Positions 1 to 64,000 of a DNA stretch of 64,000 nucleotides are shown here, piece by piece. The notes under the pieces were generated by a model, which had not been told where the DNA came from, did not search any database, and saw only the letters and a program-made list of their open reading frames with translations. The stretch lies in the NCBI RefSeq assembly GCF_001413955.1, contig NZ_LCTZ01000002.1:3699501-3763500 (forward strand), read 5' to 3'. The position numbers and the translations under genes were made by a program. The DNA comes from Flagellimonas eckloniae. Lineage in GTDB: Bacteria > Bacteroidota > Bacteroidia > Flavobacteriales > Flavobacteriaceae. Numbering within the stretch: the first letter of the stretch is position 1; each line of letters starts with the position of its first letter.

Positions 1-41
1 CCGCCTACCAAGGCATTTTTTCCTATTAAATCTATTTTCAT
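1..41 (-). CDS. SDR-family oxidoreductase, N-terminal fragment cut by the window edge
   Basis: Thirteen codons are visible, read leftwards from the ATG at 41: M-K-I-D-L-I-G-K-N-A-L-V-G, still open at the edge. A short strand followed by G-K-x-A-L-V-G is the usual opening of short-chain dehydrogenase/reductase proteins, just before the glycine-rich NAD(P)-binding loop. The start lies one base beyond the stop of the cupin gene, so the two are probably cotranscribed. The substrate cannot be inferred, and with so few residues the family call is tentative. Confidence 0.5.
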   Translation of the reverse strand, partial: MKIDLIGKNALVG

Positions 42-42
42 A

Positions 43-354
43 CTACTTGTATTCTTCTCTTGCCGGACTAAAAATGTCCATTAATTTACATGCCGTCAAC
101 GCCTTTCCACTATGCGGAATGTTTGATGGAACAATAACAACATCTCCTGGCTTGTAAATATCGGTTTTTCCACCAACAGTAAATTCAAAAGAACCTTCCA
201 CAACATGCATGATCTGTTCGTTGAAATGATGATGTTCTGGAACTTTGGCATCTTTTTCAACATCCCAAAAAACCCATGACATTGTTTCACTGTGCACCAT
301 TTTTCCATGATAGCCAAGCATGATTTCCTTGGATTTTATTTCTGATAGATTCAT
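43..354 (-). CDS. Small cupin-domain protein
   Basis: A single-domain cupin of 103 residues. It has the two short metal-binding motifs of the fold: H-H-H at about residues 41-43 with Glu46, then P-G-D near 69-71 and a late His at 81. There is no signal peptide, so it is probably cytoplasmic. Such small cupins bind a metal and act as isomerases, dioxygenases or sensors; the substrate cannot be read from sequence. I chose the ATG at 354 because the protein begins M-N-L-S-E-I there; an in-frame ATG at 396 adds 14 poorly conserved-looking residues. It is followed at one base by the SDR gene, which suggests a joint metabolic role. Confidence 0.8.
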   Translation of the reverse strand: MNLSEIKSKEIMLGYHGKMVHSETMSWVFWDVEKDAKVPEHHHFNEQIMHVVEGSFEFTVGGKTDIYKPGDVVIVPSNIPHSGKALTACKLMDIFSPAREEYK

Positions 355-402
355 AACGTATAAATTTTCTTCAAGATAGAAATTAATAAGATTCATTCTT
401 TG

Positions 403-433
403 TTTGGATTGATTTTGTCAATGTCTATTTTTG
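403..433 (+). promoter_or_regulatory. Promoter of mpl
   Basis: TTTG at 403-406 and TATTTTTG at 426-433 are 19 bases apart. This fits the Bacteroidota housekeeping consensus (TTTG at -33, TAnnTTTG at -7) in both boxes and in spacing. Transcription would start near 440, giving a leader of only about 10 bases before the mpl ATG at 451. Confidence 0.75.
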
Positions 434-450
434 ATTGTTAAACAGAAAAA

Positions 451-1806
451 ATGAAAATCCATTTTATTGCCATTGGAGGTAGCGCCATGCACAATCTTGC
501 TTTGGCATTGGAACATAAGGGATATACGATAACCGGTAGTGATGATGTGATTTTTGAGCCCTCAAAAGGACGACTGGAAAGCAAAGGGTTGTTGCCATTG
601 GAATTTGGTTGGTTTCCAGAAAAGATAAATGCTGAGCTTGATGCTGTTATTTTGGGCATGCACGCCAAACCTGATAATCCTGAATTGCTAAGGGCACAGG
701 AACTAGGTGTGAAAATATATTCGTATCCTGAATTTTTGTACGAGCAATCAAAGCATAAAACAAGGGTTGTTATTGGGGGAAGCCATGGAAAAACCACTAT
801 TACATCTATGATTCTTCACGTGTTGGATTATCAAGATATAGCTGTGGATTATATGGTGGGAGCACAGTTGGAAGGCTTTGAAAGAATGGTTCACCTTACT
901 GAAGAAAATGACTTTATTGTTTTGGAGGGAGACGAATATTTGTCCTCACCTATTGATAGAAGACCTAAATTCCATTTATATCAACCCAATATTGCGTTAT
1001 TAAGTGGTATTGCTTGGGACCACATTAATGTATTTCCCACTTTTGATAATTATGTGGATCAGTTCCAGATTTTTGTTGATGGAATAGTCAAGGGCGGTAG
1101 TATTACCTATAATGAAGAAGATTTAAAGGTGAAAAGTGTTGTAGAGGCTACAGAAAATACAATTCGTAAGTTTCCGTATGCCACACCAAATTACAAAGTG
1201 GCGGATGGGATTACCGTATTGGACACTCCAGAGGGGGAAATGCCCATTGAAATTTTTGGAAAACACAACTTGAATAATTTGGCGGGAGCCAAATGGATAT
1301 GTCAACAAATGGGAGTGGACGAAGCTGATTTTTACGAGGCGATAGCATCATTTTCGGGAGCTTCAAAACGAATGGAAAAAATTGCGGAAAGTTCAAACAA
1401 AGTGGCGTTTAAAGATTTTGCACATTCTCCAAGTAAAGTAAAGGCAACAACCCAAGCTGTTAAAGAACAATTCCCAGGGAGAAAACTCCTTGCCTGTCTG
1501 GAACTTCATACCTATAGCAGTCTTAATGCCGAGTTTTTGACAGAATATAATGGAGCATTGGATGCAGCAGACGAAGCTGTGGTCTTTTATTCACCAAATG
1601 CTGTAAAAATCAAACAGCTGGAAGAAGTTACCTCGGAACAGATCGCAAAAGCGTTAAAGCGAGAAGATTTAAAGATATTTACTAATGCCAAAGCATTTCA
1701 GGAGTATCTTTTTGCTCAAAACTTTGATGATTCCTCACTTTTGCTAATGAGTTCTGGGAATTACGGTGGGTTGGATTTTGAAAACTTGAAAACTTTATTT
1801 CAATAA
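451..1806 (+). CDS. mpl: Mpl-type muropeptide ligase (UDP-N-acetylmuramate : tripeptide ligase)
   Basis: A 451-residue Mur ligase family protein. Mpl recycles peptidoglycan by joining the released tripeptide L-Ala-gamma-D-Glu-meso-diaminopimelate to UDP-N-acetylmuramate, using ATP, in the cytoplasm. The N-terminal Rossmann segment (residues 1-30, with I-G-G) and the P-loop G-S-H-G-K-T-T at 110-116 are clear, followed by the Mur central domain and a C-terminal domain rich in H-S-P-x-K-V type motifs. The length is normal for the family. A matching promoter lies directly upstream and there is no terminator before the next small ORF. MurC is the main alternative, but the lone position away from mur genes and the G-G-S-A-M-H opening favour Mpl. 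Confidence 0.88.
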   Translation: MKIHFIAIGGSAMHNLALALEHKGYTITGSDDVIFEPSKGRLESKGLLPLEFGWFPEKINAELDAVILGMHAKPDNPELLRAQELGVKIYSYPEFLYEQSKHKTRVVIGGSHGKTTITSMILHVLDYQDIAVDYMVGAQLEGFERMVHLTEENDFIVLEGDEYLSSPIDRRPKFHLYQPNIALLSGIAWDHINVFPTFDNYVDQFQIFVDGIVKGGSITYNEEDLKVKSVVEATENTIRKFPYATPNYKVADGITVLDTPEGEMPIEIFGKHNLNNLAGAKWICQQMGVDEADFYEAIASFSGASKRMEKIAESSNKVAFKDFAHSPSKVKATTQAVKEQFPGRKLLACLELHTYSSLNAEFLTEYNGALDAADEAVVFYSPNAVKIKQLEEVTSEQIAKALKREDLKIFTNAKAFQEYLFAQNFDDSSLLLMSSGNYGGLDFENLKTLFQ

Positions 1807-1823
1807 AGAAGGAGGTAAAAAGG

Positions 1824-1831
1824 TAATTTTG
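1824..1831 (+). promoter_or_regulatory. Candidate -7 box upstream of the 61-residue ORF
   Basis: TAATTTTG matches TAnnTTTG exactly. It lies 41 bases before the GTG at 1872. I see no clear TTTG about 19-20 bases further upstream, so this rests on one box only. Confidence 0.4.
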
Positions 1832-1871
1832 TCAGTTTTATTCTTGGAATGGTAATTGTCATTTATTTTAC

Positions 1872-2057
1872 GTGAAATTGCCACTCCATACTTTCATTGA
1901 AAACATACCGAAGAGACTTCGCCGTTTTGCTTCCATTTTAATGGCGGCTTTTATGCTGGGTATTTCCAATGTCATTTTAGAGGAAGACCGAATGATTCAT
2001 GATACCCGCCCTAAAATTGAACACCAAGAAATACAGGATGAGGATGAGAACCACTAG
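1872..2057 (+). CDS. Small hypothetical protein, possibly membrane-associated
   Basis: A 61-residue reading frame from a GTG. The first 20 residues are basic (K-R-L-R-R), residues about 20-37 are hydrophobic (A-S-I-L-M-A-A-F-M-L-G-I), and the tail is acidic (Q-D-E-D-E-N-H). That looks like a short single-helix membrane or peripheral protein rather than a random frame. It follows mpl in the same direction after 65 bases, has its own candidate -7 box at 1824-1831, and converges on the DUF1569 gene. I do not recognise a family. The GTG start and short length keep confidence moderate. Confidence 0.45.
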   Translation: MKLPLHTFIENIPKRLRRFASILMAAFMLGISNVILEEDRMIHDTRPKIEHQEIQDEDENH

Positions 2058-2072
2058 TATTTGTTTATGATT

Positions 2073-2528
2073 TCATACGCCAAACTGCCTTAAGTGATGA
2101 TCTAAATGTTTGTATTGCATTTGTCCCCACTGATCATGGGTAAAAACACCAAAGGCGGGATGTGGTTCCCATGACGTTCTATCTTTTTCGGCATGAAAAT
2201 CATTGACCAATGTAACGAGGTTTTTCTGTTCAGGATCAAACTCTTTTTTATCCACAACCTTAAAACCCTTTGCTGTTGGGGAATTGGGCTTCCAGAGTTT
2301 GTCATTGTACATGTTCTTTTTAAAGCTTTTGAACAAAAGCTTCATAACTGGGCTGGGCTTTTCCATGGTATACCTGCCCAGCGCAAGCTTTAATGGAAAT
2401 TGGCAATGGAAAAGCATTTGGCCTACCTCCATCTGTCCCCATTCTCCTTTGCTGGATACACTAAGGGAAGTAATTCTGTCTAAAATTTCTGAATGGGCTT
2501 CAGAATCAAAAAGCGATTTCATATACAT
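2073..2528 (-). CDS. DUF1569 protein (DinB/YfiT-like four-helix fold)
   Basis: A 151-residue cytoplasmic protein. The conserved pattern is W-G-Q-M-x-x-G-Q-M-L-x-H-C near residues 30-42, with a C-terminal G-Q-M-Q-Y-K-H-L-D-H-H-L-R-Q-F-G. The histidines correspond to the metal site of DinB-like proteins. The function of DUF1569 is unproven; members are thought to be metal-dependent and related to thiol-transferase or hydrolase DinB relatives. An alternative start two codons in (2522) is equally good. It is divergent from radC, with 47 bases between the two starts. Confidence 0.82.
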   Translation of the reverse strand: MYMKSLFDSEAHSEILDRITSLSVSSKGEWGQMEVGQMLFHCQFPLKLALGRYTMEKPSPVMKLLFKSFKKNMYNDKLWKPNSPTAKGFKVVDKKEFDPEQKNLVTLVNDFHAEKDRTSWEPHPAFGVFTHDQWGQMQYKHLDHHLRQFGV

Positions 2529-2575
2529 ATAAATTAGTATAGAAAATTACATAAATATTCCCCTATATTTAAAGC

Positions 2576-3277
2576 ATGCAAGAAAAAGTCGCATCTTTCT
2601 CTATTAAAAACTGGGCCGATGATGACAAACCAAGGGAAAAGTTGGTTCAGAAAGGGCGTTCTGTGCTTTCAGATGCCGAACTCATTGCAATTTTAATAGG
2701 ATCAGGTAATAAAGAGGAGAGCGCAGTTCAACTTTCTAAACGAATTTTAGCATCCGTAAATCACAACTTGAATGAGTTGGGCAAACTTTCTGTTAATCAA
2801 TTGATGCAGTTTAAAGGAATTGGGGAGGCAAAAGCAGTTTCCATTTCAGCTGCGTTGGAAGTGGGAAGAAGAAGAAGAGGAGGAGGGGAAGGTGAAAAAA
2901 TTTCAAAGGTTTTAAGCAGCAAGGATGCTTTTGATTTGTTGTATCCTACCATGGGAGATTTGGAACATGAAGAGTTTTGGATTATCTATCTTAACAATTC
3001 AAATAAAGTTATACAGAAGAATCAACTTAGCAAAGGTGGAATTACTGGAACTTTGGTGGATGTTCGTTTGGTTTTAAGACAAGCTCTGGAACTTGGGTCC
3101 GTGGGGATTATCTTGGCGCACAACCATCCATCGGGAACACTTAAGCCCAGCGAAGCGGATAAACAGATCACTAAAAAGCTAAAAGTGGCGTCCGAAGCCT
3201 TGGATATTAAGATATTGGATCATTTGATTGTGACCCAGCATGATTATTTTAGTTTTGCGGATGAGGGAATACTATAG
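2576..3277 (+). CDS. radC: RadC family protein (JAB/MPN domain)
   Basis: 233 residues, the normal length. An N-terminal UPF0758 segment with a helix-hairpin-helix-like stretch (around L-M-Q-F-K-G-I-G-E-A-K-A) is followed by a JAB/MPN domain. The zinc motif is complete: H-N-H-P-S-G with the downstream S-x-x-D (about residues 181-194), and an upstream Glu in the L-E-H-E-E-F-W segment. The role in DNA repair is historical and disputed; the domain is a metal-dependent isopeptidase fold. The ATG at 2576 follows an AT-rich stretch with a near-consensus TATATTTA. The deacetylase-like gene follows after 11 bases. Confidence 0.93.
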   Translation: MQEKVASFSIKNWADDDKPREKLVQKGRSVLSDAELIAILIGSGNKEESAVQLSKRILASVNHNLNELGKLSVNQLMQFKGIGEAKAVSISAALEVGRRRRGGGEGEKISKVLSSKDAFDLLYPTMGDLEHEEFWIIYLNNSNKVIQKNQLSKGGITGTLVDVRLVLRQALELGSVGIILAHNHPSGTLKPSEADKQITKKLKVASEALDIKILDHLIVTQHDYFSFADEGIL

Positions 3278-3288
3278 AAAGAAGACGA

Positions 3289-4584
3289 ATGTTATTGATA
3301 TTTACACATAAAATCACAAATAGACTTACCTATACGGCAAGGCATATTTTTGAAAAAATTTTAGGTGTAGAAATTGCTTTTACAACAAAGGTGGAAGATT
3401 TTATCAAGCATTCAGGACCAAAAATAACCTATTCAAAACAACCCCTTCAAAACGAATTTTTTATTCGGAGCAATGATCTGTTGTTTGAACAAGGAATCAA
3501 CGATTTGGAAATTAAGGTTGCCAATTGGGATGGAGTTCCCTGTTTTTTTAGTTGTGGTGATAAAAGCTCCATTCCGTACGATATTTTTTCAGCAAGCTTT
3601 TTTCTTTTAAGTAGATATGAGGAGTACCTTCCACATGTTAAAGATAGTTTGGGAAGATTTCCAGCAAAGGAAAGTATAGCCTATCAAAATAATTTTTTAG
3701 AGCTTCCAGTTGTCGATTTATGGGCGTATAAATTGATAACTGCGCTTAAAGAAGTTTTCCCTAACATAGAACATAAAAAAAGAGCCTATCGTTTTACTTC
3801 AATCATAAATGTTACAACATCACATTGCTATGCCTATAGGGGCTTGGTTAGAAGTATTGGTGGGTTTCTTTTTGATTTGGGCCGTTTTAAACTAAGACGT
3901 TTTGTGAAAAGGATTTCCGTGCTTTTGGGTTTTAAAAAGGATCCTTTCGACAATTTTCAAGAATTGGTGGAGATACATAAAAAATTCCCCATACAAACAA
4001 TGTTTTTCTTTCAGTTTGCCAAATATTCAGAGCATGATAAGAATATTTCACCCAATAATAACAAGTTTAGATATCTGATAAAATCGGTTGCTGATTATAG
4101 TGCCGTCTCTTTGAGTAGTTCTTTTCTCTCATCAACAGATAAAAAGGTTTTAAAAGAGGAAAAACAACAATTATCAAACTTGATAAATAGACCTGTAAGC
4201 TATTCAAGATTACGGTATAACAAGGTAAATATTCCAGTTACCTATCGGAATCTTATCGAAACTGAGTTTACAGATGATTTTTCCATGGGATATACACATG
4301 AGGTAGGTTTTAGGGCAGGAACCTGCACCCCTTTTTATTTTTATGATATTAATATGGAAGTAAAACAACCCTTAATGGTGCACCCTTTTGCCATTCATGA
4401 TTATTCCTTGCTCCACTTAAAAAAGAAAGAAGAGGCCTTTGAGAAAATGGATGGTATTTATAGATTGGTAAAACAGGTAAATGGTGAGATGCTCACTATC
4501 TTTTCAAATGAATTGTTGGGAAGTACACACAGAATAAAATGGATGGAACTTTATCAATTGGTTTTAAGAAGATATTATGTTTAA
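3289..4584 (+). CDS. DUF7033 / polysaccharide deacetylase-like protein, active site apparently lost
   Basis: 431 residues. The order matches flavobacterial proteins with a DUF7033-like N-domain and a NodB-like C-domain: S-R-Y-E-E-Y at about residues 109-114, R-F-P-A-K-E-S, then the G-F-R-A-G-T-C-T-P-F-Y-F-Y-D block near 343-356 and H-P-F-A. From memory, active relatives carry an Asp-containing I-D-x-D-x-A-Y-A segment, a G-x-H-P-S-Y motif and an S-R-Q-H-F-L motif. Here these places read N-V-T-T-S-H-C-Y-A-Y, L-S-S-S-F-L and S-R-L-R-Y-N. The metal-binding Asp and His therefore seem absent although the fold is kept. It sits in an operon with radC and overlaps the next gene by 8 bases. It may be a binding or structural homologue. 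Confidence 0.7.
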   Translation: MLLIFTHKITNRLTYTARHIFEKILGVEIAFTTKVEDFIKHSGPKITYSKQPLQNEFFIRSNDLLFEQGINDLEIKVANWDGVPCFFSCGDKSSIPYDIFSASFFLLSRYEEYLPHVKDSLGRFPAKESIAYQNNFLELPVVDLWAYKLITALKEVFPNIEHKKRAYRFTSIINVTTSHCYAYRGLVRSIGGFLFDLGRFKLRRFVKRISVLLGFKKDPFDNFQELVEIHKKFPIQTMFFFQFAKYSEHDKNISPNNNKFRYLIKSVADYSAVSLSSSFLSSTDKKVLKEEKQQLSNLINRPVSYSRLRYNKVNIPVTYRNLIETEFTDDFSMGYTHEVGFRAGTCTPFYFYDINMEVKQPLMVHPFAIHDYSLLHLKKKEEAFEKMDGIYRLVKQVNGEMLTIFSNELLGSTHRIKWMELYQLVLRRYYV

Positions 4585-5266
4585 AGACGTAATTACAGAC
4601 GTTTTTTTTGATTTGGACCATACCTTGTGGGATTTTGATAGAAATTCGGCGCTTACCTTTAAGAAGATTCTAAAAGAAAATGATGTAAGTGTGGTTCTGG
4701 AAGATTTTTTAGAGGTATATGTGCCCATAAACCTTGAGTTTTGGAAATTGTATCGGGAAGAAAAAATAAGTAAAGCCCAGCTACGATATCAACGATTAAA
4801 AAACACTTTTGATAAAGTTGGAGCATCAGTCTCCGATGAAATAATTCATGTTTTGGCTGATGATTACATTGCCCATTTATCATCTTTCACCCATCTATTT
4901 CCAAATACCGTTGAAATATTGGAATATCTGGTTCCCAACTATAATCTTCATATTATCACTAATGGATTTCAGGAAATTCAGGATAAAAAATTAGTTGAAT
5001 CAAATATCAACAAGTATTTTGATCAGGTCATCAATTCTGAAATGGCAGGAGTCAAAAAGCCAAATCCATATATTTTTGAGTTGGCCTTACAAAAGGCAAA
5101 GGTTGCGCCAAAAAATTCCTTGATGATTGGAGATAATCTTGAAGCAGATATTATGGGAGCAAGGGCAGTTGGAATGGAATCCATTCATTTTAACGCACAT
5201 AGCGAACCTGAGCATGATTTGTGTCTAATGATAAGCGATCTTATTGAAATAAAAAGCTTTTTATAG
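4577..5266 (+). CDS. YjjG-type HAD nucleotidase
   Basis: 229 residues of the haloacid dehalogenase superfamily. Motif I is F-F-D-L-D-H-T-L-W-D-F (nucleophile and acid Asp at about residues 12 and 14), motif II is I-I-T-N-G near 131-135, motif III is the Lys in G-V-K-K-P-N-P, and motif IV is G-D-N-L-E-A-D-I. A helical C1 cap follows motif I. The W-D-F after motif I and the overall length match YjjG, which hydrolyses non-canonical pyrimidine nucleotides to limit their incorporation in DNA. The start overlaps the end of the preceding gene by 8 bases, so translation is likely coupled. Confidence 0.85.
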   Translation: MFKDVITDVFFDLDHTLWDFDRNSALTFKKILKENDVSVVLEDFLEVYVPINLEFWKLYREEKISKAQLRYQRLKNTFDKVGASVSDEIIHVLADDYIAHLSSFTHLFPNTVEILEYLVPNYNLHIITNGFQEIQDKKLVESNINKYFDQVINSEMAGVKKPNPYIFELALQKAKVAPKNSLMIGDNLEADIMGARAVGMESIHFNAHSEPEHDLCLMISDLIEIKSFL

Positions 5267-5322
5267 AGTTATAGTAGGGTATAGCCAACCTCTATTGTTT
5301 TATTAGAAATGCTTTTTACGCT

Positions 5323-5871
5323 ATGAAAAGATTATTTTTTCTTGGACTGTTGGTGCTCTCAGTTTTCCTAACTACGATTTCTTGTTCCGAAGAACAGGAT
5401 TTTGGTCAATTTGATGATTTAAGTGTTACCCCAACCCTTACATCCAGTATTTTTTATTTAGAATCCGACGAGGCATTCATCAATTCTGTAAACACTACAA
5501 ACGTATTTTATTCCCAAATTTTCAATTTTGATGCTTTTACAGAACAATTTGTGGCAGAACGATTGTTGGAAGGGACAATATCCTATGAATTTGAAAACAC
5601 TACCAGTAAAAGATTAAATATAGTCATAGAATTTTTGGATGAAGCAGGTAACGTATTGGATGTGGAAACTTTTGATGTTGATTCCCAGCCAACACTATCC
5701 TCCCGAGAAGTAGCCTATGGTCCTACTGGGAAAAGTCTGGATATTTTGATAAATACTTCAAATCTTAGGGTAACGGCAAGTAATTTGGGTGATACAACCA
5801 GTGTGTCATCTTCATCAGAACCAAAAATTACAATGGGCTCCGCCGCCGAATTTTTATTTCGATTAAAATGA
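5323..5871 (+). CDS. Hypothetical lipoprotein
   Basis: 182 residues with a type II signal peptide: K-R, a hydrophobic run, then T-I-S-C at about 18-21 (lipobox Cys21). The mature part is rich in Ser, Thr and Asp and looks like a beta-sandwich, with alternating hydrophobics such as S-Y-E-F-E-N-T and L-N-I-V-I-E-F-L-D. No family is recognised. Its stop overlaps the start of the DUF5723 gene by 4 bases (ATGA), so the two are translated together and are probably partners in the outer membrane. Confidence 0.75.
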   Translation: MKRLFFLGLLVLSVFLTTISCSEEQDFGQFDDLSVTPTLTSSIFYLESDEAFINSVNTTNVFYSQIFNFDAFTEQFVAERLLEGTISYEFENTTSKRLNIVIEFLDEAGNVLDVETFDVDSQPTLSSREVAYGPTGKSLDILINTSNLRVTASNLGDTTSVSSSSEPKITMGSAAEFLFRLK

Positions 5872-7325
5872 GGTTGACCGTTCAGTTCCTTTTCACCATC
5901 CTTTTTGGGGTAGCTACAGTATGCTCCCAAAATAAGCAGTTGTTGTACGATTTTCATGAGATTCCGCAATCACTTATGGTTAACCCAGGAGTCAAAACTA
6001 TGGAAAAGTGGCATACGGGAATCCCATTTATCTCTGGATTGGCGTTCCAAGCAGGGACAAGTGGCGTTACTGTAAATGACTTATTTGCCAATGATGGAAT
6101 TGACTTTACCACCAAAGTACAAGAACGCGTTTTGGATGCAATGACCAAGGGCGATGATATTAGTACAACAAGTCAAATAGAAGGCTTTAATGTGGGGTTT
6201 AGAGGAAGAAACAGGCCAAATGATTATTATTCCTTTGGAATTTATGGAGAGACCGATATCATTGTGTATTGGCCGGAAGATTTGGCGATTTTGGCTTTTG
6301 AAGGGAATGGGGGAGCCAATATCGGGAGGTCTTTTGATTTAGGGCACCTTAATGTAAGAGGGGAAATGGTAAATGTTTTCCATTTTGGGGTAAATAGAAA
6401 AGTAAGTAATACATTAACAGTTGGGGCAAGGGCCAAATTGTATTCTAGCATATTTGAATTTAAATCAACAAAAAACTCAGGCACTTTTAGCACAACGGAA
6501 GGCTTGGATAACATTTATGCAAATACTATTGTTGCAGATATGGAACTCCAGACATCTGGAGTAGAAGGTATTTTGGACATTTTGGATGAAGACACTTCAA
6601 CTACGCAAAAAGATTTAGCAAGCCTATTTGCCAAAAGGGTATTGTTGGGAGGTAATCTTGGTTTGGGGTTTGATGCCGGATTTTCCTATAAACTTAATCC
6701 GCAGACGACCATAGCGGGTAGTGTATTGGATGTGGGCTTTATATACCATTCCAAGGATATTAAAAATTACACATTAAATGGGAGTGCAACCAATGAGGGT
6801 ATTGAAGTTGTTTTACCGGAAGATATCACCAATTTAGGTGTGGATTTATGGCAAGATTTGATTGATGAGATAGAAGAATCTGTTCCCTTTGATAACAATG
6901 ATGATGGATTCATTTCCCTAAGACCAATAAAGGCTTATGGGTCCATACGATATGATTTTGGTTTAAGGGAGGCTTCAAATAAAGATTGTGGTTGTGGAAT
7001 CAATGCAGGAGGTAGCGGTCAATATGAGGAGATGTACAGAAATAGTGTTGGCGGGCAATTGTATTTCATTAAAAGACCTCGTGGATTACAGGCGGCATTG
7101 ACAGGTTTTTATCAAAAAAAACTGGGTAGGACATTCTCGTTAAAAACTACCTATACCGTAGATAAATATTCATTATCCAACATTGGTTTGGGGTTTAGTC
7201 TTCAAGCGGGCCCAGTAAATTTTTACATTTTGGGAGATAACCTCTTGTCTTATCAAAATATAGCGGATACCCATTACGCTTCTTTACAGTTTGGATTTAA
7301 TATTATATCTTGGAACGATAATTGA
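5868..7325 (+). CDS. DUF5723 family outer-membrane protein
   Basis: 485 residues. A signal peptide (to about residue 20, cleaved near V-C-S-Q) is followed by M-V-N-P-G-V-K, then repeated amphipathic strands ending in L-Q-F-G-F-N-I-I, all typical of a beta-barrel. The P-x-x-L-M-V-N-P-G opening and the glycine-rich strand pattern fit DUF5723, a Bacteroidota family related to PorV/PorP-like barrels. An acidic D-N-N-D-D-G-F segment around 345 resembles a calcium loop. It is the middle gene of a three-gene unit of exported proteins; its role is unknown. Confidence 0.78.
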   Translation: MRLTVQFLFTILFGVATVCSQNKQLLYDFHEIPQSLMVNPGVKTMEKWHTGIPFISGLAFQAGTSGVTVNDLFANDGIDFTTKVQERVLDAMTKGDDISTTSQIEGFNVGFRGRNRPNDYYSFGIYGETDIIVYWPEDLAILAFEGNGGANIGRSFDLGHLNVRGEMVNVFHFGVNRKVSNTLTVGARAKLYSSIFEFKSTKNSGTFSTTEGLDNIYANTIVADMELQTSGVEGILDILDEDTSTTQKDLASLFAKRVLLGGNLGLGFDAGFSYKLNPQTTIAGSVLDVGFIYHSKDIKNYTLNGSATNEGIEVVLPEDITNLGVDLWQDLIDEIEESVPFDNNDDGFISLRPIKAYGSIRYDFGLREASNKDCGCGINAGGSGQYEEMYRNSVGGQLYFIKRPRGLQAALTGFYQKKLGRTFSLKTTYTVDKYSLSNIGLGFSLQAGPVNFYILGDNLLSYQNIADTHYASLQFGFNIISWNDN

Positions 7326-7338
7326 TTATCTTCCTAAA

Positions 7339-8187
7339 ATGAAATCTAAACTTTTACTCTTAATACTATTTACAATAGGGTTTAACAGCATTACAAGTGC
7401 TCAGTTGAACGATTATAAATATATCATTGTGCCAAAGAAATTTGATGCCTATAAGACTGAGAACAAGCATTTGACAAGTACAAAGATTAAACATCTTTTT
7501 GTTCAAAAGGGATTCTCGGCCGTATATGATGACGCTTTACCTGAGGATTTAAGTAAAAATAGATGTTTGGGACTATTGGTGAATTTGGTAGACAATTCGA
7601 GTATGTTCAGTACAAAGACTACCCTTGTTTTGAAGGATTGCCAATCCTTGGAAGTTTTTAAGACGGTTGAGGGTAAAAGTAAGATCAAAGAGTTTAAGGC
7701 AGCGTATTCAGAAGCTATTGAAAAAGCATTTGTTTCAATTAAAGAATTACCATATCAGTATACTCCAAAAAAACAACCAATAAAGGCAGAGGAGCCCCTT
7801 ACAGTAAGTTTTAAGAACGACGTAAAATCTATTGAGGAGAAACCAAAGAAAAGTAAGGTCGTTATACAAGAGGCAACTCAGGAAAACCAAAGTTTTAAGA
7901 CTGTGGAGCCTGTAGCGTCAACAATTGAAAAGAAACAAGAAGTTATGGAATCCAAACCTATAACTTCAGATTTGTTATATGCACAACCAACTGAAAATGG
8001 GTATCAGCTTATAGATAGTACTCCAAAAGTTGTATTGAAATTAATATCTACTTCAATGGATAATGTATTTATGATTGGAGGGCATGGGGCAGGTAATGGA
8101 TTGGTCTTCAAGAAAAACGACAAATGGTTTTTAGAGTCTACGGAAAACGGCGAAAAAAAGCTTACGGAATTGAACATTAAGTTCTAA
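7339..8187 (+). CDS. Hypothetical exported protein
   Basis: I place the start at the ATG at 7339 (282 residues) because it is followed directly by a signal peptide (K-S-K-L-L-L-L-I-L-F, ending S-A-Q). Frame extension upstream to 7291 would overlap the preceding gene and spoil the signal. The N-terminal domain (to about residue 140) has a K-F-D-A-Y-K-T-E-N-K-H-L-T-S pattern, a charged Lys/Glu linker spans roughly 145-205, and a small C-terminal beta domain ends at F-282. No known family is recognised. It is the last gene of the lipoprotein/DUF5723 unit, and its stop overlaps that of rarA by 4 bases. Confidence 0.72.
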   Translation: MKSKLLLLILFTIGFNSITSAQLNDYKYIIVPKKFDAYKTENKHLTSTKIKHLFVQKGFSAVYDDALPEDLSKNRCLGLLVNLVDNSSMFSTKTTLVLKDCQSLEVFKTVEGKSKIKEFKAAYSEAIEKAFVSIKELPYQYTPKKQPIKAEEPLTVSFKNDVKSIEEKPKKSKVVIQEATQENQSFKTVEPVASTIEKKQEVMESKPITSDLLYAQPTENGYQLIDSTPKVVLKLISTSMDNVFMIGGHGAGNGLVFKKNDKWFLESTENGEKKLTELNIKF

Positions 8188-9461
8188 AACCCGTACTTAC
8201 TCTTCCATCTATTTTTTAAAAATTCTCTCATGGCATTTTCTCGTGGATTGTCACCCGGTCTGTAGAATGTAGTTCCTGATATTTCTTCAGGGAGAAATTC
8301 AAGCTCAACAAAATTGTTTTCATGGTCATGGGCATAGCCATACCCCTTTCCATATCCCAAGTCTTTCATCAATTTGGTAGGGGCATTTCTAATTGCGAGA
8401 GGAACGGACAAATCACCGGTCTCTCTTACTTTCTGCTGAGCTTCCTTAATGGCGGCATAGCTGGCATTACTTTTTTGGGAACTGGCTAGGTATGTAGCAC
8501 ATTGGCTTAAAATTATTCTGGCCTCCGGGTATCCAATTGTGTTTACTGCCTGAAAGGCAGAATTTGCCAGCACAAGGGCCGTTGGGTTTGCATTTCCAAT
8601 ATCTTCAGAGGCCAAGATGACCAATCTTCGGGCAATAAACTTAACATCTTCACCACCTTCAATCATTCGGGCTAGCCAATATACTGCCGCGTTTGGATCA
8701 CTACCTCTAATAGACTTTATAAAAGCCGATATAATATCGTAATGTTGTTCTCCGGTCTTGTCATAAAGTACTGTGTTCTTCTGAACTTTACGTAAGACCA
8801 TTTCATTGGTTATTGTTATTTTTTTACCAGCTTCAGAATTAACAATTAACTCAAAAATATTGAGAAGTTTCCTACCATCACCCCCAGATAGTCTTAACAA
8901 TGCTTCGGTTTCCTTAAGAATTATTTTTTTTGACTTAATGATGTCATCAGAAGCTATGGCCCGACTCAAAAGAGCCTCTAAATCTTCTTTTTCAAAAGGA
9001 TTGAGAACATAAACTTGGCATCTTGACAAAAGTGCAGGAATTACTTCAAAACTCGGATTTTCTGTGGTTGCCCCTATCAGTGTTACCCAGCCTTTTTCCA
9101 CCGCACCCAACAATGAATCTTGTTGCGATTTGCTAAAACGATGAATCTCATCAATAAACAAAATGGGATTTTTTGCAGTAAACAGTCCTCCGCTCTGTTT
9201 TGCCTTTTCAATTACTTCCCGTACATCTTTAACGCCACTACTTATTGCGCTAAGGGTATAAAAAGGTCTTTGGCTTTCATTGGCTATTATATTGGCAAGT
9301 GTGGTTTTACCGGTTCCGGGAGGGCCCCATAGGATCAAGGATGGAATAATACCGTTTTTAATTTGATGGGTAAGTGAACCCTGTTCCCCAACCAAATGGT
9401 TTTGACTAATATATTCTTCCAATGTTCGGGGACGTATGCGTTCCGCAAGAGGTTCGTTCAT
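8184..9461 (-). CDS. rarA: Replication-associated recombination protein A (AAA+ ATPase)
   Basis: 425 residues of the RarA/MgsA/WRNIP1 family, which act at stalled replication forks and are related to clamp-loader ATPases. Walker A is G-P-P-G-T-G-K-T at about 45-52, Walker B is L-F-I-D-E-I-H-R near 101-108, sensor 1 is [10 protein letters not shown], and the C-terminal tetramerisation region contains the R-G-S-D-P-N-A-A and A-S-E-D-I-G signatures. It is a single-gene unit converging on the exported-protein operon and divergent from the rhomboid gene. No unusual residues are seen. Confidence 0.95.
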
Positions 9462-9594
9462 GACAATAAAAGTAAAATAAATTTGCAGGATGTATTACCT
9501 TAAATAAAGAATGATTTGCTATAATTATGGTACGCCAAACATGACAATTTGTGTAAATTCACCTTAATGGTAAGTAAATTGCTCTTAAATAAGT

Positions 9595-10329
9595 ATGTCA
9601 GAGAACAACCATTTTAAATTTTCAAATTGGATTTTATTCGGTCCCTTATTGGCCGTACTTTCTATTTGGACTGTCTTCTGGATCGAAGTTAAATTTGGGG
9701 TCAATTTTAATGAGTATGGAATTTACCCACGAAGGTTTTCCGGTTTGAAAGGAGTGTTGTTCAGTCCATTCATTCATGGGTCGGTTGAACACCTGTACAA
9801 CAATACCATTCCGCTAGCTGTTTTGACCGCGTTTCTGATTTTCTTTTATAGAAGGGCAGCTTTACGGACCCTATTGTTAGGGGTTTTTGCTTCAGGTTTT
9901 TTAACATGGTTGATTGGAAGACCATCATATCATATAGGGGCTAGTGGCCTAATCTATGTTTTGGCCAGTTTTATTTTTTTTAAGGGTGTTTTTACCAAAC
10001 ATTTCAGATTGGTGGCACTTTCATTGATAGTTGTGTTTATATATGGCAGTATGCTATGGTATATTTTTCCAGTGAAGGATACTATTTCTTGGGAAGGTCA
10101 CCTATCCGGATTTATTACCGGTTTTCTGTTAGCATTTATGACAAAGATCAAGGTTCCTGTAGAAAAAAAGTATGAATGGGAGAGGGAAGGTTATAATGAG
10201 GAGGAAGATCCTTTTTTAAAACATTTTGATGAAAACGGAAATTTTATTGAAGAACAAAATGATAAAGGTGATGATGTCCCCGTAAAGATTACATATCATT
10301 TCAAGGAAAAGGAAAAGGACGATGAATAA
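9595..10329 (+). CDS. Rhomboid-family intramembrane serine protease
   Basis: 244 residues with six predicted membrane helices. Catalytic features are visible: H-x-x-x-N in the second helix (H-L-Y-N-N, about 65-70), G-A-S-G with nucleophilic Ser near residue 124, and a late H-L-S-G (His about 169) in the sixth helix. The last 60 residues form a charged cytoplasmic tail (E-E-E-D-P, K-E-K-E-K-D-D-E). Rhomboids cut substrate helices within the membrane; the substrate here is unknown. The 133-base gap to rarA contains an exact TAAATTTG at 9478-9485 on this strand, about 110 bases before the start, which may be its -7 box. It converges on rlmB with 3 bases between stops. Confidence 0.88.
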   Translation: MSENNHFKFSNWILFGPLLAVLSIWTVFWIEVKFGVNFNEYGIYPRRFSGLKGVLFSPFIHGSVEHLYNNTIPLAVLTAFLIFFYRRAALRTLLLGVFASGFLTWLIGRPSYHIGASGLIYVLASFIFFKGVFTKHFRLVALSLIVVFIYGSMLWYIFPVKDTISWEGHLSGFITGFLLAFMTKIKVPVEKKYEWEREGYNEEEDPFLKHFDENGNFIEEQNDKGDDVPVKITYHFKEKEKDDE

Positions 10330-10332
10330 TTA

Positions 10333-11070
10333 CTATTTTGTACGTTGCCTAACCACTTCATAAAGAAAGACCCCGCAGGCCACGGATACATTTAACGAGC
10401 CTATTTCACCTAGTAGGGGAAGTTTTGCTTTATGGTCAACAAGCCCTAGAATAGATGCCGAAATACCTCTATCCTCCGCTCCCATGACAATGGCACAGGG
10501 TTGATTAAAATTCACGGTATATATTTCTTCTTCTGATTTTTCTGTAGCGGCAACAATACTAATTCCTGAGGATTGTAGATAAAATATGGCATCCTTAAGA
10601 TGGTCCACTTTTGTTATTGGTACCTTAAATGCAGCTCCAGCTGAGGTTTTTATCGTATCCTCGGTAATTGGCGCTGCACCACTTTTAGGTATGATTATAC
10701 CATTAACACCACAACACTCTGCTGTTCGTATGATGGCACCAAAATTCCGAACATCAGATACTTGGTCCAAAAGCAAAAAGAACGGATTTTTTTCTTTTTC
10801 AAGAATACCTTCAACCAAGTTTTCAAAATTATGGAAAGGTACAGGGGAAATATTGGCAACCGCACCTTGATGATTGTTTTTGGTCAACCTGTTCAACTTT
10901 TCAACAGGCACATAGGAACTGCTTATTCCTTTTTTCCGAATTACAGCTTCCAATTCCTTGAACAATTCACCACCAATACCTTTTTGGAGAAATATTTTGT
11001 TGATAGGTTGTTCGGCATTAATTGCTTCCAATATAGCTCGAATACCGTAGACCTGATTTTTATGATCCAT
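10333..11070 (-). CDS. rlmB: 23S rRNA (guanosine-2'-O-)-methyltransferase, RlmB type
   Basis: 245 residues. An N-terminal RNA-substrate binding domain begins Q-V-Y-G-I-R-A-I-L-E-A-I, and a SpoU/SPOUT domain carries the knot motifs D-x-V-x-D-x-R-N-F-G-A-I-I-R-T-A, I-V-M-G-A-E-D-R-G-I and L-N-V-S-V-A-C-G-V. It methylates the ribose of G2251 in 23S rRNA using S-adenosylmethionine. I use the ATG at 11070; the in-frame TTG six bases upstream is less likely. It follows the plug-like gene after 24 bases in the same direction and may be cotranscribed with it, though it has no functional link. Confidence 0.92.
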   Translation of the reverse strand: MDHKNQVYGIRAILEAINAEQPINKIFLQKGIGGELFKELEAVIRKKGISSSYVPVEKLNRLTKNNHQGAVANISPVPFHNFENLVEGILEKEKNPFFLLLDQVSDVRNFGAIIRTAECCGVNGIIIPKSGAAPITEDTIKTSAGAAFKVPITKVDHLKDAIFYLQSSGISIVAATEKSEEEIYTVNFNQPCAIVMGAEDRGISASILGLVDHKAKLPLLGEIGSLNVSVACGVFLYEVVRQRTK

Positions 11071-11094
11071 TAACAAGGGTTTATCACTTTTTAT

Positions 11095-12840
11095 TTAATC
11101 CATAACGGTAAACCAACTTTTTAAGGAAACCGGTTTTCCACTATAGGTAAATCCTTCCAGTGAGATTTCAAAAATACCTTGTAAATCCGAGGTAAAAAAT
11201 TCAATTTCATTCTTTTTACCACTAAAACTAAAATCTGGATACCATAAAAGTTGATACCTAAAGTCAGGGATGGAGTTATTTTTTTCAGTTTCGTTAGTGT
11301 AATTCGGGGAGAAATATTTTTTTCTTTTTTGGGGAACTGAAAGTGTATGTCGCAGGTCATCCGAGTACGTCTTGATAGAGGTGGCATCTTTCATATCCTT
11401 GGTTTCAATAAGAATAGCACCCTTATAATATGCGCCATTGTTAATGAAGTTTGAAGTAAAAACCTGAACTTTCTCAATTTCCCGCGCATCCAATTGGCCT
11501 AATTTGGAATGCTCATCAATTAATAAACCATCCAACAGCATAACTGAGGGTAAGGCATTAAAAAGTACGTTGTCGGGTGTTCTAACAGAATAGCTGTCTT
11601 CACCATTAATTCTTTTTATCCCGATATCTGGGATAACTTCTTGTACCGTTTGTCTGAAAGTTGGAAATCTAGTGTAATCACTTAAATTATAAGTGACCAG
11701 ATATTCATCATCAAAAAACAACTTAGGTTTTTGAATGGAAATTGAATCTGGTTTTACAGCAGAGAAGGCATTTTCAATTTGATTGTGTATGCTTTTGTCC
11801 AATATTTTGGTTCTTAACGTACTATCTATCTTTAAATTGAAGAATTCAATTTTTGAATAGTCATTTTTTTCCTTGTCCATAACCTTTACCGAATGATTTG
11901 AGTTATCAAGAGGCCTTAGCGAAACGGACGTTTGATCATAAGGTTGTGCTATGTTAAAATAAAACTTCCCTTGTTCATTTGTAGAGGCAACGGTATAAAG
12001 TGTTTCTTGCCCCAAAGCAGAAAGGATTACACGGGTATTTTTAATAGGTTTTAATGTTTCTTTGTCCAATACCTTTCCCATAACTAGTTCGCCACGCAGT
12101 TCTGGCAAGAAACTTGAGTTAAGCAAGCTATTTTCTTCGGGAATTGTTCTGTAAAAACTATTAAACTCATCTGCCCCAATACTTCTGGCGGCTTCAGTGG
12201 GTTGTTTTTGCTTTATTGAGATGGAATATGATCCTTTTTTCACATCATCCGTAGCGGCTTCAATTAATAAAGAGGCCATACTTCTAGTTGAGTAGTTATC
12301 GCTATCGACAGAAAGCTTTAAAAATTCGAACTTATTTTTATTATCATACGCCATACTATTTTCAGCAATTGTATCGGCATCAGTTTTTAGAATTTCTTTC
12401 TGATCATTGGTGTAAGGGTTAATGATTGAAATATCCTGTTGAAAGAAAATAGACACTCCCAGGTTTTTCATCCATTGCGTATAGGCGATTAATTTATAGT
12501 TTCCCGAGGACAAGGATTGGTTGATGAAAAAATCTCCATGAGCCAGTCCTTTATCAAGAAAAAGCTTATGGTGAAAAATTAGTTCCTGTTCCTCATTTAT
12601 CAATTCTACATATACCACTTTGCTAAGATTGCTCAAATTTTTGGTGTCCAATCTTTGAACATAGCACTTGTAATACAGATAATCACCAGGAAATAGCAGG
12701 GTAGCACTAGTGTGAACATAAGTTCTTTCATTGGGGATTGTAGTTTCAGTTTGACCAAGTACTGAGTTCGTTGCGGCAATAATGCTGCAGAAAATAAAAA
12801 GTAATATTGCTTTATGTTTAAACATTTGATTTTTGGTCAT
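11095..12840 (-). CDS. Exported protein with MG2-like, CarboxypepD_reg-like and plug-like parts
   Basis: 581 residues from the ATG at 12840, with a signal peptide ending V-L-G-Q; a second ATG at 12825 is also possible. Residues about 30-150 look like a macroglobulin MG2-type beta domain (E-R-T-Y-V-H-T, F-P-G-D-Y-L-Y-Y-K). A carboxypeptidase regulatory-like domain follows (G-K-V-L-D-K-E-T-L-K-P-I-K-N-T-R). A region near 470-520 resembles a TonB plug (L-L-D-G-L, then A-R-E-I-E-K-V-Q-V), but no barrel follows. Such proteins often accompany TonB receptors as surface or periplasmic accessories. It lies 7 bases after the DUF4249 gene. The domain calls are by eye. Confidence 0.65.
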   Translation of the reverse strand: MTKNQMFKHKAILLFIFCSIIAATNSVLGQTETTIPNERTYVHTSATLLFPGDYLYYKCYVQRLDTKNLSNLSKVVYVELINEEQELIFHHKLFLDKGLAHGDFFINQSLSSGNYKLIAYTQWMKNLGVSIFFQQDISIINPYTNDQKEILKTDADTIAENSMAYDNKNKFEFLKLSVDSDNYSTRSMASLLIEAATDDVKKGSYSISIKQKQPTEAARSIGADEFNSFYRTIPEENSLLNSSFLPELRGELVMGKVLDKETLKPIKNTRVILSALGQETLYTVASTNEQGKFYFNIAQPYDQTSVSLRPLDNSNHSVKVMDKEKNDYSKIEFFNLKIDSTLRTKILDKSIHNQIENAFSAVKPDSISIQKPKLFFDDEYLVTYNLSDYTRFPTFRQTVQEVIPDIGIKRINGEDSYSVRTPDNVLFNALPSVMLLDGLLIDEHSKLGQLDAREIEKVQVFTSNFINNGAYYKGAILIETKDMKDATSIKTYSDDLRHTLSVPQKRKKYFSPNYTNETEKNNSIPDFRYQLLWYPDFSFSGKKNEIEFFTSDLQGIFEISLEGFTYSGKPVSLKSWFTVMD

Positions 12841-12847
12841 TTTATTC

Positions 12848-14083
12848 TTATTCAATCCAAAATTCTGGAACTTCATTGCTTCCAATGACTGTACAATCAC
12901 CGCAGATTCGTGGAACCATTTGAAAAGGCCCTTCTCCTTGTGGTGTAACGCCGCCCATACCAACATTATCATTAAAAAATTCCAATGAATTGTTTTGTAT
13001 TGCTTGAATCAATGCTGAATTTCCAAAACGGTCTGCATCCAGCGTGGGTGTTAAAATTTGTTCACAACCTACTATGTAGGCGGGCGTTCCAATATCATCA
13101 AAAAAATCTTCAAAGTTGAAAAAAAGTCGCTTTGTGGAAACTGAAGAAACATCAAAATAACCCGTAACACTCTTGGATGTTTCCTGGTCAGGAAAAACAT
13201 TTCCAATCAAGAACCCAGGCTGACTTTGGGACAACAGGTTTCCTTGACTTGAAAGCTCCCGTAATTTTTCATAAAACTGAAAGGCCTGTTCTGTCTGAAC
13301 AATTTGTTTTACCAATATGCTATAGCGGTGTGCGATTATGAAATCTGATTTTTCAATAAACCTAATGGGCAATTCAGAGACACGATCTTCGTTAAGAGTG
13401 GTGGTTGAAAACAAAATACTTGTGCTTGACGCATTGTTTCCGTAACATATTAATTCTTCCTGTGGTCTTAAACGAATATCAACTGATGGCGGGTTTTCCG
13501 AAACAACAAAAGCTTCGAACTGATTCCATTGGGGTGCAATTATCTTATAAGTTTCTTCATAAGAATATCGATAAAACTTAGACTGGCCAGTGGCATCAAA
13601 ACTGTTTACAAAGATTTCAATTCCCTCTATACCATCGTCATTTGTTATTTTTCTGGCTATTACATCATCAATAACGGCAGAGGAGGGGAGATTTTCTTGA
13701 TTGGAAGTATAACTATCCCCATCTCTTGTAGTGATTGACAATTGATAACTGCTTGTTGGTAATGCCGCGAATTCAAATTCAGATTCATAAATACCTGGTT
13801 GAGTCTCGAGGAATCTTAGTGTGTTATTTGAATCTTGGGTGACAATTACTTCAGCTCCTTCTTCCCAAATAGGCTCCGTACTTCCCAAAATTCCAGTTCT
13901 ACTAAGAGAAATGACCTGCGTTTTTTCTTCATTGGTCAATGTTGCCTCAACAATAAGAACATCGTCAAAAGTCTGTGGTGATATTTCAAAGGGTTCTACA
14001 CAGCCAGAAATAACGATTAAAGATAATGCGATAGCAAAGAATATCTTTTTTTTGATCCTAAACATGTATCCTGATTTTTTCAT
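12848..14083 (-). CDS. DUF4249 family lipoprotein
   Basis: 411 residues with a lipoprotein signal (lipobox I-S-G-C at about residue 28). The mature start C-V-E-P-F-E-I, the following L-I-V-E-A-T-L-T-N-E and the E-G-A-E-V-I-V-T-Q-D strand pattern are typical of DUF4249. In Bacteroidota this family nearly always travels with a TonB-dependent receptor, as here, where the receptor gene ends 2 bases before this one starts. It is probably the surface-exposed partner of that receptor. A shorter start at 14065 is possible. The substrate is unknown. Confidence 0.85.
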   Translation of the reverse strand: MKKSGYMFRIKKKIFFAIALSLIVISGCVEPFEISPQTFDDVLIVEATLTNEEKTQVISLSRTGILGSTEPIWEEGAEVIVTQDSNNTLRFLETQPGIYESEFEFAALPTSSYQLSITTRDGDSYTSNQENLPSSAVIDDVIARKITNDDGIEGIEIFVNSFDATGQSKFYRYSYEETYKIIAPQWNQFEAFVVSENPPSVDIRLRPQEELICYGNNASSTSILFSTTTLNEDRVSELPIRFIEKSDFIIAHRYSILVKQIVQTEQAFQFYEKLRELSSQGNLLSQSQPGFLIGNVFPDQETSKSVTGYFDVSSVSTKRLFFNFEDFFDDIGTPAYIVGCEQILTPTLDADRFGNSALIQAIQNNSLEFFNDNVGMGGVTPQGEGPFQMVPRICGDCTVIGSNEVPEFWIE

Positions 14084-14085
14084 AC

Positions 14086-16857
14086 TTAGAATTTAAGATT
14101 ATAGGTTAGGGATGGGACCGGAATATTGAAAACAGAACTTTGGAAGGCTTTTACCTCTCCATCTTGTGTAACAAAAAACACGGAGTATGGATTATTTCTT
14201 CCAAGGACATTGTAAATGGAAAAACTCCAAAAACTATGTGCTAACTTCTTTTTTTTATGATTGCCTTCAAGATTGAACCCTATATCCAAACGATAATAGT
14301 CGGGGATTCTAAACTTGTTTCTTTGACTATACAAAACCTGTTGTTCTCCATTGAAAAAGAAGGTTCCTGTAGGAAAAGTTACTGGTCTACCGGTTTGATA
14401 TGTGAAATTGGTGGAAAAACTCAATCGCTTTGTGATATTGTAATTCGATACCAAGCTTATGTCATGGGGTTTGTCAAAATTTGCTGGAAAAAACTCGCCA
14501 TTACTCACCTGTTCCTCTGGAAAATCGCTTCTTAATTGAAAGAAGGATCTTGAATAGGTATACCCAAGCCATCCAGTTAGCGCACCTCTATTCTTTTTCA
14601 ACAAGAATTCAACCCCATATGATTTTCCTTTTCCCTGAAGTGTTTCTTGTTCAATAACTTCATTTAATAGCAGTTGGGCACCTACTTTAAAATCTAAAAT
14701 GTTGTTTTGGGTTTTGTAGAACCCTTCTATGCTGGTTTCATAGGTATTGTCTCCAAAGAATTTGTATAATCCCGCAGAAAATAAGGAAGCTCTTTGTGGT
14801 TCTATATTTATATCTGAAAGTTTCCAGGTATCTATGGGAGATACAGTTGTATTGTTTGATAGCGAATGAATGTATTGGGTAGAACTACTATAGCTAGCTT
14901 TGGCCGAAAAATCTGGTTTAATATAATATCGTGCACCTACTCTTACTTCCGGAAAGGAATAGGTCTTAAATAAGTCTCCACTATCAAAACTTTGGGTTTC
15001 TAATAAAGATGTTTCGTTTCTGGGCTGGTTTTCGGCATAAATTCGTTGTTCCGATGGTCCGATAGCATTAAAAATTGAATACCGTAAACCTAAATCCAAT
15101 TGCAGCTTTTCTGAAACTTTTATATTATCGGCGATAAAAATGGCGGACTCCAAGCCTTTCTCTTCGGACAGCGAAAATTCCTCAACTTGACTTAGCTCAC
15201 TTTTTCCATCTATGGTTCCCGGGCTTAGTTCATATAACTTACTCGATATCCCATAGGTGAAGGAATGATTTGTATTAGCAGCATATCGCATCTTAAGCTT
15301 CAGTTGCGTTTCCTTGATATTGAAGTTGTAGTTGAAGTCTATTTGTGGTCTACCATCATAATCGATTTCAAAAAAGTAATCGCTTCTAGAAAGTTTTAAA
15401 CTTCCCTGGTGCTTTTCATTCAATTTATGGTTCCATTGCATTGAAACAAGCTTATTTTCATAAGCATAAAGGGAATCTTGGGTTATACTAAAGGCATCTT
15501 TGCTATAATATGCCATAGCTTCAACATTGTTTTTTGAGTTGAGCTCATGTTGGTATTTGGCAATCAAATCATAGAAAAAAGCACTTCTTCCTTGTAAATC
15601 TTCATTGTCCAAAGCTCCCAATATCCAATCTGAATATGTGCCTCGGCCAGCTACCATCAAAGCTGCCTTTTCCTTTACAATGGGAATTTCCAACTTTAAA
15701 TTACCAGTAACGGGGCCTATGGAAGCTTCACCAGATATTTTTTCAGTATTACTATCTATTGTATTGATATTGAATACGGATGAAAGCCTTCCGCCAAATT
15801 CTGCGGGGATATTTCCTTTATAAATATCAATGGATTTGACCGTATACGGGTTTAAAGCTTGAAAGATTCCAAAGAAATGCGAGGAGTTATAAAGAACCGA
15901 GTTATCTAAAAGAATAAGGTTTTGGTCAGTCTTTCCTCCCCTCACGTTAAATCCTGCAGAGCCTTCACCAGCAGTTGTGATTCCTGGAAGGGTTGTTGCA
16001 ATTTTTAGTAGATCACGTTCTCCCAAAACAACCGGTATTGTCTTGGACTCTTCAGATTCTATAGTGTTTTTACCGGTAGTGGTTCCGTCTATGACCTGTC
16101 TGCTGTTTGCACTTATAATTACTTCATCCAATTGCTCAACACTCTCCTTTAATGTTATATCAAGAACACCATCGCTATAGACTACAACTGGTTGCTCCAT
16201 ACGTTCAAGCCCTAGAGCATCAGTAAAAATTATGTTTTGGCCATAAGGTAATTCGAGACTATAGTACCCCTGGTTGTTGGTGAGGGTGTTTTTGTTCTTG
16301 TCCGTACTTACAACAACATTGGGAAGGGGGCTTCCGCTAAGCTCATTTTTAACATAACCAGATATTGTAAATTCTGAATTGGTAGCACCTGCATTTTGTT
16401 TTCCTATTCTTACGGTTTTTCTTCTCCTTCTTTCAGGGGCCTTTTGGTTATCCAATACAACAGAAATTGATGAAGCCTCATTGGTATCAGAAGATTCTGT
16501 GGTCACCTCTTTTATAGCTGGAAAAAAGTCATCCGGCAAATAATCGTGAATAAGCCTTCCTTGTGTGAGATACACGTTTCCATTACCATATTCTATAAAA
16601 TGCAAGTTGGTATCTGCGAGTACATCCTCTAAAACACTTTGTATTGTGCTATTCCCATACGATTTGTAAATAGGGGTGTTATCCAACCATTCAGCTAAAT
16701 AATAAAACTTAAAACCCGTAGAAGCTTCAATTTTATTGAGCAATTGTTCTTTTGTCTCACCTTGGGCTTCAATGGAGAAAGTTGTTGTCTTTATCTGTGC
16801 ATAAGAGACACCGTAAAAAAATAGAATAGCAAAAAGATTGGTACAACATCTAAACAT
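14086..16857 (-). CDS. TonB-dependent receptor with STN and CarboxypepD_reg domains
   Basis: 923 residues. After the signal peptide (to about 20), an STN domain covers roughly 28-95 (F-S-I-E-A-Q-G-E-T-K-E-Q-L-L-N-K-I). A linker with R-R-R-R-K is followed by a carboxypeptidase regulatory-like domain (about 165-245, I-S-G-Y-V-K-N-E-L-S-G-S-P-L-P-N-V), a plug domain (F-N-V-R-G-G-K-T-D-Q-N-L-I-L-L-D) and a 22-strand-type barrel ending in Y-N-L-K-F. STN domains usually signal to a FecR protein, yet no sigma/FecR pair adjoins this receptor. Neighbours are a periplasmic protein upstream (stop abutting this start) and DUF4249 downstream. Substrate unknown. Confidence 0.9.
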   Translation of the reverse strand: MFRCCTNLFAILFFYGVSYAQIKTTTFSIEAQGETKEQLLNKIEASTGFKFYYLAEWLDNTPIYKSYGNSTIQSVLEDVLADTNLHFIEYGNGNVYLTQGRLIHDYLPDDFFPAIKEVTTESSDTNEASSISVVLDNQKAPERRRRKTVRIGKQNAGATNSEFTISGYVKNELSGSPLPNVVVSTDKNKNTLTNNQGYYSLELPYGQNIIFTDALGLERMEQPVVVYSDGVLDITLKESVEQLDEVIISANSRQVIDGTTTGKNTIESEESKTIPVVLGERDLLKIATTLPGITTAGEGSAGFNVRGGKTDQNLILLDNSVLYNSSHFFGIFQALNPYTVKSIDIYKGNIPAEFGGRLSSVFNINTIDSNTEKISGEASIGPVTGNLKLEIPIVKEKAALMVAGRGTYSDWILGALDNEDLQGRSAFFYDLIAKYQHELNSKNNVEAMAYYSKDAFSITQDSLYAYENKLVSMQWNHKLNEKHQGSLKLSRSDYFFEIDYDGRPQIDFNYNFNIKETQLKLKMRYAANTNHSFTYGISSKLYELSPGTIDGKSELSQVEEFSLSEEKGLESAIFIADNIKVSEKLQLDLGLRYSIFNAIGPSEQRIYAENQPRNETSLLETQSFDSGDLFKTYSFPEVRVGARYYIKPDFSAKASYSSSTQYIHSLSNNTTVSPIDTWKLSDINIEPQRASLFSAGLYKFFGDNTYETSIEGFYKTQNNILDFKVGAQLLLNEVIEQETLQGKGKSYGVEFLLKKNRGALTGWLGYTYSRSFFQLRSDFPEEQVSNGEFFPANFDKPHDISLVSNYNITKRLSFSTNFTYQTGRPVTFPTGTFFFNGEQQVLYSQRNKFRIPDYYRLDIGFNLEGNHKKKKLAHSFWSFSIYNVLGRNNPYSVFFVTQDGEVKAFQSSVFNIPVPSLTYNLKF

Positions 16858-17604
16858 TTATTCTACAGATTTAGGATTTAAAATAGTTGAGTGCCAATCT
16901 TTTAGTACAGCTATTATAATAGCATCTTTTGACATTTTTTTTGACTTATTACGCTGGAAAAGGATATTTAAGGTGTTTTTGTCATCTGGGAAAAATGCAA
17001 TAAGTTGTTTCTTGGATTTTATCTCTTCCAATCGACCGTTCGACAAAATAAAAAGAGTTGTGTCCAGCACATATTCGTTGTAGAGAACGTTTCTATTTTT
17101 TAATCTTTCCTTTTCTTTTTTGACGTAACTTTTAAACAAAGAGAATGATGGGTTTTTCAGGATAATTTGAAAGAATTTTTTTTCCATTTCCATACCCTCC
17201 AATCTTTCAAAATGAAAGTTTCCAATTGAAAAATCGGAAATAAATTCTTTGAATAGCGTAATTCCTAATAGATTTAGTTTTTTATCTGGGAGTATTTGAA
17301 TGTCATTCCTAACAATGTCATATCTGATTTGAAGATCAAGATAAGGCTGGCCTTTGTATGTTACCGAAGCATTTTGGTAGTCCAAATATGCAAAGAAGGG
17401 ATGATTTTCCTCATTTATATTTGGATAAGGTGTATTTGGTTTGCCAAAATAAATTCCGGAGTTTTGATAATCAATTATATTATCAAATTGTTTAAGGATT
17501 GATGTAATATCTGAGGATTGGGCTCCTACTTGATATGTTGAAAGAGCGCAAAGGATGTAAATAAAAGGAAAAGAAACGCTAAGCTTTCTTTTTATTGATG
17601 ACAT
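16858..17604 (-). CDS. Hypothetical exported protein preceding the receptor
   Basis: 248 residues from the ATG at 17604; an in-frame TTG at 17610 is the only longer option. A signal peptide runs to about residue 28 (V-G-A-Q). The mature protein is rich in Lys, Phe and Asn, with F-E-R-L-E-G-M and repeated K-K-x-K segments, and contains no motif I recognise. It ends one base before the TonB receptor start, so it is translated as part of the same unit. A periplasmic or surface accessory of the receptor is the simplest guess. Confidence 0.65.
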   Translation of the reverse strand: MSSIKRKLSVSFPFIYILCALSTYQVGAQSSDITSILKQFDNIIDYQNSGIYFGKPNTPYPNINEENHPFFAYLDYQNASVTYKGQPYLDLQIRYDIVRNDIQILPDKKLNLLGITLFKEFISDFSIGNFHFERLEGMEMEKKFFQIILKNPSFSLFKSYVKKEKERLKNRNVLYNEYVLDTTLFILSNGRLEEIKSKKQLIAFFPDDKNTLNILFQRNKSKKMSKDAIIIAVLKDWHSTILNPKSVE

Positions 17605-17662
17605 ACACAAGAAGTTTGAAAGTATACATTTGGCAAAATTGTTATTAAGGCCTGTTTTTATT

Positions 17663-18103
17663 TTAATCCAATAGAATGGCTTGATAGTTTGGCGGAAAAC
17701 ATATTTTGATGTTTTTACCGTCTTTCCTAGAAATTCTCAATTTTCCAGTAGTCAAAAGTTCTGCACCATTAAGAATGTTATATTGACCGGATTTAGTTAA
17801 TTTCCTACCCAAGGCTGTTCCAATTGTGATTTGGTTGGAATTTTCTTTTGCTTGTTTACCCTCTAATTCAAAAAAGACCATTGTTTTATTTGGAAGGTAA
17901 TTTCCAAGTTGAAAGCTATCTATATTGTTAACATGGGTAAACTTTAGGTCATCTATTTGTAATGTATCAGATTTTGTAAAGTCAAACGGAGGTGTAAACT
18001 GAATACCAATGGTATCTGCTTTATGGCATGGTTTTTCTGTTTTGATACAAGAAGCGACAAGACTTAAGAATACCAATGAAACAAAAATGAATTTAATTCT
18101 CAT
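17663..18103 (-). CDS. Hypothetical lipoprotein
   Basis: 146 residues with a type II signal peptide (L-V-A-S-C, lipobox Cys19). The mature chain has a P-P-F-D-F segment and L-x-I-D-D-L-K-F, probably a small beta domain. It heads the receptor/DUF4249 run on the minus strand. Its start codon lies only 7 bases past the stem of the SusCD terminator at 18111-18136, and no TAnnTTTG box is visible in between, so it is probably expressed by read-through. No family is recognised. Confidence 0.7.
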   Translation of the reverse strand: MRIKFIFVSLVFLSLVASCIKTEKPCHKADTIGIQFTPPFDFTKSDTLQIDDLKFTHVNNIDSFQLGNYLPNKTMVFFELEGKQAKENSNQITIGTALGRKLTKSGQYNILNGAELLTTGKLRISRKDGKNIKICFPPNYQAILLD

Positions 18104-18107
18104 AGTT

Positions 18108-18136
18108 AAAAAAAGCCGCTGGTTAAAGCGGCTTTT
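18108..18136 (-). terminator. Intrinsic terminator after the SusC/SusD pair
   Basis: On the minus strand a 10-bp perfect stem (AAAAGCCGCT paired with AGCGGCTTTT, 18127-18136 and 18111-18120) with a 6-base loop is followed by a U-run (seven T in all, 18114-18108). Four bases later comes the ATG of the next gene, an unusually tight arrangement. Confidence 0.9.
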
Positions 18137-18170
18137 CGTATTTAGTTAAATGAACTTTAAGTGATTTAAA

Positions 18171-19673
18171 TTAATAAACCAGATTAATGTTTCTCCAATC
18201 ATTGGAACCACTTGCAGTACCTACTTCGCCAGCTGCTGCAGGACCACCAAAAGTATAGATTTCATCTTGGGTAATTTCCAATTCTGAAGCTGGAACTGGG
18301 TACATAGTAAGTGTACCTGCTTGAAGCATGTCATGTCTACGCATAAAAGTCCATGGTACTATTATACCTGATGCCAAATCCAATTCAATAGAAACTTCAT
18401 ATAAAAGTGCATTAAGAACGTTAGGGCCAGCAGCAGTTGTACTCTGCATACCTACTGACATACGCGGTGAAGCATCCAACGCAGTTACTGCTGCACCATA
18501 GTTTCCTTGACGGTAGTAACATTCTGCCTTGATATAATCAATCTCTGCTTTAGGGAAAATATTCACAGGAATACCTGTTTGATTTTGATCGTTATCATTA
18601 AAGAACTTAATGGTTCTATAACTGGAAAATAATTGTCTTCCCCTTGATTCTCTGAGGAATCCAAAGTTCTCAGCAACATACTCATAATACAAATCCAGTC
18701 TTGGATCGTCCGAAGTTGCAGCTGGAAGAATAATAGACGCATCCGTTGGATAATCTGTATCGTATGATGGATCAAATAAATGAGTGATTTTTTGATCTGT
18801 TGGCATATAACCAGCACCATCACCTAAAAGAAACAATGACCAATCTTGAAAGTTGTTAAAAAATACAGTTTCAAGAGCTGGTGGAAAAAAGTCTTCTGTT
18901 AAACCAGCGTTGGCATATGTCAAGATTTGATTGTAGTCCAAAGACTGAGCTTCAGCGTCTGTTCTTGCAACCCCAATTGCAAATCTAGCCATATAGCTAT
19001 TTGCCAATTGAGTAAAAGTAGCTGCATCCAAAGATGGTCCAGAGGCATACAAGGTATACTCAAAAGAACCAGAAGCCAACCCAATTGCAGTAGTAATATT
19101 TGCAAGCGAAGCATCCAATAATTCTTGATACGTAGAAAATTCCAAAGCATTTGGATCTGTATCCGGATCAACAATATAGGCTTTGTCATATATTAAAGCC
19201 AAGTAACCTTGGGCGACACCTTTATCAAAGTAGGCTGCTGCCAGTTCTTGTTCAGTTACATCAGAGCCACTAACGATTACTTCACCACCATCATTTTCGA
19301 TATTATTAATTACAATGTTGGCATTGTTGATTACACCATTGAAGTCGACCCATGGAAGACCAGCTTGGTAAATTAAATCATCGTTAGAGGTTGTGTTTAA
19401 AACCTGTCTTCTTGGCTGGTCACAATAATCCCAAAACCCTCTAAATGCATTGGTCGTAGAAAATTGATCGGCTGCACCTCTAAAATAAATACCTGAAAAG
19501 CTAACTTGAGCTGTCAACATTGTGGTATGGTTAGAGATGTTAAAGTTTTGGAAATCCGCTGCATTGGCTAAAACCCTAGCAGCATCTGCTTGATTGGGGT
19601 TTCCAATGTTGAATTCCTCTTGCGAACACGACATTACCAATAATGCCGTTACTAAATAAATTACTTTTCTCAT
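18171..19673 (-). CDS. SusD/RagB-family nutrient-binding lipoprotein
   Basis: 500 residues. A lipoprotein signal (V-M-S-C, Cys16) is followed by S-Q-E-E-F-N-I-G-N-P-N, then a helical TPR-like scaffold (A-A-Y-F-D-K-G-V-A-Q-G-Y-L-A-L-I-Y-D-K-A-Y) and a C-terminal R-Q-G-N-Y-G-A-A-V-T-A-L repeat. SusD-like proteins sit on the cell surface as the lid of a SusC transporter. The SusC gene lies 11 bases upstream. No glycoside hydrolase, sulfatase or peptidase is adjacent, so the substrate (glycan, peptide or other) cannot be inferred. Confidence 0.92.
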   Translation of the reverse strand: MRKVIYLVTALLVMSCSQEEFNIGNPNQADAARVLANAADFQNFNISNHTTMLTAQVSFSGIYFRGAADQFSTTNAFRGFWDYCDQPRRQVLNTTSNDDLIYQAGLPWVDFNGVINNANIVINNIENDGGEVIVSGSDVTEQELAAAYFDKGVAQGYLALIYDKAYIVDPDTDPNALEFSTYQELLDASLANITTAIGLASGSFEYTLYASGPSLDAATFTQLANSYMARFAIGVARTDAEAQSLDYNQILTYANAGLTEDFFPPALETVFFNNFQDWSLFLLGDGAGYMPTDQKITHLFDPSYDTDYPTDASIILPAATSDDPRLDLYYEYVAENFGFLRESRGRQLFSSYRTIKFFNDNDQNQTGIPVNIFPKAEIDYIKAECYYRQGNYGAAVTALDASPRMSVGMQSTTAAGPNVLNALLYEVSIELDLASGIIVPWTFMRRHDMLQAGTLTMYPVPASELEITQDEIYTFGGPAAAGEVGTASGSNDWRNINLVY

Positions 19674-19684
19674 TGCTTTTTTTT

Positions 19685-22600
19685 TTAAAATGTTACTTGT
19701 ACCGAAGCAGCAAAAGTTCTAAAGACGGGGAACGAAAATTCATCTAACTTAAAAATAGGGCTACCACTTAAAGCTACTTCTGGATCAAATCCTGAATAAT
19801 TTGTGAAAGTGTGTAAATTTCTACCAGAAAGAGTGAATTTCACACTTTCCAGAGGAATTTTAGGTCCAAATGTGTCACCGTCCAAGGTGTAGGACAATGA
19901 AATTTCACGAATCTTGGCAAAAGATGCGTCTTCAACAAAATAGTCAATTGGCGCACCGCCATTATAGATTGTAGAACTGGCGTTAGCATAAGACGATTGT
20001 TGTCCAGCTGCACCAAATGAATCGAGGTCACCATGTCTATCGTTGAAATATAAAAGTTGCTTAGTGTAGTTGTATACATCTCCTCCTATTTGCATATCAA
20101 TTAATGCATAAAGGCTCAAGTTCTTATAAGTCCAAGTATTTTTGAAGCCCATAATGAAATCTGGATTTGTATCACCGAATACACCAACGGCAGCTTGGTT
20201 GTCATCAGGATTCCATTTGCGGATAGCTTGTTCACCACCTGCACTCACTAATCCAGATTGTCCTTCATTTGCCGTAACGATAACATGTCCAAATTCGTTT
20301 ACAGAAAAATCTGATAATGGTAAGTTTAAGCCTTCATTGATTACTACACCATTTTGAACGGTTAAATCATCTAGGGATTGAGCTAGTGAATTACCAAACA
20401 TTGCCCCAAACGGCTGCCCAGCTTCAACTCTAAATACATTAACGGCAGGATCGGCATCTACTGCAGCGGTAATTTGACCACCAAAGTTTATTATGTTTCT
20501 GTTGAAAGGTGCTACATCACCTAGATCCGTAATCATGTTATCGACGGCAGCAAATGTTACACCAAAATCCCATGAAAAATTATCGTTTTCTATCGGAGTT
20601 CCGGAAAAGGCTGCTTCCCAAGCTTCATACTCTGTGGAAGCTACATTTTGTCTTTGAACAGTACCTGGAACAGCTCCTGATAATGGAACAGTAAGGATAG
20701 CATCTTCGGTATTAGACTTCGCATACGTTAACGAAAGTTCCAATTTGTTTAAAATAGCTACATCTATACCAACTTCAAGCTCTTCTATAGTAGGGGACTG
20801 TAAGTTAGGATTACCAATTTGAAGTGGAGAAACATTTCCTTGGGTTACTGTAAAGGTTTCAAAAATATCACCAAAATTTGGACGAAGACCAGCTGTACCA
20901 AAAGAAGCTCTGAACTTTAACTCATCCAACCAATCTGCAGTGATATCTTCTCCTAAACGATATGCAAAAGAACCTCTGTAAAAGAATTGGTCTCTGTTTT
21001 CTTCTCCAAACAAAGAACTACGGTCTGTTCTGGCAAATGCCCCTATGATTATTTTGTCTTTCCAATCTAAATCCATTGAAAAGAACACATTTTGAGTTTT
21101 TTCCCTTGTTGCTCCAGAAGTAATCAAAATGTTTTCGGTAGCTTGTTGAAGTGTGGTCACTCCCTCAGTCAAGAAATTTGACCCTTGAGCAGTGGTAAAT
21201 TCAGATTTTACATCTTCATGCAAGTAACGTAATGAACTTCTTAGATTAAAATCTCCAAAACTATTGTTGTAGTTTAATTGAGCAGCTGCATTTACACGAG
21301 CCCTAGAAGCTCTTAAATCAAAAATAAATCCGTTATCAACATTGGCATTGAATTGAGACCCTGAAATATAGCCTTTAGGAAAAAGGTTAGTAAACCTTTG
21401 ACTACCACGATCCGTTGAAACCTGTGTGTCAAAAGTTAAATTGTCAGTAATCTTATACTTCAAATTAATAGCAGAGGTCAATCTATTGATTTGTAAATCT
21501 TGAGCTTGATTTCTTGACACATACAATGGGTTCTGATATTCATTTAAAAAACCATTTCCTTCGTAGAAAGGAACGAAGCTTCCATCAGCATTAGGAATGC
21601 TTAAATCCACAGTAGGATCTGCAGTCAATAAATTGAAAAATATATTATCGCCCTGACCTGATTGTTGTACTTCCTGACCAGTTCTCCGAACAACATAATT
21701 TGTCATATCCAATTGCAATCTATCACTCAAATCCACTTTGAAATTCAACCTTGCATTGGTCCTGATCAAAGGTTTAACACCATCTATTATCCCTGCAACC
21801 TCAGTTCTTTCCAAAGAAGTAAAGTAGGATACTTTATCAAGACGTTGTGATACACTGGCAGTAATCTGCTGATACGCTTGGGAAGTAATTAAGTTACCAA
21901 CGTTATCAACTATCTGACCCGGCCAAGGATTGTCAAAAATACCATCTGGGTCTGGAACAATGGCACCACTGCTCACATCAAAATTTCCATTGGCATCCAA
22001 CAATCTGTCGTGATTTCTAGCTACTGGGTATTGATTCTGCACGTTAGAAAAACCATTCTCGAAACGTAAAGTAACTCTTGGCTTTTCGGTAGTTCCTTGT
22101 TTTGTGATAATTTGGATAACCCCGTTACCCGCCAAAGAACCATATAAAGAAGATGCAGCAGCACCTTTAACAACTTCTATAGATTTGATATCCTGTGTAC
22201 TGAATTCATTTAAGAAACCTTCAGTAATAATACCATCAACTATAATAAGTGGAGCTGTACTTCCTTCAATAGAACTAGCACCTCTTAATATTACTGCTGA
22301 GTTTCTTAAAGGGTTACCACCACCTTGTACAATTTGAGCACCGGCAACTTTACCAATAAGCGCTGAAGCAGCATCTGGTGTAGGTACAGACTGAACTCCA
22401 GTCACGGGAACCGTTTCAACCTTAAAAGCAAGTTTCTTTTTGGAAGTTCCCTGGGCAACCCCAGTTACAACAACTTCACCCAAGGCTTGTGCATCTTCCT
22501 GCATTTGTACATTAATAGTACTTGAGGCTCCTACAGTTCTTCTTTCATCTTTTTGCCCTATATAGGAAAAGAGTAGAATTTGACCTTCGGAAGCGTTGAT

Positions 22601-22786
22601 GGAGTAGTTTCCATCGAAATCGGTTTGAGTACCATTTGTAGTACCTCCTACGACAATGTTAACTCCAGGTAATGGTAATCCGTCAGTATCAGTGACGTTA
22701 CCTGAAATCGTTTTGTCTTGAGCAAATGAAATTTGCACAATTAACGCCATAAAAAGCGTTAACAATCCATTAAGTTTTGTTCTCAT
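19685..22786 (-). CDS. SusC/RagA-family TonB-linked outer-membrane transporter
   Basis: 1033 residues. Signal peptide to A-Q at about 22; a CarboxypepD_reg-like domain follows (I-S-G-N-V-T-D-T-D-G-L-P-L-P-G-V-N). The plug domain carries I-I-V-D-G-I and S-I-E-V-V-K-G-A-A-A-S-S-L-Y-G-S, the standard SusC signatures, and the barrel ends in A-A-S-V-Q-V-T-F with the terminal Phe. It imports a ligand captured by the SusD partner, powered by TonB-ExbBD. A 20-bp perfect palindrome lies 72 bases upstream of its ATG. It is divergent from the str operon across a 548-base gap. Confidence 0.95.
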   Translation of the reverse strand: MRTKLNGLLTLFMALIVQISFAQDKTISGNVTDTDGLPLPGVNIVVGGTTNGTQTDFDGNYSINASEGQILLFSYIGQKDERRTVGASSTINVQMQEDAQALGEVVVTGVAQGTSKKKLAFKVETVPVTGVQSVPTPDAASALIGKVAGAQIVQGGGNPLRNSAVILRGASSIEGSTAPLIIVDGIITEGFLNEFSTQDIKSIEVVKGAAASSLYGSLAGNGVIQIITKQGTTEKPRVTLRFENGFSNVQNQYPVARNHDRLLDANGNFDVSSGAIVPDPDGIFDNPWPGQIVDNVGNLITSQAYQQITASVSQRLDKVSYFTSLERTEVAGIIDGVKPLIRTNARLNFKVDLSDRLQLDMTNYVVRRTGQEVQQSGQGDNIFFNLLTADPTVDLSIPNADGSFVPFYEGNGFLNEYQNPLYVSRNQAQDLQINRLTSAINLKYKITDNLTFDTQVSTDRGSQRFTNLFPKGYISGSQFNANVDNGFIFDLRASRARVNAAAQLNYNNSFGDFNLRSSLRYLHEDVKSEFTTAQGSNFLTEGVTTLQQATENILITSGATREKTQNVFFSMDLDWKDKIIIGAFARTDRSSLFGEENRDQFFYRGSFAYRLGEDITADWLDELKFRASFGTAGLRPNFGDIFETFTVTQGNVSPLQIGNPNLQSPTIEELEVGIDVAILNKLELSLTYAKSNTEDAILTVPLSGAVPGTVQRQNVASTEYEAWEAAFSGTPIENDNFSWDFGVTFAAVDNMITDLGDVAPFNRNIINFGGQITAAVDADPAVNVFRVEAGQPFGAMFGNSLAQSLDDLTVQNGVVINEGLNLPLSDFSVNEFGHVIVTANEGQSGLVSAGGEQAIRKWNPDDNQAAVGVFGDTNPDFIMGFKNTWTYKNLSLYALIDMQIGGDVYNYTKQLLYFNDRHGDLDSFGAAGQQSSYANASSTIYNGGAPIDYFVEDASFAKIREISLSYTLDGDTFGPKIPLESVKFTLSGRNLHTFTNYSGFDPEVALSGSPIFKLDEFSFPVFRTFAASVQVTF

Positions 22787-22857
22787 TTTGAAATTATTTG
22801 AATTAGCTAGGCGCTAAAATCATAATTTCATGTTAATAATCCAACTTTTTCTCTATA

Positions 22858-22877
22858 AAATTATGCGCGCATAATTT
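22858..22877. promoter_or_regulatory. 20-bp perfect palindrome, candidate operator of the SusC/SusD pair
   Basis: AAATTATGCGCGCATAATTT is identical to its reverse complement over all 20 bases. It stands 72 bases before the SusC start, where an activator or repressor dimer could sit. A GCGCGC core inside AT-rich flanks is distinctive locally. No bound protein can be named. Confidence 0.5.
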
Positions 22878-23221
22878 ATTTTTCTGTTAAAAAGAGGGTG
22901 TATAAGTGAATTATCTTCAATATTTTAACAAATGACGATAATTTAACATCTAGACATCACAAAAGAGATTGCTAATTATTGATTTTTATAATCCTAAACG
23001 GTAAGAATATGTATGTGTTAAGTGTATGTTATGAAAATTTGGGCATTTTAGGCGTGGATTTTTACTCTCTTAGTAAGATGTGATATTTCTTTTTGTATTT
23101 AACAATTGTTGTTTAATGAATCCTATACCTTAATATATAGCAAGTTTTCTTTTCACTTTTTTGACTCTGGTTCGAGCTCCGGTTTTTTGTGTATTTTTCC
23201 ATTAAAAGGATAAATGTTTAA

Positions 23222-23255
23222 GGGGGTAATTTTTTTAGCAAAAAATAGTCCCCCC
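23222..23255. repeat. Imperfect inverted repeat just upstream of the rpsL promoter
   Basis: GGGGG (23222-23226) faces CCCCC (23251-23255), and inside them a T-run (23230-23236) faces an A-run (23240-23245) around a three-base loop. The element ends four bases before the -33 box, so it could be an upstream control site or the remains of a terminator. Confidence 0.45.
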
Positions 23256-23258
23256 TTA

Positions 23259-23289
23259 TTTGAATTATTCCGAAATATCACTACATTTG
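23259..23289 (+). promoter_or_regulatory. Promoter of the str operon (rpsL)
   Basis: TTTG at 23259-23262 and TACATTTG at 23282-23289 are separated by 19 bases, an exact match to the Bacteroidota consensus. Transcription should start near 23295, inside or just before a hairpin (CCCTC-A5-GAGGG, 23293-23307), giving a leader of about 40 bases. Confidence 0.85.
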
Positions 23290-23334
23290 CAGCCCTCAAA
23301 AAGAGGGTTGTTTACATTTTTAACAGAAATTTTA

Positions 23335-23709
23335 ATGCCAACAATTTCACAATTAGTACGAAAAGGAAGAGTCACAATTACCAAGAAGAGTAAATCGGCT
23401 GCTTTGGATTCGTGTCCTCAAAGACGAGGGGTATGTACGCGTGTTTATACAACTACACCAAAAAAACCAAACTCTGCAATGCGTAAAGTTGCAAGGGTGA
23501 GGCTTACAAATGGTAAGGAAGTCAACGCATATATCCCTGGTGAAGGTCACAACCTCCAAGAGCACTCGATAGTATTGGTTAGAGGTGGTAGAGTAAAGGA
23601 TTTGCCAGGAGTTAGATATCATATCGTCCGTGGTGCATTAGATACTGCAGGTGTTGCAGGTAGAACACAGCGAAGATCTAAATACGGTGCAAAACGTCCA
23701 AAAAAATAA
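23335..23709 (+). CDS. rpsL: 30S ribosomal protein S12
   Basis: 124 residues from the ATG at 23335; a longer in-frame start at 23260 would lie inside the promoter and is rejected. S12 sits at the decoding centre. The loop T-T-P-K-K-P-N-S-A carries the normal Lys at the position whose change gives streptomycin resistance, and the second loop reads G-R-V-K-D-L-P-G, also wild type. First gene of the cluster; rpsG follows after 6 bases. Confidence 0.97.
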
Positions 23710-23715
23710 GAAGAG

Positions 23716-24192
23716 ATGAGAAAAAGACAGGCGAAGAAAAGACCGTTGTTGCCAGATCCAAGATTTAACGATCAATTGGTAACACGTTTTGTAAATATGA
23801 TGATGTGGGATGGTAAGAAATCAGTTGCTTTCAAGGTTTTTTATGATGCAATTGATATCGTTGAAGAAAAAAATACTGACGAGGAAAAAACTGCTTTGGA
23901 GTTATGGAAAGATGCACTTTCCAATGTAATGCCACATGTTGAAGTAAGAAGTAGAAGAGTGGGTGGAGCTACATTTCAAATTCCAATGCAAATCCGTCCA
24001 GATAGAAAGATATCTACGGCAATGAAGTGGTTGATTAGTTATTCTAGAAAGCGTAACGAAAAATCCATGGCGCAAAAATTGGCTGCAGAAGTTTTGGCTG
24101 CTGCAAAAGAAGAAGGCGCGGCGGTTAAGAAAAGAGTAGATACTCACAAGATGGCGGAAGCCAATAAAGCATTCTCTCACTTTAGATTCTAG
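23716..24192 (+). CDS. rpsG: 30S ribosomal protein S7
   Basis: 158 residues, normal length. S7 nucleates the head of the 30S subunit by binding the 3' major domain of 16S rRNA. The N-terminal M-R-K-R-Q-A-K-K-R arm and the [13 protein letters not shown] motif are clear. In enterobacteria S7 is the autogenous repressor of the str operon; the 6-base spacing to rpsL here leaves no room for the E. coli-type site. fusA follows after 8 bases. Confidence 0.97.
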
Positions 24193-24200
24193 TTGGTAAA

Positions 24201-26333
24201 ATGTCAAGAGATTTAAAATTCACAAGGAATATTGGTATTGCAGCGCATATCGATGCTGGAAAAACCACTACTACAGAACGTATTCTTTTTTATACAGGTG
24301 TAAGCCATAAAATAGGTGAGGTGCATGATGGTGCTGCAACTATGGATTGGATGGAGCAAGAGCAAGAGCGTGGTATCACCATTACCTCTGCTGCTACAAC
24401 ATGTACCTGGGAATTTCCTACGGAAAATGGAAAGCCCACTGCTGATGCAAAAGGATACCACTTTAATATTATAGATACTCCCGGACACGTTGATTTTACC
24501 GTTGAGGTGAATCGTTCATTACGTGTATTGGATGGTTTGGTTTTCTTGTTTAGTGCCGTTGATGGTGTTGAGCCACAATCAGAAACTAACTGGAGATTGG
24601 CCGATAACTATAAAGTTCCACGTATAGGATTTGTGAACAAAATGGACCGTCAAGGATCTAATTTCCTTATGGTTTGTAAGCAAGTTAAGACCATGCTTGG
24701 TTCTAATGCTGTGCCTATTGTTTTGCCAATTGGTGAAGAAGCTGATTTCAAAGGAATCGTTGATTTGGCAAAGAACAGAGCCATAGTTTGGCATGATGAT
24801 AACTTCGGTTCAACGTTTGATGTTGTTGATATTCCTGAGGATATGAAAGCTGAAGTAAAGGAGTATAGAGCTGCTTTAATTGAGGCTGTTGCTGAGTATG
24901 ATGAAGAGTTAATGGAGAAATTCTTCGAAGATGAAGATTCTATCACTGAAGAAGAAGTACATGCAGCGCTAAGAGCGGCAGTAATGGACAGAGCTATCAT
25001 TCCTATGATTTGTGGTTCTTCATTTAAGAACAAGGGAGTTCAGTTTTTGTTAGATGCTGTTTGTCGTTACCTGCCATCACCTATAGATAAGGATGATATT
25101 GTAGGAACGGATCCTAATACGGGTAATGAAATCACTAGAAAACCTGATTCAAAAGAACCATTTTCAGCATTGGCTTTTAAAATTGCTACGGATCCATTCG
25201 TTGGTCGTTTGGCTTTCTTTAGGGCATATTCAGGTCGTTTGGATGCTGGTTCCTATATATTGAACAATCGTTCAGGTAAAAAAGAACGTATTTCACGTAT
25301 TTATCAAATGCATTCCAATAAACAGAATGCTATTGATTATATCGAGGCTGGAGATATAGGTGCTGCAGTTGGATTTAAGGATATTAAGACTGGAGATACT
25401 ATGTCTTCGGAAAAACATCCTATTATACTTGAGAGTATGGACTTCCCTGACCCTGTAATTGGTATCGCGGTTGAGCCTAAAACAAAGGCTGATGTAGATA
25501 AATTGGGTATGGCTTTGGCTAAATTAGCTGAAGAAGATCCTACATTCCAGGTTAAAACAGATGAAGCTTCAGGACAGACTATTATTTCTGGAATGGGAGA
25601 GCTTCACTTAGATATTATTGTTGACCGTTTACGTCGTGAGTTCAAAGTTGAGGTAAATCAAGGTGAGCCACAAGTTGAATACAAAGAAGCGCTTACCAAA
25701 ATGGCGGCTCACAGAGAAACGTATAAGAAGCAATCTGGTGGACGTGGTAAGTTTGGTGATATTATATTTGAAATGAGTCCTGCGGATGAAGATTTCGAAG
25801 GAACTGGGCTACAATTCGTTGATGAAATCAAGGGTGGTCGTATTCCAAAAGAATTCATTCCATCGGTTGAGAAAGGATTTAAAGCTGCAATGAAAAACGG
25901 TCCATTGGCTGGATTTGAAATGGATACCATGAAGGTGGTATTGAAAGATGGATCATTCCACCCTGTGGATTCTGATGCACTTTCTTTCGAATTGGCTGCA
26001 AAAATGGGTTATAAGGCTGCTGGTAAAGCTGCTGGAGCCGTTATCATGGAACCAATCATGAAGATTGAGGTGCTTACACCTGAAGAAAACATGGGTGATA
26101 TTGTGGGTGACCTTAACAGACGTAGAGGTACAATCAGTGATATGAGTGATAGAGCTGGTGCAAAAGTTGTAAAAGGTGAAGTACCATTATCAGAAATGTT
26201 CGGTTATGTAACATCATTGAGAACATTGTCCTCTGGTAGAGCTACTTCAACTATGGAATTCTCGCGTTATGCAGAAACTCCTAGCAATATTGCAGAAGAA
26301 GTTATTAAATCAGTAAAAGGAGTAACCGCTTAA
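24201..26333 (+). CDS. fusA: Elongation factor G
   Basis: 710 residues. The translational GTPase that drives tRNA-mRNA translocation. GTP-binding motifs are A-H-I-D-A-G-K-T-T at about 15-23, D-T-P-G-H-V-D-F near 92-99 and N-K-M-D near 146-149; domains II to V follow with the usual R-x-G domain IV patterns. Next to rpsL-rpsG and in one copy here it is the canonical EF-G rather than an EF-G2 paralogue. No tuf gene follows, as is common in Bacteroidota; rpsJ comes after 12 bases. Confidence 0.97.
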
Positions 26334-26345
26334 TTTTTCAGCAAG

Positions 26346-26651
26346 ATGAGTCAAAAAATTAGAATAAAACTTAAATCTTACGATCATAATTTAGTGGACA
26401 AATCCGCTGAGAAGATTGTAAAAACAGTTAAGACAACAGGTGCTGTGGTTACGGGTCCAATTCCATTGCCAACGCACAAGAAAATATTTACAGTTTTGCG
26501 TTCACCACACGTGAACAAAAAATCAAGAGAGCAGTTCCAATTGAGTTCTTATAAGAGGTTATTGGATATTTACAGTTCTTCTTCAAAAACCATTGATGCT
26601 TTAATGAAATTAGAGCTTCCGAGTGGTGTAGAAGTCGAAATAAAAGTATAA
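26346..26651 (+). CDS. rpsJ: 30S ribosomal protein S10
   Basis: 101 residues. Besides its place in the 30S head, S10 is NusE in antitermination complexes. Sequence [14 protein letters not shown] and the loop with P-L-P-T-H-K-K are typical. It is the last gene before the 161-base leader of rplC. Its stop codon TAA (26649-26651) is the first part of an exact -7 box, TAAATTTG, discussed under the rplC leader. Confidence 0.96.
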
Positions 26652-26656
26652 ATTTG
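26649..26656 (+). promoter_or_regulatory. Internal -7 box at the rpsJ stop codon, candidate promoter for rplC onwards
   Basis: TAAATTTG matches TAnnTTTG exactly and is followed by GCACGCC, like the GCACCC that follows the -7 boxes of gltA and argS. The -33 region (around 26624-26629, TGGTGT) is weak. A start near 26661 would put the CCTTT-TGAGAG-AAAGG hairpin at the extreme 5' end of the RNA. Confidence 0.6.
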
Positions 26657-26812
26657 CACGCCTTTTGAGAGAAAGGTGGACATGTCCGGAGCTGCGTGCG
26701 ATGGAAAAACGGGAATAAGAAAAATATCTGGGTCACAGAATCTTTTTCTTTGACCCAATTTTTTTGCCAAGAAATTGGCGTAACAAAAAGTAAACAATTA
26801 ATAATTAAATAT
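26656..26812 (+). promoter_or_regulatory. Structured leader with intrinsic terminator upstream of rplC
   Basis: This is the largest gap in the S10 part of the cluster. In order it holds: GCACGC (26656-26661) complementary to GCGTGC (26694-26699); a hairpin CCTTT/AAAGG (26661-26676) with loop TGAGAG; the palindrome GGACATGTCC (26678-26687); AAGAAAAA (26717-26724), which can pair with TTTTTCTT (26743-26750); and a terminator hairpin, TGGGTCA (26729-26735) with TGACCCA (26751-26757) and an inner AGAA/TTCT, followed by seven T (26759-26765). The A-rich strand and the terminator cannot form together. This looks like an attenuation-controlled ribosomal protein leader; the ligand (L3, L4 or another) is unknown. 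Confidence 0.7.
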
Positions 26813-27430
26813 ATGTCTGGGTTAATAGGAAGAAAAATCGGTATGACCAGCATCTTCGACGAGAATGGAAAAAATATTCCATGTACCGTTATTGAAGCTG
26901 GACCATGCGTGATTACCCAAGTCAGAACCGAAGAGGTCGACGGGTACAGTGCCCTTCAGCTTGGTTTCGATGACAAGGCAGAAAAACGTGCAAACAAGGC
27001 CGAATTAGGCCATGCTAAAAAAGCAGGTGCTTCTCCTAAAAAGAAAGTCGTTGAGTTCCGGGATTTTGAAGGTGAATTTAAACTAGGAGATACTTTAAAT
27101 GTAGAGCTTTTCACAGAAGGAGAGTTTGTTGATGTTATTGGTACATCAAAAGGTAAAGGTTTTCAAGGTGTTGTGAAAAGACACGGCTTTGCCGGTGTTG
27201 GTCAAGCAACCCACGGTCAACACAACAGATTAAGAGCCCCTGGTTCTATTGGTGCTGCTTCGTATCCTGCTAGAGTTTTCAAAGGAATGAAAATGGCCGG
27301 TAGAATGGGTGGTGAGAGGGTAACAGTTCAAAACTTGAGAGTATTGAAAGTGGTTCCTGAGAAAAACCTTATCGTAGTGAAGGGTGCGGTTCCAGGCCAT
27401 AAGAATGCTTACGTAACAATTGAGAAGTAA
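26813..27430 (+). CDS. rplC: 50S ribosomal protein L3
   Basis: 205 residues from the ATG at 26813 ([12 protein letters not shown]). The longer frame back to 26696 runs through the leader hairpins and is rejected. L3 helps form the peptidyl-transferase region; the loop [12 protein letters not shown] is conserved. The stop overlaps the rplD start by one base (TAATG), so translation is coupled. Confidence 0.97.
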
Positions 27431-28059
27431 TGAAGGTTGCAGTTTTAGATATTAAAGGAAAAGAAACAGGAAGAAAGGTTGACCTTTCTAAAGATGTTTT
27501 CGCTATAGAACCTAATGAGCATGCCATCTATTTAGATGTTAAGCAATATTTAGCGCACCAAAGACAAGGTACTCACAAGGCAAAGGAGAGAGCTGAGATT
27601 GCGGGTAGTACAAGAAAGATCAAGAAACAAAAGGGAACGGGTACTGCAAGAGCAGGTAGTATTAAATCTCCTATTTTTAGAGGTGGTGGTAGAATTTTTG
27701 GTCCAAGACCAAAAGATTACACCCAAAAATTGAACAAGAATGTTAAGCGTTTGGCTCGTAAATCAGCCTTAACATTGAAGTCAAAAGACAAAGCTTTGCT
27801 TGTTGTTGAGGATTTCAATTTTGAAGCTCCAAAAACCAAGGATTTTAAAGCATTTTTAGCCTCTCTTGGAATAGAAAATAAAAAGTCTCTTATAGTGTTG
27901 GGCGATTCAAATAATAATGTATATTTGTCGTCGCGCAATTTGGAGCGTTCCGAAGTTATAACTAGTTCAGAATTAAGTACTTACAAGATAGTTAACGCTG
28001 GAAATGTAGTATTGACCGAAAGTGCTTTGGAGGGAATAGAATCGAACCTAAAGAAATAA
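27430..28059 (+). CDS. rplD: 50S ribosomal protein L4
   Basis: 209 residues. L4 lines the exit tunnel through an extended loop; here the loop is recognisable as [10 protein letters not shown] followed by R-G-G-G-R-I-F-G-P. In gamma-proteobacteria L4 also represses its own operon by binding the S10 leader, so it is one candidate ligand for the leader before rplC. It overlaps rplC by one base and precedes rplW by 7. Confidence 0.96.
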
Positions 28060-28066
28060 GAAAATC

Positions 28067-28357
28067 ATGAGTGTGTTGATAAAACCAATCATTACGGAAA
28101 AAATGACCGCTGACAGCGAGCTTTTCAATCGTTATGGTTTCTACGTTGCTCCAACGGCCAACAAGCTTCAAATTAAGGAAGCTGTTGAGGCTACTTATGG
28201 TGTTTCTGTGGAAAAGGTAAGAACCATGAACTATGGTCCAAATCGTAAGAGTCGTTATACAAAAACAGGAATCCAACACGGAAAGACAAATGCTTTGAAG
28301 AAAGCAATTGTTGACGTAGCGGAAGGTGATATTATTGATTTTTACAGTAATCTATAA
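28067..28357 (+). CDS. rplW: 50S ribosomal protein L23
   Basis: 96 residues. L23 is at the tunnel exit and is the docking site for trigger factor and the signal recognition particle. The opening I-K-P-I-I-T-E-K-M and the V-E-K-V-R-T-M-N motif are characteristic. rplB follows after 9 bases. Confidence 0.95.
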   Translation: MSVLIKPIITEKMTADSELFNRYGFYVAPTANKLQIKEAVEATYGVSVEKVRTMNYGPNRKSRYTKTGIQHGKTNALKKAIVDVAEGDIIDFYSNL

Positions 28358-28366
28358 AGACGAGAA

Positions 28367-29191
28367 ATGTCAGTTAGAAAATTAAAACCGATAACCCCTG
28401 GACAGCGTTTTAGAGTAGTGAATGGATTTGACGCCATCACTACTGATAAGCCGGAGAAAAGCTTGCTTGCTCCGTTAAAAAAGTCAGGTGGTAGGAACAG
28501 TCAAGGAAAAATGACCATTCGCCATAGAGGTGGTGGGCATAAAAGAAGGTATCGTGTTATCGATTTCAAAAGAGATAAACAAGGAGTAGATGCTACTATT
28601 GTATCAATCCAGTACGATCCCAACAGAACTGCATTTATCGCTTTGATTGAATACAAAGATGGTGAAAAGAGATATGTGGTTGCCCAAAACGGAATGCAAG
28701 TAGGTCAGAAGATATCTTCTGGTTCAAAAGCTGCTCCAGAAATTGGAAATGCACTTCCATTAAGTGAAATTCCATTGGGTACTATTATTTCATGTATCGA
28801 ATTAAGACCCGGTCAAGGAGCTGTTATGGCAAGAAGTGCAGGTACATTTGCGCAATTAATGGCAAAGGACGGAAAGTTTGTTACCATTAAATTGCCATCT
28901 GGAGAAACTCGTATGATTTTAGCCAATTGTTTGGCTACTATTGGAGCTGTTTCCAATTCTGACCACCAATTGTTAGTATCTGGTAAAGCAGGTAGAAGCA
29001 GATGGTTGGGCAGAAGACCAAGAACTAGACCAGTAGCCATGAACCCTGTTGATCACCCAATGGGTGGTGGTGAAGGAAGGGCTTCTGGAGGTCATCCAAG
29101 ATCTAAGAACGGTATTCCAGCTAAAGGATTTAGAACACGTTCCAAGACTAAAGACACCAATAGATATATCATAGAACGTAGAAAGAAATAA
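28367..29191 (+). CDS. rplB: 50S ribosomal protein L2
   Basis: 274 residues. L2 stabilises 23S rRNA near the peptidyl-transferase centre and bridges the subunits. The [12 protein letters not shown] block near 50-60 and the C-terminal [13 protein letters not shown] with the essential His are intact. rpsS follows after 12 bases. Confidence 0.97.
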
Positions 29192-29203
29192 AAGAAAAAG
29201 TAA

Positions 29204-29482
29204 ATGGCACGTTCATTAAAAAAAGGACCTTACGTTCATCATAGTCTGGAAAAGAAAGTCCAGAACAATATAGATTCAGGTAAGAAATCGGTTATCAAAA
29301 CATGGTCTAGAGCCTCAATGATAACACCTGATTTCGTAGGACAAACCATAGCTGTGCACAACGGGAGACAATTTGTTCCTGTGTATGTAACAGAAAACAT
29401 GGTAGGTCACAAACTTGGAGAATTTTCACCTACACGATCTTTTAGAGGTCATGCAGGAGCTAAAAACAAAGGTAAAAAGTAA
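29204..29482 (+). CDS. rpsS: 30S ribosomal protein S19
   Basis: 92 residues, standard length. It opens [11 protein letters not shown] and ends with the conserved [10 protein letters not shown] and a basic tail. S19 lies in the 30S head with S13. rplV starts 8 bases after its stop. Confidence 0.96.
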
Positions 29483-29489
29483 GTAAGCT

Positions 29490-29897
29490 ATGGGAGTTCG
29501 TAAAAGACAAATGGCCGAAAGGTTAAAAGAAGAGAAAAAGCAACTTGCTATAGCCAAGTTGAACAATTGCCCAACTTCTCCAAGAAAAATGCGTTTGGTC
29601 GCTGACTTGATTAGAGGAAAACAGGTAGAAATGGCACTTGCAATTTTGAGGTTCAATCCTAAAGAAGCTTCAAGAAAGATAGAGAAATTGTTACTTTCTG
29701 CAATTGCTAACTGGGAAGCTAAAAATGAAGAGGCTAGTATTGAAGATGCTGACCTTATCGTTAAAGAAATTCGAGTGGATGGGGGAACTATGTTGAAAAG
29801 ACTACGTCCTGCACCGCAAGGAAGAGCACATAGAATTAGAAAACGTTCCAACCATGTTACCATGATCTTGGAAGCTAATAACAACGTTCAAAGCTAG
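29490..29897 (+). CDS. rplV: 50S ribosomal protein L22
   Basis: 135 residues, slightly extended at the N-terminus ([13 protein letters not shown]) compared with the 110 residues of E. coli. The tunnel-lining beta hairpin includes [16 protein letters not shown], where macrolide-resistance changes occur; it looks normal. It binds all domains of 23S rRNA. Confidence 0.95.
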
Positions 29898-29905
29898 AGT
29901 ATAAT

Positions 29906-30622
29906 ATGGGACAAAAGACCAATCCGATAGGAAATCGCTTAGGAATAATCAGAGGATGGGAATCCAACTGGTACGGCGGTAACGATTACGGCGATAAGCT
30001 GGCTGAGGATGATAAAATAAGAAAATATATCCACGCACGTTTGGCAAAAGCCAGTGTGTCTAGGGTAATTATTGAGAGAACCTTAAAATTGATCACTATT
30101 ACCATTACTACGGCTAGACCTGGTATTATCATTGGTAAAGGTGGACAGGAGGTTGATAAACTTAAGGAAGAACTTAAGAAAATCACCAACAAAGAGGTTC
30201 AAATCAATATTCATGAGATAAAGAGACCTGAGCTTGATGCCAATTTGGTTGCTGCAAGTGTTGCAAGACAAATTGAAAGTAGAATTTCTTACAGAAGGGC
30301 TATTAAAATGGCTGTTGCGGCTGCAATCCGTATGAACGCGGAAGGTATCAAAATTCAGATTTCTGGACGTTTGAACGGTGCTGAAATGGCGCGTTCTGAG
30401 TCTTATAAGGAAGGAAGGATTCCATTATCAACTTTCCGTGCAGATGTAGATTATGCTTTACATGAAGCGCATACTACATATGGAAGACTGGGAATCAAGG
30501 TTTGGATTATGAAGGGTGAGGTTTATGGTAAGAGAGAGCTTTCCCCATTAGTAGGATTGTCCAAAGGTCAAGGAAAAGGCGACAAACGAGATGGTAAGAA
30601 GCCACAACGTCGTAGAAAGTAA
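29906..30622 (+). CDS. rpsC: 30S ribosomal protein S3
   Basis: 238 residues. It starts [13 protein letters not shown], has the KH-type loop [11 protein letters not shown], and ends in a basic K-K-P-Q-R-R-R-K tail. S3 forms the mRNA entry pore of the 30S subunit with S4 and S5. rplP follows after 20 bases. Confidence 0.96.
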
Positions 30623-30642
30623 TAAGATAAAGTAAAGGTAAA

Positions 30643-31062
30643 ATGTTACAGCCAAAAAGAACAAAATTTCGTAAAGCCCAGAAGGGGCGTATGAAAGGGA
30701 ATTCCCAAAGAGGACACCAACTTTCCAATGGAATGTTCGGTATAAAGTCTTTGGATTCACACTTCATTACTTCCCGTCAGATAGAGGCTGCACGTATTGC
30801 TGCGACAAGGTATATGAAAAGGCAAGGTCAGTTGTGGATCAAGATATTCCCAGACAAGCCTATCACAAAAAAGCCTCTTGAAGTACGTATGGGTAAAGGT
30901 AAAGGTGCTCCAGAATATTGGGTAGCCGTTGTTAAGCCTGGAAGAATCATGTTTGAGGTAGCTGGTGTCCCTATGGACATCGCAAAGGAAGCTTTGAGAC
31001 TTGCTGCGCAAAAACTGCCAGTGAAAACTAAGTTTATCGTAGCTAGGGATTATTCCGCTTAA
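30643..31062 (+). CDS. rplP: 50S ribosomal protein L16
   Basis: 139 residues, normal length. The pattern [16 protein letters not shown] at the N-terminus and M-G-K-G-K-G in the middle identify L16, which helps position tRNA in the A site. rpmC follows after 19 bases. Confidence 0.96.
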
Positions 31063-31081
31063 TTTTTAATTGGGAAGAAAG

Positions 31082-31273
31082 ATGAAACAAGCAGAAATAA
31101 AAGAACTTTCAATTGAAGAGTTAAAGGAAAGGTTGACTGAGTTTAAAAAGCAACATGCAGATTTGAAAATTGCACACTCGGTTACACCATTGGAGAATCC
31201 TTTGCAGATTAGAAAAACAAGAAGGACGGTGGCAAGACTTGCAACAGAATTAACAAAAAGGGAATTACAATAA
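31082..31273 (+). CDS. rpmC: 50S ribosomal protein L29
   Basis: 63 residues from the ATG at 31082 ([10 protein letters not shown]). A TTG twelve bases upstream would extend it by four residues but L29 normally begins as chosen. The two-helix protein sits near the tunnel exit with L23. The R-K-T-R-R-T-V-A-R motif is typical. Confidence 0.94.
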
Positions 31274-31286
31274 TTGGTTCTGCCTT

Positions 31287-31547
31287 ATGGAAGAAAAAAG
31301 AAATTTAAGAAAAGAGAGAATAGGGGTTGTTACCAGCAACAAAATGGAGAAATCTATTGTGGTTGCCGAGGTAAAGCGAGTTAAGCACCCTATGTACGGT
31401 AAGTTCGTTTTAAAGACCAAGAAGTATGTTGCCCATGACGAAAAGAATGATTGCAAAGAAGGCGATACTGTGAAAATAATGGAAACCAGACCATTGAGTA
31501 AGACTAAATGTTGGAGACTGGTTGAAATCCTTGAAAGAGCTAAATAA
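31287..31547 (+). CDS. rpsQ: 30S ribosomal protein S17
   Basis: 86 residues. It has [19 protein letters not shown] and the OB-fold motif [11 protein letters not shown] primary 16S rRNA-binding protein. Only 2 bases separate its stop from rplN. Confidence 0.95.
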
Positions 31548-31549
31548 TT

Positions 31550-31918
31550 ATGTTACAGCAAGAATCTAGATTAAAGGTTGCGGACAATACAGGTGCAAAA
31601 GAAGTTTTGACCATCCGCGTACTTGGAGGAACAAAAAGAAGATATGCTTCATTAGGTGATAAGATTGTAGTTACCGTTAAGGAAGCTGCTCCCAATGGAA
31701 CAGTAAAAAAAGGTTCTGTTTCTACAGCTGTTGTGGTTAGAACAAAGAAGGAAGTAAGAAGACCAGATGGTTCTTATATCCGTTTTGATGACAACGCTTG
31801 TGTTTTGCTGAATCCGACAGGAGAAATGAGAGGAACTAGGGTTTTTGGACCAGTTGCCAGAGAGCTTAGGGACAAACAGTTCATGAAGATTGTTTCACTA
31901 GCTCCAGAGGTGCTTTAA
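31550..31918 (+). CDS. rplN: 50S ribosomal protein L14
   Basis: 122 residues, exactly the standard length. It opens [16 protein letters not shown] and contains [14 protein letters not shown]14 forms an intersubunit bridge and is the target of RsfS silencing factor. rplX follows after 16 bases. Confidence 0.97.
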
Positions 31919-31934
31919 AAGAAATTTCAGAAAG

Positions 31935-32246
31935 ATGAAGTTGAAAATAAAAACAGGGGATACGGTAAAAGTCATTGCGGGAGACCACAAAGGCACTGAG
32001 GGAAAAATACTTCAGGTTGACCGTGAAAAAAACAAGGCTATCGTGGAAGGTGTAAATACCGTTTCAAAACATGAGAAGCCAAGTGCTCAAAACCCTCAGG
32101 GAGGAATTGTAAAAAAGGAAGCCCCAATACATATTTCCAATCTATCGTTGATCGATCCAAAATCTGGTGAGACTACACGTGTAGGATATGAAGTAAGGGA
32201 TGGAAAGAAAGTTAGGCTTGCCAAAAAATCCAATGAAGTAATTTAG
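31935..32246 (+). CDS. rplX: 50S ribosomal protein L24
   Basis: 103 residues with a KOW motif ([18 protein letters not shown]) and V-N-T-V-S-K-H. L24 starts assembly of the 50S subunit. rplE follows after 2 bases. Confidence 0.96.
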
Positions 32247-32248
32247 TT

Positions 32249-32800
32249 ATGAGTTACATTCCAAGATTAAAAACAGAATATAAAGAGCGTGTTGTTAAAG
32301 CACTATCTGACGAGTTTGGTTACAAAAATGTAATGCAAGTTCCTAAATTGGAAAAGATTGTAGTAAGCCGTGGAGTGGGAGCTGCAGTATCTGACAAGAA
32401 ATTGATTGACCATGCTGTTGATGAATTGACCAATATTACTGGTCAAAAAGCAGTGTCTACGCTTTCTAAAAAGGATGTGGCTACCTTCAAATTGAGAAAA
32501 GGAATGCCAATTGGTGCCAAAGTAACCCTTAGAGGTGAAAGAATGTATGAGTTTTTAGATAGATTGATTACATCTGCGCTACCTAGGGTACGAGATTTTC
32601 AAGGCATAAAGGCTACTGGTTTTGACGGAAGAGGAAATTATAGCTTGGGTGTTACTGAGCAGATTATTTTTCCAGAGATCAATATCGATAAAATAAACAG
32701 AATTAACGGAATGGATATCACATTTGTTACTTCTGCCAGTACAGATAAAGAAGCAAAATCATTGTTAACCGAAATGGGATTACCCTTTAAAAAGAACTAG
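32249..32800 (+). CDS. rplE: 50S ribosomal protein L5
   Basis: 183 residues. L5 binds 5S rRNA in the central protuberance. [13 protein letters not shown] and [18 protein letters not shown] are characteristic. One base separates it from rpsN. Confidence 0.96.
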
Positions 32801-32801
32801 T

Positions 32802-33071
32802 ATGGCTAAGGAATCAATGAAAGCCCGTGAGGTAAAAAGGGCAAAAACGGTAGCAAAATATGCTGAAAAGAGAAAAGCTTTAAAAGAAGCTGGTGATTAT
32901 GAGGCTTTACAAAAGCTTCCTAAAAATGCGTCTCCAGTTCGTATGCGAAATCGTTGCAAATTAACAGGTAGACCAAGAGGGTATATGAGAACATTTGGTA
33001 TATCTAGGGTAACTTTTAGGGAGATGGCCAATCAAGGTTTGATACCGGGAGTTAAAAAAGCAAGTTGGTAA
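32802..33071 (+). CDS. rpsN: 30S ribosomal protein S14, zinc-free form
   Basis: 89 residues. The C-terminal half [15 protein letters not shown] has only one Cys, so the zinc ribbon of the C+ form is absent; the length also fits the long zinc-independent type. S14 completes the 30S head. rpsH follows after 17 bases. Confidence 0.95.
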
Positions 33072-33088
33072 TTAGATAAAGAAAAGAA

Positions 33089-33487
33089 ATGCTTACAGAT
33101 CCAATTTCAGATTATTTGACCAGAATTAGAAATGCCAGTAGCGCAGGTCATAGGGTAGTGGATATTCCTGCTTCCAATCTAAAAAGACAGATTACCAAAA
33201 TATTGTTCGATCAAGGATATATTTTGAGCTACAAGTTCGAGGATAACAAAGTTCAGGGAAACATAAAAATTGCCTTGAAGTATGATAAGTTTACGAAAGA
33301 ACCTGTGATAAAAAAATTGCAGAGGGTAAGTAAGCCTGGACTTCGTAAATATGCAGGTTCAGAGGAGCTTCCAAGAGTTCTTAACGGATTGGGCGTTGCT
33401 ATAGTTTCAACATCCCATGGTGTTATGACAAGCAAACAAGCAAAGCAAGATAACGTAGGTGGCGAAGTATTGTGCTACGTTTATTAA
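33089..33487 (+). CDS. rpsH: 30S ribosomal protein S8
   Basis: 132 residues. It opens M-L-T-D-P-I-S-D-Y-L-T-R-I-R-N-A and ends with G-G-E-V-L-C-Y-V-Y. S8 binds the central domain of 16S rRNA; in E. coli it represses the spc operon by binding near rplE, and no matching structure is obvious here. rplF follows after 19 bases. Confidence 0.96.
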   Translation: MLTDPISDYLTRIRNASSAGHRVVDIPASNLKRQITKILFDQGYILSYKFEDNKVQGNIKIALKYDKFTKEPVIKKLQRVSKPGLRKYAGSEELPRVLNGLGVAIVSTSHGVMTSKQAKQDNVGGEVLCYVY

Positions 33488-33506
33488 TTGACTAAAGAGA
33501 AAAAAG

Positions 33507-34049
33507 ATGTCTAGAATAGGTAACAATCCAATTACAATTCCAGAAGGTGTCACTGTAGAGGTGAACGAGAATGTAGTTACCGTTAAAGGTAAGTTGGGGG
33601 AGCTTTCCCAAGAATTTTCAGGAGTTGCAATAAAGGTTGAAGATGGAAGTGCTCATATTGCAAGACCTTCTGATTCTAAAGAACACAAAGCAAAGCATGG
33701 ACTATATCGTTCCTTGGTATCTAATATGATAGAAGGAGTTGCTAAGGGATGGACCAAGGAATTGGAACTGGTAGGTGTAGGATATAGAGCAAGTAACCAA
33801 GGACAAAAATTGGATTTGGCTCTAGGTTTTTCACACAATATTGTACTGAATGTTGCTCCAGAAGTAAAGATTGAGACTATTTCCGAAAAAGGTAAAAACC
33901 CAATCGTAAAATTAATGTCTCATGACAAACAATTGGTAGGTCAGGTAGCAGCCAAGATAAGGGCATTCCGTAAGCCGGAGCCTTACAAAGGAAAAGGAAT
34001 TAAGTTCGTAGGAGAACAATTAAGAAGAAAAGCAGGTAAATCAGCATAA
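33507..34049 (+). CDS. rplF: 50S ribosomal protein L6
   Basis: 180 residues. Two homologous domains are visible, with G-V-G-Y-R-A and a C-terminal [12 protein letters not shown]6 lies near the factor-binding site. rplR follows after 11 bases. Confidence 0.97.
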
Positions 34050-34060
34050 TTAGTAGCACT

Positions 34061-34414
34061 ATGGGATTATCTAAGACAGAAAGAAAATTACGAATCAGAA
34101 GAAGAATACGAAAAGTGTCTTCTGGTACTGAAGCACGACCAAGGTTGTCTGTTTTCAGAAGTAATAAAGAGATATACGCTCAATTGATTGATGACAACAA
34201 AGGAGTTACTTTGGCTGCTGCATCATCAAGAGATAAAGGAGTAGAAGTGAAAGGAACTAAAACCGAAGTTGCCACCCAAGTTGGAAAAGCAATTGCAGAG
34301 AAGGCAATTAAGCTTGGTGTTGAAACTGTAGCTTTTGATAGAGGTGGAAATCTTTATCACGGTAGAGTTAAATCATTGGCCGAAGGCGCAAGGGAAGCAG
34401 GACTAAAATTCTAA
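34061..34414 (+). CDS. rplR: 50S ribosomal protein L18
   Basis: 117 residues with a basic N-terminus ([11 protein letters not shown]) and the C-terminal [11 protein letters not shown] motif. It binds 5S rRNA together with L5. rpsE follows after 7 bases. Confidence 0.96.
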
Positions 34415-34421
34415 TAAGACT

Positions 34422-34946
34422 ATGTACCAGAAATACAAAAACGTAGAAACAGTTAAGCCAGGTGGACTGGAGTTGAAAGATCGTTTGGTTGGTGTCCAAA
34501 GGGTTACCAAGGTTACCAAAGGTGGTAGAGCATTCGGTTTTTCGGCAATAGTTGTTGTTGGTGATGAGAATGGTGTGGTAGGACATGGTTTAGGAAAATC
34601 TAAAGAAGTTGCTACTGCTATTGCCAAGGCTATTGAAGACGCCAAAAAGAATTTGATAAGAATTCCTTTGAACAAAGGCACACTTCCCCATGAGCAGAAA
34701 GGAAAGTTTGGTGGCGCACGAGTATATATTCAGCCAGCATCTCATGGTACGGGAGTTATTGCAGGTGGTGCGGTTAGAGCAGTATTGGAAGCAGTGGGGG
34801 TACAGGATGTACTATCAAAATCACAAGGTTCTTCCAATCCGCATAATGTTGTTAAGGCGACTTTTGATGCGCTTTTACAATTGAGGGGAGCACAAACTGT
34901 AGCCAATCAAAGAGGTATTTCTTTGGAAAAAGTCTTTAAGGGATAA
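34422..34946 (+). CDS. rpsE: 30S ribosomal protein S5
   Basis: 174 residues. It has the double-stranded RNA-binding motif ([11 protein letters not shown], loop with the Gly-rich turn) and the C-terminal [12 protein letters not shown]5 takes part in translational accuracy; the spectinomycin loop appears unaltered. rpmD follows after 13 bases. Confidence 0.96.
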
Positions 34947-34959
34947 ATAAGAGGATATT

Positions 34960-35139
34960 ATGTCAAAGATTAAGGTTAAACAAGTAAAGAGCGCCATCAA
35001 GAGGACTCAAAACCAGAAAAGGACTTTAGAAGCCCTTGGTTTGCGCAAGATTGGGCATGTTGTTGAACACGATGCAACGCCTAATATCCTTGGAATGATT
35101 AATAAGGTAAAACACTTGGTTTCCACAGAGGAAGCTTAA
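34960..35139 (+). CDS. rpmD: 50S ribosomal protein L30
   Basis: 59 residues, read from the ATG at 34960 to the TAA at 35137-35139. The opening M-S-K-I-K-V-K-Q-V-K-S-A-I and the middle L-G-L-R-K-I-G-H-V-V-E identify L30, and it stands at its usual place between rpsE and rplO. It is too short for many gene callers. Confidence 0.95.
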   Translation: MSKIKVKQVKSAIKRTQNQKRTLEALGLRKIGHVVEHDATPNILGMINKVKHLVSTEEA

Positions 35140-35152
35140 AATATAAGGGTAC

Positions 35153-35605
35153 ATGGATTTACATAATCTTAAACCAGCAGAAGGCGCTGTTAACAGAGAT
35201 GGAAAACGCTTAGGAAGAGGTCAAGCTTCTGGTAAAGGCGGAACTGCCGCAAGAGGTCATAAAGGTGCAAAGTCTAGGTCCGGATATTCCAAAAAGATTG
35301 GTTTTGAAGGTGGACAAATGCCTTTGCAACGTCGTGTTCCTAAATTTGGTTTTAAGAACATCAACAGAAAAGAATATCAAGGAATCAATTTGGGCAAATT
35401 GCAAGAATTGGTTGACAATGGAACTCTTAAAAAAGAAGTTACGTTGGATATTCTTGTTGAGAACAGATTGGCTGGCAAGAATGATTTGGTGAAAATTTTG
35501 GGAGATGGTGAATTAAAAGCACCTTTGAAAATTTCAGTACATAAATTTACTGCTTCTGCTAAAGCAGCGATTGAGGCCGCAGGAGGAGAGGCAATAAGTT
35601 TATAA
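35153..35605 (+). CDS. rplO: 50S ribosomal protein L15
   Basis: 150 residues. It opens M-D-L-H-N-L-K-P-A-E-G-A and has the Gly-rich G-R-G-Q-A-S-G-K-G-G-T-A-A-R-G-H-K-G and G-F-E-G-G-Q-M-P-L-Q-R-R. A late-assembly 50S protein. secY follows after 12 bases. Confidence 0.96.
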   Translation: MDLHNLKPAEGAVNRDGKRLGRGQASGKGGTAARGHKGAKSRSGYSKKIGFEGGQMPLQRRVPKFGFKNINRKEYQGINLGKLQELVDNGTLKKEVTLDILVENRLAGKNDLVKILGDGELKAPLKISVHKFTASAKAAIEAAGGEAISL

Positions 35606-35617
35606 GTAAAATAAGGC

Positions 35618-36961
35618 ATGAAGAAATTTATTGAGACCATATCAAATATTTGGAAGATAGAAGAACTAAGACAACGAATTCTTGTTACCCTTGGTTTGCT
35701 TATAGTGTATCGTTTTGGTGCCCAAGTTGTCCTTCCAGGTATTGATACTTCCCAACTAGCGCAATTAAACAGTGCAGCTGGAGAGGGAATACTTGGCTTG
35801 CTTAATGCTTTTACAGGTGGAGCTTTTGCAAATGCTTCTGTATTTGCTTTGGGAATCATGCCATATATTTCTGCTTCTATTGTGGTGCAGTTGATGGGAA
35901 TTGCAATTCCTTATCTACAAAAGCTACAGAAGGAAGGAGAAAGCGGTAGAAAAACTATCAACCAGATTACAAGATGGTTGACCATTGCAATCTGTATCGT
36001 TCAAGCCCCTGCTTATTTATTTGGTTTGGGTGCTCTTGGAGTTCCAGATAGCGCTTTTGTATTGGGAAAAGGTGCTGATTTCATTATTCCTGCCGTGATT
36101 ATATTGGTTACCGGATGTGTATTTGCAATGTGGTTGGGAGAAAAGATTACGGATAAAGGAATCGGTAATGGTATTTCTTTGTTGATCATGATTGGTATTA
36201 TAGCCACAATGCCTCAGTCTTTTGTTCAAGAATTTATTTCAAGAACAACTAACAATACTGGAGGTATTATGTTTATCCTTATTGAAGTTATTATTTGGTT
36301 CTTGGTAATATTGGCCAGTGTACTATTGGTAATGGCGGTAAGGCAGATTCCAGTTCAGTATGCACGAAGAACTGCATCTGGTGGTTATGAGAAAAACATT
36401 ATGGGATCCAGACAATATATTCCATTAAAGTTGAATGCGTCTGGGGTAATGCCTATCATTTTTGCACAAGCAATTATGTTTGCGCCAAGTTTATTGGGTA
36501 AAACCTTTAATAATACAGCAGCGGGTCAGTGGATGGAGGTACAGTTTGCAGATATCTTCGGATTGGCTTACAATATATTGTTTGCTGTATTGATTATCAT
36601 ATTTACCTATTTCTATACGGCTATTACAGTTCCTACGAACAAAATGGCCGATGATTTAAAAAGAAGTGGAGGATTCATTCCTGGAATTAGACCAGGTAAG
36701 GAAACTGGGGATTTCTTGGACAAAATCATGTCATTGATAACCTTGCCAGGTTCTGTTTTCTTGGCACTATTGGCAGTTTTACCTGCTGTAGTTGTTAAGT
36801 TGATGGATGTGCAGGCAGGTTGGGCATTATTTTACGGAGGTACATCACTATTGATTATGGTGGGTGTTGCAATAGATACAGTACAACAGATAAATTCTTA
36901 TTTGTTGAACAGACATTATGATGGTTTGATGAAAACCGGTAAAAATAGAAAAGTAGCATAA
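35618..36961 (+). CDS. secY: Protein translocase subunit SecY
   Basis: 447 residues with ten hydrophobic helices. The plug region after helix 1 and the cytosolic loop R-R-T-A-S-G-G-Y near residue 250 are recognisable, as is P-G-I-R-P-G-K-E-T in the loop before helix 9. SecY forms the protein-conducting channel with SecE and SecG. As in other flavobacteria, adk and map are missing between secY and infA; infA follows after 3 bases. Confidence 0.97.
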   Translation: MKKFIETISNIWKIEELRQRILVTLGLLIVYRFGAQVVLPGIDTSQLAQLNSAAGEGILGLLNAFTGGAFANASVFALGIMPYISASIVVQLMGIAIPYLQKLQKEGESGRKTINQITRWLTIAICIVQAPAYLFGLGALGVPDSAFVLGKGADFIIPAVIILVTGCVFAMWLGEKITDKGIGNGISLLIMIGIIATMPQSFVQEFISRTTNNTGGIMFILIEVIIWFLVILASVLLVMAVRQIPVQYARRTASGGYEKNIMGSRQYIPLKLNASGVMPIIFAQAIMFAPSLLGKTFNNTAAGQWMEVQFADIFGLAYNILFAVLIIIFTYFYTAITVPTNKMADDLKRSGGFIPGIRPGKETGDFLDKIMSLITLPGSVFLALLAVLPAVVVKLMDVQAGWALFYGGTSLLIMVGVAIDTVQQINSYLLNRHYDGLMKTGKNRKVA

Positions 36962-36964
36962 TTT

Positions 36965-37180
36965 ATGGCAAAACAGCCAGCAATAGAACAGGACGGAACT
37001 ATAATTGAAGCATTGTCAAACGCAATGTTTAGAGTTGAATTAGAGAACGGTCATGTTGTTACGGCACATATTTCTGGGAAAATGCGGATGCATTATATAA
37101 AGTTACTTCCAGGAGACAAGGTGAAACTTGAAATGAGCCCATACGATTTAACAAAAGCAAGAATTACTTACAGATACTAA
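36965..37180 (+). CDS. infA: Translation initiation factor IF-1
   Basis: 71 residues, a single OB fold: [16 protein letters not shown], then [14 protein letters not shown] and the C-terminal [13 protein letters not shown]-1 blocks the A site during initiation. rpmJ follows after 4 bases. Confidence 0.96.
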
Positions 37181-37184
37181 TACG

Positions 37185-37301
37185 ATGAAAGTTAGAGCAT
37201 CAGTTAAGAAAAGAAGCGCCGACTGCAAGATAGTTCGCAGAAAAGGCAGATTATACGTAATCAACAAAAAGAATCCTAGATTTAAACAAAGACAAGGGTA
37301 A
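37185..37301 (+). CDS. rpmJ: 50S ribosomal protein L36, zinc-free form
   Basis: 38 residues, from the ATG at 37185 to the TAA at 37299-37301, between infA and rpsM as usual. It starts [10 protein letters not shown] and ends F-K-Q-R-Q-G. Only one Cys (residue 14) remains of the C-C-C-H zinc set, so this is the zinc-independent variant, matching the S14 type in this cluster. Confidence 0.95.
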
Positions 37302-37303
37302 TT

Positions 37304-37678
37304 ATGGCAAGAATCGCAGGTGTAGATATACCAAAACAAAAGCGTGGAGTTATTTCACTTACCTACATTTACGGAATTGGTAAAAGTAGGGCAGAAGAGA
37401 TTTTAGAGAAAGCCCAAGTAAACGAGGATACTAAAGTTTCTGACTGGAATGATGATGAAATAGGAAGAATCAGGGATGCTGTTTCTTCGTATACCATTGA
37501 AGGGGAACTTCGTTCAGAAACACAATTGAACATCAAGCGTTTGATGGATATTGGTTGTTACCGCGGAATTCGTCACAGATCCGGATTACCACTACGAGGT
37601 CAACGTACCAAGAACAACTCTAGGACAAGAAAAGGAAAAAGAAAAACGGTTGCCAACAAGAAAAAGGCAACTAAATAA
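37304..37678 (+). CDS. rpsM: 30S ribosomal protein S13
   Basis: 124 residues. It opens [15 protein letters not shown] and contains [17 protein letters not shown], ending in a basic tail that contacts tRNA. It forms intersubunit bridges. rpsK follows after 11 bases. Confidence 0.96.
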
Positions 37679-37689
37679 TAAGTAATAGT

Positions 37690-38082
37690 ATGGCAAAGGC
37701 AACTACTAAAACAGCTAAAAAGCGCAAAGTAATTGTAGAATCTACTGGAGAGGCACACGTTACAGCTTCATTCAATAATATTATTATTTCCCTTACCAAC
37801 AAAAAGGGAGATGTAATTTCTTGGTCATCTGCTGGTAAGTTGGGTTTTAGAGGTTCTAAAAAGAATACTCCCTATGCTGCCCAGGTAGCAGCCGAAGATT
37901 GTGCAAAAGTAGCACATGAAGCTGGCTTAAGAAAAGTAAAGGTATATGTGAAAGGACCTGGAAATGGTAGAGAATCTGCTATTCGTTCCATCCACAATGC
38001 CGGTATTGAGGTAACTGAGATAGTTGATGTTACCCCACTTCCACACAACGGTTGTAGACCACCCAAAAGAAGAAGAGTTTAA
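37690..38082 (+). CDS. rpsK: 30S ribosomal protein S11
   Basis: 130 residues. [14 protein letters not shown] and the C-terminal [15 protein letters not shown] are diagnostic. S11 lies on the platform near the E site. A 100-base structured gap separates it from rpsD. Confidence 0.96.
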
Positions 38083-38095
38083 TTAGTAATAAATC

Positions 38096-38169
38096 GGCCC
38101 AATATGGGTCTTCACGAAAGTGCTTTGTAGATTATCGAAGGATAAGCCTTAATTCATAATCGCACTTTC
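38096..38169 (+). promoter_or_regulatory. Structured leader upstream of rpsD, candidate S4 autoregulatory element
   Basis: Two structures fill the 100-base gap. The first is a 6-bp hairpin, GGCCCA with TGGGTC (38096-38110). The second is a long broken stem: GAAAGTGC (38116-38123) pairs with GCACTTTC (38162-38169); after a six-base bulge GATTAT (38130-38135) pairs with ATAATC (38156-38161); then AAGG (38138-38141) pairs with CCTT (38147-38150) around ATAAG. The outer stem ends 13 bases before the rpsD ATG. No promoter box or U-run is seen, so control would be translational. S4 represses its own synthesis through leader RNA in other phyla. Confidence 0.65.
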
Positions 38170-38182
38170 AAATTAAAAGAAG

Positions 38183-38788
38183 ATGGCAAGATACACAGGA
38201 CCAAAATCAAAAATCGCTAGAAAATTTGGAGAAGCGATTTTCGGAGACGACAAAGCCTTCGAAAAGAAAAGTTACCCTCCAGGACAACACGGTAATAACA
38301 GACGCCGTGGTAAGAAATCTGAATATGCAATCCAGTTGATGGAAAAGCAAAAAGCCAAGTATACCTATGGTATTTTGGAAAAGCAATTCAGAAATCTTTT
38401 TGATAAAGCAAACCGTAGCAAAGGAGTAACCGGTGAGGTTTTACTTCAACTATGTGAATCCCGTTTGGACAATGTAGTTTACAGAATGGGACTTTCTCCT
38501 ACCAGAAGCGGTGCTAGACAATTAGTTTCGCACAGGCACATCATCGTAAATGGTGAAATCGTAAATATTCCTTCATACTCATTAAAACCAGGCGATGTTG
38601 TTGGAGTTAGGGAAAAATCTAAATCCGTTCAAGCAATCCAAAATTCCTTGGATAACAATAGTAGCGTTTACGAATGGATTACTTGGAACACAGAAAAGAA
38701 AGAAGGTTCTTTTGTGGCCATTCCAGAAAGATTGCAGATTCCTGAAAATATCAAGGAACAATTAATCGTCGAGTTATACTCTAAATAA
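38183..38788 (+). CDS. rpsD: 30S ribosomal protein S4
   Basis: 201 residues. The N-terminal part has Y-P-P-G-Q-H-G and no zinc Cys cluster; the S4 RNA-binding domain carries [12 protein letters not shown] and [13 protein letters not shown]. S4 starts 30S assembly. The strong structure just upstream suggests it regulates itself. rpoA follows after 18 bases. Confidence 0.96.
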
Positions 38789-38806
38789 AATCAACATTAA
38801 TCCAAT

Positions 38807-39799
38807 ATGGCATTACTAAATTTTCAGAAGCCCGATAAAGTTATAATGATAGATTCAACAGATTTCGAAGGGAAGTTTGAATTCCGCCCTTTGGAACCTG
38901 GTTATGGATTAACAGTTGGAAATGCGTTACGAAGAGTTTTACTTTCCTCTTTGGAAGGTTTTGCAATTACTTCGGTACGTATAGATGGAGTTGAGCATGA
39001 GTTTTCTGTTATTCCTGGCGTTGTTGAAGACGTTACAGAAATGATATTGAACCTGAAGCAGGTTCGTTTTAAAAGACAGATTGATGATGTTGAGAGCGAA
39101 ACAGTTTCTGTTTCAGTAAGTGGAAAAGAGCAATTGACCGCTGGAGATTTCCAAAAGTTCATTTCAGGGTACCAAGTTCTTAATCCAGATTTAGTTATCT
39201 GTAACATGGACCCTAAAGTAAGTATTAACCTTGAGGTTATTATTGAAAAAGGACGTGGATATGTTCCAGCTGAGGAAAACAAAAAATCCAATGCTCCATT
39301 GGGAAGCATTGCTGTTGATTCTGTTTACACTCCAGTAAAGAATGTAAAATACAGCATTGAGAACTTTAGGGTTGAACAAAAGACCGATTACGAAAAATTG
39401 GTTTTCGAAATCGTTACTGACGGTTCAATTCACCCAAAAGATGCGTTGACCGAAGCTGCTAAAGTTTTGATTCACCACTTCATGTTATTCTCTGATGAGC
39501 GTATTACATTAGAAGCTGATGAAATCGCACAGACTGAGACATACGATGAGGAATCATTACATATGCGTCAATTGTTGAAAACCAAATTGGTAGACATGGA
39601 CTTGTCCGTAAGGGCATTGAACTGTCTTAAAGCTGCTGAAGTTGATACTTTGGGAGATTTGGTTTCTTTCAACAAAAATGATTTGATGAAGTTCAGAAAC
39701 TTTGGTAAAAAATCATTGACCGAATTGGAAGAGTTGGTAATCAACAAAGGACTTCAGTTTGGAATGGATCTATCAAAATATAAATTGGACAAAGATTAA
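38807..39799 (+). CDS. rpoA: DNA-directed RNA polymerase subunit alpha
   Basis: 330 residues. The N-terminal dimerisation domain includes [20 protein letters not shown] at about 31-50. The C-terminal domain (from about 250) has the helix-hairpin-helix [15 protein letters not shown] and F-G-K-K-S-L-T-E-L. It assembles RNA polymerase and contacts upstream DNA. A 61-base gap with a hairpin separates it from rplQ. Confidence 0.97.
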
Positions 39800-39810
39800 G
39801 TAATCATATT

Positions 39811-39843
39811 TTGCTCCTCGTGATTTTACGGGTTTGGAAGCAA
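39811..39843 (+). promoter_or_regulatory. Hairpin between rpoA and rplQ
   Basis: TTGCT (39811-39815) pairs with AGCAA (39839-39843), CC (39816-39817) with GG (39836-39837) leaving A39838 bulged, and an inner CGT/ACG (39819-39821, 39828-39830) closes a GATTTT loop. It lies 17 bases before the rplQ ATG. It may control rplQ translation or processing; the evidence is structure by eye only. Confidence 0.4.
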
Positions 39844-39860
39844 GATGATAAAACAAAAAC

Positions 39861-40364
39861 ATGAGACACGGAAAAAAATTCAATCACTTAGGTAGAACAG
39901 CGGCCCATAGAAAGGCAATGTTGGCCAATATGGCCTGTTCCCTAATAGAACATAAAAGAATCAACACTACGGTTGCCAAGGCAAAAGCATTAAAGCAGTT
40001 TGTAGAGCCGTTGATTACCAAGTCTAAAGCAGAGAACAATCAGACTACCGAAAAAGGTACTCACAACAGAAGGATTGTTTTTAGCAACCTAAGAAGTAAG
40101 CATGCCGTTACGGAATTGTTCGGAACTGTAGCTGAAAAAGTTGGGGATAGACCCGGAGGATATACAAGAATCATCAAGTTGGGTAACCGTCTTGGAGATA
40201 ACGCTGATATGGCGATGATAGAGTTGGTTGATTTTAACGAACTTTACAACGCTGGCAAACCTGCCAAGAAAACCACCAGAAGAAGCAGAAGAGGTGGAGG
40301 TAAAAAAGTAGAAGCAGCTGCTCCAGTTGCTGAAACAAAAACAGCAGATGATTCAGAAGAATAA
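39861..40364 (+). CDS. rplQ: 50S ribosomal protein L17 with C-terminal extension
   Basis: 167 residues, about 40 longer than the E. coli protein. The conserved domain runs [12 protein letters not shown] to about residue 125, with [14 protein letters not shown]. The extra tail is basic then acidic ([14 protein letters not shown], then A-A-A-P-V-A-E-T-K), probably disordered; similar tails are common in Bacteroidota. It is the last gene of the cluster and is followed by a terminator. Confidence 0.95.
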
Positions 40365-40393
40365 CAAGATGTTATTAACTATTAGATAATTGT

Positions 40394-40425
40394 AAAAAGG
40401 ATAAGTGAAAACTTATCCTTTTTTT
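40394..40425 (+). terminator. Terminator of the ribosomal cluster
   Basis: A 12-bp perfect stem, AAAAAGGATAAG (40394-40405) with CTTATCCTTTTT (40412-40423), loop TGAAAA, followed by T-rich sequence. It separates rplQ from carA. Confidence 0.92.
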
Positions 40426-40460
40426 ATGTTTTTTTGTCAAACTCGAAATTAAAAATCACA

Positions 40461-41573
40461 ATGAAGTATCACTCAAAGAAAAAAGCACTGGTATTACTGG
40501 CAGATGGTACTGTTTTCTATGGCAAGGCTATCGGGAATAAGGAGGGAACAGCTGTTGGGGAAGTATGTTTCAATACAGGAATGACCGGGTATCAAGAAAT
40601 TTTTACGGATCCATCTTACTTTGGACAATTAATGGTAACCACAAATGCCCATATTGGTAACTATGGGACCAATTCGGAAGAAGTAGAATCGGATTCCATT
40701 AAAATTGCCGGACTTATCGTAAAAAACTTTAGCTATGACTATTCTCGGCCAAGTGCAGATATGAGTCTATTGGATTTTTTGGACAAGAACGATCTTTTTG
40801 CTATTTCGGATGTTGATACAAGGGCTTTGGTGAGCTATATTAGGGATAATGGTGCTATGAACGCTCTGATTTCCACACGAGTGGATGAATTGGATGAATT
40901 AAAGAAAGAATTGGCAAAGGTACCAAGTATGGTAGGTCTGGAACTTTCCTCCAAGGTTTCTACAAAAGAGCCGTATTATTTTGGGGAAGAAAATGCAACC
41001 TATAAGATTTCTGCTTTGGATATTGGAATTAAAAAGAATATCCTTAGGAATCTTGCTAAAAGAGGGGCTTACATAAAAGTATTCCCATACAACACACCAT
41101 TTACAGAATTGGAAAAATGGAACCCTGATGGATACTTCATTTCCAATGGCCCAGGAGATCCGGAACCATTGACCGAAGCTATCGAAACTACCAAGGGAAT
41201 GATAGATTCCAACAAACCTTTGTTTGGAATATGTCTTGGGCATCAAGTATTGGCATTGGCAAATGGAGTTTCAACCTATAAAATGCATAACGGACATAGA
41301 GGGATAAACCATCCAATTCTTAATTTGGTGACAGGGAAGGGAGAGATTACCTCTCAAAACCATGGTTTTGCTGTAAATAGGGAAGAAACAGAGTCCAATA
41401 AAGATTTGGAGATTACGCATCTGCATTTGAATGATAATACCGTGGCAGGAATAAAAATGAAGGGCAAAGATGTATTTTCCGTTCAATATCACCCTGAAGC
41501 CAGTCCCGGACCACATGATGCAGATTATTTATTCGACCAGTTTTTTGAAGCAATCAAGACAAGTCGCAACTAA
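40461..41573 (+). CDS. carA: Carbamoyl-phosphate synthase small subunit
   Basis: 370 residues from the ATG at 40461; the frame opens 27 bases earlier, but that start lies against the terminator and adds atypical residues. The small subunit releases ammonia from glutamine for carbamoyl phosphate, used in arginine and pyrimidine synthesis. The class I glutaminase triad is visible: Cys in G-I-C-L-G-H-Q near 263, and His/Glu in Q-Y-H-P-E-A-S-P-G-P near 345-347. The large subunit gene is not adjacent. TATGTTTT with a following TTTG-rich stretch at 40425-40437 may hold the promoter. Confidence 0.94.
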   Translation: MKYHSKKKALVLLADGTVFYGKAIGNKEGTAVGEVCFNTGMTGYQEIFTDPSYFGQLMVTTNAHIGNYGTNSEEVESDSIKIAGLIVKNFSYDYSRPSADMSLLDFLDKNDLFAISDVDTRALVSYIRDNGAMNALISTRVDELDELKKELAKVPSMVGLELSSKVSTKEPYYFGEENATYKISALDIGIKKNILRNLAKRGAYIKVFPYNTPFTELEKWNPDGYFISNGPGDPEPLTEAIETTKGMIDSNKPLFGICLGHQVLALANGVSTYKMHNGHRGINHPILNLVTGKGEITSQNHGFAVNREETESNKDLEITHLHLNDNTVAGIKMKGKDVFSVQYHPEASPGPHDADYLFDQFFEAIKTSRN

Positions 41574-41634
41574 AACGTTATAGTTTATTTTTAGGTTATT
41601 ATAAGGGTTTTATGAGCATTATCATAAAGCTTAG

Positions 41635-42984
<1,350 letters not shown>

Positions 42985-43008
42985 TAGATAATGATTTTTT
43001 AGCATAAT

Positions 43009-43042
43009 AAAAGCCTTTCTAAATTGAGAAAGGCTTTTTTTT
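43009..43042 (+). terminator. Terminator of eno
   Basis: A 12-bp stem, AAAAGCCTTTCT (43009-43020) with AGAAAGGCTTTT (43027-43038), loop AAATTG, and a run of T to 43042. Confidence 0.92.
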
Positions 43043-43107
43043 GTTTCAGTAAGAAAGATTAACTTAAGAAATTAAACCGAGCAAGATTAACTAGCAAAAC
43101 TTACCTA

Positions 43108-44652
43108 ATGAACAATTTTCTTTTTGTTGCCGCAGAAAATGATGCCTTGGCTAATTGTAAAGCTGGAGGAATGGGTGATGTGGTCAGAGATGTTCCCAGG
43201 CAAATTTCTCAGCGTGGTGATAAAGTTCACGTAATAGTTCCCTCATATAGTAGGCTTCACCAAGAAGGTCTATTTAAAACGAATTTGAATTTTTCACTTC
43301 GAGGTTTGACCTATACCGCGGAACTTTATGAAGTAAAACCAAAGAGAGAATATCCCAATATTGTTCATTATGTGCTACATCATCCAGAAATTGAGGCAGG
43401 GGACATTGCCCATATATACCATAATGATCCTGAAGAACCCTTTTACACAGATGCCATAAAGTACTTCATTTTTTGTACCGGAGTTGCCGAAGCTATAAAA
43501 AAAGGAGCTTTTGGAAAATTGGATATTATTCACTTGCACGACTGGCATTCCAGTTTGCTTCTTTTTTTACGGGAATACCACGGTGATTATAAAAACTTAA
43601 AGAAGATTCGAACGGTATACAGTATCCATAACTTGGCCATTCAAGGTATCCGTCCGTTTGATGATAATTATTCATCAGTAAGGAATTGGTTTCCCCATAT
43701 AGAAATGGACTATATGGCCCTAATGGATTATCGATATCAGGATTGTATCAACTTAATGGCCGTTGGAATTCGTTTTGCCGATGCTGTACATACCGTTTCC
43801 CCATCATATAAGGAAGACATTTTGTTGCCAAGCTCTCCCCCAGAGTTTATTGGAGGGGAAGGATTGGAAAAAGATTTGCTTAAAGCCGATGAAGAAGGGA
43901 GGCTCTTTGGAATTTTAAACGGTTGCAATTACAAAAACATTAATGCGGAGGAAAGTGGATTTATCTATCGGAATACGGTAAAAGCTCTTTTTAGGTGGCT
44001 TCAAGAAGAATCAAAAAAATATAAAGCTGATTTCTTGGCCCATACCGGTGAAAAGATAATGGAATATGTAGATGTGCGCCCTAAATTCATAGTATCAAGC
44101 ATAGCAAGATTGACCGAACAAAAGTTCTATTTTTTTAGACGCTCACCTGAAGCATTCGTAGAAATTTTGAAGAAACTGAAAAAGGTTGACGGTATTTTTA
44201 TGCTTTTGGGTACAGGGGCTCCAGAATATGAAGAGCTTTTTAGAAAATTGAGTTACGAACACAAAAATTTCATTTTTACCAATGGCCAATCTGAAAGCCT
44301 AATAGATTCCATTTACTTGGAATCCGACCTATATTTTATGCCCAGTCTTTTTGAACCCTGCGGAATAAGCCAAATGTTGGCCATGCGTAATGGGAATCCT
44401 TGTTTGGTACATTATACTGGAGGATTAAAAGATACCGTTTCCCATATGAAGACAGGCTTCTGTTTCGATGGGGACACCTATGATGAGAAAATTAAGAGTA
44501 TGCTTGATGGGTTCGATTTGGCCTTGGATATTTATAAAAACGATAAAACGACCTGGAAGAAAATCCAAGCCGCAGCCAAAAAAAAGCGATTTACTTGGAA
44601 AAAATCGGTGGACAACTACTATAAAGTGCTCTACAATTTTAAAGCTTCCTGA
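43108..44652 (+). CDS. glgA: Glycogen/starch synthase (GT5)
   Basis: 514 residues. GT5 enzymes add glucose from a nucleotide sugar to the end of an alpha-1,4-glucan. The donor-binding loop reads K-A-G-G-M-G-D-V at about 18-25, against the usual K-V-G-G-L-G-D-V. H-L-H-D-W-H-S marks the N-domain, G-I-L-N-G-C the usual G-I-L-N-G-I/V, and the C-domain has S-S-I-A-R-L-T-E-Q-K and P-S-L-F-E-P-C-G-I-S-Q with the catalytic Glu. The altered loops mean donor or product specificity may differ. No glgB or glgC adjoins it. A 10-base direct repeat stands upstream. Confidence 0.85.
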   Translation: MNNFLFVAAENDALANCKAGGMGDVVRDVPRQISQRGDKVHVIVPSYSRLHQEGLFKTNLNFSLRGLTYTAELYEVKPKREYPNIVHYVLHHPEIEAGDIAHIYHNDPEEPFYTDAIKYFIFCTGVAEAIKKGAFGKLDIIHLHDWHSSLLLFLREYHGDYKNLKKIRTVYSIHNLAIQGIRPFDDNYSSVRNWFPHIEMDYMALMDYRYQDCINLMAVGIRFADAVHTVSPSYKEDILLPSSPPEFIGGEGLEKDLLKADEEGRLFGILNGCNYKNINAEESGFIYRNTVKALFRWLQEESKKYKADFLAHTGEKIMEYVDVRPKFIVSSIARLTEQKFYFFRRSPEAFVEILKKLKKVDGIFMLLGTGAPEYEELFRKLSYEHKNFIFTNGQSESLIDSIYLESDLYFMPSLFEPCGISQMLAMRNGNPCLVHYTGGLKDTVSHMKTGFCFDGDTYDEKIKSMLDGFDLALDIYKNDKTTWKKIQAAAKKKRFTWKKSVDNYYKVLYNFKAS

Positions 44653-44712
44653 TACTGTTTTATACTTAACAATTAATTATGTTTTTGCACAACTATAAAT
44701 GTGCCCAGGAGA

Positions 44713-44743
44713 TTGTTAATTGCTCCACTTTTTCGTAATTTTG
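44713..44743 (+). promoter_or_regulatory. Promoter of gltA
   Basis: TTG at 44713-44715 and TAATTTTG at 44736-44743 are 20 bases apart, fitting the Bacteroidota consensus. GCACCC follows the -7 box directly. The leader is about 29 bases. Confidence 0.75.
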
Positions 44744-44777
44744 CACCCTCTATTTTGTTAATCTTTTAAACCATACA

Positions 44778-46061
44778 ATGTCTGATAAAGCAATACTTGA
44801 ATATGAAGGTGAAAAATATGAATTCCCTGTTATTAAAGGAACAGAGGATGAACTTGCTATAGATATAAAAGCACTTAGGGCATCTAGTGGAATGGTTACC
44901 ATTGACCCTGGGTATAAAAACACCGGTTCATGTGAGAGTGCTATCACTTTTTTGGATGGAGAAAAAGGAATATTAAGGTATAGAGGGTATTCTATTGAAG
45001 ATTTAGCCGAGAAAGCTGATTTTCTAGAGGTGGCGTATCTTTTAATTTTTGGAGAATTACCAAATAAGGAGCAACTTGATACTTTTCATAATGATATCAA
45101 AGAAGAATCCCAGGTAGATGAAGAGATGAAAAAGATTTTGGATGGTTTTCCAAAGTCAGCACATCCCATGGGAGTGCTATCCTCTTTAACCAGTGCATTG
45201 GTAGCTTTTAATCCAACATCGGTAGACGTTTCTTCTGAAAGTGCAATGTACAGTTCTATAGTGCGCATCCTGGCCAAGTTTCCTGTTTTAGTAGCTTGGG
45301 CACAGCGAAAAAAGAAAGGATTACCATTGGATTATGGCGATGATACTCTTGGGTATGTGGAAAACATCCATAAGATGATGTTCAAAAAGCCAAACCAAGA
45401 GTATAAAAAAGACCCAATAGTGATTGACGCATTGGATAAACTATTGATTTTACATGCCGATCACGAACAGAATTGTTCCACATCAACAGTACGTATTGTG
45501 GGATCATCACATGCTGGTTTGTACGCATCTTTATCAGCTGGAATTTCAGCTTTATGGGGCCCTCTTCATGGAGGCGCCAACCAAGCTGTTTTAGAAATGT
45601 TAGAAGCCATTCAAGCAGATGGAGGCGATACAAAAAAATATATGGCTAAGGCCAAGGACAAAAATGACCCATTTAGGCTAATGGGCTTTGGGCATAGAGT
45701 TTATAAGAATTTTGATCCAAGAGCAAAGATTATCAAGAAATCTGCTGATGAAGTTTTGGGTAGCTTAGGAATTGAAGATCCAATCTTGGATATTGCAAAA
45801 GGCCTTGAAAAAGAAGCCTTGGAAGATGATTACTTTGTAAAAAGAAAGCTATATCCAAATGTAGATTTTTACTCAGGTATTATCTACCGTGCTTTGGGTA
45901 TCCCTACGGAAATGTTTACGGTAATGTTTGCTTTAGGAAGGTTACCCGGTTGGATTGCACAATGGAGGGAAATGAGGTTAAAAGGAGAACCGATTGGAAG
46001 ACCAAGACAGGTGTATGTAGGAGAAAATCTTAGATCTTTCGTTAACGTTGAGAAAAGATAG
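44778..46061 (+). CDS. gltA: Citrate synthase
   Basis: 427 residues, the hexameric type II length. It condenses oxaloacetate with acetyl-CoA at entry to the TCA cycle. Catalytic His residues are in G-P-L-H-G-G-A-N near 260 and G-F-G-H-R-V-Y-K near 300, and the C-terminal part has Y-P-N-V-D-F-Y-S-G with the catalytic Asp and G-R-L-P-G-W-I-A-Q-W. Single-gene unit with a clear promoter and terminator. Confidence 0.96.
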   Translation: MSDKAILEYEGEKYEFPVIKGTEDELAIDIKALRASSGMVTIDPGYKNTGSCESAITFLDGEKGILRYRGYSIEDLAEKADFLEVAYLLIFGELPNKEQLDTFHNDIKEESQVDEEMKKILDGFPKSAHPMGVLSSLTSALVAFNPTSVDVSSESAMYSSIVRILAKFPVLVAWAQRKKKGLPLDYGDDTLGYVENIHKMMFKKPNQEYKKDPIVIDALDKLLILHADHEQNCSTSTVRIVGSSHAGLYASLSAGISALWGPLHGGANQAVLEMLEAIQADGGDTKKYMAKAKDKNDPFRLMGFGHRVYKNFDPRAKIIKKSADEVLGSLGIEDPILDIAKGLEKEALEDDYFVKRKLYPNVDFYSGIIYRALGIPTEMFTVMFALGRLPGWIAQWREMRLKGEPIGRPRQVYVGENLRSFVNVEKR

Positions 46062-46085
46062 GGAAAGATCCCCAAACCATATTAG

Positions 46086-46117
46086 AAAGGCGATTTTTTT
46101 AGAATCGTCTTTTTTTT
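46086..46117 (+). terminator. Terminator of gltA
   Basis: A 10-bp stem with one G-T pair, AAAGGCGATT (46086-46095) with AATCGTCTTT (46103-46112), followed by T to 46117. The stop of the convergent hypothetical gene is only 2 bases further on, so both genes may use it. Confidence 0.85.
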
Positions 46118-46118
46118 G

Positions 46119-46586
46119 CTAAAACTTTTCGGGGTTACCTTTTAAATTCACATTTAAGGATTTATCCATTGTATAGCATAGTTCCATTGCTTTAATATGG
46201 TAATATTGTTTTATTTCTGAAGTATTTTCCTTTTGAATCAAGCCTTTACTTTTTTCATATTCACTGTGCAGGAACTCGTGGGCATCAATGGTATTTAAAT
46301 TTTGGATAGTGGAGTCCAATGAACGTTGGTATTTTTCCAAACTTAAATTCAGTTCCTCAAAAATTCCTTGATATTCATCAGTATAATCTTCCAATTTTGG
46401 ATTCGAACGGGCTAAAAAATCAGCATCATTTATACAGTCTACATATTTTTTGGAATAATCCAGTCCATCACTTTTTTTTGAGTTTAACGACTTGGAAAAA
46501 GACAGCATATTAGGGAAAAGATTCTCAACGGTAAAACCCAAAACAATTAAAACGATCAAACTGAAAAGGAAAGTGTTTTTTTTCAT
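46119..46586 (-). CDS. Hypothetical membrane-anchored protein
   Basis: 155 residues from the ATG at 46586, chosen because a basic-hydrophobic signal anchor (K-K-N-T-F-L-F-S-L-I-V-L-I-V-L-G-F) follows directly; a frame extension to 46637 adds 17 residues ahead of the anchor. The rest is helical and charged, with two Cys (in V-D-C-I-N and E-L-C-Y). No family is recognised. It is a single gene converging on gltA. Confidence 0.65.
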   Translation of the reverse strand: MKKNTFLFSLIVLIVLGFTVENLFPNMLSFSKSLNSKKSDGLDYSKKYVDCINDADFLARSNPKLEDYTDEYQGIFEELNLSLEKYQRSLDSTIQNLNTIDAHEFLHSEYEKSKGLIQKENTSEIKQYYHIKAMELCYTMDKSLNVNLKGNPEKF

Positions 46587-46795
46587 CTTTACGTTTTTTC
46601 TTATTTTAAATGTAGTAATTAATTTATATAATTTCACACTTAAATATTGAATTTTTTTATAACTATATTGATTTTAAACATTTGAAAATCAAACAATTAA
46701 AAATGTAATAGTAAAATCCATAAAGGATGGTAAAATGCCTTAATAAAACTGATATTTTTTCTATTTAACTAAATGGAAAATCGTTGGCAAAGCAT

Positions 46796-46803
46796 TAGAT
46801 TTG
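46796..46803 (+). promoter_or_regulatory. -7 box before the pentein hydrolase pair
   Basis: TAGATTTG matches TAnnTTTG. It lies 71 bases before the ATG at 46874. A TTG at 46784-46786 is too close to be the -33 box, so only one element supports it. The remainder of the 287-base gap before the hydrolase gene is AT-rich without further signals I can name. Confidence 0.5.
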
Positions 46804-46873
46804 CCATACAATTTTTGAGGATTTCCTCCAGTTCAAGGTATTTTATTGCCCCTTACCAATGAAGTAATCATAT

Positions 46874-47788
46874 ATGATGCAATTGCATATTTTAAATGAA
46901 ACAGACCCTCTCAAAGCGGTCATTTTAGGTACAGCCAAAAGTTGTGGGCCAGTACCAAAACCTGAAGAAGCTTATGACCCTAAATCTTTGGAGCATATTC
47001 TAGCGGGCACATATCCTAAGGAAGAAGATATGGTAAACGAAATGGAAGCGTTTGCAAGAGTGTTCCAAAAGTATGGAGTTGAAGTATTTAGGCCTTCAAT
47101 TTTGGAGAATTGTAATCAGATTTTCTCTAGGGACATTGCATTTGTCATTGAGGATAAATTATTTCACTCCAATATATTGCCCGATCGTGAAAAGGAATTT
47201 GATGCCATTCAACATATTTTGGATAAAATGGACCCAACTAAGATTGTCCGCCCTCCCGAAGAAGTGCATATAGAAGGAGGTGATGTCATGCCATGGAACG
47301 AATACATTTTTATTGGCACCTACACGGGTAAAGACTATCCCGATTTAATAACAGCTAGGACCAACAAGGAGGCGGTGGAATACATAAAGGCACAATTTCC
47401 GCATAAAAAAGTAAAATCCTTTGAACTCCGAAAATCAAATACAATTGCAAAAGATAATGCCTTGCACCTTGATTGTTGTTTTCAGCCGGTAGGGAGGAAT
47501 AAGGCAATTTTGCATAAAAATGGATTTTTAATTGAGGAAGAATACCAATGGCTCGTTGATTATTTTGGGAAGGACAACATATTTGAAATTACAAAAGATG
47601 AGATGTATCAGATGTTCAGCAATGTATTTTCCATTTCCCCAGAAGTTGTTGTTTCAGAAAAAAACTTTACTCGTTTAAACAATTGGCTACGTGAAAATGG
47701 CTTTGTGGTAGAGGAAGTTCCGTATGCGGAGATTGCCAAACAAGAAGGTCTTCTACGCTGTAGTACTTTACCGTTAATTAGAGCATAA
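46874..47788 (+). CDS. Amidinotransferase / dimethylarginine dimethylaminohydrolase-like protein
   Basis: 304 residues of the pentein fold that acts on guanidino compounds. Likely catalytic residues are the Glu/Asp of H-I-E-G-G-D-V-M near 135-142, the His of N-A-L-H-L-D-C-C near 195, and the terminal Cys in L-L-R-C-S-T-L-P-L near 296. Possible reactions are arginine deimination, methylarginine hydrolysis or amidino transfer; sequence alone does not separate them. ATGs at 46874 and 46877 are both possible. The ctlX gene follows after 12 bases, so the pair probably works in one pathway of arginine/citrulline breakdown. Confidence 0.82.
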   Translation: MMQLHILNETDPLKAVILGTAKSCGPVPKPEEAYDPKSLEHILAGTYPKEEDMVNEMEAFARVFQKYGVEVFRPSILENCNQIFSRDIAFVIEDKLFHSNILPDREKEFDAIQHILDKMDPTKIVRPPEEVHIEGGDVMPWNEYIFIGTYTGKDYPDLITARTNKEAVEYIKAQFPHKKVKSFELRKSNTIAKDNALHLDCCFQPVGRNKAILHKNGFLIEEEYQWLVDYFGKDNIFEITKDEMYQMFSNVFSISPEVVVSEKNFTRLNNWLRENGFVVEEVPYAEIAKQEGLLRCSTLPLIRA

Positions 47789-47800
47789 AAAATCGTTTCA

Positions 47801-48730
47801 ATGCAAGTTACCAACACAATTTTAATGATTAGGCCTGTCAATTTCAGAATGAATGAGCAGACGGCAGTGAACAATTACTTTCAAGAGGAGTTGAACATAA
47901 AGAATGATGAAGTCAATGGTAAGGCCCAGAAAGAGTTTGATGATTTCGTGGCCAAGCTAAGAGACCATGGTGTGAATGTTATTGTGGTGGACGATAAAAA
48001 GGAAACGGATACCCCAGATTCCATCTTCCCTAATAATTGGATATCATTCCATGATAGCGGAACCGTATGTGTGTATCCCATGTTTGCCGAGAACCGAAGA
48101 AAGGAGCGGAGGGAGGATATTTTTGATACATTGGAAGAACATGGTTTTCGCGTAGATACTATTGTGGATTATACCGGTGCTGAGGAAGAAGGTATTTTTT
48201 TGGAAGGAACCGGTAGTATTTTAAAGGACAGGGTTAACCAGAAAGCATACTGCGCACTATCCGAACGTGCCCACGAAGAGCTTTTTATTGAGTTTTGTGA
48301 AGATTTTGATTGTTTTCCGGTACTATTTACTGCTAACCAGACCGTGGACGGGAAACGCTTGCCCATTTACCACACCAATGTAATGATGGCCATGGCCGAA
48401 ACGTTTGCAGTAATCTGTTCCAGTACAATTGATGATAAAAAAGAGCGTAAAAATGTGCTTGAACATCTTAAAAAAGACGGTAGGGAAATTATTACCATTT
48501 CAGAAGAGCAGATGTATCAGTTTGCTGGTAATATGCTTCAAGTTATAGGTGCCAATGACCAACGTTTTATGGTAATGAGCTCAGCGGCATTTAAAAGCCT
48601 GAATCAAACCCAAATTGATGCTATTGAAAAGCACTGCCAAATTATTCACAGTCCTTTGGATACGATTGAAACTTGTGGCGGAGGTAGTGCCCGTTGCATG
48701 ATGGCAGAGGTTTTTTTACCCAAGAATTAG
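47801..48730 (+). CDS. ctlX: Citrulline utilization hydrolase CtlX
   Basis: 309 residues. Pentein-fold protein with F-P-N-N-W-I-S-F near 75, L-E-G-T-G-S near 140, the His of Y-H-T-N-V-M-M near 190 and the C-terminal Cys in C-G-G-G-S-A-R-C-M-M-A-E near 293-301, the pattern annotated as CtlX. The family is linked to use of citrulline as an intermediate in arginine or ornithine catabolism. It is second in a two-gene unit with the amidinotransferase-like gene and converges on the BCCT gene. Confidence 0.85.
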   Translation: MQVTNTILMIRPVNFRMNEQTAVNNYFQEELNIKNDEVNGKAQKEFDDFVAKLRDHGVNVIVVDDKKETDTPDSIFPNNWISFHDSGTVCVYPMFAENRRKERREDIFDTLEEHGFRVDTIVDYTGAEEEGIFLEGTGSILKDRVNQKAYCALSERAHEELFIEFCEDFDCFPVLFTANQTVDGKRLPIYHTNVMMAMAETFAVICSSTIDDKKERKNVLEHLKKDGREIITISEEQMYQFAGNMLQVIGANDQRFMVMSSAAFKSLNQTQIDAIEKHCQIIHSPLDTIETCGGGSARCMMAEVFLPKN

Positions 48731-48758
48731 GTTGTTTTCCCTAACTTGAATCAGGGTC

Positions 48759-50168
48759 TCACTTTTTGAAATTCCACAAAAAAATAGCTCCCATTGCAAC
48801 CATAAAAAATGCAAAAGGGAGAGAGGTGATAATCAATAGTTTTTGCACCGCTTCGAGCACATTTATTTCTGGCTTTGCGTTACCCAATAAAATGATGGCC
48901 AATGTAGCCAACAGAATAAGAATTGACCATACTAACCGATGTTTTTTTTGTGGTTTAGGGTTCCCGTTATCTGTGAACATACTCAACACAAAAACCGCTG
49001 AATCTACTGAGGTGACCAAAAAACTTACCAATAACAGAATGGTGATACTATTTAATACTGAAGGTATGGGATAGTGTTCAAAAAACACAAAGATGGAGGA
49101 AAACACATTTCCAAATTCGTTGTTATAGCTACCCCAACTTTCGATGACCTCAAATGCGGAAGTACCAAACACAGAAAACCAAAAAAAAGTACCCAACGAA
49201 GGTAAAATCAATACACCCAATAGCATTTGTCGCAATGTTCGCCCTCTTGAGATACGGGCAATAAAAATCCCTGTGAAAGGCGCCCATGCGAGCCAAAAAG
49301 CCCAATAATAAAAGGTCCAATCCGTTAGAAAATCAATACCGGGATTATAGCTGCCTATAGCAAGACTCATGGGAATAAAGTCAATGATATAGTGTAGGGA
49401 TGCCTTTCCGAAGGAAAGAAGAATTTCACCCATATTACTGGTTATAAAAACAAAACCCAGTAAAACCAGGGTCACCAGAATATTGAATTTTGAAATCTGT
49501 TTTATACCCTTGTCCACACCCAACCAAACTGAAATAAAGGCAATGACAGAGATAAGAATTGCCAGAAGTAGGGTGACGGAGACTCCTAAATCTACTTGAA
49601 ACACATGATTAAGCCCGCCTGTAATTTGGGCCGTACCCAAACCCACAGCTGCGATAAGTCCAAAAACAGTAGTGATGATAGCCAAAATGTCTATGGTATT
49701 GGCTCGTTTCTTTCCCTTGAACTTTTCTGGAATGGAACTGCTTACCAATACTTTTTTGTGTTTTACAAATAATGCATGACCTATAACCAAAGCAAATAGT
49801 CCATAAAAGGCCCATGCCGTAAAACCCCATTGGTAAAAAGTAAATTCCAACGCCAAAATTTCATTGGAACTGTTGGAAGGAAATGGAGGATTTTGCTGCA
49901 TAAAAACAGGTTCCTGTACCGCGCGTAGCAAAATACCGGCTCCCATTCCCGTACTATAGAGCATGCTGGCCCATGCCCAAGAAGAATGTTCAGGTTTTTC
50001 TTCTGGCCCACCCAATTTGAGTTTACCCCATGGTGAAAAGGCAATACCCAATAGTAAAAGCACACAACCCAGACCTAAATAGAGGTAGAAATATCCAAAA
50101 TAAGTTCGTACCCAAAGCGATAGCTCTTCTATACTGCGGTAACTCGCTTCCGTAAAAAAGAAAACCAA
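48759..50168 (-). CDS. BCCT-family transporter, 5' end apparently disrupted
   Basis: Twelve-helix transporter of betaine, choline or carnitine type. The signature helix reads W-A-F-W-L-A-W-A-P-F-T-G-I-F-I-A-R-I-S-R-G-R-T, and W-A-W-A-S-M-L-Y-S-T-G-M-G-A-G precedes it. Some Trp of the aromatic substrate box are present, so an osmolyte substrate is likely. Here 469 residues are given from a TTG at 50168, which cuts through the first membrane helix. The frame stays open upstream to 50265, encoding the rest of that helix, but contains no ATG, GTG or TTG at a sensible place. An ATG at 50265 is out of frame by one base. Confidence 0.8.
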   Translation of the reverse strand: MVFFFTEASYRSIEELSLWVRTYFGYFYLYLGLGCVLLLLGIAFSPWGKLKLGGPEEKPEHSSWAWASMLYSTGMGAGILLRAVQEPVFMQQNPPFPSNSSNEILALEFTFYQWGFTAWAFYGLFALVIGHALFVKHKKVLVSSSIPEKFKGKKRANTIDILAIITTVFGLIAAVGLGTAQITGGLNHVFQVDLGVSVTLLLAILISVIAFISVWLGVDKGIKQISKFNILVTLVLLGFVFITSNMGEILLSFGKASLHYIIDFIPMSLAIGSYNPGIDFLTDWTFYYWAFWLAWAPFTGIFIARISRGRTLRQMLLGVLILPSLGTFFWFSVFGTSAFEVIESWGSYNNEFGNVFSSIFVFFEHYPIPSVLNSITILLLVSFLVTSVDSAVFVLSMFTDNGNPKPQKKHRLVWSILILLATLAIILLGNAKPEINVLEAVQKLLIITSLPFAFFMVAMGAIFLWNFKK

Positions 50169-50265
50169 TACTGAAAAAAGCAGTAGGGTTCCCGTGGAGA
50201 TTGATAGTAGTTTATTATGTTTTAGGAAATTAAAGATGGCTTTTAGTTTTAAAACTCTTTGTCAT
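50169..50265 (-). other. Presumed 5' part of the BCCT gene, split off by a one-base shift
   Basis: From the ATG at 50265 the frame reads M-T-K-S-F-K-T-K then S-H-L and stops. Removing one base from the T4 run at 50241-50244 joins it to A-I-F-N-F-L-K-H-N-K and the full first helix of the transporter. Either the gene is frameshifted here, or the run length is a sequencing error, or an unusual start codon is used. Confidence 0.55.
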
Positions 50266-50374
50266 TTCGAAGGTACTGAGAAATCTTAATTTATGTCATT
50301 TCGAGCGCAATCGAGAAATCCATGAGTTGTTTTGATTTCTCAATCAATGCTTTGCATTTCATTTCGAAATGAAA
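50261..50374. repeat. REP-like repeat cluster (two direct copies and an inverted remnant)
   Basis: GTCATTTCGA...GAGAAATC occurs at 50261-50285 and, better conserved, at 50295-50320 (core GAGCGCAATC). The unit can fold into a hairpin, ATTTCGA against TCGAGAAAT with one bulge. At 50334-50374 an inverted, diverged copy begins GATTTCTC and ends in the perfect palindrome TTTCATTTCGAAATGAAA (50357-50374). From memory, units like this are dispersed in flavobacterial genomes. Confidence 0.65.
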
Positions 50375-50400
50375 AGTTGGTTGTTGAAAAGTGACAATAA

Positions 50401-51891
50401 TCACTCCCCTTCAACTACAAACTCGCGTATGGCTTTGTTGGGTTCCATAATGGTATAGCCTTTCCAAAACTCTGGATTATAAGAAGATAGATAGGTGGCT
50501 TTTACGGTTTCATCTTCTTCCAAAGCTTCAAAATTGGTTTTGGGCACCGCATTTGAATCAAAAACTACAAATTCAAATTTTTCGGTATTGTAGTTAATGA
50601 TATCCAAGGCAAGGGACAATTCATTTTGTTTTCTTCGACCCTTTACATATTTGTTCTTTTCAATCACTTTTAAAGGTCTGTCCACACCCATTTTTCGGCC
50701 AAAAGTGAGGTTCATGAATTTAAGATCGTACGTGTTTTTTCCATGCTTGGAAAAAACGGTACTACCCGTATATTTCTGTTCACGATAGCTAAAACCAAGC
50801 AGTTTAATGCTACGTAGCGGTTTTACATTTTCATAATCCATCCGTATAATGGCAAAATCCTCAATATTTATAAAAAGTTGTCCTTTAAAATCAGCTCCGC
50901 CTTTTGGCACAAACCCTATGACGTATACGCCTTGATTTTCAAGCTCGGAATACCCCAACAGTTCATATTCATACCGATTCAGCTTTTTGGCTACATCCAA
51001 TTTGGACTTTTTTCCAAAAAATTGGGAATGGATTTCTTTCAACACATATTTGCGGTTGCTTAGAAAATCATTTTTCTTCGGTTTGTCAAATTCCTCTTCC
51101 AACGCCTCGGCATCTTCCTCAGCGTCAAAAATGGAATCCAATTGTACCTTTTCCCCAAAAATGCCCGATTTTATCTTTAGATAAGAATCTGGTTTTACAT
51201 TGGCCTTAAATATAGCCTCCATTTTATCGGAAAGCGCCTCCATGGAACCTTCGTTGCTTTTATCATACAATTCCGCCGCTTTTATGATTTCCAATTTGTT
51301 TTCCTCGCCATTTTTGTAATAATCTCCTAAGGTTTCTGTATAGTAGGATGCGCTTTTGGGAAGGATGGTAATAATACTATCAATCAACTTTTTGTTCAAT
51401 TCTTCAATCGTAGATTTCTTAAATTCTATGTCCAACCGCTGCATGGTATTGAAACTGGATTGTCTTAAAAAAAATCGTTGTTTTAAGGGTTCTTTGTTAT
51501 AATTATAAGGAAGTCGCTCTTCAACACGCTCCATGATTTCGTCCACACTTAGTTCTTTATCAAAAAGGCAGACTCCACTTAGCTCGATTGCCTTTGGATT
51601 TATAGGAATAATACTGTCTTGCAATTGTTGCAGCGTAAAACCTCTTTTTTCATAACCCATTGAGGTTATATAAATGGAATCCAAACTAACAGCTCCCTCA
51701 TCTATAACAAAACTAAAACGTCCTTCCTCATTGGTAATAACCCCTTGGTGTTCCCCATATTGAATTGTTGCATAGGGAATGCCTTTTTGCGTTTTGGCAT
51801 CCACTAATTTGGAGCTAACGGTTTGTGCGGTCAGGGAATGACATAGTACCAAAAAGAGGCAGAAAGTAAGTAAAGGCTTTAGTAAAGACAT
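50401..51891 (-). CDS. Exported protein with CarboxypepD_reg-like N-domain
   Basis: 496 residues. A signal peptide ends at L-T-A-Q (about 23). A carboxypeptidase regulatory-like domain follows (V-D-A-K-T-Q-K-G-I-P-Y-A-T-I, then G-V-I-T-N-E-E-G-R-F-S-F). The long C-terminal part has I-G-F-V-P-K-G-G-A-D-F-K-G-Q-L-F-I-N-I-E-D-F-A-I, a pattern of beta-rich outer-membrane-associated Bacteroidota proteins. An acidic stretch (D-A-E-E-D-A-E-A-L-E-E-E) lies near 255. Function unknown. Single-gene unit. Confidence 0.78.
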   Translation of the reverse strand: MSLLKPLLTFCLFLVLCHSLTAQTVSSKLVDAKTQKGIPYATIQYGEHQGVITNEEGRFSFVIDEGAVSLDSIYITSMGYEKRGFTLQQLQDSIIPINPKAIELSGVCLFDKELSVDEIMERVEERLPYNYNKEPLKQRFFLRQSSFNTMQRLDIEFKKSTIEELNKKLIDSIITILPKSASYYTETLGDYYKNGEENKLEIIKAAELYDKSNEGSMEALSDKMEAIFKANVKPDSYLKIKSGIFGEKVQLDSIFDAEEDAEALEEEFDKPKKNDFLSNRKYVLKEIHSQFFGKKSKLDVAKKLNRYEYELLGYSELENQGVYVIGFVPKGGADFKGQLFINIEDFAIIRMDYENVKPLRSIKLLGFSYREQKYTGSTVFSKHGKNTYDLKFMNLTFGRKMGVDRPLKVIEKNKYVKGRRKQNELSLALDIINYNTEKFEFVVFDSNAVPKTNFEALEEDETVKATYLSSYNPEFWKGYTIMEPNKAIREFVVEGE

Positions 51892-52031
51892 GGATTTATT
51901 TTTATACTATTCTCTTTTACAAAGACAACATAAATGGTAAAAAGGTTGCTTTTGAATAGACGAATGTTAAATGGATTTGTAACAAGGATTGTTCCATAGG
52001 TGGGTTTTTTACAGATTCTAGTGTATATGGG

Positions 52032-52496
52032 TTATAAATCTTCAATAGAAGTTGGCGCATTGTCCGCTTTATAATCCAGTAACTTTCTAAAGAACTTTTG
52101 TATGGCTTTAGTGTCTGATTTTACCTTAATATAGTAGTTGTCCAGGTAAATGGAATACACTGCAAAATCTCCTTTATAAATTGTGAGTTTGTAATAGGGT
52201 ATAATCAATCCATAAGTTTCCAGCAAAGACCTAAACCGAACTATGATACCTTTTGGACGCATCTCAATATTACATGTATTGAGGTTATTGTCCAAAATGA
52301 GTAGGTTTTGGATTTCCAAACTAGTTTCCGTAATAAACAACTTTGGGGAGCCAATTCCACCTAGTGCAAAACGTTCTTTTAATGTAAAAGGCTTGCCTAC
52401 GGCTTCATCAATTTTTTTGGTGACTTTTTTGTCTGAATAAGAAACATTGAGTAGCATTTTCAAAATTAGCCAAAATGATCTCATGAATTTGCACAA
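52032..52496 (-). CDS. Hypothetical protein, possibly PH-like
   Basis: 154 residues, with a second Met at residue 5. After a hydrophobic start (F-W-L-I-L-K-M-L-L-N-V) the chain alternates strands (I-G-S-P-K-L-F-I-T-E-T-S-L-E-I, G-I-I-V-R-F-R-S-L, Y-Y-K-L-T-I-Y-K-G-D-F-A-V-Y) and ends in a helix, reminiscent of a bacterial PH domain. No motif is decisive. It is divergent from argS with 66 bases between starts. Confidence 0.6.
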   Translation of the reverse strand: MCKFMRSFWLILKMLLNVSYSDKKVTKKIDEAVGKPFTLKERFALGGIGSPKLFITETSLEIQNLLILDNNLNTCNIEMRPKGIIVRFRSLLETYGLIIPYYKLTIYKGDFAVYSIYLDNYYIKVKSDTKAIQKFFRKLLDYKADNAPTSIEDL

Positions 52497-52532
52497 GGCG
52501 TATTAAACTAGTCATAAAGCCTAAAAAATATG

Positions 52533-52540
52533 TAGTTTTG
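52533..52540 (+). promoter_or_regulatory. -7 box of argS
   Basis: TAGTTTTG matches TAnnTTTG and is followed by CACCC as in gltA. It lies 23 bases before the argS ATG, so the leader is about 15 bases. No clear -33 TTTG. Confidence 0.65.
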
Positions 52541-52562
52541 CACCCTTAAATGCAGTTTATTA

Positions 52563-54689
52563 ATGAATATTGAACAGGTACTTACAACTACAGTCAAAGC
52601 AGCTGTTTCCTCAATTTTTAATGCAGAACTACCTTCGGTAGAATTTCAGCCAACTCGCAAAGATTTTGAAGGCGATGTTACCGTGGTGGTGTTTCCCATG
52701 CTACGAGTGGTAAAAGGGAATCCTATGGAAATTGGAACAAAGATTGGCGAGTATTTGCAAGAAAATGTGGATGAAGTTTCAAAGTTCAATGTAGTCAAGG
52801 GCTTTTTGAATGTAGTTATTGAAGATAGTTTTTATCTGAATTTTTTCAATTCTATGTATAATGAAGCAGACTTTGGATATGTAAAAACACCTTCCAAAGA
52901 TGCCGTGATGGTAGAGTATTCCTCTCCAAATACTAATAAACCGTTGCATTTAGGGCATATTCGAAACAATCTTTTAGGGTACTCTGTTGCTGAAATCCTT
53001 AAGGCTGCAGGGAAAAAAGTATACAAGACACAGATTATCAACGACCGCGGTATTCATATCTGCAAAAGTATGTTGGCCTGGAAGAAGTTTGGAAATGGAG
53101 AGACCCCGGAGTCTTCTGGTCTGAAAGGAGATCATTTGGTGGGAAAATATTATGTGAGATATAATACCGAGTATGAAAATGAACGTATTCGACTAATTGA
53201 TTTAGCCGAAAAAGCATACGAAGAATTTAAAAACCCAAAACCTTCCCCAGAAATTGCTCCTTTCAAAACTATTGTTGAGTCTAGCACAAGTGTTAAATTC
53301 AATAAGAATATTTTTTGGGCGCTCGGAGGTTTGGCACTTGCAAGCTATTTGTACAAAAAGGGAAGAAAGGATGATGATTCAAATCTTAGAATACTTGGCG
53401 ATTTGACCTCATTGGCGACTGGAGTTTTGGCACTGAAATCAGTAGATTTCAAAAAAGACTATGAGTTAGAATATCAAAAAATTGAAAAATCTTTTCTATC
53501 GAATCCAAAGAGAATTGAAAAGTACGAAAAAAAGGGAAAGAGAGAGTTTATTAAAGATTATGTTGAGGAAAACAAGGGGTATACACCAATTTTAAATGAA
53601 GCCCAAGAAATGCTTCGCAAATGGGAGGATGGAGATTCTGAAACTGTTGCACTTTGGAAAAAAATGAACGGTTGGGTATATGAGGGATTTGATACTACCT
53701 ACAAAAATTTGGGTGTCGATTTTGATACGTTGTACTATGAAAGCGTTACCTATCTTTTAGGAAGGGATGTTGTACAAGAAGGACTTGAAAAAGGGATTTT
53801 CTTTAAAAAGGACGATGGTAGTGTCTGGATAGATTTGACAGATGAGGGATTGGATGAAAAAATTGTACTCCGCTCAGATGGTACTGCCGTTTATATGACC
53901 CAAGATATAGGAACTGCCATTCAGCGGGTAACGGATTTTCCAGACATTAATGGAATGGTATATACGGTTGGGAATGAACAAGACTATCATTTTAAGGTCT
54001 TGTTTTTGATTCTCAAAAAGCTGGGATATGGTTGGGCGGAACAATTGTATCATTTGAGTTATGGTATGGTGGACCTGCCAAGCGGTAAAATGAAGAGTAG
54101 GGAGGGTACCGTTGTTGATGCAGATGATTTGATTGATAATATGACCCAAACTGCAGAAAAGATTTCTGAAGAACTTGGTAAGTTGGATGGATATTCGGAT
54201 GAAGAAAAACAAGGCCTTTATAGAACCATTGGTTTAGGCGCGCTTAAATACTATATTCTAAAAGTAGATCCTAAAAAACGAATCTTGTTCAACCCAGAAG
54301 AATCTGTCGATTTTCAAGGGAATACAGGGCCTTTCATTCAATACACTTATGCACGGATTCAGTCCATTCTACGAAAAGCAGAAGGCGTGCAATCCAGCGC
54401 AATTGAGACCTCGTTAAAACTGCATCAAAAGGAAAAGGAATTGCTCAAACAGCTTCAGCTTTTCCCGGAAACCGTTCAATTGGCTGCAGAAAATTACAGC
54501 CCAGCGCTGATAGCTAATTACACGTATGATTTGGTCAAAGAATTTAACTCTTTCTACCAACAAGTTCCTATTTTGCCTGAAACTGAAGCACTGAAAAAAC
54601 AGTTTAGAGTACAATTGTCCAGAAAAGTTGGAGAGGTAATTCAATCAGCATTCTTATTGTTGGGCATCAATGTACCTGAACGAATGTAA
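52563..54689 (+). CDS. argS: Arginyl-tRNA synthetase with a large hydrophobic insertion
   Basis: 708 residues; flavobacterial ArgS is about 590. The enzyme charges tRNA-Arg. The class I HIGH motif is H-L-G-H at 129-132 after S-P-N-T-N-K-P, the KMSKS counterpart is G-K-M-K-S-R-E-G near 509-516, and the C-terminal DALR domain ends F-L-L-L-G-I-N-V-P-E-R-M. Between K-Y-Y-V (195-198) and N-E-A-Q-E-M-L (345-351), where relatives have about 35 residues, lie about 145. The extra part holds hydrophobic segments at about 250-264 and 275-293 with a basic-acidic turn between, then a Lys/Glu-rich helix. The frame is intact. Its stop overlaps the start of the peptidase gene. Confidence 0.93.
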   Translation: MNIEQVLTTTVKAAVSSIFNAELPSVEFQPTRKDFEGDVTVVVFPMLRVVKGNPMEIGTKIGEYLQENVDEVSKFNVVKGFLNVVIEDSFYLNFFNSMYNEADFGYVKTPSKDAVMVEYSSPNTNKPLHLGHIRNNLLGYSVAEILKAAGKKVYKTQIINDRGIHICKSMLAWKKFGNGETPESSGLKGDHLVGKYYVRYNTEYENERIRLIDLAEKAYEEFKNPKPSPEIAPFKTIVESSTSVKFNKNIFWALGGLALASYLYKKGRKDDDSNLRILGDLTSLATGVLALKSVDFKKDYELEYQKIEKSFLSNPKRIEKYEKKGKREFIKDYVEENKGYTPILNEAQEMLRKWEDGDSETVALWKKMNGWVYEGFDTTYKNLGVDFDTLYYESVTYLLGRDVVQEGLEKGIFFKKDDGSVWIDLTDEGLDEKIVLRSDGTAVYMTQDIGTAIQRVTDFPDINGMVYTVGNEQDYHFKVLFLILKKLGYGWAEQLYHLSYGMVDLPSGKMKSREGTVVDADDLIDNMTQTAEKISEELGKLDGYSDEEKQGLYRTIGLGALKYYILKVDPKKRILFNPEESVDFQGNTGPFIQYTYARIQSILRKAEGVQSSAIETSLKLHQKEKELLKQLQLFPETVQLAAENYSPALIANYTYDLVKEFNSFYQQVPILPETEALKKQFRVQLSRKVGEVIQSAFLLLGINVPERM
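53187..53537 (+). other. In-frame insertion within argS encoding two hydrophobic segments
   Basis: Approximate limits, residues 209-325, set by comparison from memory with ArgS of other flavobacteria. Segments I-F-W-A-L-G-G-L-A-L-A-S-Y-L-Y and L-G-D-L-T-S-L-A-T-G-V-L-A-L could form a membrane hairpin. There are no intein end residues, no terminal repeats and no change of frame. The insertion is in the catalytic-domain region after the HIGH motif. Confidence 0.7.
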
Positions 54690-55540
54690 TGGAGGAATTT
54701 GGAGGCTTGTCCGAGACAGAGAGACAGATTGCTGCGCTTGTTTTGGCAGTTGGTCTGCTTTATGTGTTTGCGAGGGTAGGCTATGTGTATTTTTTTGGTG
54801 AAAGGTTTACGTTTTACAATGTTTTTCATCCAGTTAAGAGAATTACGGCCAAGGAACGACAATTTATAAGTGAGTTTCTTATTCCTTTTCAACACTTTAA
54901 TGCTGAACAGAAACGAACTTTTTTAAAGCGATTCGCTTGGTTCAAATCCAAAAAAGCTTTTGTTTTTTATAATGGAATAACCAATACTGAAAAAATAAAG
55001 GCCTATGTTTCTGCTTCCGCTGCTCTGTTGACCATGGGAATGCGGGATTTTAGGTATGAAAAATCAATTTCAAGAATCATCATTTATCCCAATACATATT
55101 ACTCACGCATTCGGAAAAACCATCATATTGGAGAATTTAATCCGAACTTAAAGATATTGGTGTTTTCGGCTGAGGACCTTGAAAAAGGATTTAAAATTCC
55201 AAATGATAACCGAAATCTGGGTATCCATGAGGTGGCTCATGCGTTGATGTTTGAAATGAGAAATAAATCCAGTTGGGAAGCAAGAAGGTTTAAAGTGGGT
55301 TTGGCACAAATAAAAAGAATCTATGACCAAAAGGATTTCCAGAAAAAGTTGGAGGAATCAACGTATTTTAGGACATATGCCAAGTCTAATTTCTATGAGT
55401 TTTTCGCGGTTATTATGGAAAATTTTATAGAGAGTTCATCCGAGTTTTCGAATAAATTCCCTGATTTGTACGACATCCTCAGAAGAATGTTGAATTTTGA
55501 CCTCAATAAACCGTTGTGGAGGCTTAAAAATTTACCCTAA
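54689..55540 (+). CDS. MtfA-like zinc-dependent peptidase, membrane-anchored
   Basis: 283 residues. A hydrophobic anchor occupies about 15-36 (A-A-L-V-L-A-V-G-L-L-Y-V-F). The peptidase core has H-E-V-A-H-A-L near residue 178-184 (HExxH zinc motif) and downstream E-F-F-A-V-I-M-E-N-F with the third ligand, as in the MtfA/M90 family. E. coli MtfA is soluble and binds the Mlc repressor of glucose uptake; here the protein is membrane-bound and its target is unknown. It overlaps argS by one base (TAATG), so the two are translated in a coupled way. Confidence 0.85.
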   Translation: MEEFGGLSETERQIAALVLAVGLLYVFARVGYVYFFGERFTFYNVFHPVKRITAKERQFISEFLIPFQHFNAEQKRTFLKRFAWFKSKKAFVFYNGITNTEKIKAYVSASAALLTMGMRDFRYEKSISRIIIYPNTYYSRIRKNHHIGEFNPNLKILVFSAEDLEKGFKIPNDNRNLGIHEVAHALMFEMRNKSSWEARRFKVGLAQIKRIYDQKDFQKKLEESTYFRTYAKSNFYEFFAVIMENFIESSSEFSNKFPDLYDILRRMLNFDLNKPLWRLKNLP

Positions 55541-55609
55541 ACTTATATTAAAGGTAATAGAGTTTTCAATCCATACTTAAAGTTTTAGGGATTCATGTTC
55601 CTGAGAAGT

Positions 55610-55644
55610 TGTAAAAAAAGGCCATGTTCGCAAACATGGCCTTT
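55610..55644 (-). terminator. Terminator of the proteorhodopsin gene, probably bidirectional
   Basis: A 12-bp perfect stem, AAAGGCCATGTT (55617-55628) with AACATGGCCTTT (55633-55644), loop CGCA. On the minus strand it is followed by seven or more T, a strong terminator for the rhodopsin gene; on the plus strand the T-run is weaker but could serve the peptidase gene. Confidence 0.9.
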
Positions 55645-55664
55645 CTTAACAACCAACTAAAAAT

Positions 55665-56393
55665 CTATGAATCGGAATTGGCCGTAACCGCTAGGTTGTA
55701 AACAACCAGTCCAAATCCAATTTTGTTAATAGCATCACCAATGTTATAAACTACATCCAATGATAGACCACCAAAAATACCGTCATACCAGCCTGGTGTT
55801 CCTGCCATATATCCGATAGGATAGATTGCCCAACCTACCAATACAAACCAACATAGCGTTTTGTGTGCACTGAGAACAGCACCACCTGCTTCTTGAGCCA
55901 GTTTTTTGGCGCCACCAAACCATATTTCATAAACAATGGCAAAGTAAGCGATACCGGAAATAAGACCCCATATTTGGGCTTGGTCTCTATAAACTGCTTC
56001 TCCAAGATATCCGGTGACGAGCATAACTACAGATAGAATAATCAGTTTCCACATTAGAGATTTTTTTGCCCCTGCAACTTTAAGAATAAGGTAAAATTCA
56101 ACGCACATCAAAGGAACCGTAAGAATCCAGTCCACATAACGGAAGAATGTAGGAGATTCTCCGTTCGCAGCCCAATAATCGCGCATGTACCAATAATGTA
56201 CTGCGGCAATAAAAGTTATTAATCCTGACACTAGGATTGAGGTCTTCCATTTTCTATCAAAATTGTTCATTGATAAAAAGAAAAAGGCAGAAGCTGCCAT
56301 CATGGCCATGCAACCTACAAAAAAGGTAAAGCCAACATAATCATTCGTAGCAATTTTAGCTACCATGGGTAAAGAAGTGAATAAACTTTCCAT
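55665..56393 (-). CDS. Proteorhodopsin, proton-pumping, green-tuned
   Basis: 242 residues with seven helices. The motif R-Y-V-D-W-I-L-T-V-P-L-M-C-V-E gives Asp88 (acceptor), Thr92 and Glu99 (donor), the DTE set of outward proton pumps. Met96 is at the spectral-tuning position; Met or Leu there absorbs green light, Gln blue. Lys224 in I-N-K-I-G-F-G binds retinal as a Schiff base, and His66 matches the His that pairs with the acceptor. It turns light into proton motive force in the inner membrane. Retinal comes from Blh, encoded divergently 86 bases away. The carotenoid genes are not in the window. Confidence 0.97.
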   Translation of the reverse strand: MESLFTSLPMVAKIATNDYVGFTFFVGCMAMMAASAFFFLSMNNFDRKWKTSILVSGLITFIAAVHYWYMRDYWAANGESPTFFRYVDWILTVPLMCVEFYLILKVAGAKKSLMWKLIILSVVMLVTGYLGEAVYRDQAQIWGLISGIAYFAIVYEIWFGGAKKLAQEAGGAVLSAHKTLCWFVLVGWAIYPIGYMAGTPGWYDGIFGGLSLDVVYNIGDAINKIGFGLVVYNLAVTANSDS

Positions 56394-56423
56394 TTTATTT
56401 TGTGTTAATTAATTTTGTTTAAT

Positions 56424-56431
56424 CAAATCTA
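56424..56431 (-). promoter_or_regulatory. -7 box of proteorhodopsin
   Basis: On the minus strand TAGATTTG matches TAnnTTTG. It is 30 bases before the ATG, giving a leader of about 24 bases. No good -33 box at the usual spacing. Confidence 0.65.
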
Positions 56432-56454
56432 TTAAAAATTAAACAAAAAAATGA

Positions 56455-56462
56455 TAAATTTG
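56455..56462 (+). promoter_or_regulatory. -7 box of blh
   Basis: TAAATTTG matches TAnnTTTG. Transcription would start near 56468, leaving only about 10 bases before the ATG at 56480. The two divergent -7 boxes are 23 bases apart, so one bound regulator or polymerase could affect both genes. Confidence 0.65.
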
Positions 56463-56479
56463 TTTATTATTTTTTGAGA

Positions 56480-57382
56480 ATGATTAAACAAAAGGATTTA
56501 AATTTTGTCAAATTGAGAAATGTAATGATAGTGATGACCATTTTTGCTCTATGGTTTTCAGTATTCTTTAGTGAACAGATTGAGGGGTATATTTCTTATG
56601 CTTTAATTTTTAGTTTTGGTATTCTTCATGGATCAAATGATATTCAGTTAATCCATATAAATGCAATGCGAAGTGCTGGAAAAGTATCTAGGAAAAAGGT
56701 TTTTCTATTATATGTTTCTACAGTCTTGGCCATACTGCTGACATTTTCTTTTTTTCCTAGGGTGGCATTTATTTTCTTCATTATAATAAGTGGATTTCAC
56801 TTTGGTGAACAGCATTGGAATAAATACTTAATAAAAAAAACTGTATGGAACAAGCTTTTGTACACACTGTATGGCTTGTTTATTTTGTTTATGATCTTTT
56901 ATATAAAGTATGAACAAGCATCACAAGTCATAAACGATATTTCTGGATTTCAATTCCAAGAAGATGTATATCTAACAATAACAAGTGTTATTGGCATTGC
57001 CCTGATCATACAGCTAAGCTTTTATTTATATTTTGATTTTTTGAAAGTCAGTATTTTAGAAGAACTCTTTTTCCTAGGAATCTTTTTTATAATATTTAAG
57101 ACTGCTTCATTGCTTTGGGGTTTTTGTGTGTATTTCATTGTATGGCATAGTATTCCATCATTAGTGGACCAAATGAATTATTTATACGGTATATCCAATA
57201 AGTGGACGTTGCTGCAATACCTGAAGTCTTCCTGGAAATATTGGTTGATATCGCTTATTGGGTTATTTGGACTATATTTTCTTTTAAAAGAGGACAATCA
57301 GTTTTTTGCTTCAATAATGCTCTATTTTTTAGCCGCGATCACTTTTCCCCATGTAATTGTAATGTCCAGATTAGAAAAATAA
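56480..57382 (+). CDS. blh: Beta-carotene 15,15'-dioxygenase, Brp/Blh family
   Basis: 300 residues from the ATG at 56480; a TTG two codons upstream is less likely. The enzyme splits beta-carotene into two retinal molecules in the membrane. The conserved His set for iron is visible: H-G-S-N-D near 51, H-F-G-E-Q-H near 108-113, W-H-S-I-P near 222 and F-P-H-V-I near 291. About eight hydrophobic helices are seen. It stands back to back with proteorhodopsin; its stop abuts that of the next gene with no bases between. Confidence 0.95.
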   Translation: MIKQKDLNFVKLRNVMIVMTIFALWFSVFFSEQIEGYISYALIFSFGILHGSNDIQLIHINAMRSAGKVSRKKVFLLYVSTVLAILLTFSFFPRVAFIFFIIISGFHFGEQHWNKYLIKKTVWNKLLYTLYGLFILFMIFYIKYEQASQVINDISGFQFQEDVYLTITSVIGIALIIQLSFYLYFDFLKVSILEELFFLGIFFIIFKTASLLWGFCVYFIVWHSIPSLVDQMNYLYGISNKWTLLQYLKSSWKYWLISLIGLFGLYFLLKEDNQFFASIMLYFLAAITFPHVIVMSRLEK

Positions 57383-59938
57383 TCAAAAACTAACCCTAAA
57401 ACTCACATTTGGGGTAATACCTAAAGAAACATTCTCAACGGTTTCAATTTCATTGGTATCTGAAAGCCTGTAATAACGATTAAGCAAATTTTCACGATTT
57501 GTAAGGTTGAGCAATGAAATACCGGCATTTGCCTTAACCCTTCTGCCCATATCAAATCCGTATGAAGCCGAAGCATCCATCCTAACATATTCTGGCAATC
57601 GGCTGCTGTTTGGAGTTTCATAATTAATTCTTGCAGGAAAAAATGAAGTGTCCAATGGATTATCCGCTTCAGGTTTGGTAAAAGGTTTACCAGTACGATA
57701 ATTTATTCCGAGACCCAACTTAAGGTCTTTGATGCTATAGGTGCTTGCAAAAGTTAAGGTATGCCTTACATCCAGATTATTTGGAAAAGAATTTGGGGTG
57801 ATATTTGTAAAGTTATAATCGTTCTTATTGAAGGTATAACTAAACCATGTACTATAATTATCCCCTTTTTTGTTGATTAGAAACTCAATCCCCTTTACGT
57901 CATAGTTTCCTATTTCACCCCCAAATTGATTTTCGTTCTGAAAACCTTGGGTTCTTATACTGATGCCATCAACGTATTTATAAAAGCCTTCAAGGCCGAT
58001 GTAAAGGGCATTTTTCGAGTAATTAAGGCCTAAGGATCCTTGTTTGCTTTTGGTGATGGGCAATTCATTTCCATCAGAAATAATCCACCTCCTTTTTTCA
58101 ATACCTAAAAAATTCTGTTCCAGATCTATGACCTGATTGGTGGACTGACTTTTAAATTCACCTAAAATTTCAGCTCTCAGATATTTGGCTACTCTAAAAT
58201 TTAGGTTCAACCTGGGCTCTATCAACAGTTCATTAAAGGTGGCCAGATTTTCAATATAATTTACCCGAACGCCTGCTCTTGCAATAAATTTATTTTCTTC
58301 AGCAGTATAGCCAATTTCAGTGTAGGGTGCATGAATTCTAATGACACCTGTAATATTGCTCAAGAAATTTGGTTGACTGATTTGGGTGAAGTTTTTAATA
58401 CCCGTTTCAATAAATTGATAGCCATTGGTCCAGTCTAGATTTTCTGAAATGGTATAGTTGGTATCTATTTTGAGTGCATTTTCGGTGACTCTATTATTTT
58501 GAAATAGAGTTTGAACTTGGTTGCCAAACAAGCTTTGGGCGTCTAGGTTATATTTGGTGTAATAAATATTAAGGTTGGAAGAAAACTTGTCTGTCCAATT
58601 GCTTTGCAATCGAATTCCTCCAGAAATATTGGTCTGATCTAATAAACTGAGCGTGGTTTCATCAATATCCAGATTTGTTTCGGTGAATTCCAAATCATTG
58701 GCGATGGTAATAAAATTGAAACGTAGTTGATGTTTGTCATTGATATCGTACAATAATTTTCCTGAGAAATCATAAAAGAAGAAGGTCTCATCTCGCTGAA
58801 AGTTTTCATCAATGGTTTGGTTCTGTTGATTTTTAACTTCACTATCCTGAAAGGCCCTGTCCGTAAAATTATTATAGGTAGGCGTATTTAGAAAATCGGT
58901 TGTTGAACGGCGTGCAGAAAATTGAAATGCCATGTTATCTTTTATGGGAATTTGGCCATAGACATCGCCACTTATAAAATTGATGCCAGCTCCTCCTGTA
59001 AAGAAGCCATCAATATCGTTTTTCGTTTCCATACTAATAACACTACTAACGCCATCGCCATATTGTGTGGGCGTTCCGTTTTTGAAAACAGTCACTTTAT
59101 CAGTTAAATAGGGGTTGAACGCCGAAATAAGGCCAAAAAAGTGTCCGGATTGATACATTTTTATGCCATTCCAAAGAATAAGATTTTGGTCGTTTGTTCC
59201 TCCGCGCACGTTTATGTCCGAGACAGTTTCATCGATGCTCTTGATGCCCGGCAACGCTTGGACTGTTTGCAAAACATCAGGTTCCACAAGCCCTGGGAGT
59301 ATACCCAATTCATAAGTATTTAGGGTAATGCTGGCATCTGTTTGTTTAATGATTCCGGGAGCTAAAAACTCATACAAAACCACCTCTTCAAGCTGCTCAT
59401 AATTTTGCGCCAAAAGAATCTTGGGGCAATCGTTTCGAGCAATCAAACTCTCTACAGGAACATATTTGGTAACATAGCCTAAAAAACGAATCCTTATCAA
59501 TGCTTCCCTAGGAATATCGCGGAGTGAAAAAAGGCCTTCAGAATCTGTTACAAGAGCAATTTCACTTCCCACAACCTCCACGGATGCCGCTGAAACAGTA
59601 TTTTCGGCAAAATTGTCAAGCACTTTTGCACAAATATCAACTAGAGTGCTTTTGACCAAGGTATAGTAACGTTCGTTGAGCTTTTCTATTTTTATCTGGG
59701 TCTGAGCGCGAATGGATTCTAGAATACCTTGTAACGAATTGGAAACAGGAGTTGAGATTTCAACCTTTTCCAAATCTTCATCAACATAAGAAAATTTGAT
59801 ATCAAATCTTTTTTCCAGTCCGGTGAGATAGGATTTTAGATCTGTTTGGATCTCTTGGGCATAACAGAGGTTGATGGATATAGGTAAAAGCAACCCAACC
59901 CAAACTAGTATAATAAAACTACGGAGTGTCCTCAGCAT
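57383..59938 (-). CDS. TonB-dependent receptor with STN domain (FecA-like, partner of FecR)
   Basis: 851 residues from the ATG at 59938, chosen because a good signal peptide follows (F-I-I-L-V-W-V-G-L-L-L, ending Y-A-Q); a start at 59959 adds seven residues. STN domain at about 35-100 (L-E-K-R-F-D-I-K-F-S-Y), CarboxypepD_reg-like domain, plug with I-N-V-R-G-G-T-N-D-Q-N-L-I-L-W, and a barrel ending in V-S-F-R-V-S-F. The STN domain signals to FecR in the periplasm when ligand binds. It overlaps the FecR gene by about 20 bases. Ligand unknown. Confidence 0.9.
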   Translation of the reverse strand: MLRTLRSFIILVWVGLLLPISINLCYAQEIQTDLKSYLTGLEKRFDIKFSYVDEDLEKVEISTPVSNSLQGILESIRAQTQIKIEKLNERYYTLVKSTLVDICAKVLDNFAENTVSAASVEVVGSEIALVTDSEGLFSLRDIPREALIRIRFLGYVTKYVPVESLIARNDCPKILLAQNYEQLEEVVLYEFLAPGIIKQTDASITLNTYELGILPGLVEPDVLQTVQALPGIKSIDETVSDINVRGGTNDQNLILWNGIKMYQSGHFFGLISAFNPYLTDKVTVFKNGTPTQYGDGVSSVISMETKNDIDGFFTGGAGINFISGDVYGQIPIKDNMAFQFSARRSTTDFLNTPTYNNFTDRAFQDSEVKNQQNQTIDENFQRDETFFFYDFSGKLLYDINDKHQLRFNFITIANDLEFTETNLDIDETTLSLLDQTNISGGIRLQSNWTDKFSSNLNIYYTKYNLDAQSLFGNQVQTLFQNNRVTENALKIDTNYTISENLDWTNGYQFIETGIKNFTQISQPNFLSNITGVIRIHAPYTEIGYTAEENKFIARAGVRVNYIENLATFNELLIEPRLNLNFRVAKYLRAEILGEFKSQSTNQVIDLEQNFLGIEKRRWIISDGNELPITKSKQGSLGLNYSKNALYIGLEGFYKYVDGISIRTQGFQNENQFGGEIGNYDVKGIEFLINKKGDNYSTWFSYTFNKNDYNFTNITPNSFPNNLDVRHTLTFASTYSIKDLKLGLGINYRTGKPFTKPEADNPLDTSFFPARINYETPNSSRLPEYVRMDASASYGFDMGRRVKANAGISLLNLTNRENLLNRYYRLSDTNEIETVENVSLGITPNVSFRVSF

Positions 59939-60830
59939 AGAAAAGCACGTTATCCTCACCTAATTTATAATTAATCTGTGAAGGAATGCTTATACTTTCT
60001 AACGCTAATTTTATGCTGTTGTTGTTAAATGTTCCTGTGAACAACTGTTCAGCATCTATATTTTTGGTTTTAACTTCAATGTTAAATTGTCTTTCAAATT
60101 CAGCCAATACATATTTTAAAGGGATACTTTGAAAGCTACTTTCATTGCTCATCCACGAAGGTTGGGCAATCGTAATATTGTCAAAATCTTGAATTTTACC
60201 ATTTATGGCCACAAAAGATGTGCCCGCTGGCAATTTTCGTTCAATGTTATTGTAGGTTACACTTACGAGGCCCTCGTAGCAGGTTACCTCAAAGAAACCA
60301 TTTCTGTTTTCCACGTTAAATTGGGTCCCCAATACAGCAACAGTGCCATTTTCAGTAGAAACAGTGAATTTTTTTCCTTTGGCCACTTTAAAAAATGCCT
60401 CACCTTCTAAGTTCACATTTCTTTTTTCTGACCATTTTTTCTCACTAAATGAGACTTTGGAATCCGCATTCAGTATAATTTCAGAATTATCAGGAAGCAA
60501 AACCTCAGAACGTTCGGCCAATTGTGTACTAAAGGATTCATTAAGACTATTTAGATAGAAATAAGAACCCGAGAGCAATACCGCAACAACAGCGGCAACC
60601 CGCAAGAATTGCTTAAATGGATTTAACGTAATAACCTTAGGCGTTTCTTCAGAACCTCTATTTTTAAAGGTGTTCCAAGCTTGGTCAACATCAAATTCAG
60701 GAGTTTTTAAAGTTCCTGAAACCTCCTTCAATTTCTGATAAGAAGCATAGCTTTCGGACTTTTTGAATTCCGTAAGCTCTTCCTCAGAAAGTTCTCCGTT
60801 AAGCCATTTGGCCAAGTAATTTTCTTGCAT
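59919..60830 (-). CDS. FecR-family anti-sigma factor
   Basis: 303 residues. An N-terminal cytoplasmic domain (about 1-70, L-A-K-W-L-N-G-E-L-S-E-E-E) precedes a single membrane helix (about 75-92) and a periplasmic FecR domain with L-P-D-N-S-E-I-I-L-N-A-D-S-K-V and L-E-G-E-A-F-F-K-V; a short C-terminal secretin-like piece (V-L-A-E-F-E-R-Q-F-N-I-E-V) contacts the receptor STN domain. It keeps the ECF sigma in check until the receptor signals. The sigma gene is upstream across a 234-base gap filled by heptamer repeats. Confidence 0.92.
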   Translation of the reverse strand: MQENYLAKWLNGELSEEELTEFKKSESYASYQKLKEVSGTLKTPEFDVDQAWNTFKNRGSEETPKVITLNPFKQFLRVAAVVAVLLSGSYFYLNSLNESFSTQLAERSEVLLPDNSEIILNADSKVSFSEKKWSEKRNVNLEGEAFFKVAKGKKFTVSTENGTVAVLGTQFNVENRNGFFEVTCYEGLVSVTYNNIERKLPAGTSFVAINGKIQDFDNITIAQPSWMSNESSFQSIPLKYVLAEFERQFNIEVKTKNIDAEQLFTGTFNNNSIKLALESISIPSQINYKLGEDNVLFYAEDTP

Positions 60831-60906
60831 GATTTCTATGCTTTACACCATAATAACAATTAAGTACTATAAAACCCTACTTTTCAGTTTACAATTAACA
60901 ATTTTA

Positions 60907-60955
60907 CAGTTATCAGTTATCAGTTATCAGTTATCAGTTATCAGTTATCAGTTAT
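60907..60955. repeat. Tandem heptamer array, CAGTTAT x7
   Basis: Seven exact head-to-tail copies of CAGTTAT, followed by a decayed CGGTT. It lies in the gap between the sigma stop and the FecR start, about 77 bases before FecR. Confidence 0.95.
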
Positions 60956-60984
60956 CGGTTGTTGATTTTTTATTTTAATAGCTT

Positions 60985-61562
<578 letters not shown>

Positions 61563-61584
61563 TTAAGTTGGTTTGTCAAAGCCC

Positions 61585-61592
61585 CAAAGATA
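61585..61592 (-). promoter_or_regulatory. -7 box of the ECF sigma gene
   Basis: On the minus strand TATCTTTG matches TAnnTTTG, 22 bases before the ATG. No -33 box was found at the usual distance. Confidence 0.55.
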
Positions 61593-61676
61593 TTTTAAAA
61601 ATTTTTAAGAAGAAGTAGGGTTTTTTTTTTGAAAGTTGTTTTAGAGTTGTGGAATAACTAAAAAATCCAAATCGCT

Positions 61677-63761
61677 ATGAAAAATTTAATAACTAAACTG
61701 ATTTACACTTGCCTGTTTTCAATGGCATTGATTTTTACCTCATGTCAGGAGGAGTATGAAGAAGTAGGAGGGGATGAACAGCAGGAAACCATTTCTGCGA
61801 ATTCTTCTACTGCTGTATTGATTGAAAAAACATCTTCCAATGATGGTTCTTTTGATAATATCGTTGATGGCGCAAGCTGTTTTGCCGTTGAATTTCCATA
61901 TACAGTTGAAGTAAATGGAATTGAAGTTACCATTGATTCTAGAGAAGATTTACACCAAATAGAAGAAATATTTGATGAGGTAGATATTGATGATGATATT
62001 TTGGATATCATTTTCCCTATTACTATTACGCTTGCCGACTTTACTGAAATCGTAATTGAAAACAAAGAGCAATTAAGAGAATTGGCTGCTGAATGTATAG
62101 AGGGTGGTGACGATGATGATATTGAATGCATCGATTTTGTATACCCCCTTACAATGTTCACCTTTAATGTGGACAACCAGGTTACGGGAGAAGTTGTGAT
62201 TGGAAGCGATAAGGAACTTAGAAGGTTTTTTGCTGGATTGGAAGATAATGATCTTGTAAGTATTGATTTTCCAGTAACCTTAAAGAAGTACGATGGAACA
62301 GAGATAGTTGTTGATAGTAATGGCGAATTGGCCAATGCCCTTGAAGAGGCTAAAGATGAATGTGATGAAGATGATGACGATGATTACAATGATGATGATT
62401 TTACCAAAGAAAGATTAGATGCGTATTTGGTGGAATGTCCTTGGGAAGTTCGTGAGGTTTTACGAAGTGGTACGTATCAAACCGACCAGTATTTTGAAAA
62501 TATGCTCAATTTCATGGAAGATGGAAGCGTGATGTTGGTTATGGACGGTGATATTGCTATTCCTGGAACATGGACTACTAGAGTTACTGACAATGGAGTA
62601 CTGCTTACCTTGGATTTTGACAATCTAGTTGACTTCACTTTAGAATGGATAGTGTATGAGATTGATGAGTATAAAATAAAACTATACGCTGGAGACGGAG
62701 ATAAAATTATCCTTAAGCAACGTTGTGAAAATAGTGGGAGTGAATGTCGTATTGATGACATAGCGACTATTCTGGAATATTGTAAATGGAGAATCGAAGA
62801 ATCCAATGAAGACTTTGATTTTGATGGTACAATTGATTTTTCAAACAGAAATATCCATGCTTACCTTGATAATGGCGCTTTTGCTGACGAAGGCAACTGG
62901 GAACTTACCGATACAGGTTTTAGATTCAACTCCCTGATTGAACGATTGGAGTTCATTGTTGGAGACTGGACCATTGTGGCCTGTGGAGAAGGATGGGTGA
63001 AAATCCAAAATGCCAACGGAAGGTATCTTGTATTGCGCAAAGACTGCGATTTCCAAGTGCCTAATCTAGATACACTTAGAGAGATCTTAACAGAGTGTGA
63101 GTGGATTATCAAAAAAGTAAAAAACCAAGGTGAGGAAATCGATAGACTATTAGGGTTTGGATTTGAATTCATGCAAGGTGGTGTGGTTACCTTGAGTGAT
63201 GGCGAAACAACATCTACCGGTTCTTGGGAAATAGGATTGAACGATGATGGAGTACTATCACTATTAATTACGATGGGAGATGAACCTGGTGTAAGCTTCG
63301 ATTGGCCTTTAAGGGACCTTACCAACACTAGACTGAAGTTTGAAGTTGAAGAAGTTGATTATGAACTGATTTTACTACGGGTTTGTGATGACAACGCAGG
63401 TGATGGAGATGTTGCTGAAATTAGAAATATAATGATGGGTGGAGCATGGAACGTTGCCCAATATAAAGAAGGTGATGTGGATAAGACTACTGAGCTTAGC
63501 GGATTGGATTTCTATTTCAACGAAATGCACCGAGTACAAGTTGATGAAAACGATAATCCCATTATAGAAGGTTTATGGAGAGTTATTAGAAATGATGAAG
63601 GTAAATTGAAGTTTTACCTAAACTTTGACCATGATGGCATATTTGGTGAGTTGACGGATGATTGGTATTTCGAATCCCTTTCAACAGATGGTAACCGTCT
63701 TGAACTGGTTCATGAAGATGAAAATTCCACTGAAATACTGGTTTTTGAAAAACTACTATAA
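61677..63761 (+). CDS. Acidic lipoprotein built from repeated modules, lipocalin-like C-terminal repeats
   Basis: 694 residues. Lipoprotein signal with lipobox F-T-S-C (Cys23). Four short modules carry F-P-Y-T, F-P-I-T, Y-P-L-T and F-P-V-T at about residues 73, 113, 156 and 199, each followed by a strand, a G or D turn and a helix ending near E-L. An Asp-rich linker spans 228-241. Then four longer repeats begin at C-P-W 254, C-K-W 369, C-E-W 474 and G-A-W 589, each with F-x-x-x-G, G-x-W and an ending such as L-K-Q-R-C or L-R-K-D-C, as in lipocalin-like folds. It is divergent from the ECF sigma gene. Function unknown; surface exposure is likely. Confidence 0.75.
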   Translation: MKNLITKLIYTCLFSMALIFTSCQEEYEEVGGDEQQETISANSSTAVLIEKTSSNDGSFDNIVDGASCFAVEFPYTVEVNGIEVTIDSREDLHQIEEIFDEVDIDDDILDIIFPITITLADFTEIVIENKEQLRELAAECIEGGDDDDIECIDFVYPLTMFTFNVDNQVTGEVVIGSDKELRRFFAGLEDNDLVSIDFPVTLKKYDGTEIVVDSNGELANALEEAKDECDEDDDDDYNDDDFTKERLDAYLVECPWEVREVLRSGTYQTDQYFENMLNFMEDGSVMLVMDGDIAIPGTWTTRVTDNGVLLTLDFDNLVDFTLEWIVYEIDEYKIKLYAGDGDKIILKQRCENSGSECRIDDIATILEYCKWRIEESNEDFDFDGTIDFSNRNIHAYLDNGAFADEGNWELTDTGFRFNSLIERLEFIVGDWTIVACGEGWVKIQNANGRYLVLRKDCDFQVPNLDTLREILTECEWIIKKVKNQGEEIDRLLGFGFEFMQGGVVTLSDGETTSTGSWEIGLNDDGVLSLLITMGDEPGVSFDWPLRDLTNTRLKFEVEEVDYELILLRVCDDNAGDGDVAEIRNIMMGGAWNVAQYKEGDVDKTTELSGLDFYFNEMHRVQVDENDNPIIEGLWRVIRNDEGKLKFYLNFDHDGIFGELTDDWYFESLSTDGNRLELVHEDENSTEILVFEKLL

Positions 63762-63782
63762 GAATTTCCCCAATATTTTTTT

Positions 63783-63820
63783 GAAAAGGACGGCTTTCCC
63801 CAAAGCCGTCCTTTTCTTTT
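63783..63820 (+). terminator. Terminator after the repeat lipoprotein
   Basis: A 15-bp perfect stem at 63783-63797 and 63802-63816 (GAAAAGGACGGCTTT pairing) with loop CCCC, followed by T-rich sequence. Confidence 0.93.
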
Positions 63821-63826
63821 TATTCT

Positions 63827-63834
63827 TAAATTTG
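63827..63834 (+). promoter_or_regulatory. -7 box of ffh
   Basis: TAAATTTG matches TAnnTTTG and lies 27 bases before the ffh ATG, directly downstream of the terminator. No clear -33 box. Confidence 0.6.
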
Positions 63835-63860
63835 TCCTTCTTCAAAAATGACGAAAGCAC

Positions 63861-64000
63861 ATGTTTGATAATTTAAGTGACAAGCTAGATAAAGCGTTAC
63901 ACGTTCTAAAAGGACATGGACAGATAACGGAAATTAATGTTGCGGAAACACTAAAAGAAGTGCGTAGGGCACTCTTGGATGCGGATGTTAACTTTAAAAT
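63861..64000 (+). CDS. ffh: Signal recognition particle protein Ffh, N-terminal fragment
   Basis: The first 46 codons are present before the window ends. They read [13 protein letters not shown], then [25 protein letters not shown], the N-domain helix bundle of Ffh/SRP54. Ffh binds signal sequences at the ribosome and delivers them to the Sec channel; its GTPase and M domains lie beyond the window. Confidence 0.92.

Follow-up and report, generated by a model that had tools for sequence, protein, structure and literature searches.

Apparently unrelated cassettes at one loop of arginyl-tRNA synthetase in Flavobacteriaceae: a probable site of domain exchange

Few enzymes are as conserved and essential as the aminoacyl-tRNA synthetases, and argS is an essential gene. 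The arginyl-tRNA synthetase (ArgS) encoded in the window, the whole stretch of 64,000 nucleotides of Flagellimonas eckloniae DNA analyzed here, carries a long extra segment with two hydrophobic stretches. This raises the question of what the segment is, how it came to lie in such an enzyme, and whether it tethers the enzyme to a membrane, as a preliminary description of the DNA had suggested.

The ArgS loop in the window and in its nearest relative

The argS frame is open throughout, and its product scored 427.8 bits against TIGR00456, the curated argS equivalog model (cut-off 261.65), which places it within this family. HLGH and GKMKSREGT were found by reading, so that the intact frame and the catalytic motifs of the preliminary description held. 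As the gene is present in a single copy and its motifs are intact, the enzyme presumably still serves as the cell's sole ArgRS. The extra segment occupies the surface loop running from GDHLVGKYYV to EAQEML, which is flanked by the HLGH and GKMKS motifs and hence separates the halves of the catalytic domain. This loop comprises 147 residues in the window, compared with 31 in the nearest genome (G249). Exactly 31 residues were found in 74 of the 82 fetched loci with a readable loop, so that the loop does not generally drift in length. In an alignment of 200 ArgS, gaps of at least 14 residues relative to the sister protein occurred only at sister residues 200-229, and the three gaps outside this region measured 12-13 residues; because the set had been gathered partly for the loop, it shows the place of insertions and not their frequency.

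G249 is collinear with the window over 19 kb at about 95% identity, and the ArgS loop is the sole break. The blastn alignment blocks on either side (43596-53155 at 95.7% and 53586-63003 at 94.1% identity) leave 430 nt of the window and 82 nt of G249 unaligned. The insertion is therefore real, and only the limits first assigned to it (53187-53537) were slightly narrow, since the stretch that does not align to the sister genome extends beyond them on both sides (Table 1). Approximately 0.8 Mb of each genome was also compared for ortholog lengths. Among 480 reciprocal-best ortholog pairs (at least 120 residues, identity at least 70%, median 97.4%), only argS differed in internal length by at least 20 residues. 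The clean breakpoint against G249, the isolated position of argS among these pairs and the recurrence of the cassette elsewhere rule out chance or artefact, and an assembly oddity is excluded because at least 11 further database proteins have the same cassette. The two genomes thus differ by one cassette within 19 kb of otherwise nearly identical DNA, which makes the question directly testable. One further gene among the pairs showed a divergent internal stretch, of 29 versus 20 residues; it lies on contig C2 of the window genome at about 64482-65963 (b2_142884) and encodes a protein of 493 residues with a signal-like start.

Table 1. Coordinates of argS and of the parts of its cassette in the window
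Feature	Position	Strand	Basis or remark
argS, arginine--tRNA ligase, 708 aa	52563..54689	+	only ArgS match in genome
Type A cassette, about residues 199-341, replaces 82 nt of G249 loop	53156..53585	+	blastn breakpoints 53155/53586
Stalk helix, residues 189-223, starts in conserved part	53127..53231	+	AlphaFold
Predicted strand, residues 234-246	53262..53300	+	AlphaFold, pLDDT about 53-71
Apolar helix 1, residues 249-270	53307..53372	+	AlphaFold, alignment, apolarity score
Apolar helix 2, residues 273-292	53379..53438	+	AlphaFold, alignment, apolarity score
Predicted strand, residues 294-306	53442..53480	+	AlphaFold, pLDDT about 49-66
Return helix, residues 326-340	53538..53582	+	AlphaFold

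The cassette of the window, designated type A, was modeled with AlphaFold together with the rest of the enzyme (42 sequences, mean pLDDT 88). The model places the two apolar helices (pLDDT about 82-89) between two strands of low confidence (about 49-71), and the cassette would accordingly take the form of a helical stalk bearing a head with two apolar helices. The hydrophobic stretches lie where the preliminary description had placed them, as the highest Kyte-Doolittle averages over 15 residues begin at residues 250 (1.52) and 277 (1.65). When the whole model was used as query in Foldseek and VIA-align, the matches displayed were synthetases only. The apolar helices share a short direct DNA repeat (53318-53338 and 53414-53434, 21 nt, 81%), and a counterpart occurs in a Tenacibaculum argS (locus L080, 5174-5192 and 5264-5282, 19 nt, 89%). 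The hairpin thus looks as if it had been born by duplication.

Cassettes at the loop in related genomes

A search scored on the loop matched 7871 proteins, and type A cassettes were present in 11 of the best 120 (P0001-P0011), with 24-45% identity to that of the window. Including the latter, 12 distinct type A sequences are available. The paired hydrophobic segment recurs in all 12, and most of them show the pattern N.N[ILV]..A..G..LA in apolar helix 1. A type A profile search of genome contigs returned one locus, a Tenacibaculum ArgS, and L080 is identical to P0005. Among 397 Flavobacteriaceae genomes the type A profile detected only the cassette of the window itself, besides one match dropped as chance (in G100, within what reads as a TPR histidine kinase). 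Type A is therefore rare in the family, which excludes that the segment is a soluble domain common to most flavobacterial ArgS. A putative second copy in the window's own genome (E 0.006, 29% identity) falls in a phytoene-synthase-like frame, by reading, and was likewise dropped as chance.

Outside ArgS, type A has no relatives in the searches made. A 12-row profile was run against 2607 candidates of 0.55-1.75 times the query length and retrieved no free-standing protein at E ≤ 0.001. The cassette had no PDB match by sequence better than E 0.62 and no Rfam match up to E 1, and viral contigs contained no match for type A, type B, type E or the whole ArgS. A region of 651 bases surrounding the cassette of the window contained no inverted repeats.

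Other ArgS harbor different cassettes in the same loop, classified as type B (P0012, P0014, L054), type C (P0031, P0039, L197), type D (L004), type E (L025, L053, L055) and type F (L056). With the shared ends trimmed, BLAST at E 0.01 kept type A separate from B, C, D, E and F and linked B with E except for P0014, which was assigned to type B by eye and profile. The hhalign comparisons of A with B, E, F, D and C gave probabilities of at most 0.4%, and those of B with E 9% or 12%. The type E profile matched type F along the entire cassette (E 0.001). At E ≤ 0.01 it matched in 13 of the 397 genomes; these matches comprised two type E ArgS, the full-length ArgS cassette of G255 (E 0.001) and otherwise weak partial hits. 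When a type E protein was searched by its loop, the single protein recovered was 99% identical to it. The cassette of P0038, which is apolar like type A and reaches 7.7% in hhalign, may represent a distant member of that type. At weaker thresholds some short loops were linked with other loops as well, such as P0005-P0013 at E 0.007. Judged by these comparisons, cassettes of unrelated sequence occupy one ArgS site (B/E/F, C and D versus A). In length, the cassettes of five types (A, B, D, E and F) cluster at 132-154 residues.

The stalks look alike in types A and E while the heads differ. The AlphaFold model of a type E ArgS (33 sequences, mean pLDDT 84) comprises a stalk helix at residues 188-223, an all-helical head with pLDDT of about 52-85 and a return helix at 316-333, and the heads of both models are of limited confidence.

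Carriers are scattered. All 71 genomes of the genus possess ArgS, and three have long cassettes (G000, the window genome, type A; G446, type E; G012, type D). In the family, ArgS was matched in 390 of 397 genomes, five with long cassettes (G000, type A; G416 and G074, type E; G149, type B; G255, type F); the single matches in G132 and G406 are partial genes. In the phylum, ArgS was matched in 293 of 296 genomes and only G000 had a long cassette in one match, as judged from 73 matches of the same class that were strong enough, the other 220 being too weak to judge the loop. These frequencies are lower bounds because the single-match criterion misses medium cassettes. Of 12 further loci with long open frames that were read directly, five had loops of 67-88 residues; these five (L197, L199, L200, L201 and L207) are ArgS of other genera and families. 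L199 weakly resembles L207 in its medium loop, and L200 and L201 have C-like cassettes (E about 0.001 to L197).

The loop thus holds nothing or unrelated domains in relatives and resembles a socket that swaps modules between species. Replacement, site specificity, patchiness and unrelated heads are supported by the data, and we consider an exchange of accessory domains of some kind at this loop highly probable (about 0.9).

Possible membrane tethering and likeness to known systems

CAAD, a domain of about 100 residues, occurs in class I aminoacyl-tRNA synthetases of cyanobacteria, among them ArgRS (PMC4893482). It is a known membrane domain of these enzymes. By analogy, the two apolar helices of type A might insert into the cytoplasmic membrane and anchor ArgS to it. 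In each of the 12 type A sequences, no segment outside the cassette is as apolar as the best one within it, type A scores fall within the range of the helices of the window's proteorhodopsin-like protein, and the modeled helices span 22 and 20 residues. However, on an insertion-energy scale with position weights of our own, the window segments are marginal (1.4 and 2.7), and a segment of the ArgS core (2.1) is better than the second helix. The usual Kyte-Doolittle threshold is 1.6, and the best 19-residue values for the two stretches were 0.77 and 1.09, compared with 1.07 elsewhere in the same protein. The low hydrophobic moment of the helices is not distinctive either, being equally low in some core helices. 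On the insertion-energy scale the values for types B, C, D, E and F are 4.2-8.0, and the remainder of each protein is more apolar than its cassette, although P0012 (1.49) and L004 (1.19) lie above the window by Kyte-Doolittle. As unrelated cassettes that are not apolar by insertion energy occupy the same site, a membrane role alone is insufficient to explain the loop. Tethering was thus not accepted as the whole story, and we regard it as unlikely even for type A, of which it is a possible property.

A sub-threshold resemblance to SLATT_1 (PF18181) counts in favor of tethering. SLATT_1 is a 2TM effector domain of nucleotide-signalling defence systems and shares with type A two apolar helices that follow a charged helix. 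It was matched in two of the 12 type A members (E 0.0074 and 0.11), and hhalign of type A against four SLATT sequences (L115 left out) gave 19%. The best match, at 16.8 bits, fell short of the cut-off of 26.3, and the window's cassette was not among the two. Inteins, which carry His-Asn at the C-terminal splice junction, resemble the cassettes in being foreign segments that sit in frame at one constant position within a conserved enzyme and are patchily distributed. Unlike an intein, the cassette substitutes for the loop rather than extending it, and the cassettes are mutually unrelated; the window cassette contains no histidine and therefore lacks the His-Asn end.

A close precedent is CAAD itself, which shares with the cassettes the patchy and recurrent in-frame capture of a domain of about 100 residues and, with type A, the paired apolar segment. 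The site is different, since the window cassette lies between the catalytic halves and CAAD is located elsewhere in ArgRS (PMC4893482). CAAD is also one domain that entered several synthetases, whereas here several unrelated domains entered one loop of one synthetase. CAAD was absent from the Pfam matches of the window cassette and L080 up to E 10, from those of ten type A members up to E 5 and from those of twelve up to E 0.1, with HMMER filters that drop most weak matches. Of the proposed tether by an insertion unrelated to CAAD, the paired hydrophobic segment, the missing CAAD match and the rarity in the family were borne out; the tethering itself was not, given the marginal apolar scores. 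As CAAD capture by several synthetases is known, the novelty of the locus is the exchange site and not the hydrophobic hairpin. One synthetase loop with several unrelated domains across species was not found described in our searches of open-access PubMed Central papers.

History and possible purpose of the proposed exchange

A quick tree of 119 loop-free ArgS sequences was computed with SH-aLRT support only; P0025, L012 and L017, missed by the motif pattern, were left out of it, and P0009 was absent from the first counts. Carriers pair with short-loop sisters in several places: the window with L026 (support 98), L025 with L045 (95), P0009 with P0016 (100) and P0013 with P0063 (100). A short-loop member, L089, lies inside one type A clade (100). 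Type A requires seven gains or losses, at least five of them forced by well-supported branches; shuffled labels gave a mean of 9.4 changes and values as low in 42 of 500 shuffles. For all cassette groups together 14 changes were counted against a shuffled mean of 13.7, so that the groups are neither more nor less clustered than shuffles. The type A cassettes share a mean identity of 36% compared with 72% in the core, and the two correlate (r = 0.79). Type C is different, as L197 matches P0031 and P0039 at 69% and 66% in the cassette and at 75% and 74% in the core. This similarity looks like transfer between lineages.

Composition was compared as GC3. All nine loops longer than 60 residues with DNA available had GC3 below that of the core, and eight of nine cassettes with DNA were below every 110-codon core window of the host gene. 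In 74 short loops the mean difference between loop and core was -0.05 (s.d. 0.09). The window cassette is only mildly AT-rich (GC3 0.29 versus 0.35 in the core); one of 91 core windows was as low, as were 15.7% of the 351-nt stretches of the window in GC. No clear imported tract was detected around the cassette in four pairs, where the near-minus-far divergence was reached by 72, 916, 828 and 1645 of 2000 rotations; the window pair alone (72) leans toward such a tract. A passage of PMC6491836 mentions an ICE close to an ArgRS gene, but no insertion in the gene itself. The low GC3 of most cassettes, the pairing of carriers with short-loop sisters and the likeness of type C count in favor of exchange. 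The mild AT-richness in the window, tree labels that behave like shuffles and the absence of a clear imported tract count against it, and the correlation of cassette and core identities also fits partly vertical descent.

According to the exchange explanation, the 31-residue hairpin tip would be replaced now and then, independently in several lineages, by an incoming cassette of about 65-155 residues, and the rest of the gene would stay with its lineage. The likely route would be recombination between the conserved DNA flanking the loop. As the most plausible purpose, the heads would alter or cover an ArgS surface that is recognized by something hostile, such as a phage protein or a competitor's toxin, such that new heads are favored and the plain loop returns once the pressure ends. 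This explanation as a whole, with exchange site, recombination route and conflict purpose, falls somewhat short of an even chance.

A neutral origin was considered, in which the hairpin tip tolerates insertions and the cassettes reflect drift and occasional DNA capture without function. It would account for insertions at one tolerant surface place, for cassettes that diverge faster than the core, and for the lack of a partner or known domain in the searches made (free-standing type A, Pfam, PDB by sequence). It is at odds with the invariant and near-invariant positions of type A across 12 distant copies, with the recurrence of the same cassette families in different genera and with the clustered lengths of five types, and we regard it as distinctly improbable. 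Purely vertical descent of ancestral cassettes that diverged and were lost repeatedly agrees with the correlated identities of type A and with L089 inside a clade of type A, but is very unlikely, since it leaves the several unrelated sequence families, the AT-rich composition of most cassettes and the likeness of type C across genera unexplained and requires almost every independent loss to have stopped at 31 residues.

Within the exchange explanation, the conflict purpose is suggested by unrelated heads that are rare and recently replaced at one place of an essential enzyme. The loop would then be a polymorphic recognition surface on which unrelated heads on a common stalk are traded between species, the selecting agent being an ArgRS-binding phage factor or toxin; we hold this to be possible but doubtful. 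No convincing attacker, partner or defence association emerged from PADLOC, PHROGs or viral contigs. PADLOC gave no match for six of seven cassettes and one at E 0.012 for the seventh, a single sequence. The best PHROGs values, likewise from single sequences, were E 0.0015 in one of 12 type A members and E 0.0062 in one of five others. If selection drives the exchange, some attacker or partner of ArgRS would still await discovery, and if the loop is indeed such a recognition surface, ArgS would be a front line of bacterial conflict.

The neighborhood of argS was also inspected. The frame at 54689-55540 (+) overlaps the argS stop codon and begins with an N-terminal apolar segment (QIAALVLAVGLLYVFAR); by reading only, we take it to be an MtfA-type zinc peptidase. 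Next to argS lie a presumed proteorhodopsin-like protein at 55665-56393 (-) and, divergently oriented to it, a multi-pass membrane protein at 56474-57382 (+), which we assume to be Blh-like (retinal synthesis), both names being given by reading of the sequence.
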